Shown: positions 1-36,684 of the stretch, one piece after another | Layout of the letters: the number at the start of each line of letters is the position of its first letter | How positions within the stretch are numbered: position 1 is the stretch's first letter | From: an uncultured Hyphomicrobiales bacterium | GTDB taxonomy: Bacteria > Pseudomonadota > Alphaproteobacteria > Rhizobiales > Devosiaceae | DNA length: 36,684 nucleotides | Assembly: GCA_903842455.1 (NCBI GenBank) | Contig: CAIMLX010000079.1 | Coordinates: 1-36,684, forward strand | Direction: 5' to 3' | Translations under genes and position numbers: made by a program | Notes under the pieces: generated by a model | Seen by the model: the letters and a program-made list of their open reading frames with translations, nothing else | Told to the model about the DNA's origin: nothing | Databases searched by the model: none

Positions 1-453
1 CGCGCACCGAAGCGAGATCATGACGAGTGGTTGGTGCGGGGGAGGTTGGGTGGCTCGGGAGTCGTTCCGGGCCAGGCCGAAAGTACCTCGGCATGGGCCA
101 GTTCGCTGGCCAAGCCGCTATCGACGCACGGGGCGCCCGATGCAGGGTGCTCCAGGGAGCAAGGCCGCCATGCATAAGGCGGTCGGGAGAGGTGGGCAAT
201 GCCGGGTCGCCCGGGTTGCCAGGCCACCCATGCTTTCCGCGATGCGGCACGGGATGCTCCCGGGTCGCGGTACCATACGCCCAAAACCCCGATCGGCCGG
301 CGAGGCGCGAGCCTCATTTGTTTTGCGGACTAACCGCGTCGGGGCGAAAGCCTCGCCGGCCCCGCTTCACTGCCCATCAACCCGAGGTCGCGAGGCCTGC
401 GGGGGGCTTTGCCACGTCAGACGGTGCGGAGGGCAATCATGGCAGGAAGTTCG
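1..453. other. Gene-free region downstream of mraY
   Basis: I see no believable gene here. The reading frames that cross it have composition typical of high-GC non-coding DNA and run either through the repeat or antisense to mraY. The stretch is rich in short hairpins: a 6-bp stem closed by a TTCG loop at 96-111, CCGCC/GGCGG arms around 167-185, CCGCGA/TCGCGG at 237-242 and 265-270, and a 12-bp stem at 295-306 and 350-361. The right half (213-415) is a repeat also found at the far end of the window. Positions 1-212 may belong to the same element, but the partner copy is cut by the window end, so this cannot be tested here. Confidence 0.6.
213..415 (+). repeat. Structured intergenic repeat, copy A
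   Basis: This stretch is repeated in inverted orientation at 36484-36684. Positions 213-317 are identical, base for base, to the reverse complement of 36580-36684; from 318 to 415 the copies are similar but carry scattered substitutions and small indels. Both copies hold the 12-bp arms GGCCGGCGAGGC and GCCTCGCCGGCC about 43 nt apart. No transposase or convincing gene lies inside. It resembles the small palindromic intergenic elements of Rhizobiales (RIME-like), but I cannot name a family. It starts within 40 bp of the mraY stop codon. Confidence 0.85.
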
Positions 454-1539
454 TCAGCGCAGCTTCAGCGAGCTCAACCCGATCAGCGCCAGCACGAAGC
501 TGATGATCCAGAAGCGGATCACCACCTGGCTCTCGGTCCAGCCCATCATCTCGAAATGGTGGTGGATCGGCGCCATCTTGAACACCCGCTTGCCCGTCAG
601 CTTGAAGCTGGCGACCTGCACGATCACCGAGACCGCCTCGAGCACGAAGAGGCCGCCGATAATGGCGAGCACGATCTCATGCTTGGTGGCCACCGCAATG
701 GTGCCGAGCGCGCCGCCAAGGGCCAGCGAACCGGTGTCGCCCATGAAAATCTGCGCCGGCGGGGCGTTGAACCACAGGAACCCCAGCCCGGCGCCGATCA
801 ACGCGCCGCAGACCACCGCCAGCTCGGCGGTGCCAGGCACGTTATTGAGCAGCAGGTAATCGGCATAATTCACCGACCCCACCAGGTAGGCGATGAGCCC
901 GAAGCAGGCAGCCGCGACCATGACCGGGACGATCGCGAGGCCATCGAGCCCGTCGGTGAGGTTCACCGAATTGCCCGCGGCGACGATGACGAACGCGGCA
1001 AAGATGTAGAAAGCGTAGCTCAGCGGCAGGCCGGCGCCCTTGAGGAAGGGGAACATCACCGAATTGGAAATCTCGGGCGGCATCATCGACGCGAGGAAGT
1101 AGCCGGCGATGATGGCCACTACCGCCTCGATGGCGAGGCGCTGCCTGCCGGAAAACCCGGCATGCGACATCCGCTTGACCTTGAGGAAGTCGTCGTAAAA
1201 GCCGATGGCGCCGAACGAGACGGTGACGAACAGCACCACCCAGACATAGCCGTTCGACAGGTTCGACCACAGCAGGATCGAACTGACGGCCCCTGCGAGG
1301 ATCATCAGGCCGCCCATGGTGGGCGTCCCCTTCTTGGTCAGCAGGTGGCTCTGCGGGCCATCCTCACGGATCGGCTGTCCGCGACCCTGCCGGATGCGCA
1401 GGGAGGCGATGATGTTCGGGCCGAACAGGAAGACAAAGAACAGTGCCGTGACCACCGCACCGGCAGTGCGGAAGGTGATGTAGCGGAACACGTTGAAGGC
1501 GGCGAGGCTCTCGCCCAACTGCCCGAGGAAATACAACAT
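454..1539 (-). CDS. mraY: Phospho-N-acetylmuramoyl-pentapeptide-transferase MraY
   Basis: MraY moves phospho-MurNAc-pentapeptide from UDP onto undecaprenyl phosphate at the inner face of the cytoplasmic membrane, making lipid I. The 361-residue length is normal for the family. Diagnostic motifs are present: the Asp pair in FYDDFLK near residues 116-117, [10 protein letters not shown] at 193-202, [11 protein letters not shown], and the basic IHHHFE motif near the C-terminus. About ten hydrophobic segments fit the known fold. It is the last gene of this run, 22 bp behind murF and surely in the same operon. In most alphaproteobacteria murD follows directly; here a repeat element follows, and murD, if still in place, would lie outside the window. 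Confidence 0.98.
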
Positions 1540-1561
1540 CCTGTCGGTGTCCCGCTCGAAA

Positions 1562-2986
1562 TCAGGCTTGTTCGAAGCGCTCGCGGATGGATTTCACCAA
1601 CGAAGCAAGCCTCACGCCTTTGGACCCTTTGACCATAACTGCGTCGCCATAGGCAAGCGCATCAAAGAGCGGCCCATCGATCTCGTCGACAGTTTGCACA
1701 TGGGTCACACCCGGCGCATCGCGGTCGCGTTCCGCACGCCGCCCCAGTTCATCGGCCAGCGACCGCATGATCGGCCCGACGAGGAAAACCTGCCGGGCAC
1801 CGGACTTGCTCACGGCGTCGGCAAGTCCCGCATGCAGCAGCGGCCCCTGCGGCCCCATCTCCAGCATGTCGCCAAGCACCACCACCTTCTTGCCTGACGG
1901 AGCCTTGGCCTGCCCGAAAAGCTCGAGCGCGGCGTTCATCGAGGCAACGTTGGCGTTGTAGCTCTCGTCGATCAGCAGCAGCGGGTTCTTCTTTGGCCCG
2001 AGTTTGAGCGTCAGTCCCCTGCCCTCTGGCGCGCCGAATTCCGAGAGGGCATCGAGCGCTACCTTGGTGCCTTCGCCGGCCAGTTGCGACACCGCCAGCG
2101 CCGCCACGGCATTCGCCACCATGTGCCGGCCTGGAACGTTGAGGCGCAGGTGATGCGACTGCCCGGCGTGACGGACATCGGCGGCCATCCGGTTGTCCAG
2201 TTGCGTGACACCGGCAATCCACCAGTCCGAGTTCTCCTCGTAGCCATAGGTGACTATGCGGCCGACCCCGGCTTCACGGGCCTGCGCGAACAGGATGTGC
2301 AGATACTCGTGGTCGGCGTTGAGCAACGCCGTGCCGCCGGGCTCGAGCCCGTTGAAGATCTCGGCCTTGGCCAGCGCGATATCGGCCACCGAGTTGAAGA
2401 ATTCGAGGTGCGCCGCCGCTACGGTGGTGATGACCGCAACATGGGGACGAACCAGCTTCACCAGCGGCGTGATCTCGCCGGCATGGTTCATGCCGATCTC
2501 GAACACCCCGAACTGCGCCTCGCGCGGCAGCGCGGCCAGCATCAGCGGCACGCCCCAGTGATTGTTGAAACTCTTGATCGACCAGTAAGTCTGCCCGGCG
2601 GCCGAAAGCGCTGTCCGGATCGCTTCCTTGGTGGTGGTCTTGCCAGCACTGCCGGTGACCGCGACGATCATCGCCCGGCTGCGGGCCCGCGCGGCAACCG
2701 CGAGTTGCTCGAGCCCCTTCAGCGGATCGAGTACGACAATGAGATTATGCCCGCCGTTCTTGGCATAGTACGCCTCCGATACGAGCGCTGCGGCGGCTCC
2801 AGCCTCAAGGGCCTTGCCGACGAAGTCGTGCCCGTCATGCGTATCGCCCTTGATGGCGACGAACAGCGCCTCGTCGGGAACCTCACGAGAATCGATGGTG
2901 ATGGCGGAAACCGGACCGTCCGATATGCCCTCGGGTCTGCCACCGGTTGCCTTGACGATCTCGGCGACGGTCCACAGTGGCGGCAT
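1562..2986 (-). CDS. murF: UDP-N-acetylmuramoyl-tripeptide--D-alanyl-D-alanine ligase MurF
   Basis: MurF is the cytoplasmic ATP-dependent ligase that adds D-Ala-D-Ala to UDP-MurNAc-tripeptide. The protein is 474 residues, in the family range. The Mur-ligase P-loop [11 protein letters not shown] sits at residues 111-121, followed by the central-domain [10 protein letters not shown] and [10 protein letters not shown] motifs and, in the C-terminal domain, [11 protein letters not shown] and LGDMLEMG. It starts 4 bp after the murE stop and ends 22 bp before mraY, so it is read from the same dcw transcript. Nothing looks broken or unusual. Confidence 0.98.
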
Positions 2987-2990
2987 CAGG

Positions 2991-4490
2991 CTACATCCTC
3001 TTCAGCGTCTCCAGCACCACTTCGTGGTCGGAGAAATGGTGCTTGGTCGTACCGACGATCTGATAGTCCTCGTGACCCTTGCCGGCAATCAGCAGCACAT
3101 CGCCCGGCTGCAGGCTGGCGATCGCCGTTTCGATGGCGAGGCGACGGTCGCCGATCTCCTGCGCCTCCGGGACAGCAGCCAGGATCTCGGCGCGGATCGT
3201 GGCGGCGTCCTCGGTCCGCGGGTTGTCATCGGTGACAATAACCACGTCGGCCCTCAGCGCCGCGATGCCGCCCATGATCGGACGCTTGCCCTTGTCGCGA
3301 TCGCCGCCGCAGCCGAACACCAGGTGGAGGCGGTTCGCCGCGAAGGGACGCAGGGCTTCGAGCGCGGTCTCGAGGGCCACCGGCTTGTGGGCGTAGTCGA
3401 CGAAGATGGCAGCGCCGTTGTGCTCGCCCACCAGCTCGAGGCGGCCCTTGGCCCCCTTGAGTGTCTCTAGCGCCGCGAGCGCCCGGTCAGCCGGCGCGCC
3501 CGTCGATACGGCCAGCGCCAGCGCCACGACGGCGTTCGATACCTGGAATGCTCCGGTCAGCGGCAGGCGAAAACTGGCCGTCTCGCCGACCATGCGGCCA
3601 TTAACCCGCTGCCCGTAGCCTTCGTTGATGACTTCGCTGATCTCGAAGAACGCGCCTTCGCGACCGACGGTCAGCAGCCGCGCACCGCGGTCGAGCGCGG
3701 CGAACAGGAACGGCGTGTGCTCGGCATCGTCGGCATTTATGACGGCGGAACCACCCTCGGCGATGAGATCGGTGAACAGCCGCAGCTTGGCGTCGCGGTA
3801 AGCCGCCATGTCCGCATGGTAGTCGAGATGGTCGCGGCTGAGGTTGGTGAAGGCCACCGCGTCAAAGCGGATGCCATCGACCCGGCGCTGGTCCAGCCCC
3901 TGGCTCGACGCTTCCATGGCCACATGATCGATACCTTCGGCCTTCAAAGCCCCAAGGTCCCGATGCAGTGACAGCGGGTCCGACGTCGTGAGTTCCTGTG
4001 GGCGAAGGCCGGCGCTCGTCTCGATGCCGACGGTGCCCAGGCTGGCGGCATTGATGCCGCAGGCGTCCCAGATCTGTCGCACGAACGAGACGATCGACGA
4101 CTTGCCATTGGTCCCGGTGACGGCCGCCGCGATCCGCGGCTGCGGCGCGAACTGCCGCGCTGCCGCCCGGGCATAGGCGGCGCGCACATCCTTCAGGACG
4201 ACGACCGGCACGCCGGGATCACTGTCGGGCACCCGGTCCGTGATCATCACCGACGCACCCCTTCCCACCGCCTGGGCAGAGAAGCTGTCGCCGTGCACAC
4301 GCGTGCCGGGCAGTGCGAAAAATGCTTCGCCCGCCGCGACAGCGCGGCTGTCCGCGTTCACGCCCTCGATGTCGAGTTCCGGCACGCCACGCGCCCCGGC
4401 CCCCTTGAGCAGTTCCTTCAGCGCGAAGGGCAAGTCTTCGCTTCCTTCTGGCAGGGCCTCAACGGATTGCGGCTGGGACAAGTTGATCAT
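2991..4490 (-). CDS. murE: UDP-N-acetylmuramoyl-L-alanyl-D-glutamate--2,6-diaminopimelate ligase MurE
   Basis: MurE adds meso-diaminopimelate to UDP-MurNAc-L-Ala-D-Glu. The P-loop TGTNGKSS lies at residues 125-132 and the substrate-selecting DNPR motif is present (TDDNPRTED), which marks the DAP-adding rather than the lysine-adding enzyme. I chose the ATG at 4490 (499 residues) because it begins with MINLSQPQ and leaves a 32-bp overlap with ftsI. An in-frame start at 4571 would add 27 Cys/Trp/Arg-rich residues lying wholly inside ftsI, and looks spurious. No strong Shine-Dalgarno sequence precedes 4490, so translational coupling to ftsI is likely. Confidence 0.95.
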   Translation of the reverse strand: MINLSQPQSVEALPEGSEDLPFALKELLKGAGARGVPELDIEGVNADSRAVAAGEAFFALPGTRVHGDSFSAQAVGRGASVMITDRVPDSDPGVPVVVLKDVRAAYARAAARQFAPQPRIAAAVTGTNGKSSIVSFVRQIWDACGINAASLGTVGIETSAGLRPQELTTSDPLSLHRDLGALKAEGIDHVAMEASSQGLDQRRVDGIRFDAVAFTNLSRDHLDYHADMAAYRDAKLRLFTDLIAEGGSAVINADDAEHTPFLFAALDRGARLLTVGREGAFFEISEVINEGYGQRVNGRMVGETASFRLPLTGAFQVSNAVVALALAVSTGAPADRALAALETLKGAKGRLELVGEHNGAAIFVDYAHKPVALETALEALRPFAANRLHLVFGCGGDRDKGKRPIMGGIAALRADVVIVTDDNPRTEDAATIRAEILAAVPEAQEIGDRRLAIETAIASLQPGDVLLIAGKGHEDYQIVGTTKHHFSDHEVVLETLKRM

Positions 4491-6177
4491 CCAACATTTG
4501 GCTGAAATCGGGGCTGATTCCCAGCATTGGCGCGATACGCTGAACAATGCGACCAGTAACCTCGCCCGCATTCCAGCCGGCGGTGGTTCCCGTCGTCGGG
4601 CTTTCGCGCTTTGGCTCGTCGATCACCACAACCATCACGTAGCGCGGGTCGTCGAGTGGAAAGCCCGAGGCAAACACGTTGAGGTTGGTGCCGACCGCGT
4701 ACCGGCCCTTTACCACCTTCTCGGCGGTACCCGTCTTGCCGCCGGCCCGGTAGCCGTTGGCGTAGGTGTTCATGCGGGTTCCCGAGCCGCTGAGCGCGTT
4801 CAGCCGCATCAAGGAGCGAACTTCGATACTGGTCTGCGGGGAGATGATCCGCGTGCCAAGCTCAGCGGCCTCGGCCTCGGATCGCTTGAGCAGCGTCACC
4901 GGCAGCATGACGCCGTCATTGATGAAGCCCGCATAGGCCTGCGCCATGTGGAGCGGGCTGATCGACATACCGTGGCCGAACGAAGCGGTGGCTGCGACGA
5001 TCTCGCTGAACTTCTCGGGCACCTTGGGAGTGCGCATTTCGGGCAGCTCGAACGGCACGCCCTTGTCGAAGCCAAGCTTGCTCAGGAAGGCCCGGAAGTC
5101 ATCCTTGCCCAGCGCCTGCATGATCTTGATGGTGCCGATGTTCGACGAGTACTTGTAGACCTCGGGCACCGACAGCACGCGATGCTTGCCGTGGAAATCG
5201 TCGATGGTGAAGCGGCCGAAGCGAACGCCGAACCGGGCATCGAACTGGTCGGTCATCCTGACCTTGCCGGAATCGAGGGCACCAGCCAGCGTCACCGTCT
5301 TCATCGTCGAGCCGAGCTCGTAGATGCCCGAGGTGATGCGGTTGAAGCGCTGGTTCTTGAGCCCGCGATACTCGGCATTGATCGAACCCGGGTCGTTGGG
5401 GTCGTAGTCCGGCAGCGACACCAGGCCGACCACTTCGCCGGTCCTCACATCGACCGTGACCGCTGACGCTGCGATGGCCTGGTAGCGGATCAGCGAGTCG
5501 GCAAGCTGCTCGTACATGGCGTGCTGGACGCGCAGGTCGAGCGACAGGGTCACCGGGGTCAGGGCCTGGTCGCGGGCAATCCCGAGTTCCTGCAGCAGGG
5601 CGAGATCATCGTCGTCCATGTGCTTTTCGATGCCCATGGTGCCCTGATTATCAATATTGACGCCGCCCAGGATGTGCGAGGCCTCTCGACCGGACGGATA
5701 GAAGCGCTTGGACTCGGTGACGAACTCGATACCCGGGATACCAAGCTGGAAGATCCGCTCCTCGATTGCCGGGGTCAGCTCGCGCTTGATCCAGACGAAG
5801 CCCTTGTCGCCGGTCAGCTTGTTGCGCAGCCACGCCTCGTCGAGCTCGGGAAGCACCGTGCGAAGCTTGGTGACGGCCTCCTCGATATCGACGATGCGCC
5901 GCGGCTCGGCAAACAGCGATGGCACGCGGATATCCACTGCCATCTCGAGGCCGTTGCGATCAAGCAGCGTCGGTCGCGTGGCGGTGATGACGTCGCGGGC
6001 CACGCCTTCGATGGTTGCATCGTTGACCGTGGTGCCCAGCTGGATCAGCCGGCCGGCGACCGCACCAAACACCAGCAGCAGCGCCACGATCACCCAGCGG
6101 ATGCGGGCCTTGGTGAGGTTGCCGCGAGAGACGCGGCCACCATCGAGCAGGATCGAGGCTTCGGAGATCAGCGCCAT
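4459..6177 (-). CDS. ftsI: Peptidoglycan transpeptidase FtsI (PBP3), division-specific
   Basis: FtsI is the class B penicillin-binding protein that cross-links septal peptidoglycan. Of its 572 residues, about 27-45 form the single membrane anchor, followed by the dimerisation domain and a periplasmic transpeptidase domain. All three active-site motifs are visible: STMK at 290-293 (Ser290 is the acylated nucleophile), SSN at 344-346 and KTG at 481-483. The start codon follows the ftsL stop with no gap, and the 3' end overlaps murE by 32 bp. In Rhizobiales, which grow from the pole, FtsI is still reserved for division; this is family knowledge, not seen in the sequence. Confidence 0.97.
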   Translation of the reverse strand: MALISEASILLDGGRVSRGNLTKARIRWVIVALLLVFGAVAGRLIQLGTTVNDATIEGVARDVITATRPTLLDRNGLEMAVDIRVPSLFAEPRRIVDIEEAVTKLRTVLPELDEAWLRNKLTGDKGFVWIKRELTPAIEERIFQLGIPGIEFVTESKRFYPSGREASHILGGVNIDNQGTMGIEKHMDDDDLALLQELGIARDQALTPVTLSLDLRVQHAMYEQLADSLIRYQAIAASAVTVDVRTGEVVGLVSLPDYDPNDPGSINAEYRGLKNQRFNRITSGIYELGSTMKTVTLAGALDSGKVRMTDQFDARFGVRFGRFTIDDFHGKHRVLSVPEVYKYSSNIGTIKIMQALGKDDFRAFLSKLGFDKGVPFELPEMRTPKVPEKFSEIVAATASFGHGMSISPLHMAQAYAGFINDGVMLPVTLLKRSEAEAAELGTRIISPQTSIEVRSLMRLNALSGSGTRMNTYANGYRAGGKTGTAEKVVKGRYAVGTNLNVFASGFPLDDPRYVMVVVIDEPKRESPTTGTTAGWNAGEVTGRIVQRIAPMLGISPDFSQMLDDQLVPAAIR

Positions 6178-6552
6178 CTAGTTGGCCTCGATCAGTTGCT
6201 GGATCGGGTCGATGCCCGCATCGAGCGAGTTGAGGAGATCGTCGAGCGCCGCCGTATCCGGGGCGGCCGGGCGCATCGGAAGCGAGCCCATCAGGCCGAA
6301 CTGCTCCTGCTTGATGGGCACGAGGTTCAGCGCGGCCTGGTGGCGCGCGACGATCGGAGCCACGTGGGCGGGCTGATTGAGATAGGACCAGTCGGCCCGC
6401 AGCAGGCTCAGTTCACCCTTCTGGCGGTCGATCTTGCGCTCGATCGCCGCCTTGTCGCTGGCGATGTCCTCGACCGAGTACTTGAGCGCATAGACGCCGA
6501 CGAGTCCGGCGATGCTGGTGAACACCATGATGGCGTTGATGGTCTTGATCAT
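6178..6552 (-). CDS. ftsL: Cell division protein FtsL
   Basis: FtsL is a small bitopic division protein that works with FtsB and FtsQ to activate septal wall synthesis. At 124 residues it has one N-terminal membrane segment (about residues 5-24), then a charged heptad-like stretch (about 25-60) fitting the coiled coil that pairs with FtsB, and a Pro/Ala-rich tail. Sequence conservation of FtsL is poor, so the call rests mainly on topology and on its place between rsmH and ftsI, which is the standard dcw order. It overlaps rsmH by 4 bp (ATGA), and its stop codon abuts the ftsI start. Confidence 0.92.
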
Positions 6553-7535
6553 GCGGCACCCCGAACCCGCGGCACGCCGAGGCCCTCGTAGTTGGTCGCC
6601 CGCGCCGGAACCGCGGTGCGAACTGCAGAGCGAATGGTCGAAGAACGCGAGCGTGGATTGCGCGCCACCTCCTCGGCCGAGGGCTTTCGCGCCTTCCGCA
6701 CCGGTTCCCAGCGCAGCGGCTCGGTCTTCAGTTGCGGTAGGTGCCGCGATTGGGTCGGAGCGCCCTTCTCCGGATCGAAGAAACGCTTGACGATGCGGTC
6801 CTCGAGCGAATGGAAGGTGACGACGACGAGGCGCCCGCCCTCAGCCAGCAGCCGCTCGGCGGCAAACAGTCCCTCGACCAACTGGTCGAGTTCGCCATTC
6901 ACCGCGATGCGGAGAGCCTGGAAGCTGCGGGTAGCCGGGTGCGCGTCGCCAGGCTTGCGGCCAATAGAGCGCTCGATGAAGCGGGCCAGCTCGGTGGTGC
7001 TCTGGAACGGGCGCGTCGCCCGGGCAGCGGCGATGCCGTGGGCGATCCGGCGCGACTTCCGTTCTTCGCCGAAAAGGTACAGCAGGTCGGCCAGATCGGC
7101 CTCATCGAGGGTGTTGACGAGGTCGGCGGCCGACACGCCTTCGGGCGTCATCCGCATGTCCAGGGGGCCGTCGTTCATGAACGAGAAGCCGCGGTCAGCC
7201 TGATCGATCTGCATCGACGAGACGCCGATATCGAGAACCACCCCGTCGACCGGGGCCTCGGCCAGCCGATCGAGGTCGGAGAAGGTGCCAGACGAAAAGG
7301 CGAAGCGGTCAGGAAACTCGGCGCGCAGGCGATCTGCATGGGGCAAGACGCTGGGATCGCGATCGATGGCTATGACCGAGGCGCCAGCTGCGAGGATGGC
7401 GCGAGAATAGCCCCCGGCGCCGAAGGTACCGTCGAGGATACGGGCACCGGGAAGCGGCGCGAGGGCATCAAGCACTTCGGCCAGCAGGACCGGCACATGC
7501 GGCCCCGGCTGATCGCTGGCTTCCGGCTTGCCCAT
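6549..7535 (-). CDS. rsmH: 16S rRNA (cytosine-1402-N4)-methyltransferase RsmH (MraW)
   Basis: RsmH methylates N4 of C1402 in the ribosomal P site, using SAM. The N-terminal [13 protein letters not shown] block, the SAM-binding motif [13 protein letters not shown], the [14 protein letters not shown] motif and the C-terminal [12 protein letters not shown] block are all present. I prefer the ATG at 7535 (328 residues), because conserved sequence starts right after it and a GGAG lies about 13 nt upstream. A longer in-frame form from 7601 would add 22 residues of low-quality sequence with no Shine-Dalgarno. It is the first gene of the dcw run here. mraZ, which usually sits just upstream, is absent from this window. 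Confidence 0.94.
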
Positions 7536-7541
7536 CGTCGT

Positions 7542-7579
7542 CCAACACTCCAGCCGGATCTCCGGCGCACCAACACTCC
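7542..7579. promoter_or_regulatory. 10-bp direct repeat upstream of rsmH
   Basis: The decamer CCAACACTCC occurs at 7542-7551 and again at 7570-7579, a 28-bp period, and between them lies the near-palindrome CCGGATCTCCGG. It sits directly in front of the preferred rsmH start, where MraZ-responsive direct repeats occur in other bacteria. The spacing and sequence do not match the published MraZ box of short GTGGG-type repeats, and no mraZ is present nearby. A regulatory role is only an inference. Confidence 0.3.
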
Positions 7580-7633
7580 CGACCAGGGAGCATTGGCGCA
7601 CATTGATCCGGGGAGGTTAAGGTTCCATTGAGG

Positions 7634-8584
7634 TTACGGGATCCTCACGACCGCCGAGCCGATCTTGCGGCCGGTCTCGACGAGGGCGTGGGCTGCTGCG
7701 ATCTCGCCGAGCTCGTATTCACGATCGACGACGATCCTTACGCGGCCGGCCACAACCCAGCCGACAAGCTGCTGCAAGTCCCTGCCCTTCTCGGCAGGTG
7801 GCCTGAGACCGGTGGCCGAAAAGCGTGCACGACGGCCCGATTTGCGTAGCATGGCCAGTGACAAGGACGGCACGGTCGTGAGGTAGATACCGTTGGGCTT
7901 CAGCGCCCCGCTGCAGCGGCCGAAGCTGCTTGTCCCGAAAGCGTCGAAGATGATGTCGTAGATCGAACGCGCTGCGGTAAAATCCTCGGCCGTGTAGTCG
8001 ATCACCCGATCCGCCCCGAGCGACCGGACAAGCTCGAGGTTGCGGGTACTGGCGACGCCAGTGACGATTGCGCCCATCGCCTTGGCGACCTGTATCGCGG
8101 TGCTGCCGACACTGCCGGACGCGCCGTTGACGAGCACGTGCTGCCCAGGGGCCAGCAGGCCGGTGTCGCGAAGAAACGGCAGCGCCGTCAGGCCGCCATC
8201 GCTGAGGCCGGCTGCTTCACCGAAACCAATCGACCCCGGTAGGCGTACGACCGCTGCCGCGGCGTCCACCACCACGAACTGCGCGTACGCACCGAAGGCC
8301 GAGCCAGCGACCCGGTCGCCCACCGAGAAACCTGCAACATCGGCGGCGACCTCGGCCACCACACCGGCGAAGGCATCGCCGAGGATCGGCAACCGTGGTT
8401 TGAAGAGTCCCGAAAAGAGCCGGGCAATCCAGGGCTTGCCCGAACGAAACGCCACATCGGAGGGCGTAGCGACGGCGGCATGAGTGCGAACAAGAATCTG
8501 CCCTGGTCCCGGCTTGGGTGTGGCCACCTCGCGGACCGTCAGCACCTCAGGCGGGCCGTAGCGTTCGACGACTGCAGCGAGCAT
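7634..8584 (-). CDS. Zinc-free MDR-family NAD(P)-dependent oxidoreductase
   Basis: This 316-residue protein belongs to the medium-chain dehydrogenase/reductase superfamily, quinone-oxidoreductase branch. An N-terminal GroES-like domain is followed by a Rossmann domain with the nucleotide-binding stretch GASGSVGSTAIQVAKAMG. The Cys/His zinc ligands of true alcohol dehydrogenases are missing, so it is likely an NADPH-dependent quinone or enone reductase; the substrate is unknown. The ATG at 8584 and a GTG at 8587 both overlap the stop of the upstream regulator gene. GGGGGGAG on the mRNA suits either, and I chose the ATG. It is the last gene of a three-gene unit with an XRE regulator and a membrane protein. 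Confidence 0.88.
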   Translation of the reverse strand: MLAAVVERYGPPEVLTVREVATPKPGPGQILVRTHAAVATPSDVAFRSGKPWIARLFSGLFKPRLPILGDAFAGVVAEVAADVAGFSVGDRVAGSAFGAYAQFVVVDAAAAVVRLPGSIGFGEAAGLSDGGLTALPFLRDTGLLAPGQHVLVNGASGSVGSTAIQVAKAMGAIVTGVASTRNLELVRSLGADRVIDYTAEDFTAARSIYDIIFDAFGTSSFGRCSGALKPNGIYLTTVPSLSLAMLRKSGRRARFSATGLRPPAEKGRDLQQLVGWVVAGRVRIVVDREYELGEIAAAHALVETGRKIGSAVVRIP

Positions 8585-8811
8585 CACTCTATCTCCCCCC
8601 GATACTGGAACACCTGCTCGAGCGGCGCACCGAAGGCGCGTGCGACCCGGAAGGCGACTTCGAGCGAAGGTGAGTAGCGCCCCTGCTCCATCGCCACGAT
8701 GGTCTGCCGTGTGACGCCGACCTTCTCGGCCAGCGCCGCCTGGGTTATTTCGCCGGCGTGGAAGCGCAGCGTACGGATGGTGTTTTCGATCTTCGCCGAG
8801 CCCTTGCCCAT
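8584..8811 (-). CDS. Small XRE-family transcriptional regulator
   Basis: At 75 residues this is essentially a lone helix-turn-helix of the Cro/CI (XRE) type. The TQAALAEKVGVTRQTIVAME stretch carries the two helices, and the rest completes the five-helix fold. It has no sensory domain, like the small YgzD-type regulators. It sits 4 bp after an integral membrane protein gene and overlaps the oxidoreductase gene downstream. Such pairs of mini-XRE regulator and small membrane protein are common, and the regulator usually controls its own operon. The inverted repeat at 9301-9340 beside the operon promoter is a candidate operator (inference). Confidence 0.9.
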   Translation of the reverse strand: MGKGSAKIENTIRTLRFHAGEITQAALAEKVGVTRQTIVAMEQGRYSPSLEVAFRVARAFGAPLEQVFQYRGEIE

Positions 8812-8815
8812 GGCC

Positions 8816-9241
8816 TCAGCCGATCCGGTAGTAGACGAGACGCGACACCGGATCGATCAGTCCGCCGATCATGAGCGCGGCAAACAGCACGTATGCCGCT
8901 ACATCCGGCCCCTGCCCCATGGCGAGCGCCACGATCACCGCCAGCCCCCCGATCGAGACGGCGAAGTAGCCGTTGCGCATGCTCTTGTCGGAAATCGCGC
9001 GATCCCGCTCATCGGCACGCTCGTCCTTGAGTTCGTCACGCTGCGCGATACTCACCACGATGGTGGCGAGGACCATCAGGACGATGTTGATGATGATGTT
9101 GAGCCCGATCGCGTAAAGTAACCGCCAGGCTACGCTTTCAAGGTCCAGGGCCGGCACGGCCACGGCCTGCCAGCCAACCCACGCCGCCACTCCGACGCCG
9201 CACAGGATCATCACCGAAGCATTGAGTTCCTTGTAGGTCAT
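8816..9241 (-). CDS. Small integral membrane protein, function unknown
   Basis: This 141-residue protein has four predicted membrane segments in two hairpins, separated by a highly charged cytoplasmic loop (AQRDELKDERADERDRAI). That loop pattern recalls DUF2178-like membrane proteins found next to small XRE regulators, but I cannot assign the family firmly. I chose the ATG at 9241 because GGAGGG lies 4 nt upstream on the mRNA; longer in-frame starts have no such site. It is the first gene of the operon, and the predicted promoter leaves a leader of only about 20 nt. Confidence 0.8.
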   Translation of the reverse strand: MTYKELNASVMILCGVGVAAWVGWQAVAVPALDLESVAWRLLYAIGLNIIINIVLMVLATIVVSIAQRDELKDERADERDRAISDKSMRNGYFAVSIGGLAVIVALAMGQGPDVAAYVLFAALMIGGLIDPVSRLVYYRIG

Positions 9242-9267
9242 CCGACCCTCCATCATTCGATGCAGAG

Positions 9268-9296
9268 CAGATAGGCCCAACGCGGTGTTATGTCAA
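9268..9296 (-). promoter_or_regulatory. Sigma-70-type promoter of the membrane protein/XRE/MDR operon
   Basis: On the minus strand a perfect -35 hexamer TTGACA (9291-9296) is followed after exactly 17 nt by TATCTG (9268-9273), which fits the relaxed -10 of alphaproteobacteria. Transcription would start near 9261, about 20 nt before the ATG at 9241. Confidence 0.65.
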
Positions 9297-9300
9297 TTTT

Positions 9301-9340
9301 TTCATACACGCAGTCTTAAAAAACATTCTCGGTGTATGAA
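9301..9340. promoter_or_regulatory. Inverted repeat next to the XRE operon promoter, candidate operator
   Basis: TTCATACAC (9301-9309) and its exact reverse complement GTGTATGAA (9332-9340) are separated by 22 nt of AT-richer DNA. The proximal arm lies 4 bp upstream of the -35 hexamer. The spacing puts the two arm centres 31 bp apart, about three helical turns, so two regulator dimers on one DNA face is a reasonable idea. The binding protein may be the small XRE regulator of the same operon; that is inference. Confidence 0.45.
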
Positions 9341-9360
9341 TCATCCGACGCGGGGAAAGG

Positions 9361-9744
9361 TGCCAGTTGACCTGTAAGCCGGGTTCTGTAGGGCCCTCGC
9401 GTCTCACGACGGGAGGACGTGGTGACCATTCATCTTTGACCGGCATTGCTGCCGGCCTTATGCAACCAACCCGGATGACAGGCCTCGAAAACCGGCTGGG
9501 TTTCCCCGCGTCATCCCTATTTGGTCTTGCTCCCGGTGGGGTTTGCCGTGCCGTCCCTGTCGCCAGGTCCGCGGTGCGCTCTTACCGCACCCTTTCATCC
9601 TTGCCGGCCCGAAGACCGGCGGTTTGCTTTCTGTGGCACTTTCCCTGGGGTCGCCCCCGGCGGCCGTTAGCCGTCACCGTATTTCGATGGAGCCCGGACT
9701 TTCCTCTCCCACGGAAACAGGAGCGGTCACCCGGTCAACTGGCG
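9361..9744 (-). ncRNA. rnpB: RNase P RNA (class A)
   Basis: RNase P RNA is the catalytic subunit that trims the 5' leader from pre-tRNAs. On the minus strand the ends GCCAGTTGACC (complement of 9733-9743) and GGTCAACTGGC (complement of 9362-9372) form the 11-bp P1 helix. The conserved GAGAGGAAAGTCCGGGCT near the 5' side and ACAGAACCCGGCTTACAG near the 3' side are present, as is a GATGAATGGTCACCACG block. The length of about 383 nt fits the bacterial A type in alphaproteobacteria. Frames across this region are artefacts. I see no intrinsic terminator directly behind it. Confidence 0.96.
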
Positions 9745-9750
9745 AGGCGC

Positions 9751-9779
9751 ATATGGCGGAGGCGGCAGTGGCCCGTCAA
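9751..9779 (-). promoter_or_regulatory. Predicted rnpB promoter
   Basis: On the minus strand TTGACG (9774-9779) and CCATAT (9751-9756) are spaced by 17 nt. The predicted start, about 7 nt after the -10, lands at 9743-9745, exactly where the P1 helix of rnpB begins. The -35 contains the TGA stop codon of the upstream J-domain gene. Confidence 0.65.
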
Positions 9780-10501
9780 GCACTTGCGGGAAGCTGGCGC
9801 GGCGCGGACAGCTTCATGATGCGGCTGTAGGCATCGTTGATCGCCGCCATGCGGGCGGTGGCGATATCGATCATCTCCTCGGGCACGCCCTTGGCGATGA
9901 GACGATCCGGGTGATGCTCGGCGACGAGCAGGCGATAGACCCGCCGCACTTCGTCGCGCTCGGCCATTGGGTCTAGCCCGAGCACCACGTAGGGGTCGGC
10001 GCCGCGGTCGAACAGGATGTGCTGATGCGTCAACTGCTCGAAGCGGGCCTCGTCGAACCCGAATATGTCGCTGACAATATGGAGGAAATCGAGTTCGGCC
10101 TCGTGGATAATGCCATCGGCCGAGGCGATATAGAAGAGGCCGTCAAGTACATGCTCCAGCGTCTCAGGGCTGTCGATGAAGAAGCGCCGGACTTTTCTGG
10201 CATAGGCCTCGTAGCCGGCGACATCCTGCTGCGCGAGCTTGAAGATGCGATCGACCTGCTGCTCGATCTCGGCCGGAATCTCGACGGTCTTCTGGAAGGC
10301 GCGCAGTTCGGAGGCCGTCACCACACCATCCGAAACGGCCATCTTGGCGGACAGCGCAATAATGGCCAGCGTGAAAGCCGCATCCCGGCCGCCGGGCAGC
10401 CAGTTGTCGGGGTCGAGCGCGTTTGCGAGCGAACCGGCGAGGCCGGTGCGCTCGGAGAACGAGCCAACAAAGGCGGTTAGCCGCAGCCATACCGACGACA
10501 T
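9776..10501 (-). CDS. TerB/J-domain co-chaperone (DjlA-like)
   Basis: This 241-residue protein joins an all-helical TerB-like domain (about residues 40-150, acidic motifs SDGVVTASE and ADGIIHEAE) to a C-terminal J domain (about 169-232). The HPD tripeptide that stimulates DnaK ATPase is intact at residues 197-199. E. coli DjlA has the same two domains plus an N-terminal membrane anchor; no clear anchor is present here, so the protein is probably cytosolic or peripheral. The ATG at 10501 is chosen because GGAGGG lies 5 nt upstream; a longer form from 10600 would add 33 unconvincing residues. Its stop codon lies inside the -35 of rnpB. Confidence 0.9.
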   Translation of the reverse strand: MSSVWLRLTAFVGSFSERTGLAGSLANALDPDNWLPGGRDAAFTLAIIALSAKMAVSDGVVTASELRAFQKTVEIPAEIEQQVDRIFKLAQQDVAGYEAYARKVRRFFIDSPETLEHVLDGLFYIASADGIIHEAELDFLHIVSDIFGFDEARFEQLTHQHILFDRGADPYVVLGLDPMAERDEVRRVYRLLVAEHHPDRLIAKGVPEEMIDIATARMAAINDAYSRIMKLSAPRQLPASA

Positions 10502-10600
10502 CAAACCCTCCGACCTGGGCGCACAATACCCATCGAACGGGAAATGGAAAGCTTTGAGGCATGCGGCGGATTGCACGGATCCGGCCCCGGATAGTGCCAC

Positions 10601-10619
10601 GGCCGCCTCGAGGGCGGCC
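10601..10619 (-). terminator. GC hairpin downstream of the Pro/Ala-rich protein gene
   Basis: GGCCGCC (10601-10607) and GGCGGCC (10613-10619) form a 7-bp stem with a 5-nt loop, 10 bp behind the stop codon at 10630. No T-run follows on the minus strand, so it is at best a weak or factor-dependent terminator. Confidence 0.3.
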
Positions 10620-10629
10620 GGAGCGAAGG

Positions 10630-11391
10630 TTAGAACAGGAAGAAGTCGTTGAGCGGGCGGCGTGGCCTGCTCGGCCCCTCGTTGAAGACAAAATCGCTGT
10701 CGTCCGCGGCACTCTGCTGGTCGACGTCATCGGCGAGCAGGCCCTGGCGGGCGAGGTAGTCGGCCAGCGAACCGGAATCCCACTCCTCCAGCTGGTCGCC
10801 GGTGACGACCGTCTCGTCGTCCGCGAAGGCCTGGTCGCCATCGCTGAGCGGGAACGGCTCGAGCGGCGCGGTCGGCTGGCTCAGGTTGGCCTGGCGGTCC
10901 ACAAGCTCGGTCTCGTCGATGATCAGCGGCTGCGTCGACGGCGTGGCGGGCACGCTGGCGACGACCGGAGCCTTGGCGACCGGGCGAGCGTTGCGGGGCA
11001 GCGGCACCGGCGGGGTTTCCTGCACCGGGTCGATGGCAGCGACCTCGACCGGCTTGGTGAGCGTGACGGGCGCCGCGGGCTTGACAGCCGGGGCGCTGTC
11101 CGCGTCGGAGATATAGGCCGGGAGCTTCTTGCCCTTCTCGAGGTAAGTCTCGACGGCGTCGTCGGTTTTCGCTGCCGGCGCGGCGACGCTGGCGGTTTCG
11201 ACGGGGTCGATCTTCAGCTCTGGCCGGACCGCGGGCACGACCGGCTTCACCTGTGCGGTGTCCGAAGTGACGGCGAGGTTGGCGCCAGGCGCATCGTCCT
11301 TGCCGAACAAGAGATCCGCCGAGGGGACGGCGAGGATGACGAAGAGCCCGGTCCAGGCCAGTGCGCCCTTTACCTTGCTATCGAATTTCAT
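10630..11391 (-). CDS. Membrane-anchored or exported Pro/Ala/Val-rich protein, unknown
   Basis: I do not recognise this 253-residue protein. It begins with a short basic stretch and a hydrophobic segment (about residues 9-29) that could be a signal anchor or a signal peptide. The rest is a low-complexity Pro/Ala/Val/Asp-rich chain with no domain, consistent with a disordered periplasmic extension. The last ~60 residues are acidic, ending in a short basic-aromatic tail (RRPLNDFFLF). AGGAC lies 9 nt before the ATG. It stands alone, downstream of metF on the same strand, with its own 154-bp upstream region carrying three TGAAC repeats. Confidence 0.75.
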   Translation of the reverse strand: MKFDSKVKGALAWTGLFVILAVPSADLLFGKDDAPGANLAVTSDTAQVKPVVPAVRPELKIDPVETASVAAPAAKTDDAVETYLEKGKKLPAYISDADSAPAVKPAAPVTLTKPVEVAAIDPVQETPPVPLPRNARPVAKAPVVASVPATPSTQPLIIDETELVDRQANLSQPTAPLEPFPLSDGDQAFADDETVVTGDQLEEWDSGSLADYLARQGLLADDVDQQSAADDSDFVFNEGPSRPRRPLNDFFLF

Positions 11392-11504
11392 AGGCTGCTG
11401 TCCTTACTCGAAAGCCCGTGCGACCCAGCCGGACCTGATAGTGTCAACGTGGCCATTTTGTGAATGCCCCCGAATGGCCGAGGCTTAGATTGAGCCTTCG
11501 CACA

Positions 11505-11531
11505 TGAACGGACGCTGAACCGTTTATGAAC
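11505..11531. promoter_or_regulatory. Three TGAAC direct repeats at 11-bp period
   Basis: TGAAC occurs at 11505, 11516 and 11527, that is TGAAC-N6-TGAAC-N6-TGAAC. An exact 11-bp period of short half-sites is typical of binding sites for OmpR/PhoB-family response regulators. The array lies between the metF stop and the Pro/Ala-rich protein gene, about 115 bp upstream of the latter. The sequence is not a match to a Pho box that I know. Confidence 0.35.
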
Positions 11532-11545
11532 AGTGTCTGTATGCG

Positions 11546-12454
11546 CTAAGCCCTTGAATCCGGACGATAACCTAGCAGACGCGCCAGTGCGAGCACCAGG
11601 TTCGAGCGGTTCAGGGTGTAGAAGTGGAACTCTGTAATCCCGTTATCGACCAGTTCCAACACCTGCTCGGCGGCGACCGCCGATGCAACCAGCGCATGGG
11701 TCTCCGGATCCTCCTCGAGCCCCATGAAGCGCTCTTCCAGCCACGCGGGGATAGATGCACCACAGCGGGCGGCGAAACCCGAAATCTGCTTGAACGAGTG
11801 GATCGGCTGGATGCCCGGGACGATCGGCGCAGTGATGCCGGCGGCACGGGCGCGGTCGATCAGTCGGAAATAGTCGTCGTTGTTGAAGTACATCTGGGTA
11901 ACCGCGCGGGTAGCCCCGGCATCCAGCTTGCGCTTCAGGTTGTCGATATCCGCCGCCCAGTTCGGGCTTTGCGGGTGCTTTTCGGGATAGGCGGCGACCG
12001 AGATGTCGAAGTCGCCGATTCGGCGCAGGCCGGCGACGAGGTCCGCGGCATTCTGGTAGCCTTGGGGATGGGGCGTGAATGGCTGGCCGATGCCCTCGGC
12101 CGGATCACCGCGCAGCGCCACGATGCGCGACACGCCCGCCGCCTGGTAGCCCCGAACGACTGCGTCGACCTCATCGCGAGTAGCGCCAACGCAGGTGAGG
12201 TGTGCCGCCGCATCGATGCCGGTCTGCGCCTTCACTTCCTTGACCATGCGCAGCGTCCGCTCCCGGGTGGAGCCGCCGGCGCCATAGGTGACGGAGACGA
12301 AGCGCGGGTGAAGCGGGGCAAGCTTGCCGATCGACTCCCAGAAGCGCTCTTCCATCGCATCGGTCTTGGGCGGAAAAAACTCGAACGAGACGAGGAAATC
12401 CGGCCGCTCGCCGGCGGCCTTGCGGCTGGGGCGGTTGGCGGTGTCGATGGTCAT
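11546..12454 (-). CDS. metF: 5,10-methylenetetrahydrofolate reductase MetF
   Basis: MetF is the FAD enzyme that reduces 5,10-methylene-THF to 5-methyl-THF, the methyl donor for methionine synthase. At 302 residues it is a standard bacterial TIM-barrel form. The N-terminal SFEFFPPKT motif carries the catalytic Glu, followed by FVSVTYGAGGSTRERT, the AHLTC stretch and RIVALRGDP. The C-terminal FHFYTLNRS motif is also present. It overlaps the ArsR-methyltransferase gene by 4 bp and is surely co-transcribed with it, so its expression should follow the palindrome at 13431-13450. Confidence 0.97.
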   Translation of the reverse strand: MTIDTANRPSRKAAGERPDFLVSFEFFPPKTDAMEERFWESIGKLAPLHPRFVSVTYGAGGSTRERTLRMVKEVKAQTGIDAAAHLTCVGATRDEVDAVVRGYQAAGVSRIVALRGDPAEGIGQPFTPHPQGYQNAADLVAGLRRIGDFDISVAAYPEKHPQSPNWAADIDNLKRKLDAGATRAVTQMYFNNDDYFRLIDRARAAGITAPIVPGIQPIHSFKQISGFAARCGASIPAWLEERFMGLEEDPETHALVASAVAAEQVLELVDNGITEFHFYTLNRSNLVLALARLLGYRPDSRA

Positions 12455-13416
12455 GGCAGTCGGTCCCCGTGCTCGTCGGTCAGGCGCCAGAGGCAGACGG
12501 TCAGTCCCTCGGCGGCATTGGTGGGCGGAAGGCTGGTGAAGCTGGCGACGTCGAGCCGCGCGGCGCGAGCCCAGGCAGTCATCTGCGCTTCGGCGAGGCC
12601 CAGGCGGCGATGGGCGTGGTGAGAGCGCAGGAACTCGAGCCCGTGCGGCGCAAAATCGACGATCAGCATTTCGCCGCCCGGCTGCAGGGCGCGGCGCGCC
12701 TGCAGCAGCACGCGACCGGGATCGTCGAAATAGTGCAGCACCTGGTGAATGACGATGATGTCGGCCCTCCCGGTGGCACCATCGAGGTCGGAAATGTCGC
12801 CAAGCCGAACCTGCGCGTGATTGACCGCGCTGGCGGCGAGCTTGGCACGCGCGACGGTGATCATTTCGCGGCTCGCATCGATGCCGATGCCGCGCCGATA
12901 GTGGCTGCTCAGCATCTCGAGCATGCGACCGGTGCCGGTGCCCAGGTCGACGAGCAGATCGACGACGCGATGCCCCACCGTGGCGAGAATGGCCGCCTCG
13001 ACGGCTTCTTCCGAGACATGCAGCGAGCGGAGCAGGTCCCAGCTATCGGCGACCTTGGCGAAATACGCTGCAGCCTGGGTCTGCTGGCTGGAGCGGACGG
13101 TTTCGAGTCGGAGCCGGTCGCGGATGCGGTCCGGATCATCATCGGACAGCCGGCCGACCAGCCAGCGGGCGAGATCGCCCCCTGCCCCCTGGTCGGCGAG
13201 CCGGTAGTAGGCCCAGGCGCCTTCGGCGTTGCGGTCGACGAGCCCGGCATCGGCCAGCAGCTTGAGGTGGCGCGAAACGCGCGGCTGGCTCTGCCCGAGA
13301 ATTTCGGTGAGGTCCTTCACCGACTGCTCGCCGTCTGCAAGCAGTGCGAGAAGGCGCAGCCGGGTGGTTTCCCCGGCGGCGCGCAGCACCTCGACCAGAT
13401 CGACGATATCGTTCAA
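12451..13416 (-). CDS. ArsR-type regulator fused to a SAM-dependent methyltransferase
   Basis: Residues 1-90 form an ArsR-like winged helix (ILGQSQPRVSRHLKLLADAGLV is the recognition region), without the metal-binding CVC motif. Residues from about 110 on form a class I methyltransferase with motif I near 152-165 (DLLVDLGTGTGRM). Such fusions sit in front of metF in many Rhizobiales, and ArsR regulators of SAM/SAH metabolism (SahR type) are known in Proteobacteria. The methyltransferase half may sense SAM or SAH, and this is inference. The start is TTG at 13416, supported by GAGG 5 nt upstream. A perfect palindrome lies 14 bp before the start, so autoregulation is likely. Confidence 0.9.
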   Translation of the reverse strand: MNDIVDLVEVLRAAGETTRLRLLALLADGEQSVKDLTEILGQSQPRVSRHLKLLADAGLVDRNAEGAWAYYRLADQGAGGDLARWLVGRLSDDDPDRIRDRLRLETVRSSQQTQAAAYFAKVADSWDLLRSLHVSEEAVEAAILATVGHRVVDLLVDLGTGTGRMLEMLSSHYRRGIGIDASREMITVARAKLAASAVNHAQVRLGDISDLDGATGRADIIVIHQVLHYFDDPGRVLLQARRALQPGGEMLIVDFAPHGLEFLRSHHAHRRLGLAEAQMTAWARAARLDVASFTSLPPTNAAEGLTVCLWRLTDEHGDRLP

Positions 13417-13430
13417 AGCTGCCTCACGAG

Positions 13431-13450
13431 ATATAAAGATATCTTTATAT
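13431..13450. promoter_or_regulatory. Perfect 20-bp palindrome, predicted operator of the ArsR-methyltransferase/metF operon
   Basis: ATATAAAGATATCTTTATAT is perfectly self-complementary and stands out from the surrounding high-GC DNA. It lies 14 bp upstream of the TTG start of the ArsR-type gene, where a repressor would block promoter escape. The symmetry and size fit a dimeric ArsR-family winged helix. That this regulator binds it is an inference from position. Confidence 0.7.
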
Positions 13451-13489
13451 GCGTCGCGAAGCGCGGTCTAGAGGCAAGGACGAAATGCC

Positions 13490-15613
13490 CTAACGATCCC
13501 GTGGCAGATGCGGCAACAGTTTGCCAAGGGTGATGGGGAAATCGCGAATGCGCACCCCGGTAGCGTTGTAGACCGCGTTGGCAACCGAGCCACCGGTTCC
13601 TCCTGCTCCGAGTTCACCAATGCCCTTGACGCCGAGGTGGTTGGCGCGCTCGTCGAAATCGTCGAGCATGATCGCATCGATCGCCGGAATGTCGGCATGG
13701 GTGGGGATGAGGTACTCGGCGAAATCGCCGTTCACCCAACTGCCGAAGCGAGGGTCGACGGCGGCTTCCTCGTGCAATGCGGCGCCGACGCCCCAGATCA
13801 TGCCGCCGATCAGCTGCGACCGCGCGGTCTTGCGGTTGAGGATGCGGCCGGCCGCAAACACACCGAGCATGCGGCGCAGCCGGACCTCGCCGGTGTCGAT
13901 ATCGACGCCAACTTCAGCGAACGAGGCGCCATAAGTGTACTGCGAAAACGTCTGGTAGTTGGGGTCTTCGGAGCCCGCCAGCTGGCGGCCGATGGCTTCG
14001 AGGCCGTCGGGGAAGTGGCGCCGGACTTCGGCGAAGATGTCGTTGTAGGTGGTTCCAGCGGCCGCACGAATACGCTCCAGCAGCGTGCTGCAAGCGCGAT
14101 CGACCGAGACTGTGGTGTTGGCAGCGCCCCAGGAGCCGCCGGCACCGTTTCCCTTTGGATGGTTGGAGTTGGCCAGTTCGACCCGCACCACGCTCATCGG
14201 CACGCCGAGCACTTCGGCGACCACCTGCGCGACGATGGTGTAGGTGCCCGTGCCGATATCGGTCATGTCCGAGCGCACCAGTACCCAGCCTTCGGGATCG
14301 ATGCGCACCAGCGCCTCGGCGGAGGTCTGGAAGTGGCCGCGCATCGACGAGGCGACACCGTAGCCGATCATCCAGCGCCCGTCGCGGCGGGTGGCGGTCC
14401 GCGGACGCTCGCTCCAGCCGAACTGCTCGGCGCCCTCGCGCAGGCAATCGACGAGGCGGCGGCCGCTGAGCGGCAGTTCCTTGTCGGGGTCGTAGTCGGT
14501 GTCGTTGCGGATACGCAGTTCGACCGGATCGACGCCGAGCTGCTCAGCCAGTTCGTCCACGGCCGATTCGAACACCATCAGCCCGGCCAGTTCGCCGGGA
14601 CCGCGCACCGGCTCGGCGGCTTTCATGTCGAGGGTCTGGTGCAGCTGGCGCGTCAGCAGGTTCGGCGTGGCGTAGAGAGCGCGGCCGACGGAAGAGACCG
14701 CCTCGTCCCATGCTTCGCTCGGCGATATCTGGATCGCCGCATCGTGGCCGACGGCTGTGAGCTGCCCCTCGGGCGTAGCTGCCAGCCGCACCCGACTGAT
14801 CGAGGCCGGCCGGTGTCCGACGAGCGTGAAGATCTGCCGGCGGGTGAAGGCGACCTTGACCGGCTGGTTGAGATGCATGGTCGCGAGCGACGCAAGCACC
14901 GCCTCGGCGTGCAGCACGATCTTGGAGCCGAAGCCGCCGCCGACATAGGCGCTGTCGATGGTGATCTGGTTGCGGTCCAGCTTAACCGTTGCAGCGAGGC
15001 CGGAGATCAACTGGTTGAGCATCTGCGCCGTGAGGAACAGCGTCAGGTGCCCGTCGCGCCAGTCGGCGAGGCAGGCGTTCGGCTCCATCGGCTGGCCGAA
15101 ATGGTAGGGTGTCGAGTACAGCTGATCGACGCTGTTGACCGCCTCAGCCATGATTGCATCGACGTCGCCGATGCGGGTCTCGCTCTTCCATTGCGCCGTC
15201 TTGGCCGGGGTGGCGAGCACGTAGCGTCCGGGCTCGGCCTCATACTCGACCTCGACCAGCCCGGCCGCGTGGCGGGCGATCTCGAAACTGTCGGCAATGA
15301 CGAAGGCGACCGGCATGCCGTAGTAGTCGATGCGGTCCGACACGAACTCGGGCCTGGCCCGGTCCATCATGTCGCCCTCCGGGCCCTCCGGCGACCCCTG
15401 GTCGGGCGCGTTGTGGTAGGTCCAGACGAGATGGACGCCGGTTACCCGTTCGGCGGCCGAGGCATCGATGCGGGCGATGCGGCCGTAGCCGATGCCGGCC
15501 CCGACGATGTGGCCGTAGAGCGCCTGCCCCGGCTCCTGTCGCTCAAGGGAGTAGTGGGCGCGGCCGGTGACCTTGACCGGGCCGTCGGTGCGGCTGATGC
15601 CTTCGCCGATCAT
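13490..15613 (-). CDS. Aldehyde oxidoreductase, molybdopterin-binding large subunit (PaoC/YagR-like)
   Basis: This 707-residue protein is the catalytic subunit of a xanthine-oxidase-family hydroxylase. The N-terminal [22 protein letters not shown] block, the YVGGGFGSK and [10 protein letters not shown] Moco-cofactor stretches, and [15 protein letters not shown] are visible. The C-terminal [19 protein letters not shown] holds the Glu that acts as catalytic base. Length and gene order match E. coli PaoABC (YagTSR), a detoxifier of aromatic aldehydes in the periplasm; the true substrate here is unknown. It overlaps the FAD-subunit gene by 4 bp. Such enzymes need MCD cofactor and a PaoD/XdhC-type chaperone, which are not in this window. 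Confidence 0.92.
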
Positions 15614-16560
15614 TGGACCGTCTCCAGCGCAGCCGCCAGCATGCGGCTGACCAGGGGCAGCTTGTAGGCCGTTTCGGTACAGGACTTTGCGCCGGCCAGC
15701 ACGATATCGGCGATGGCGTCGGGATCGCGGGGGCCACGCTCGGCCGCCTCGACGCGCCAGGGCTTGAGCGCCAGGCCGCCGAAGGCGAGACGCTCGACGA
15801 CGACTTCGCCGTGCTCGACCGTGGCGACCAGCGCCATGCTGACATTGGCGAAGGCATAGGAGGCGCGGTCGCGGACCTTGCGGTAAATCTGGGTGCCGGC
15901 GAGAGGCGACGGCAGGACGATGCCCGTGATCAGTTCGCCCGGTTGCAGCGCGGTTTCGAGGTGGGGGGTGTCACCGGGCAGCAGGTGGAAATCGGCGATA
16001 GCGATCGACCGCTTCGCACCCGCGCTTTCGATCTCGACGACGGCATCGAGGGCGCGGAGCGCCACGCACATGTCGGAGGGATGGGTGGCGATGCAGGCAT
16101 CGCTGGCACCCAGCACCGCGAAATTGTGGCCGACGCCGCCGATGGCCGAGCAGCCTGAACCCGGCCGGCGCTTATTGCAGGCCATGTCGGTGTTGTAGAA
16201 ATACGGGCAGCGGGTGCGCTGCATCAGGTTGCCGGAAACGCTGGCCTTGTTTCGCAACTGGCCGGAGGCTCCCGAGACGAGAGCACGGGTCAGCACCGGA
16301 TAGTGCTGGCGAACGCGAGGGTGCGCTGCGAGGTCGGCATTGCGGACCAGCGCGCCGATGCGGAGGCCGCCTTCCGGCGTATCCTCGATCCGGTCGAGCC
16401 CGATGCGGTTGATGTCGACGATGTGCGCCGGTCCCTCGATGCCCAGTTTCATCAGATCGAGCAGGTTTGTGCCGCCCGCGATGATCCGCGCGCCGGGCCG
16501 CGCCGCTGCTTCGATGGCTTCGGCGGGCGTTGCCGGCCGCTCGTAGCTGAAGGGCTTCAT
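15610..16560 (-). CDS. Aldehyde oxidoreductase, FAD-binding medium subunit (PaoB/YagS-like)
   Basis: The 316-residue medium subunit passes electrons between the iron-sulfur subunit and the acceptor through FAD. The N-terminal FAD motif [13 protein letters not shown] (residues 26-38) is typical. Residues 118-156 contain Cys118, Cys128, Cys137 and Cys156 ([20 protein letters not shown], then DAC). This is the insertion that in PaoB-type subunits binds an extra 4Fe-4S cluster, which xanthine dehydrogenases lack. The C-terminal CO-dehydrogenase-flavoprotein domain follows. It overlaps both neighbours by 4 bp, so the three subunits are translationally coupled. Confidence 0.92.
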
Positions 16561-17096
16561 GGCTTTGCCCCGGCATAGTCGCGGATGGCGGCGATGATGT
16601 TGGGATAGGCGGCGCAGCGGCAGAGGTTGCCGGACATGCGCTCGCGGATTTCCTCGTCGCTGAGCGGGACGGGCCCCTCAAGCGAACCGGTGACATGGGA
16701 GGGCATGCCGGCCCTGATTTCTTCGATGACGGCCAGCGAAGAGAGGATCTGGCCCGGGGTGCAGTAGCCGCACTGGAAGCCATCGTGTTCGATGAACGCC
16801 GCCTGCATCGGGTGCAGTACCTCTGGCGTGCCGAGACCCTCGACCGTGGCGATCGAGTCGCCCTCGTGCATGACCGCAAGGGTGAGGCAGCTGTTGATCC
16901 GGCGGCCGTTCACCAGCACGGTGCAGGCGCCACACTGGCCCTGATCGCAGCCGATCTTGGTGCCTGTGAGGCCCAGATGCTCGCGCAGCGCCGTGGCGAG
17001 CGTGACGCGTGGGTCGAGTTCGAGAGTCAGCAACCCGCCATTGATGGTGAAGCTGACTCGAACCGGCTCGACGACAGCGCCGTCTGTATCCGTCAT
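16557..17096 (-). CDS. Aldehyde oxidoreductase, 2Fe-2S small subunit (PaoA/YagT-like)
   Basis: The 179-residue small subunit carries two 2Fe-2S clusters. The plant-type cluster motif [12 protein letters not shown] and its fourth Cys (NSCLT) are in the first half; QCGYCTPG and the NLCRCAAYP pair are in the second. E. coli PaoA has a Tat signal that exports the complex; here the N-terminus ([14 protein letters not shown]) has no twin-arginine or hydrophobic stretch, so this complex is predicted to be cytoplasmic unless a longer start is used. GAGGGG lies 8 nt upstream of the ATG. It is the first gene of the three-gene operon. Confidence 0.93.
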
Positions 17097-17164
17097 GGTG
17101 AAGCCCCTCGCCTCCCTGTCCCGAGGGCGACGCTACGACAGATACCGGGCAAAATCTACCAAGC

Positions 17165-17371
17165 CTAGTCGAGACTTGCGTAGGTTGCCTGCAGCCAGGC
17201 GATCAGCGCCGCGCGGTCGGAAAGCGTGCCATCGGGCGGTGCGGCGGCGCCCGGAAATCCGTGGCGCTGCAGGGCGGCGCCAAGCGCCAGCAGGCGATTG
17301 TTTGGGTTGAGGACGGCAAGGGTCCGGTCGGCGATTTCGGCCGCCAGGGTTTTCGACATCCGCTTTGCCAT
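17165..17371 (-). CDS. Small protein of unknown function, 68 residues
   Basis: I do not recognise a family. The start at 17371 is strongly supported by GAGGAGG 6 nt upstream. The protein begins basic (MAKRMSKT), then is helical and Ala/Leu-rich (LAAEIADRTLAVLNPNN), with a second helical part ending in IAWLQATYASLD. It has no membrane segment and no Cys. It lies behind the DUF2336 terminator and 69 bp before the aldehyde oxidoreductase operon, so it probably has its own promoter in the short gap or depends on read-through. Confidence 0.65.
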   Translation of the reverse strand: MAKRMSKTLAAEIADRTLAVLNPNNRLLALGAALQRHGFPGAAAPPDGTLSDRAALIAWLQATYASLD

Positions 17372-17425
17372 CTGCGCCTCCTCGTGCCGGGGTGCGGGTA
17401 GCACTGCCGGCCAGCGGCTCCAATG

Positions 17426-17450
17426 AAAAACGGCGGCCTTGCGGCCGCCG
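17426..17450 (-). terminator. Intrinsic terminator of the DUF2336 gene
   Basis: On the minus strand CGGCGGCC, a GCAA tetraloop and GGCCGCCG form an 8-bp perfect stem, followed directly by TTTTT. It lies 29 bp behind the DUF2336 stop codon. This is a textbook rho-independent terminator. Confidence 0.9.
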
Positions 17451-17478
17451 TGAGTTGGTTGGACAGACTTTGGAGTTC

Positions 17479-18609
17479 TCAGGCAGCGCCGGCGACGTCC
17501 TCGTTGGGCAGTCGACGGCGGAAGGCGTGGGTGCGCCAGAGCTCGAAGATGCCGACGGCCTCATCCTTGCTCAGGGCTTCGAAACGGCGGCGAACATTCT
17601 GCAGGTCGCCCTGGCTTGGGAGATCCCGCCACGGCATGGACGCGATCATCGCTTCGAACAGGTCCGGCTGGATGCCGAGCGCCCGCAGCGCCACGGTGAT
17701 CGCCACGTAGTCCTGCATCGCCAGCCACTTGACGAAAACCTCGGGGCCGACGCGCAGAAGCATGGTGAGGGCGGCGGCGGTATGGTGGCCGTAGCCGAAG
17801 CGGGCGAAGCGGATCAGCGCGCGCTCATCGAGCTGCTTGCGATCCGACAGGGCCTTCACCTGGTTGTAGGCGACCTTCCAGTCCTGGCTGTTGAAACCGG
17901 CCCGGTTGCGCATGCGGTTGTAGACGACCGCCGAAACCTTGCCGACCGTGACCGGGTCGATCTTGGGATCGATGGCGGCGATGGTCTCCATCACCTTGTC
18001 GCCGACGATGTTGATCTGGCCGCCGAGGCTCTTCCAGTCGATATCCTCGCGACCGCGAAGATCCTTGGCGATCGCGGCATCGTTGGTGGCGCGCTCAACG
18101 AGGCGCTCCAGCGTCTGCTGGCCGAGTTCGGCATTGGCGTTGCGGACGAGGCGATGCACCGACGCAGTCTGACCGTGCTCGACGATCGCGTCACCCACCC
18201 GCTCGGTCACCTGCTGGCGGCCGGCAATGGCCACCCGATGGTCCTCGGACTGGTTCGAGACGATCTCGATCAGGTCGTCGTCGCTCAGCACGTTGGAGAA
18301 TTCGAGCAGCGGCTGCGCTACCTCGAACTCGTCATTGGCGAGCTTCACAACAACGTTGCCCGGCGCGCGGTCGAGCGGGGCGAGGAGCTTGGCGACATGC
18401 GCGCGCGCCTCGGTTTCCACGAGCTCGGCCAGCTGGCAGAGCACCTCGTCGTACTGCGCGACCTGCTCGTCGTCGCAGCGGTCCGAAACGTAGGAATAAA
18501 GCTGTGCCATGTTGCGGAACAGCTGGTCCCGTTCGACGATGTTGGAATCCCCGTTCAGGACCCTGAACGTCGAGAAGGCTCGGGTAGTGCCCTCATCCAT
18601 CTCAGTCAT
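17479..18609 (-). CDS. DUF2336 domain protein
   Basis: This 376-residue, largely helical protein matches the alphaproteobacterial DUF2336 family, whose biochemical role is unknown. Recognisable stretches are the repeat-like central part (DDLIEIVSNQSEDHRVAIAGR, VGDAIVEHG, RLVRNANAEL), which looks like HEAT-type helical hairpins. No catalytic motif is visible. The ATG at 18609 is chosen because AGGGA lies about 8 nt upstream; a form from 18711 would add 34 residues of basic low-quality sequence. The gene is monocistronic, closed by a strong terminator at 17426-17450, and starts 129 bp downstream of the ferredoxin gene. Confidence 0.88.
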   Translation of the reverse strand: MTEMDEGTTRAFSTFRVLNGDSNIVERDQLFRNMAQLYSYVSDRCDDEQVAQYDEVLCQLAELVETEARAHVAKLLAPLDRAPGNVVVKLANDEFEVAQPLLEFSNVLSDDDLIEIVSNQSEDHRVAIAGRQQVTERVGDAIVEHGQTASVHRLVRNANAELGQQTLERLVERATNDAAIAKDLRGREDIDWKSLGGQINIVGDKVMETIAAIDPKIDPVTVGKVSAVVYNRMRNRAGFNSQDWKVAYNQVKALSDRKQLDERALIRFARFGYGHHTAAALTMLLRVGPEVFVKWLAMQDYVAITVALRALGIQPDLFEAMIASMPWRDLPSQGDLQNVRRRFEALSKDEAVGIFELWRTHAFRRRLPNEDVAGAA

Positions 18610-18737
18610 ATCACTTCCCTTTCGGCTTCTGCCGCGTCGGAGCAGACTGGAGGGGAAGTCGAGTGCGTCCGCTGAAGTCTTGCGCCCGCTTTCGATTAAA
18701 ATGCGAGGCAAACTGGAACGACCCGTTAGCTATCGGA

Positions 18738-19060
18738 TCAGGGGTCCTTGCGGGCGCTTTCGGCGAGGGTGAGCTTCAGCCCGTCGAGTTCGTCTGACAG
18801 CAGGATCTGGCAACTGAGGCGCGAGGTCGGCTTCTTGTCGAGGGTCGAGTAGAGCAGGTCTTCCTCCTCCTCGCTCGGCGGCGGCAGGCGGTCGAACCAG
18901 GCCTCGTCGACATAGACATGGCAGGTGGCGCATGAACAGGCGCCACCGCATTCAGCCTTGATGTTAAGGCCCCAGTCTCGGATCACCTCCATGGTCCGCC
19001 AGCCATCGAGCCCTTCGAGCTCGTGTTCGGCGCCATCCTGATCGGTGACGAGTATCTTCA

Positions 19061-19061
<1 letters not shown>
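18738..19061 (-). CDS. 2Fe-2S ferredoxin, adrenodoxin-like (ferredoxin 1)
   Basis: A 107-residue one-electron carrier. Cys38, Cys44 and Cys47 in CGGACSCATCH and Cys84 in SRLSCQI form the C-X5-C-X2-C...C set of vertebrate-adrenodoxin-like ferredoxins; Cys42 is an additional Cys inside the loop. The C-terminal acidic stretch fits a partner-docking face. Its start shares one base with the stop codon of the reductase gene upstream (TGATG), so the pair is coupled. It is very probably the partner of that reductase and, through it, a donor to the sulfite reductase encoded nearby. Confidence 0.93.
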
Positions 19062-20086
<1,025 letters not shown>

Positions 20087-20212
20087 TCACTTCTCGTTTG
20101 GCTGGAGGCCGATCCACGGCCCTCCGGTCTCATGATGTGCGCAGCCTGTCACGCTAGGCGCGGCGAATGGCCGGCTCCCGCACATCCGCGGAAGCGGCCG
20201 GAAGTTGTATAG

Positions 20213-21502
20213 TCAGGCGTTCTCTACGGCTCGGCGCAGGAACGGCCGAGTGCCGACCGGAATCTCCGTCAGCCCCACAGGCTGATAGAAGATATCGACC
20301 GTGGCCAATTTGCCATCGATCAAGGCCTTCTTCGTCGGCTCATGCTTGACCACGAAGGCCGTGATGCCGCAGCGGCGCATCAGCTGGATCTGGTCGTGCA
20401 GCACGTCGCCGACGGCTCGGACCTCGCCCTTGTAGCCGAGCCGCTCGACCAGCAGCCGGGCCGACGAATAGCCGCGACCGTCGGTGTAGGCCGGGAAGTT
20501 GATGGCGATCGAGCTGAAGCGATCGAGGTCGCCCTTGACCGCCATTACGTCGTCAGCAGGCGAGACCAGCAGGCCCACCGGATGCGGGTTGGCCAGCACG
20601 GCGTCGCGGTTCTCGACGAACACGGCCAATGGGATGTGCGTGTAGCTCACCGAGCCGGCGTCATCGCCTTCGGCCCAGGAATGGAACGGATCGGCGACGA
20701 ACGCGCCGTCCTTGAAGAGGTTCAGTTCCTGGTTGGCCATGGGCTTGGCAATGGCTCCGTTGAAATCGAAGTGGATGCCGCACTCTTTCTTGTTCAGCCC
20801 ACGCCAGCGGCCGGCGCGCGGGTCCTCGCCTTCGGCCACGATGCTCGTGCAGGGCGCGCAGCCGATAGACTTGTAGCCCTTGGCATAGAGCGGATGCTCC
20901 GGCAAGCCGTACTTCAGCTTGTAGCTGACGATGTCGGCGTCGGAAAAATAGGCGAGCGGATTGACCTTGATGCGGTCGTCGCTGGTCAGCTCGAAATGCG
21001 GGAGGACCCCCCGCTCGGCGGTCTGGTAGCGCTTGCGACCGGTGACCCACCCGCCAAAGCCCTTTACCGCCTCGTCGAGCGGTTCGGTCTTGCGGATGTG
21101 GCAGCAGGAATCCGGGTCAGTCTCCCATAGATCTCCGGTCGGATCGAAGCGGGCGATATCCTTCGCGTCCGGATGCAGGGCGACGACGTTGGTGAGGCCG
21201 AGTTGCCGCTTCAGCGTCTCGACATAGTCGAGGGTTTCCGGAAAGTGCTTGCCGGTTTCGAGGAAGTAGACCGGCAGGCTCTTGTCGACCTGCGCCACCA
21301 TGTGGAGCAGCACGGAGGAATCGGCGCCGAACGACGAGACGATGGCAAGGTCGCCGGGCAGCAGGTGCTCGGTCGCCTGGCGAAGAACGGCCACGCCGTC
21401 CATCTCATCGAACATGCCGTTGAGCGACATGATGCCCAGCTCGCGCAGGGCATCGCGCTTGTGCGGGCGAAGGCCGGCGACGGCGAGGTCAAGCGTTGCC
21501 AT
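20213..21502 (-). CDS. cysH: CysH (APS reductase) fused to a DUF934 domain
   Basis: Residues 1-250 are an APS/PAPS reductase: the PP-loop SSFGADSS at 56-63, CC at 133-134, CAPC at 215-218 and the catalytic Cys in ECGIH at 240-244. The CC and CXXC pairs bind a 4Fe-4S cluster and indicate use of APS rather than PAPS. Residues about 255-415 match DUF934, a family tied to sulfite reduction (INFPAYTDGRGYSSARLLVERLG, AVGDVLHDQI, MRRCGITAF). In relatives the two are usually separate neighbouring genes. I chose the ATG at 21502, with AAGGAGG 6 nt upstream; it overlaps cysI by 14 bp. The DUF934 part may act as a scaffold to sulfite reductase (inference). Confidence 0.93.
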   Translation of the reverse strand: MATLDLAVAGLRPHKRDALRELGIMSLNGMFDEMDGVAVLRQATEHLLPGDLAIVSSFGADSSVLLHMVAQVDKSLPVYFLETGKHFPETLDYVETLKRQLGLTNVVALHPDAKDIARFDPTGDLWETDPDSCCHIRKTEPLDEAVKGFGGWVTGRKRYQTAERGVLPHFELTSDDRIKVNPLAYFSDADIVSYKLKYGLPEHPLYAKGYKSIGCAPCTSIVAEGEDPRAGRWRGLNKKECGIHFDFNGAIAKPMANQELNLFKDGAFVADPFHSWAEGDDAGSVSYTHIPLAVFVENRDAVLANPHPVGLLVSPADDVMAVKGDLDRFSSIAINFPAYTDGRGYSSARLLVERLGYKGEVRAVGDVLHDQIQLMRRCGITAFVVKHEPTKKALIDGKLATVDIFYQPVGLTEIPVGTRPFLRRAVENA

Positions 21503-23147
21503 AGAGCGCCTCCTTGAACGGTTCCTTGCCGATGCGGCGGAACGCGTCGATGAAGGGCTCGGAGGGGCTTTGGCGGCGGGCGATGTAGGCGTCGACCAGG
21601 CGCTCGATGGCGGCGGGCACGTCCTCGGCGATGAAACCGTGGCCGAGGATGTCGCCGATTGCGGCCTGCTCGGTGGCATCGCCTCCGACGGTGATCTGGT
21701 AAAGTTCGGTGCCCTTCTTCTCGACGCCGAGGATGCCGATATGGGCGACGTGGTGGTGGCCGCAGGCATTGATGCAGCCCGAAATCTTGATCTTCAGATC
21801 GCCGATCTCGGCCTGCCGCTCGGGCGAGCCGAACTTGCGGCTGATCTCCTGGGCCAGCGGGATGGAGCGGGCATTTGCCAGCGCGCAGAAATCGAGGCCC
21901 GGGCAGCAGATCATATCGGTGATCTGGCCGGCGTTACCTTCGGCGAGGCCATGCTCGACTAGCCTGGCGTAGACCGCCGGGAGGTCGGTGATCTTGACGT
22001 GCGGCAGCACCAGGTTCTGCTCATGCGTGACGCGCAGCTCGTCGTGCGAGTAGCGCTCGGCGAGGTCAGCGACGACATCGATCTGGGCGTCGGTCGCGTC
22101 ACCGGGCGCGCCGCCGATCGGCTTCAGCGAGATGGTGACGGAAACGTAGCCCGGCTGGCGGTGGCCGTGCAGGTTGTGCTCCAGCCAGCGGCCATAGAGC
22201 GGGTTGAGGATCTTCTCGCGGGCCACATCGACCCTGGTCTCGTTGACCAACTCGTATGCGGGCTCGACGAAGTACTTGCCGATGCGGTCGAGCTCGTCCT
22301 GCGGCAGGTGCAGGACGCCGCCCTTCACCTGGGCGAACTCCTCGTCGACCTGCTGGCGGATCGAATCGATACCCTCCTCGTGGACGAGGATCTTGATGCG
22401 CGCCTTGTACTTGTTGTCGCGGCGCCCGTAGCGATTGTAGACGCGCAGGATGCTCTCGAGATAGGCGAGCAGGTGCTCGTGTGGGACGAAGCCCGAGATC
22501 ATCTTGCCGATCATCGGGGTGCGGCCAAGACCGCCGCCGACCCAGACCTGCCAGCCGATTTCGCCCAGCGCGCTGGTGGTGGCCTGCAGCCCGATATCGT
22601 GGAAGCGGATGGCGGCGCGGTCCGTTGGCGAGCCCGTCATCGCAATCTTGAACTTGCGCGGCAGATAGCTGAACTCGGGGTGCAGGCTCGACCACTGGCG
22701 CAAGATCTCGGCGACCGGACGCGGGTCGATGATCTCGTCAGCCGTGGCGCCGGCGAACTGGTCGGTGGTTATATTGCGGATGCAGTTGCCCGAGGTCTGT
22801 ATGGCGTGCATCTCGACCGAGGCCAGATCCTCGAGGATCTTCGGGATATCGCGCAGCTTCGGCCAGTTGAACTGGATGTTCTGCCGCGTGGTGAAGTGGC
22901 CATAGCCGCGATCATAGGTGCGGGCGATATGCGCCAGCATATGCATCTGCTTCGAATTCATCGTGCCGTAGGGCACGGCGATGCGCAGCATGTAGGCATG
23001 CAGCTGCAGGTAGAGGCCGTTCATCAGCCGCAACGGCCGGAACTGGTCCTCGTTGAGCTCGCCGGTGAGACGGCGCGCCACCTGGTCGGAAAACTGCGCC
23101 GTGCGTTCCTTCACGAACGCGGCGTCGAACTCGTCATATCGATACAT
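21489..23147 (-). CDS. cysI: Ferredoxin-type sulfite reductase hemoprotein (CysI/nitrite-sulfite reductase family)
   Basis: This 552-residue protein reduces sulfite to sulfide with six electrons through siroheme and a 4Fe-4S cluster. The cluster ligands are Cys415 and Cys421 (CPGLDFC) and Cys458 and Cys462 (CINAC), followed by GHHHVAHIGILG. The siroheme-binding TTRQNIQFNWPK (86-97) and TSGNCIRNITTD are present. No CysJ flavoprotein is encoded here; the FNR-ferredoxin pair downstream is the likely donor. Nitrite reductases share the fold, but the cysG/cysH context argues for sulfite. It overlaps DUF2849 by 14 bp and the cysH fusion by 14 bp. Confidence 0.95.
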   Translation of the reverse strand: MYRYDEFDAAFVKERTAQFSDQVARRLTGELNEDQFRPLRLMNGLYLQLHAYMLRIAVPYGTMNSKQMHMLAHIARTYDRGYGHFTTRQNIQFNWPKLRDIPKILEDLASVEMHAIQTSGNCIRNITTDQFAGATADEIIDPRPVAEILRQWSSLHPEFSYLPRKFKIAMTGSPTDRAAIRFHDIGLQATTSALGEIGWQVWVGGGLGRTPMIGKMISGFVPHEHLLAYLESILRVYNRYGRRDNKYKARIKILVHEEGIDSIRQQVDEEFAQVKGGVLHLPQDELDRIGKYFVEPAYELVNETRVDVAREKILNPLYGRWLEHNLHGHRQPGYVSVTISLKPIGGAPGDATDAQIDVVADLAERYSHDELRVTHEQNLVLPHVKITDLPAVYARLVEHGLAEGNAGQITDMICCPGLDFCALANARSIPLAQEISRKFGSPERQAEIGDLKIKISGCINACGHHHVAHIGILGVEKKGTELYQITVGGDATEQAAIGDILGHGFIAEDVPAAIERLVDAYIARRQSPSEPFIDAFRRIGKEPFKEALYGNA

Positions 23148-23445
23148 GGCCGTCCTCGTCGAGATGCTGGCGGTCGAAGCGGGGAGCCGTCGGCCCCTCG
23201 GCGCGGATGCGTTCGCGGATGCGATCGGGGTAGATGGCGCCGTCGCTGAGCGTCACGGTTTCGATCTCCAGCGAAACCACCCGGAGAGTCTTCTTGGTTG
23301 CGGCAATTGCCGCGTCCCGAGCCTCGACCTCGTCGTTGTTGAAGACGCGGGCGTGCTGCAGCTCCTCCACCCAGCGGCCTTCGCGATCGAGATATACCGT
23401 CGCGCCGCTCATCAGCTCGTTGCCGGTGAGGATTTCCATCGTCAT
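23134..23445 (-). CDS. DUF2849 domain protein of the sulfite-reduction operon
   Basis: A 103-residue protein of the DUF2849 family, known from alphaproteobacterial cys operons between cysG and cysI. Its function is unknown. Visible features are an N-terminal MSGATVYLDREGRWVEELQHARVF block, two predicted helices, and a C-terminal region with TLSDGAIYPDRIRERIRAEGPTA. No Cys residue and no membrane segment are present, so it does not bind a cluster by itself. It overlaps cysG by 4 bp (ATGA) and cysI by 14 bp, so it is translated in coupling with both. A role in maturation or regulation of CysI is only inferred from position. Confidence 0.9.
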   Translation of the reverse strand: MTMEILTGNELMSGATVYLDREGRWVEELQHARVFNNDEVEARDAAIAATKKTLRVVSLEIETVTLSDGAIYPDRIRERIRAEGPTAPRFDRQHLDEDGHVSI

Positions 23446-24833
23446 GCCACCTTGAATTCGTTGCGGGCGAGCCGGATGGCGTCGCTCCAGTCGCCGTGCG
23501 CGATCGCCTCGCCCACGAAAATGATTGCCGGACCGTCTTCGAGCTCCACCTGCCCCGAGGCCAGGTCGCCCAGCGAACCCCGGTAAAGGACGCGATCCTT
23601 GCGCCCTGCCTTGACCACCAGACCAACCGGGATGGTGGCAGCGGCGCCTTCGGCAATCAGCCTTGCCGACGTTTCGGCGGCAATCGACTTGCCCATGTAG
23701 AGCGCCAGCGTCAGCCCAGCCGAAGCCAGCGAAGCCCAGTGCTGCAGTTCCTCGGAATTGGCTCCATGGGCGGTGGCGAGAACGAAGCCCGTCGAGATCT
23801 TGCGCAGGGTAACCGGAGTTGCCGTGTCGGCGGCCGCCGCGAGCGCTGCCGTTACGCCGGGAACAATATGGAAGGCGACTCCGTGCTTGTTGAGTGCCTC
23901 GATTTCCTCGCCGGCGCGTCCGAACACCATCGGGTCACCGCTCTTGAGGCGCGCCACGCGCTTGCCGGCCTTGCCAAGGCGAACGATCAGCGCGTTGATT
24001 TCGGCCTGGGTGAAGGAGTGATGCCCCTTCTGCTTGCCCACCGAGATGCGTTCGGCGTCGCGCCTGCCCATTTCGACGACGGCAGCGGGGACCAGCGCGT
24101 CGTGGACGATCACGTCCGCCTCCTGCAGCAGCCGCTGGGCGCGCAGGGTGAGCAGGTCTTCCGACCCCGGGCCAGCGCCGATCAGCCAGACGACGCCCGC
24201 AGTCTCGCCGAGAGCAGCGTGCCGGGCCAGCACTGCTTCGGCCGCGGCAGTGCCCTGCCCGCGCAGCACCTCAACCTCGACTTCAGGCGAGGTCACCAGT
24301 TCCTCGTAGTAGCGGCGGGCGCGCGGCCCTGGCAGCAATGCGCCAACCTTGTCGCGCATCGACCCCGCCAGCCGGGCGAGTGCGCCGAGATTGGGCGAGA
24401 TCACCTGCTCGATACGCGCCCGGATCAGCCGCGCCAGCACCGGCGCATCGCCCTCCGAGGACACGGCTATCGTGATGGGCGCCCGGTCGATGATCGAAGG
24501 GGTGTAGAAATCGCACTCGTGGGGTACGTCGACGACGTTGAGCGGCAGACCACGCGCCCGGGCCGCGGCCTTGGCGGCGTCGCCATCCGGTCCGTGGTCG
24601 GCAACAAAGACCAGTGCCGCGTTGTCGAGATCGGACGCCTCGAACGGCCGCGCCAGCACCGTGACCGGGAACCCGGAGAAGTCCACTTCGATGTGTCCGG
24701 ACACTATGACGACCGTTGCAGTCGTCTTAACCGCCAACCGGACCTTGTTGAGGGCCTCGTCCCCACCGCCAACAATGACGATGCGCTTCCCCTCGACTTT
24801 GTAGCTGACAGGAAATGTTGTCAGTTCACCCAT
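23442..24833 (-). CDS. cysG: Siroheme synthase CysG (trifunctional)
   Basis: CysG makes siroheme from uroporphyrinogen III. The N-terminal half is the NAD-dependent precorrin-2 dehydrogenase/ferrochelatase (IVIVGGGDEALNK, then NVVDVP with the conserved Asp, and the SIIDRAPITIAVSSEGDAPV block). From about residue 214 comes the SAM-dependent uroporphyrinogen methyltransferase (WLIGAGPGSEDLLTL, RLKSGDPMVFGRAGEE). The ATG at 24833 (463 residues) is chosen: AAAGG lies upstream at proper distance and the sequence aligns from there. A form from 24875 would add 14 residues. It is the first gene of the cys operon and supplies the cofactor of CysI. Confidence 0.96.
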   Translation of the reverse strand: MGELTTFPVSYKVEGKRIVIVGGGDEALNKVRLAVKTTATVVIVSGHIEVDFSGFPVTVLARPFEASDLDNAALVFVADHGPDGDAAKAAARARGLPLNVVDVPHECDFYTPSIIDRAPITIAVSSEGDAPVLARLIRARIEQVISPNLGALARLAGSMRDKVGALLPGPRARRYYEELVTSPEVEVEVLRGQGTAAAEAVLARHAALGETAGVVWLIGAGPGSEDLLTLRAQRLLQEADVIVHDALVPAAVVEMGRRDAERISVGKQKGHHSFTQAEINALIVRLGKAGKRVARLKSGDPMVFGRAGEEIEALNKHGVAFHIVPGVTAALAAAADTATPVTLRKISTGFVLATAHGANSEELQHWASLASAGLTLALYMGKSIAAETSARLIAEGAAATIPVGLVVKAGRKDRVLYRGSLGDLASGQVELEDGPAIIFVGEAIAHGDWSDAIRLARNEFKVA

Positions 24834-24856
24834 TGGCGGCCTTTCGGATGGCGCGA

Positions 24857-24885
24857 TATGTACCCACATCCGCACAGTGGAACAA
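24857..24885 (-). promoter_or_regulatory. Candidate promoter of the cysG operon
   Basis: On the minus strand TTGTTC (24880-24885) and TACATA (24857-24862) are separated by 17 nt, leaving a leader of about 18 nt before the cysG ATG. The hexamers are weak, as expected for an activator-dependent promoter. Confidence 0.4.
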
Positions 24886-24906
24886 GCTATTGAAAATCAA
24901 TAGCTT
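24884..24906. promoter_or_regulatory. 10-bp inverted repeat upstream of cysG, candidate operator
   Basis: AAGCTATTGA (24884-24893), AAA, and TCAATAGCTT (24897-24906) form a perfect inverted repeat with a 3-nt spacer. It is AT-rich in a GC-rich genome and abuts the candidate -35 from upstream, the place where LysR-type activators such as CysB bind. The identity of the binding protein is inference. Confidence 0.5.
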
Positions 24907-25115
24907 TAATGTTTCTCGTGGCTGGCGCGGATTAGAATTGCATTGAGCGGGAATAGCCGAGGCGGCGAAAAGAATCCACCGACTGCCCACGCCTTGGAAT
25001 GACGAGCCAATGCATATCGCAAACCGGCTTGCCAAGGATGGTGAGGTTGCCATCGTCGTATCAGGTGCGGCACTCTTGCGCCGCCCCACCAACAAAACAG
25101 AACGAGGACAACGAC

Positions 25116-25553
25116 TTGCACCGGACCAACTTGCTCAACCTGTTGGCCGTCGGGCTCATCGTCATTCCGGCGACAACGCAGGCGGAGGACTTTCCGCGTG
25201 CCGGATACGAGGGCGCTCCGAACGGGCTGGCTGCCCCCTTCGCTGGCAACTGGAGCCTCGGTTTTCCCGAACCGGAAGGCACCATCGTCTCGACGACCAC
25301 CATCGACTGCGTTGAACCGGTGCGCATCGAGCGGACAGGAAATGCCAGCATAGCCTTCAAGACGCCCGGCATGCCGACGCCTGTGCCGTTCGAGCTCGAT
25401 GAGTTCGAGGGTAGAACGACCTGGTTCCCGGCGGACAACTCACAGACCGTGGTCACCGTGTGGCTCACTGATGACAGTTTCCACTTCTACACCACCAGCA
25501 TGGGCCGGGTAGATTGGACCAATCCCAGCCTGATGAAGCGCTGCGACGACTGA
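25116..25553 (+). CDS. Small secreted protein, function unknown
   Basis: This 145-residue protein starts at a TTG (25116) with GAGGA 7 nt upstream; frames running further upstream have no such site and no sensible sequence. Residues 1-23 form a clear signal peptide (MHRTNLLNLLAVGLIVIPATTQA, cleavage before ED). The mature part is acidic, with two Cys residues (TIDCVEP and KRCDD), one near each end, that could form a periplasmic disulfide, and a beta-rich middle. I do not recognise the family. It is one of two plus-strand genes and ends 1 bp before the ferredoxin 2 gene coming from the other side. Confidence 0.7.
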   Translation: MHRTNLLNLLAVGLIVIPATTQAEDFPRAGYEGAPNGLAAPFAGNWSLGFPEPEGTIVSTTTIDCVEPVRIERTGNASIAFKTPGMPTPVPFELDEFEGRTTWFPADNSQTVVTVWLTDDSFHFYTTSMGRVDWTNPSLMKRCDD

Positions 25554-25554
25554 C

Positions 25555-25875
25555 TCAGGCCTGGCGGCTCGGCACGTGCACGACGAGGCCGTCTATGGTG
25601 TCCTTCACCTTGATCTGGCAGCTCAAGCGCGAGTTCGGCTTTGGCTGCCAGGCGAAGTCCAGCATGTCTTCTTCCATCATCGAAGGACCGCCGACCACTT
25701 CGGTCCAGGCGTCGTCCACATAGACGTGGCAGGTCGCGCAAGTGCACGATCCACCACACTCTGCGATGATGCCGGGAATGCCGTTCATGACCGCTGTTTC
25801 CATGACGGTCGAGCCGAGTTCGGCCTCGGCTTCGTGCCGCGTGCCATTGGATTCGATGTAGGTGATGCGGGGCAT
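25555..25875 (-). CDS. 2Fe-2S ferredoxin, adrenodoxin-like (ferredoxin 2)
   Basis: A 106-residue 2Fe-2S ferredoxin with ligands Cys40, Cys46, Cys49 (CGGSCTCATCH) and Cys86 (SRLSCQI), plus an extra Cys44. It is a paralogue of the ferredoxin at 18738-19061, sharing the same motif and overall plan but with clearly different flanking sequence. In alphaproteobacteria such ferredoxins serve iron-sulfur assembly, P450s or FNR; no partner gene is next to it. The ATG at 25875 is the only start that gives a ferredoxin N-terminus; a frame running up to 26328 is an artefact overlapping the Hpt gene. Its stop is 1 bp from that of the convergent secreted-protein gene. Confidence 0.92.
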   Translation of the reverse strand: MPRITYIESNGTRHEAEAELGSTVMETAVMNGIPGIIAECGGSCTCATCHVYVDDAWTEVVGGPSMMEEDMLDFAWQPKPNSRLSCQIKVKDTIDGLVVHVPSRQA

Positions 25876-25939
25876 GTCGGGTCTTTGCGTGAGGGATGGC
25901 CGGATATAGCGGCGGCATCCTCTCCCGGCAAGCGGGCCC

Positions 25940-26347
25940 TTAGGCGGTAAGCCCGTCCTGCTCGCTGGCCATGACGTAGGCATCGATGAAGCTGACGCAT
26001 TCGGCCACCGCCATGGCGATATCCTCGACGCGCTCGGGATTGGGCAGCTGGCCGGAGCGCAGTTCGTCCTCCGCCTGCTTTGCCAGATCGCGCACGGCCC
26101 AGGCGCCGATGCCGGCAGCGGCGCTCTTGAGCGTATGGAGGTGTTCGAGCAGCATGGTGACCGAGGTGCTGTCCTCGAGGCGGCCCAGATAGACCTGCGA
26201 CATGCGGGCGTAGAGGCGAAGGACCTCGTCCTGCAGGCCGGGATCGCCCATGGCCTGGCGACCGAGATGTTCCATGTCGATAGGACCGTGCGCGCGATGA
26301 TTGCGCGGGGCGTCCTGCCCCGCGTCAAGCGCAGTACTCTTTGACAT
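25940..26347 (-). CDS. Stand-alone Hpt (histidine phosphotransfer) domain protein
   Basis: This 135-residue protein is a single Hpt domain with a short polar N-terminal tail. The motif HTLKSAAAGIGA starts at His71, which would accept the phosphate, and the four-helix pattern around it is complete. Such proteins relay phosphate between hybrid kinases and response regulators in the cytoplasm. No kinase or receiver is in the window. It is divergent from the GPR/RgsE-like gene and shares the 344-bp upstream region that carries a CtrA-type box. AGGG lies 9 nt before the ATG. Confidence 0.87.
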   Translation of the reverse strand: MSKSTALDAGQDAPRNHRAHGPIDMEHLGRQAMGDPGLQDEVLRLYARMSQVYLGRLEDSTSVTMLLEHLHTLKSAAAGIGAWAVRDLAKQAEDELRSGQLPNPERVEDIAMAVAECVSFIDAYVMASEQDGLTA

Positions 26348-26691
26348 AGCTGCGACCCTGTTCCGCGTTTCGCCCGCTTCGGAGCGTTGAGGAAAGGGTA
26401 GCGAGCGGGCGTGAACAGCCGATTAAATTGAAGGGGATAAGGCAGTGCTTGCCCTTAACCCGCCACGGTCGGCCCGGCATATTAACCTTCCATTAAGAAA
26501 GCATTCGGTTTGCCTCAAATTGAATGTATGTTTGTTGCCTACCCAGCGTGCGGCGGGGTTAGGGTTGGCAGGTAGGTTGCGGGGCTTTTGAATCGCATTT
26601 TACCCAATTTGGAACGCTTCCGAATGCTCGGCGGTGGTCCAATGCACACTCTAAAGGCCCGCCGAGTGCCTATGCGAGAGTTGTAACGAGT
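26348..26691. other. Divergent regulatory region between the Hpt gene and the GPR/RgsE-like gene
   Basis: The 344 bp hold no gene. They are AT-richer than the flanks, carry several TTAA elements (26423, 26455, 26482, 26493), and must contain the promoters of both divergent genes. The GPR-like ATG at 26692 has no clear Shine-Dalgarno sequence. I cannot place -10/-35 boxes with confidence. Confidence 0.55.
26482..26496. promoter_or_regulatory. CtrA-type box TTAA-N7-TTAA
   Basis: TTAA at 26482-26485, CCTTCCA, and TTAA at 26493-26496 match the consensus TTAA-N7-TTAAC of the cell-cycle regulator CtrA except for the last base. It lies 142 bp from the Hpt start and about 203 bp from the GPR-like start. 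A TTAAC half-site is at 26455-26459. Confidence 0.6.
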
Positions 26692-29600
26692 ATGGCCAAG
26701 AAGTCTTCCTCCCCCCAGAACGATCCCGCAACGCTGGCTTTCTCTGCGGTGGAGGACGCACTCAAGGACTCGGTCTTCGCCGGCCTCGACCAGCCGGCCG
26801 CCGCTGACGAACCCGCTGAACGCCCGGCCCCGTCCCTTGGTCCCAAGCCCGTGCAGCGCGACAACTCGCCGCGTACGGAGCGCCAGCGCACCGCCGACAA
26901 GTTCGCGGCGCAGACCGGCTCGGTGGCCAATGACGACCGGTTCCAATCGACCAAGATTCTCTACGGCCTGCAGCAGAAGCCCGCCGGCAACACCACCATG
27001 GTCGCCGCACTCGTCTCGCTGGGGTGGGTCGTGGCGATTGCGCTTGTCGGTGTGGTCCGCAACGGCTCCGACCTCGGCACGGCCGCGTTCTGGGGTTCGA
27101 ACGATTTCATCGGCCTGCTGGCGCTCGCCGTCGTGCCGGTCATCGGCATCTTCGCTGTCGCCACGCTGATCCGCCGGGCGCAGGACCTGCGCAATGCCGC
27201 GGCCGCCGTCACGCAGGCGGCGATCCGTCTTGCCGAACCCGAGACCACCGCGTCCGAGAAGGTCGCGTCCGTCGGCCAGGCCGTGCGCCGCGAGGTGAAC
27301 GCGCTCGGCGATGGCCTTGAGCGCGCCCTGTCGCGCGCCGGCGAACTCGAGGTGATGATCCATAACGAGGTCACCGCGCTCGAACGCACCTATTCCGACA
27401 ACGAATCGCGCATGCGCGCCCTGATCCAGGAACTCGCCAGCCAGCGCGAGGCCGTGATCACCAACACAGAACGTGTTCGTGAAGCGATCACCGAGAGCCA
27501 CACCGGCCTGGTGTTCGACCTCGACATGATCAGCCAGCGCATCGCGGGCACCATCGTCGAGTCGGGTGGCAATCTGACCAAGGCGCTCGAGACCGCCGGC
27601 AACTCGCTGAATGGCGCGTTCGGCGAGCGCACCGAGAGCTTCGTCTCGCTGATCGACCAGCGCACCAGCCACCTGCTCGTCGCCCTCGACGACTCCGCCT
27701 CGCGTCTCAACATCACGCTCGAAGATCGTGCCGGCACCATCTCCGGCGCCTTCGAGAATCGCACCGAGCAGCTCAGCGCAGTGATCGACCAGCGCCTCGA
27801 ATCGCTGACCGAAGCCCTCGACAGCCGCACCGTCACCCTGTCGGACGCCATCGACAACCGCACCTCGTCGCTCGCCAAGCTGCTGAGCCAGGGCGGCATC
27901 ACGCTACTCGACCAGTTGCGCGACCGCGGCCATGAAGTGTCGAGCGCCCTCGACATGATCGGCACCCGCATCGCGTCTGACATCACCGGCCGGGCCCGCG
28001 AAGCCGAGTCGCTGCTCTCGGGCCTCAGCCACCAGCTCGACGAGCAGGTGCAGATCCAGGTCAACTCGATGGAATCGCGCCTGCAGTCGGCGATGATCGA
28101 ACTGTCCGGGGCCCTCGACGACACCACCGAACGCGCCCGCGTCACCCTGACCGGTGCCGGTTCGCAGAACCTCGCGCAGTTCGACGCCCGCCTCGACGAG
28201 ATCGCCTCGGCCATCGATACCCGCCTTGCCGGCCTCGACGGCGTGATCGGCGACAAGGGCGACAAGCTGGTTTCGGCGCTTGACAAGCACAATGCGAGCT
28301 TCGCCGCCCGCGCCAACGTGCTGGAGATCGCCCTCGACGAAAAGAGCGAGCACTTCAACGAGATCGTGTCGCAGCGCACCCGCGAAATGACCGAGACGCT
28401 TGGCCAGCGCACCAAGCAGATCACCGAGACCATCGCTAACCGTAGCCGCGAAATCTCGGACTCGCTCGAAGGCCACACGCAGGTCATCGCCGACGCGCTC
28501 GACGGGCGGACCAGCCTGCTCAACGAGACGCTGCAGAACCGCAATGTCGACTTCTCCGAGACCCTGCTCGGCCGGGCCCGCGAGATCGACGATGCGCTCT
28601 CTGGCCGCACCCGCGAACTCGAACTGGCGCTGACCACCCGCACCAACGAGCTCGAGCAGGCCATCACCACCCGTACGGCCAGCCTCGGCCAGACCGTCAG
28701 CGCCAATGCCAACGAACTGGCGCAGATCATCGTCGCCCGCACCGGAGAGCTCAACCATACGCTCTCCAGCCGCGCCGCCGAAGTGGAAGCCGCTCTGATC
28801 TCGCGCACCTCGGCACTCGACGACGCGCTCACGCTGCGCACGGCGGAACTCGAAGGCACGCTCGGCACGCGGACTGCCGAACTCGATGGCGCGCTGACCA
28901 GCCGCGCCGCCGAACTGAACGGCACGCTGATCGCACGCACCGCCGAACTCGATAACGCGCTCAATTCCCGGACCGCACAGCTCGACGGCGCTATTTCCCG
29001 CCGGGCCGGCGAACTCGACCATACGCTCGGCCAGCACGTGACCGCCTTCGATCGCACGATCGCCGGTCACGCCCAGGCGCTGGATACGACTATCCTGACG
29101 CATGTGCAGGCGATCGACACTAGCCTCGCCAACCGCGCCGACCAGATCACCGGCGTGTTCTCCGGTCGGGCCGACCAGATCGACGGGATCCTGCAGCAGC
29201 GCACTGCGACGCTGAACGACGGCTTCGACGCCCGCGTCCAGAGCCTTGATGCCAACCTTCTGGCCCAGACCCGCACCCTGAACGAAGGCTTCGATGCCCG
29301 TGCGCAGCGGCTTGCCGCCGGTATCGACGCGCAGACCCGCGCGCTGAATGAAGGCCTCGATACCCGCGCCGACTTGCTCCACGGCGGGCTGGACAGCCGG
29401 ACCGAGGCGTTCAACGAAGGCATCGACAGCCGTGTCGAAACGCTGAACCAGAACCTCGACCTGCGGGCGACTGCGCTCAGCGACAACCTCGACATCCGCG
29501 TCCAGGCGATCAACGCCAACTTCGACATGCGCGCCCAGGCGCTCGCCGAGAGCCTCGACCAGCGCACCCAGACGCTCGCCGGTACCGTCTCGGCCCGCTC

Positions 29601-32600
29601 GGCGGAACTCGCCGAAGCGCTCAACAACCGCACGCAGCAGCTCGCCGAAACCTTGGGCAGCCACACCGTCGGCATCGCCGCGGCTATCGGCGACCGCACC
29701 AGTGAACTCGCTCGCACCATCGACGCTCAGGGCACGGCGGCGCGCGACAAGATCGACACATCGCTGCGCAACGTCGCCGACTCGATGGGCGAACGCGCCG
29801 CACAGGTTGCGACCCTGATCGAGACCAAGGTCTCCGAGGTCAGCGAACAGCTTGGCCGCGGCGTGGATACGGCCATCCTGCGGATCGCCGATGCCGAAAC
29901 CGGCGTAACGGACCGTATCGACCAGGCGTCCTCGACTGTCGGGGAAAGCGCTCGTGCCGCAGCCGACATCATCGAGACCGGCGTCAACTCGGCCCGCAAA
30001 GCCATCACCGACATGGTCGACCAGCGGCTGGGCACCCTGCCCGAGGCGATCACCGCCCGTGCGGACATCACTGCCGAACGGCTGGCGTCGCTGAACACCG
30101 CGATCAACACCGCGCTGGTGCAGTCGATGACCGACCTCGAGTCGGGCGCCGACCGCATCGAGGAGACGATTTCCCGCCGGATCGTCGCCGCTACGCAGGG
30201 CATTGCCGACGACGTGACGACGACCGCCGACCGCATGGACGTTGCCGTCCGCAACGCGCTCGAACAGATCAGCGTCGCCTCGCGCAATATCGACGACCTG
30301 ATCTCGATCAAGGCCGTGGCTGCTGCCGACGCGATCGGCGGCAAGGTCGCCGAGATCAATCGGGTGGTGACGGAACGTACCGACGAGTTCTCGGACCTTG
30401 TCTCGGATCGCTCGTCGCAGTTGCAGATGGCCCTCGACAACCATGGCAACGTGCTCCAGCAGGCGCTGATCAACAACGCGGCGGCCGCCGAAGACCTGAT
30501 GAGCCAGTCGACCTCGCGCATCCTCCCGGATGTTACGGCGGCGCTGGGCAAGCTCAACGACTCCAACATTCTACTGCAGAAGGTGCTCGACGCCTCGACG
30601 GCCAACCTCGCCAACCTCGAAAATTCGGTGGCCCAGCAGACCTCCACCTACTCTTCCACGGTGCGTGAAGCGATTTCCTCGACCGAGGAAGCCGGCCGCA
30701 TGGTCACCACTCACGTGGGCGCCCTGCAGAACACAATCCAGTCGATGGTCACCGAGTTCGGCGCTATCCTGGGCAACCTCGGTGCGGAAGCGTCGTCGAT
30801 CGACAAGGCTGCCGAGAACCTGAACTCGACCAGCAACTTCACCCTTGTCATGCTCGATGAGCGGCGCTCGGCGATGGACGAACTGGCCGGCAGCTTCGCC
30901 TCGCGTGCCGACGAGATCGATATGCGGATGCGCGGCTTTGCCCAGTCGATCGCCGACACCGTCAACGAGACCGAGGAGCGCCTCGGCGTTGCCCGCATGT
31001 CGATGGAGCAGCTGCTCGCCTCGACCACATCGAATGTCGCCGAGACCCTGGAGCAGACTTCAGGTTCGATCACCAGCGCCCTGAGCGATACGACCACTCA
31101 GCTGCAGAACGTGCTGACCTCGACCACCGACCAGGTCCAGTCTGCCCTCGCGGCGTCGACCGACCAGCTCGAAGGTGTGCTGAACACAACCAGCGAAAAA
31201 GTGCAGTTCTCGCTGTCCGCGACGACTGGCCAGCTCGAAGGCGTGCTGAACTCGACCACCGAGAAGGTGCAGATTGCCCTCGCGGCGACCACCAACCAGC
31301 TCGAGGATGTTCTGAACTCGACCACCAGCCGCGTCCAGGATGCCCTTGGCACCACGACCGAGCAGGTGCAGAGCGTGCTCAACCAGACCGCCGAGCAGGT
31401 CCAGTCAGCGCTGGTCTCCACCACGGGTCAGGTGCGCTCCGTGCTCAGCTCGACCACCGAGCAGATGCATGGTGCCCTCACCGCCTCCACGGGCGAGATG
31501 GAAGCCGCAATCACCGCGACGCAGGAACGCCTGCAGACGGCGCTGGGCAAGACCACCGAACAGATGGAAACCGTCCTCGGCAAGAGCACCAACCTGCTTG
31601 AGGAAGCGCTCGAATCGACCTCGCAGCGTGTGTCGACCCAGCTTGGCTCGTTCACCAGCACCGCCGGCAACGAGAGCCAGCGAGCGGCTGACGCCCTGCG
31701 CCAAACGCAGGCCACGATGATCCTCGAGATGCAGCAGGCCCTCGAAGCCGCAACGCAGCGCTTCAACGAGACTGCCGCAGCGATGCGCGAGACGGCCAAG
31801 GAAGTCGGTACCGAGCTCGAGGCTACCCGCTCCGAACTGGCGCGCGGCGTCATCGAACTGCCCGAAGAGACCAAGTCGAGCGCCGCGGCGATGCGCCGCG
31901 TCGTCGCCGAGCAGATCGAGGCCCTGGCTGAACTCAACGCCATCGTCCGGGCCCAGCCGCAGACACATGACCTCAGCGAACGTCGCCCGGCAGCGCCGAC
32001 CCGACAGTCGATCGCTCGCGACGAGGCGCCCGTCTCGCGACCTGAGCCGGTTCGCCAGGCTGAACCCCGTCCAGAGCCGGTCCGTCCGGCACCGGTGGCA
32101 CAGGCCGCTGCACCCGCGCCGCAGCCGGCTGCCCAGCCGCGCTACGTGCCGATGCCCGAGGTGCCCGTGGCGACCGCGCCGCGTCCGGCCGCACCGGCTG
32201 CCGCCCGCCCTGCCGAACAGAAGCCCGAAGGCGGCGGCTGGCTCCGGGACGTGCTCCGCAACGCCTCCGGCCCGGCAGCAGCGGCTCCCGCTCCCGCCCC
32301 GGCTGCCCCCGCTCCGGCTCCGGCGCCAGTTGCTCAGCCGCAGAATCTCTCGACCCTGACTGAGGAAATCGCCCGGTCGATGGACCAGGCAGCCCTCGCC
32401 GAAGCGTGGCAGCGCTACCAGTCGGGTGAGCAGAACGTGTTCTCGCGTCGCATCTACTCGCTCACCGGGCAGGCGACTTACGACGAAGTCCGCAAGCGCA
32501 TCCAGCGCGACCCGGATTTCGCCAAGACCGCGACGACCTACATGAGCGAGTTCGAGCAGCTGCTGAAGCGCGCGGCGACGGGTGCAAGCCCGGTCGAGGA

Positions 32601-32676
32601 AACCCGCGAGTATCTGCTCAGCGACCGTGGCCGGGTCTACACGATGCTGGCCCACGCCAGTGGCCGCCTCGGCTGA
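26692..32676 (+). CDS. GPR/RgsE-like giant polar-growth protein with hendecad repeats
   Basis: At 1994 residues this protein has the plan of GPR (growth pole ring) of Agrobacterium and RgsE of Sinorhizobium, inner-membrane proteins of about 2,000 residues that form a ring at the growing pole. A polar Pro-rich N-terminal part (1-95) precedes two membrane segments (about 102-122 and 139-160). The rest is an apolipoprotein-like chain of 11-residue repeats: residues 313-400, 562-1012 (41 units in phase) and 1444-1652. A Pro/Ala-rich linker (about 1764-1883) leads to a folded-looking C-terminal domain (1884-1994). Both termini may face the cytoplasm. The gene is monocistronic, with a CtrA-type box upstream and a strong terminator behind. 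The family call rests on architecture, not on a database match. Confidence 0.85.
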   Translation: MAKKSSSPQNDPATLAFSAVEDALKDSVFAGLDQPAAADEPAERPAPSLGPKPVQRDNSPRTERQRTADKFAAQTGSVANDDRFQSTKILYGLQQKPAGNTTMVAALVSLGWVVAIALVGVVRNGSDLGTAAFWGSNDFIGLLALAVVPVIGIFAVATLIRRAQDLRNAAAAVTQAAIRLAEPETTASEKVASVGQAVRREVNALGDGLERALSRAGELEVMIHNEVTALERTYSDNESRMRALIQELASQREAVITNTERVREAITESHTGLVFDLDMISQRIAGTIVESGGNLTKALETAGNSLNGAFGERTESFVSLIDQRTSHLLVALDDSASRLNITLEDRAGTISGAFENRTEQLSAVIDQRLESLTEALDSRTVTLSDAIDNRTSSLAKLLSQGGITLLDQLRDRGHEVSSALDMIGTRIASDITGRAREAESLLSGLSHQLDEQVQIQVNSMESRLQSAMIELSGALDDTTERARVTLTGAGSQNLAQFDARLDEIASAIDTRLAGLDGVIGDKGDKLVSALDKHNASFAARANVLEIALDEKSEHFNEIVSQRTREMTETLGQRTKQITETIANRSREISDSLEGHTQVIADALDGRTSLLNETLQNRNVDFSETLLGRAREIDDALSGRTRELELALTTRTNELEQAITTRTASLGQTVSANANELAQIIVARTGELNHTLSSRAAEVEAALISRTSALDDALTLRTAELEGTLGTRTAELDGALTSRAAELNGTLIARTAELDNALNSRTAQLDGAISRRAGELDHTLGQHVTAFDRTIAGHAQALDTTILTHVQAIDTSLANRADQITGVFSGRADQIDGILQQRTATLNDGFDARVQSLDANLLAQTRTLNEGFDARAQRLAAGIDAQTRALNEGLDTRADLLHGGLDSRTEAFNEGIDSRVETLNQNLDLRATALSDNLDIRVQAINANFDMRAQALAESLDQRTQTLAGTVSARSAELAEALNNRTQQLAETLGSHTVGIAAAIGDRTSELARTIDAQGTAARDKIDTSLRNVADSMGERAAQVATLIETKVSEVSEQLGRGVDTAILRIADAETGVTDRIDQASSTVGESARAAADIIETGVNSARKAITDMVDQRLGTLPEAITARADITAERLASLNTAINTALVQSMTDLESGADRIEETISRRIVAATQGIADDVTTTADRMDVAVRNALEQISVASRNIDDLISIKAVAAADAIGGKVAEINRVVTERTDEFSDLVSDRSSQLQMALDNHGNVLQQALINNAAAAEDLMSQSTSRILPDVTAALGKLNDSNILLQKVLDASTANLANLENSVAQQTSTYSSTVREAISSTEEAGRMVTTHVGALQNTIQSMVTEFGAILGNLGAEASSIDKAAENLNSTSNFTLVMLDERRSAMDELAGSFASRADEIDMRMRGFAQSIADTVNETEERLGVARMSMEQLLASTTSNVAETLEQTSGSITSALSDTTTQLQNVLTSTTDQVQSALAASTDQLEGVLNTTSEKVQFSLSATTGQLEGVLNSTTEKVQIALAATTNQLEDVLNSTTSRVQDALGTTTEQVQSVLNQTAEQVQSALVSTTGQVRSVLSSTTEQMHGALTASTGEMEAAITATQERLQTALGKTTEQMETVLGKSTNLLEEALESTSQRVSTQLGSFTSTAGNESQRAADALRQTQATMILEMQQALEAATQRFNETAAAMRETAKEVGTELEATRSELARGVIELPEETKSSAAAMRRVVAEQIEALAELNAIVRAQPQTHDLSERRPAAPTRQSIARDEAPVSRPEPVRQAEPRPEPVRPAPVAQAAAPAPQPAAQPRYVPMPEVPVATAPRPAAPAAARPAEQKPEGGGWLRDVLRNASGPAAAAPAPAPAAPAPAPAPVAQPQNLSTLTEEIARSMDQAALAEAWQRYQSGEQNVFSRRIYSLTGQATYDEVRKRIQRDPDFAKTATTYMSEFEQLLKRAATGASPVEETREYLLSDRGRVYTMLAHASGRLG
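27628..27891 (+). repeat. Coding hendecad repeat array 1
   Basis: Eight in-phase 33-bp units code for residues 313-400 (for example RTEQLSAVIDQ, RLESLTEALDS, RTVTLSDAIDN). The units are degenerate at DNA level. Confidence 0.75.
28375..29727 (+). repeat. Coding hendecad repeat array 2, 41 units
   Basis: Residues 562-1012 split exactly into 41 consecutive 11-residue units without a single insertion or deletion. The loose consensus is R-T/A-x-x-L-x-x-x-L-x-x, for example RTAELEGTLGT, RTAELDGALTS, RTAELDNALNS. Two further in-phase units (RANVLEIALDE, KSEHFNEIVSQ) precede it. The DNA units differ enough that slippage is not obvious. Confidence 0.88.
31021..31647 (+). repeat. Coding hendecad repeat array 3, 19 units
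   Basis: Residues 1444-1652 divide into 19 consecutive 11-residue units of a different flavour, rich in Thr/Ser/Gln and lacking the leading Arg: STTDQVQSALA, ASTDQLEGVLN, TTSEKVQFSLS, STTEKVQIALA. Some adjacent units are close at DNA level, suggesting more recent duplication than in array 2. Confidence 0.85.
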
Positions 32677-32698
32677 ACTGTACCGCTACTGAAATTAA

Positions 32699-32733
32699 GG
32701 CCCCGCCGGAAACCGCGGGGCTTTTTCTTTTTT
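32699..32733 (+). terminator. Intrinsic terminator of the GPR/RgsE-like gene
   Basis: GCCCCGC (32700-32706) and GCGGGGC (32715-32721) form a 7-bp GC stem with an 8-nt loop, followed by TTTTTCTTTTTT. It starts 23 bp behind the stop codon. Confidence 0.92.
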
Positions 32734-32829
32734 GGGAGATCGACGCAGTGGCGATGAGAGCTGGCGCGCGTCAGGCCGGTCCGGACGCGCGCCTCGTCCC
32801 GCCCTCATCCCACAGCCTGCCAAGGGAAG

Positions 32830-34038
32830 CTAGACCAGCTTCGGTTCGCTGGTCTGCTTGGGGGCGTGCAGCAGGATCGAAACGAGGATCATCAGCGCAC
32901 CCACCAGAGCGAATCCGGCGGCGACGAACCACGCCTTGGTCCCGATCAACCCGATCAACCAGCCGAAGCAGGCCAGAGTGATGACGTTCATCGACTGCTG
33001 CAACATGACGAAGAAGCCCTGGGCCTCGGCCGCGATGGCGTCGCTCGTCCAGTTGGTGATGAAGTGCATGCAGCCCATGTAGCCAAGCGCAAAGGTTACG
33101 GCGTGGAAGAACTGCAGCGGGATGAGGAGCCCGATGCCCGGTTCGAACGCCATCAGGACCCAGCGGATGACGGCACCGCCCGCCGACACGAGGATCAGCG
33201 TGCGGGCAGAAAAGCGGCGGGCGATTGGGCCGAAAGTGAACATCAGTGCGGCCTCGGCGATCGCGGCGACCGCCAGCAGCGGGCCGATGATATCGGCCGA
33301 GAAGCCCTGCTCTTTCCACAGCAGACCCTGGAAGGCGTTCTGCATGTTGTGGGTGGCGATGACCAGCGAGAAGCCGATCAACGGCAGCACGAAGAACGGC
33401 TGCATCGCATCGCGCAGCCGCCGTGCGGCTCCCGAATGTTGCTGCTGGGTTGCCGGGCCATCCGGCCCCCGGAAGCGCGGCAGCTGGAATGCGGCGACGG
33501 TGCGGAGCAGCGACAGGCCGACGAACATCGGCAGGAAGATGCCGCCGCCAAGCCAGTTGATGATGAAGCCGACGACGATCAGCATCACCATGTAGCCCAC
33601 CGTGCCCCAGGCGCGAATCGGGCCGAATTGCGAGCCGCGACGGCGCGTCATCCGGATGGTCGCAGCATCCATCACCGGGCCGACGGCCGCCGCGGGCAGC
33701 GACAGCAGCGTCCAGACGATCAGGATGCCCCAGAACCCGGAGACGAAAAACAGCGCGAAGGGCAGCACGCCCGCAAGTACGCCACCAATGACGATCACGG
33801 TACGCCAGTCATTGGCGCGGTCTGCGATGCGACCGACCACGACATTGAGCACCAGCATGATCAGCACCGGCAAGGCGTTGAGAATGCCGATTTCGCCGGC
33901 GCTCAGCCCCTGCCCGGCAAACCAGATGCCGCCATAGACGGTGACGACGGCGCCGGACATGAACTGGATGAAATAGTAGAAAGTGGCCCGCAGTTCGGGA
34001 GACAAGAAGCCGCGGCGTTCCGCGACGAGGGTGGTCAT
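32830..34038 (-). CDS. MFS transporter, 12 TM (paralogue 1)
   Basis: A 402-residue major-facilitator protein with about 12 membrane segments, of the MFS_1-like/phenylpropionate-permease (PPP) branch. The loop motif VVGRIADRANDWRTVI between TM2 and TM3 is the MFS signature region; FVSGFWGILIVWTLLSLPAAAVGPVMDAATIRM follows. The substrate is unknown. The ATG at 34038 has TGGAGG 6 nt upstream. The gene lies 20 bp behind a paralogous transporter in the same orientation, so the two form an operon. Confidence 0.92.
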   Translation of the reverse strand: MTTLVAERRGFLSPELRATFYYFIQFMSGAVVTVYGGIWFAGQGLSAGEIGILNALPVLIMLVLNVVVGRIADRANDWRTVIVIGGVLAGVLPFALFFVSGFWGILIVWTLLSLPAAAVGPVMDAATIRMTRRRGSQFGPIRAWGTVGYMVMLIVVGFIINWLGGGIFLPMFVGLSLLRTVAAFQLPRFRGPDGPATQQQHSGAARRLRDAMQPFFVLPLIGFSLVIATHNMQNAFQGLLWKEQGFSADIIGPLLAVAAIAEAALMFTFGPIARRFSARTLILVSAGGAVIRWVLMAFEPGIGLLIPLQFFHAVTFALGYMGCMHFITNWTSDAIAAEAQGFFVMLQQSMNVITLACFGWLIGLIGTKAWFVAAGFALVGALMILVSILLHAPKQTSEPKLV

Positions 34039-34058
34039 TGTGGCCTCCAGGCCAGGCG

Positions 34059-35285
34059 TTAAGGCGCGGGTTCCGCGACGGCAATGGTTTGGGGATCGAC
34101 AGGACGGGCGGTGGGTGGCTGGATGCGGAGCGAGATCCAGACCAGCAGCGCCCCAACCAGCGAATAGCCGCCAAGCACGACCCAGGCCCAGTGGCCGAGT
34201 GCACCATAGGCCCAGCCCATGCCGAGGAGGGCGATGACGGACATCGACTGCTGCACGACGTAGGAGAAGCCCTGCGCCTCCGCGGCAATGTGCTCGGACG
34301 TCCAGTTGGCGATGAAGTAGATCCCGCCCAGGTAGCCCATGGCAAAGGTGACGGCGTGGAGCAGTTGCAGCCCGAACAGCACCGGCAGCGGTGGCGCGAA
34401 GGTGAGCGCCGTCCAGCGGAAACAGGCGACCATGCAGGCGAAGATGATGATCTGGCGCGCCGAAATCTTGAGGTTGAGCTTCTTCCAGACGAACATCATG
34501 ACCGCTTCGGCAGCTGCCATGGTGCCGATCAGCGGACCGATCAGCGCCTCGGGAACGCCCTGCTTGTGCCATTCGAGCGCAGCGAAGGCGCCGAATGCAC
34601 CGTGGGTGGAATAGAGCACGCCGAGCCCGAGCAACGTCAGCACGAACCAGGGCTTAAGCACCTGCCGCAGCGCCGTGGCGCCCTGCTTGTGGGCCGTAGC
34701 CCCGACGACAGGCTCCGCCCGGAAGCGCGGCAGCTGAAACGCCAGGCCAGTGCGCAGGAGAGCCAGTGCGACAAATAGGGGCACGAACGCTGCGTCGCCG
34801 AGCGCTCCGATAATCGGCCCTGAGGCAATGCCGGTGAGCATGAAGCCGACCGTGCCCCAGGCTCGGACCGTGGCGAAGTTGGTGCCGCGGCGCTGCGTCA
34901 TCCGCAGGGTGGCCGCGTCGGTGACCGGAACGAGCGCCTGCGCCGGCATGATGCAGAGGGTCCAGATCAGCAGGATGCCCCAGAAACCCGAGACGAAGAA
35001 CAAGGCGATCGGGATCAGCCCGGCGAGCAGCGACAGAACGATAATGACGCCGCGCCAGTCGCTGGCCCGGTCGGCGATGCGTCCAACGATCTGGTTCACC
35101 GCCAGCATCAGCAGCACTGGAGCGGCGTTGATGATGCCGATCTCGTTGGGCGCGATGCCGCGCATGGTCAGCCAGACGCCGAAATAGACCGAGATGGCCC
35201 CGTTCGTTCCGAACACGCTGAAGTGGTAGATAGCAGCACGCAACTCGGGGGAGATGCGCGCGGCGACCGGCTGGGCCGACGACAT
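34059..35285 (-). CDS. MFS transporter, 12 TM (paralogue 2)
   Basis: A 408-residue MFS transporter closely related to the one downstream. Shared stretches include the N-terminal SPELRA block, NEIGI or GEIGI followed by IxNAxPVL, VGRIADRAxDWR, ALFFVSGFWGIL and the late FxNWTS-AIAAEAQGF block. This points to a tandem duplication followed by divergence. About 12 membrane segments are present. Substrate unknown. The ATG at 35285 is chosen because the conserved sequence begins there; GGAG lies 11 nt upstream, rather far. A longer frame from 35456 would run into the glycosyltransferase gene. Confidence 0.92.
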   Translation of the reverse strand: MSSAQPVAARISPELRAAIYHFSVFGTNGAISVYFGVWLTMRGIAPNEIGIINAAPVLLMLAVNQIVGRIADRASDWRGVIIVLSLLAGLIPIALFFVSGFWGILLIWTLCIMPAQALVPVTDAATLRMTQRRGTNFATVRAWGTVGFMLTGIASGPIIGALGDAAFVPLFVALALLRTGLAFQLPRFRAEPVVGATAHKQGATALRQVLKPWFVLTLLGLGVLYSTHGAFGAFAALEWHKQGVPEALIGPLIGTMAAAEAVMMFVWKKLNLKISARQIIIFACMVACFRWTALTFAPPLPVLFGLQLLHAVTFAMGYLGGIYFIANWTSEHIAAEAQGFSYVVQQSMSVIALLGMGWAYGALGHWAWVVLGGYSLVGALLVWISLRIQPPTARPVDPQTIAVAEPAP

Positions 35286-35392
35286 AGCTGGATGTGCTCC
35301 GGGGGCGGGAGAATCCGCCCGGACGGGGCGGACAGTGCAGGCGCGCACGACAAAGATCAATCGGCCGAACGTTGCGAGTCCTGTGGGAAAAG

Positions 35393-36418
35393 CTACGCCG
35401 CAGCGGCGAGCCTGTGGCTGACCGGCACCAGGGTATCGAGGAAGATTTCGGCGCACGTCTCCCAGGTGAACGTGAGCGCGTGGGCGCGGGCAGCAGCGCG
35501 ATCGAGGGTCAGTGCCTGGGTGACGGCTCGCGCCAGATCCTCATCCATCGCCGCGGCCGCAGGGTCCGTCAGGACGTCTCTGGGCCCGGTGACCGGGAAG
35601 GCGGCAACCGGTAGCCCCGAGGCAAGCGCCTCGATCATGACGTTGCCGAATGTGTCGGTCTTCGAGGGGAAGACGAAGACGTCGGCCGAGCGGTAGATGG
35701 CCGAGAGTTCGGCGCCGGTGCGCAGACCGAGGAACAGCGCCTCGGGGTAGCGCGCCTCCAGCTCGGCGCGTTGCGGCCCGTCGCCGACGACGATCTTTGT
35801 GCCGGGCACATCGAGCCTGAGGAACGCCTCGACGTTCTTTTCGACCGACACGCGACCGACATGGAGGAGGTGCGGGCCGGGCAAGCCGCTGAACCAAGTC
35901 TTCTCGCCGGGGGCGAAGCGGGCGTGATCGACGCCACGTGTCCAGGTGCGCAGGCCGGTAAAGGCACGCAGTTGCAACTCATCGCGCATCGACGCGGTGG
36001 GCACGAGCGTAGCCGCGGCCGCGCCATGGAACCAGCGAAGGAAGGCATAGGTCCACTCGGTCGGGATCGGCATCCGCGCCGCGACATACTCGGGAAAGCG
36101 CGTATGATAACTCGAGGTGAAGGCAAGGCCCTGCTCCAGGCAGATCAGCCGGGCGATGAGACCAAGCGGGCCTTCGGTGGCGATGTGAATATGATCGGGC
36201 GCCTGACGATCGACAAAGGCTGCGATTGTGGGTGGCGTGACGATCGAAAGGCGGATTTCGGGGTAGGTCGGAAGCGGAAAGGTCCAGAACCCTTCGGGTG
36301 TGAGGTAACTGACCTCGTGCCCTATCCGAACCAGTTCCCGGCCGACCGCTTCGAGACATCGCACGACACCGTTGGTCTGCGGCAGCCAGGCATCGGTAAC
36401 GATCAGCACCTTGCTCAT
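35393..36418 (-). CDS. Family 4 glycosyltransferase (GT-B fold)
   Basis: A 341-residue retaining glycosyltransferase. The N-terminal VTDAWLPQTNGVVRCLEAVGREL is the acceptor-domain signature of MgtA-like alpha-mannosyl/glucosyl transferases; HIATEGPLG and SSYHTRFPEY are also typical. The C-terminal donor domain shows HVGRVSVEKN and FVFPSKTDTFGNVMIEALASGLPV with the GT4 E-X7-E region. In alphaproteobacteria such enzymes often glycosylate membrane lipids, but donor and acceptor cannot be read from the sequence. It is the first of three minus-strand genes, with 107 bp to the MFS pair. The ATG at 36418 is the obvious start. Confidence 0.93.
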   Translation of the reverse strand: MSKVLIVTDAWLPQTNGVVRCLEAVGRELVRIGHEVSYLTPEGFWTFPLPTYPEIRLSIVTPPTIAAFVDRQAPDHIHIATEGPLGLIARLICLEQGLAFTSSYHTRFPEYVAARMPIPTEWTYAFLRWFHGAAAATLVPTASMRDELQLRAFTGLRTWTRGVDHARFAPGEKTWFSGLPGPHLLHVGRVSVEKNVEAFLRLDVPGTKIVVGDGPQRAELEARYPEALFLGLRTGAELSAIYRSADVFVFPSKTDTFGNVMIEALASGLPVAAFPVTGPRDVLTDPAAAAMDEDLARAVTQALTLDRAAARAHALTFTWETCAEIFLDTLVPVSHRLAAAA

Positions 36419-36483
36419 GGCGAGCTCCGTACGCGTCCACTGGTGGCGATTTACGAGAGTCCCATGTCAGGGGTGTGAAGGGT

Positions 36484-36684
36484 GTGGCAAAGCCCCCGCC
36501 GGCCTTGGGGCCTCGGGTTGACGGGCAGTGAAGCGGGCCGGCGAGGCTGGCGCCCCGACGCGGGTGGTCCGCAATGAGTATGAGGCTCGCGCCTCGCCGG
36601 CCGATCGGGGTTTTGGGCGTATGGTACCGCGACCCGGGAGCATCCCGTGCCGCATCGCGGAAAGCATGGGTGGCCTGGCAACCC
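36484..36684 (-). repeat. Structured intergenic repeat, copy B (inverted, cut by the window end)
   Basis: The reverse complement matches 213-415. Positions 36580-36684 are identical to 213-317 over all 105 bp, and the match reaches the last base of the window, so the element continues beyond it. The 12-bp arms lie at 36536-36547 and 36591-36602. It sits 65 bp upstream of the glycosyltransferase start codon, so it could lie within or next to that gene's promoter. Confidence 0.85.

Follow-up and report, generated by a model that had tools for sequence, protein, structure and literature searches.

The window analysed here, 36,684 nucleotides of contig CAIMLX010000079.1 from an uncultured Hyphomicrobiales bacterium, carries an open reading frame (26692..32676, + strand) encoding a protein of 1994 aa which, judged by its conserved blocks and its gene neighbours, is a Devosia-type orthologue of the growth-pole protein RgsE/GPR, as the first-pass annotation had proposed. 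The block profiles match S. meliloti RgsE with 147.6 (A1), 39.8 (A2), 75.9 (A3) and 130.7 bits (A4), with the order kept. Divergently oriented upstream genes, one with an Hpt domain (25940..26347, - strand) and one with a 2Fe-2S domain in its own residues 159-242 (25555..26328, - strand; its real start probably lies further in than the start of the open reading frame), are found in both the window and S. meliloti. The S. meliloti copy retrieved here has 2089 aa, the published RgsE length (PMC7327166), and shares with the window protein the TM-like N-terminus, the sequence of A1, A2, A3 and C-terminal blocks, and an 11/3-periodic stripe of hydrophobic residues; the two differ in unit number. 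Size (1994 aa) and two TM-like N-terminal stretches, the latter seen by hydropathy only, likewise agree with RgsE/GPR, the sequence compared being the S. meliloti copy. GPR/RgsE organises unipolar growth in Rhizobiales; polar localisation has been published for S. meliloti (PMC7327166) and B. abortus, a 200-nm ring has been reported for GPR in A. tumefaciens (PMC8262873), and RgsE has been described as repeat-containing with coiled-coil regions (PMC7327166).

All parts of the protein are given with + strand positions. Residues 1-95 (26692..26976) are read as disordered from their composition (9 Pro) and precede the two TM-like stretches (residues ~98-168; 26983..27195). The A1 block (residues 172-300; 27205..27591) is conserved across family and order: identity over its core (190-260) ranges from 0.72 to 1.00 in our 75-sequence set, reaching at least 0.92 in 52, and 60 of the 61 order genomes, the bacterium's own among them, have a match to the block. 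The 11/3 stripe, found by periodicity analysis, extends over residues ~236-1300 (27397..30591) with slowly drifting phase and includes array 1 (562-1012; 28375..29727). It is followed by the gap-poor A2 region (~1300-1443; 30589..31020), the dominant period being 3.57 at ~1260-1440, by array 2 (1444-1652; 31021..31647) and by the A3 block (1653-1765; 31648..31986). A Pro-rich linker (1766-1884; 31987..32343; 31 Pro in 119 residues), which has indels of varied size and served as internal control, leads to a conserved C-terminal domain (1885-1994; 32344..32673). Pfam reports no domain in the latter, and searches of NCBIfam and PDB sequences gave no convincing match, the best PDB hit being a glutamate dehydrogenase (E 0.0023). 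ZorA homology suggested by NCBIfam (20.4 bits versus a cut-off of 190) was dropped as a long-helix match, and a literature search on ZorA added nothing useful. Between the TM-like segments and the linker lie ~1,590 nearly proline-free residues, mostly with the 11/3 stripe and therefore predicted to form an amphipathic helix; this giant growth-pole protein is thus predicted to carry a very long helix of 11-residue units.

Array 1 consists of 41 consecutive 11-mers; positions 5 and 9 are I/L/V/M/F in every unit, and 33 units begin with Arg. Its relative entropy amounts to 15.6 bits per unit (4.0 ± 0.3 in 200 shuffles), its lag-11 BLOSUM self-similarity has a z of 23.8 (60 shuffles), and its basic residues are 43 Arg and a single Lys. 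Helices rise by 0.15 nm per residue, so that its 451 residues would span ~68 nm as a single helix, a length that the first-pass annotation had estimated correctly. The 41 units are in phase as described there, but the run is only part of the longer stripe, and the reported freedom from indels holds for the window sequence only: L074, at 94% identity the nearest near-full-length homologue fetched, has one unit fewer inside the run and four fewer in array 2. The claim of a second array with a different surface was borne out. Array 2 comprises 19 units with large hydrophobic residues at two positions in all 19, and a 22-residue super-repeat (z = 12.6 at lag 11, 18.6 at lag 22); it consists of 52% S/T/Q/N/G and has 4 Lys and 4 Arg, compared with 1 Lys and 43 Arg in array 1.

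The annotation had further inferred strict length conservation, and from it a ruler or ring strut, and had suggested comparing unit counts among homologues. We did so with 82 distinct full-length ORFs, obtained after exclusion of ORFs touching a contig end, ORFs below 1200 aa and copies sharing the last 1100 residues; seven were removed (four read as paralogues, three without all anchors), leaving 75 sequences including the window, 36 from named records, mostly Devosia, and 39 from family and genus genomes. The best anchor score was at least 1.95 times the second best. Unit numbers turned out to vary widely, with indels, the very outcome that the annotation had named as refuting its view: across the 74 near homologues, the length difference from the window ranges from -451 to +249 residues (~-41 to +23 units) for the array-1 interval and from -198 to +627 residues (-18 to +57 units) for the array-2 interval. 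On a quick tree of the anchor blocks (75 rows), array 1 underwent at least 60 length changes with 8 changes of register class, array 2 underwent 34 with the class constant, and the Pro-rich linker underwent 60 length and 53 class changes. Compared with the window, A2 and A3 lie exactly 18 units closer together in 17 of the 75 sequences of the family set and in 22 of the 28 order members for which this distance was measured; of the remaining six order members, two have a still shorter interval, one an intermediate one and three a longer one than the window has. We also considered that array 2 might compensate array 1 in length, which we rejected: rho was -0.07 in 31 disjoint near pairs (6 with agreeing and 6 with opposing signs, the rest unchanged in at least one array), and the raw correlation over 75 rows was positive (0.43).

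What is strict is the register, and it is this that the first-pass annotation appears to have sensed. The A2-A3 distance departs from that of the window by whole multiples of 11 in all 74 homologues, 72 of which differ in length; A1-A2 differences are 0, 7 and 4 mod 11 in 44, 27 and 3 of the 74, and A1-A3 distances measured with A2 skipped give the same register classes. Steps of 4 or 7 mod 11 correspond to the smallest non-zero turn of an 11/3 stripe, 33 degrees. Differences in the Pro-rich linker, by comparison, are 0 mod 11 in only 7 of 74. Gap by gap, in 45 near pairs plus window/L074, the gap length is divisible by 11 for 130 of 144 gaps in the arrays and for 5 of 190 in the linker, counts that are not independent since near pairs share tree branches. 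Gaps of other sizes per 1000 residues amounted, in the 45 pairs, to 35.1 in the linker and 10.2 in the N-terminal segment, compared with 0.36 and 0.00 in array 1 and 0.50 in the array-2 zone; these controls are imperfect in that linker and N-terminal segment are probably disordered, and the conserved A3 and C-terminal blocks are gap-free as well (0 gaps in the 45 pairs). The last 30% of the A1-A2 interval has no non-11 gap in 14,251 aligned residues, and one gap of any kind. At the level of sequence, these comparisons demonstrate that array units are gained and lost often, singly or several together, with the register kept, that nearly every step departing from a multiple of 11 belongs to class 4 or 7, and that the arrays are almost free of the out-of-phase indels that abound in the linker and the N-terminal segment.

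Beyond the family the picture is looser. From 57 loci fetched across the order, 41 arrays served for phase coherence, and 28 and 47 for anchor distances. All 75 family sequences showed phase coherence at p < 0.01, as did 35 of the 41 order members, the other six falling short; in S. meliloti RgsE the phase drifts beyond residue ~1125 (coherence 0.49, p = 0.004). Same-family pairs from other families were compared on either side of 45% identity: above it, the difference is divisible by 11 in six of seven (0 in one of these), and below it class 0 occurs in none of five. Over all 12 pairs, A1-A3 differences are 0 mod 11 in six and otherwise 7, 5, 3, 6, 8 and 4, five of these six non-zero pairs falling below 45% identity. 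Across families, only 4 of 47 share the register of the window over A1-A3 (zero class). This, like the pairs below 45% identity, the six order members short of p < 0.01 and the drift in RgsE, weighs against the rod reading given below. A continuous 11/3 stripe combined with register-preserving indels is what a hendecad coiled coil would be expected to leave in sequence.

We favor, with a probability of roughly 60%, the reading that the protein is a membrane-anchored, expandable rod in which continuity of the stripe rather than length is selected, and which would act as a scaffold by associating along its hydrophobic stripe with other copies. The stripe is flanked by basic residues on one side and Asp/Asn on the other, an asymmetry that probably favors parallel side-by-side packing with whole-unit stagger permitted; it is weaker across the order, and array 2, with few basic residues, lacks the basic flank. 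The gap-poor parts (A1, the last part of array 1 with A2, A3 and the C-terminal domain) may carry the specific contacts at the pole. A bolder version, to which we give somewhat less than even odds, would extend this to RgsE/GPR at large as a register-locked, length-free rod with parallel, stagger-tolerant zippering, where ring size would follow from assembly instead of molecule length and the premise of lipid binding would fall.

The strongest competing explanation is a giant amphipathic helix that lies on the membrane in the manner of perilipin 4 and the apolipoproteins. Its stripe would sit within the inner leaflet at the pole, flank charges would lock neighbouring helices together, and phase would be kept so that the stripe stays on the membrane. 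The 11/3 period, the scarcity of proline, the TM-like segments adjoining the array and the one-sided basic flank of array 1 are in line with it. In Plin4, positive residues are always found on one side, close to where the apolar and polar faces meet (PMC8064757), and droplet targeting improves with construct length (PMC5889406). A SWISS-MODEL likeness of GPR to apolipoprotein A-IV has been published (PMC8262873), phmmer matches array 1 to A-IV chains (E 7e-8, a value without shuffle control), and the window protein scores 218.2 bits against PF01442 (Apolipoprotein; gathering cut-off 90). Array 1 alone scores 110.5 bits, but it still scores 112.7 when reversed and 141.7 and 109.7 in the two of four column shuffles submitted, with no match for the one of three full shuffles submitted; S. 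meliloti RgsE scores 257.8 bits forward and 191.5 reversed, lower yet over the cut-off. Since the match survives column shuffling and reversal, it is no evidence of homology; these controls reveal no apolipoprotein-specific signal in array 1, and the label largely reflects the 11-residue rhythm. The HeliQuest-type discriminant D has a threshold of 0.68 for lipid-binding helices, of which both arrays fall short: mean D is -0.01 in array 1 (2.8% of windows over the threshold) and -0.10 in array 2 (0%). Net charge is about -1 per 18 residues and positive in none of 41 order arrays. We regard the membrane-lying helix as unlikely, albeit the most serious contender.

A second alternative holds that 33-bp DNA repeats simply recombine in register, the register itself being under no selection. 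Tandem DNA repeats of 33, 66 and 132 bp at 69-77% match are present, and 33-bp stretches that recur at lags of 33j with an identity of 97% or more, the footprints of in-register duplication, occur in array 1 of 3 and array 2 of 0 of the 75 sequences. Indels between such units stay in register by mechanism, which weighs against a selective interpretation. Mutation of this kind would account for the elevens but not for the absence of small indels (0 non-11 in those 14,251 residues versus 10.2 per 1000 in the N-terminal segment), nor for steps of 4/7, which are no multiple of 33 bp and yet the least disturbing on an 11/3 helix; as sole explanation we consider it improbable. A fixed-length ruler or strut setting ring diameter, for which a long continuous stripe in a ring-forming protein (200 nm; PMC8262873) might speak, is rejected at the level of sequence by unit counts that differ even at 94% identity, A1-A3 spans of 816-1773 residues within one family set and the missing length compensation.

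For the expandable-rod reading, published A. tumefaciens mutants provide a mixed record. Short coiled-coil deletions (stated as 20 or 21 residues, or 22 by one set of coordinates) disturb cell shape when expressed beside wild type, and expressed alone still form paired foci, one complementing significantly (PMC8262873). The most severe beside wild type is 413-434 (PMC8262873), whose coordinates would give 22 residues, which is in phase; if truly 22 residues, it counts against the register-locked rod. The A-IV-4 and A-IV-1 regions of the same study span 263 and 346 residues by coordinates, neither a multiple of 11.

Known long helices resemble the window protein in part. Perilipin 4 shares 11-residue repeats, great length and one-sided positive charges (PMC8064757), but it coats lipid droplets, is rich in Thr, Gly and Val and has only weak hydrophobicity (PMC5889406), whereas in the window protein, compared by features only, residues of the L/I type occupy two positions of each unit, one flank is Arg-rich, the net charge is negative and two TM-like segments are present. 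Synaptonemal-complex SYP coiled coils also have long helices with a feature conserved rather than sequence; they keep their length and are poor in indels (PMC8598163), in contrast to free length and conserved phase here. TipN of Caulobacter (882 aa) has been termed analogous to GPR (PMC13170164). A hendecad account goes beyond the apolipoprotein-like description, as the annotation had held: the sections and passages of the GPR/RgsE papers covered here contain no 11-residue or hendecad description, no title or abstract opening among the papers listed presents GPR as hendecad, the words "hendecad" and "repeat" are absent from the main text of PMC8262873, and a literature search pairing hendecads with Rhizobiales found nothing.

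Published GPR work builds on the apolipoprotein likeness, and the profile match behind this likeness is largely a by-product of the 11-residue rhythm. If our reading is correct, hendecads would be added and dropped like beads while one stripe stays in phase over ~1,000 residues, and in relatives over as many as ~1,800. As measured here, evolution holds to phase and not to length, and this may offer a general way of reading giant repeat helices.

The open reading frame at positions 26692–32676 (ORF call, + strand, 1994 residues) is an RgsE/GPR orthologue, as the first-pass annotation had proposed from its sequence. Its A1, A2, A3, and C-terminal blocks (residues 172–300, ~1300–1443, 1653–1765, and 1885–1994) recur in the same order in a 2089-aa S. 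meliloti relative (CP090106.1, 2044121–2050390), annotated ‘kinesin’ in its record and equal in length to published RgsE (PMC7327166), and divergent Hpt and 2Fe-2S genes lie upstream in both. CP090106.1 is labelled plasmid pSymB, but with fol genes, cytochrome c1, and a length of 3.7 Mb it is possibly a chromosome under a wrong label. With the A1 block as query, 60 of the 61 order genomes searched (own genome included) yielded relatives, in open frames of 713–2940 aa, some ending at contig ends. Of 115 genomes in a class sample, 6 matched, comprising the own genome, a second genome from this order, and four others at E 1e-10 to 5e-7. The A1 core directly after the TM-like segments (residues 190–260; window 27259–27471) is the most conserved among the anchors tried, with at least 0.92 identity in 52 of the 75-sequence set. 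According to PMC8262873, GPR forms a 200-nm ring made of six foci in A. tumefaciens, where it is essential for polar growth; partners reported for RgsE are RgsA, RgsS, and TolQ (PMC7327166). Another locus of the own genome, L008 on contig C92, encodes two GPR-like proteins of ~1967 aa (4118–10021, - strand) and ~1132 aa (12540–15938, - strand), both with TM-like N-termini and 11/3 periodicity; the genes are close together and adjoin a trpB-like and a trpA gene, and 3/18 other genomes of the genus show C-terminal matches to a second GPR-like protein. Within the window, positions 19061–24875 (- strand; sirohaem synthase, sulphite/nitrite reductase, PAPS reductase/DUF934, pyridine-nucleotide oxidoreductase) read as an ordinary assimilatory sulphur cluster.

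The 41 in-phase 11-residue units described for residues 562–1012 (array 1) were confirmed: the 11-mers run back to back, positions 5 and 9 are I, L, V, M, or F in 41/41 units, Arg occupies position 1 in 33/41, column information amounts to 15.6 bits per unit versus 4.0 ± 0.3 in 200 shuffles, and self-similarity at lag 11 lies 23.8 standard deviations over 60 shuffles. The second array of 19 units at residues 1444–1652 (array 2) likewise stood: all 19 units place large hydrophobics at two positions, the S/T/Q/N/G content is 52%, and basic residues are scarce; the array's lag-22 signal exceeds that at lag 11, indicating a doubled unit that is also visible in the DNA as periods of 66 and 132 bp. 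The limits of array 1 had been drawn too narrowly, as a hydrophobic stripe of period 11/3, its phase drifting slowly, spans residues ~236 to ~1300, followed by a 3.57-residue period and then array 2. Segment sums give five prolines in total within residues 172–1765.

Strict length conservation, also part of the earlier claim, did not survive comparison with homologues. A complete set of anchors was present in 75 of 82 distinct full-length ORFs, the window's own among the 75. Measured against it, the other 74 differ by -451 to +249 residues in the A1–A2 interval (49 distinct values) and by -198 to +627 in A2–A3 (20 distinct values), and the A1–A3 span ranges from 816 to 1773 residues, or ~122–266 nm if helical throughout. 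L074, the nearest near-full-length homologue fetched (94% identical to the window protein), has one unit fewer in the 41-unit run and four fewer in array 2. At array 2, an otherwise fixed site seems to have expanded, because A2–A3 is exactly 198 residues (18 units) below the window in 17/75 family sequences and in 22/28 order members measured; two of the remaining six are even shorter, one is intermediate, and three exceed the window.

The A2–A3 differences are multiples of 11 in 74/74 homologues (non-zero in 72), and those of A1–A2 leave 0 (44), 7 (27), or 4 (3) modulo 11, no other class occurring among the 74. On geometric grounds, displacing an 11/3 stripe by 4 or 7 residues rotates it through 33 degrees, the least non-zero turn possible. 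The Pro-rich linker (residues 1766–1884), used as internal control, follows no register rule (class 0 in 7/74). Anchor placement was unique (for A2 the top score was 1.95 times the runner-up or more, with higher ratios for the other anchors), and the A1–A3 interval, which bypasses A2, gave an identical class result. On a quick tree built from the anchor blocks, with branch supports not used, array 1 shows at least 60 length changes and 8 class changes, array 2 shows 34 length changes at constant class, and the linker 60 length changes with 53 class changes. Across 45 nearest-neighbour pairs plus window versus L074, 130/144 array gaps were divisible by 11, compared with 5/190 in the linker; the 14 exceptions are 11k+7, or aligner-split neighbours totalling a multiple of 11 or 11+4.

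Stretches of 33 bp with 97% identity or more, spaced at lags of 33j, occur in array 1 of 3/75 sequences and in array 2 of 0/75. DNA footprints of in-register duplication thus exist and give 11-residue steps a ready mutational source, which leaves the scarcity of small indels unaccounted for. Per 1000 aligned residues, non-11 gaps number 35.1 in the linker and 10.2 in the N-terminal segment (residues 1–95), versus 0.36 in the first 70% of A1–A2, 0.50 in the array-2 zone, and 0.00 in the last 30% of A1–A2 (14,251 residues), where a single gap of any size was found, 1 of 104 in that interval; the A3 and C-terminal blocks contain none. As small non-11 indels are nearly absent from the arrays relative to the linker and N-terminus, imperfect controls as these are, we read the pattern as purifying selection on phase. 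The gap-avoiding last 30% of A1–A2, A3, and the C-terminal domain are likely sites of specific contacts.

Elsewhere in the order, 12 same-family pairs were aligned. In six of the seven above 45% identity, the A1–A3 difference is divisible by 11 (0 in one pair, as much as 33 units in another), and in the seventh it is 8 mod 11; 30/38 array gaps and 1/41 linker gaps of these seven pairs are class 0. None of the five pairs below 45% identity showed a class 0 A1–A3 difference. Between families, the total register measured against the window scatters (14/47 in class 8, 4/47 in class 0), as accumulating 4/7 steps may produce; array gaps between S. meliloti RgsE and Shinella (61%) are of classes 0, 4, and 7, with one -3 adjoining a -4. 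Against a null of randomly shifted units (p < 0.01, floor 1/301), stripe phase is coherent in 75/75 family sequences and 35/41 order members, with values of 0.97 across 1,618 residues and 0.98 across 1,787 in two. Six of the 41 miss p < 0.01, one lacking any coherence, and the stripe of S. meliloti RgsE is coherent up to ~residue 1125 and drifts beyond.

With the Apolipoprotein profile PF01442, array 1 reaches 110.5 bits, its reversed form 112.7, and two column-shuffled versions, in which order is lost and periodic composition retained, 141.7 and 109.7; one fully shuffled version gave no match. Reversing S. meliloti RgsE lowers its score from 257.8 to 191.5, a loss of a quarter that still leaves it far above the cut-off of 90. 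An 846-aa antisense ORF (ORF call, 27904–30444, - strand) shadows the repeat, and an antisense frame of the array (29320–29583, - strand) matches PF01442 at E 3e-6, under cut-off, which is another sign that the profile reads rhythm. Since column-shuffled, reversed, and antisense sequences match, as do sequences in 7/14 control genomes (0 above cut-off), the match mainly reflects the 11-residue amphipathic rhythm. This weakens the homology argument to apolipoproteins; that GPR fails to bind lipid is not thereby proven. The shuffle and reversal controls concern the PF01442 match; two further likenesses to apolipoprotein A-IV stand outside them, a phmmer match between array 1 and apoA-IV chains (E 7e-8) and a SWISS-MODEL resemblance published in PMC8262873. 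The lipid-binding discriminant averages close to 0, and net-positive arrays number 0/41 across the order.

In array 1, one flank of the stripe (-33 to -65 degrees) carries basic residues and the opposite flank Asp/Asn, a bias shared by the family set and seen less strongly in the order at large; in array 2, basic residues are too scarce for it to show. This one-sided charge recalls Plin4, in which a role in locking adjacent helices together was proposed for it (PMC8064757). Side by side, parallel helices would pair unlike flanks and antiparallel helices like flanks. Parallel copies held at one end by their TM-like segments could zip along the stripe, any whole-unit stagger being allowed, so that unit number would be unimportant and phase essential, in line with our observations. 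In PMC8262873, A. tumefaciens GPR lacking a short coiled-coil stretch is described as forming paired foci when present alone, the same type of deletion is disruptive in cells where wild type is present too, and non-functional mixed multimers are discussed. That behaviour would be compatible with zipping between identical molecules but not onto a shifted partner, though not decisively so: the deletion lengths appear inconsistently as 20, 21, or 22 residues and one short deletion mutant complements well (PMC8262873), and 22 residues would be in phase. The same paper puts a helix of 1,700 residues at 600 nm (PMC8262873); at 0.15 nm per residue it would measure ~255 nm, a difference that touches the argument for GPR folding back within 50-nm foci.
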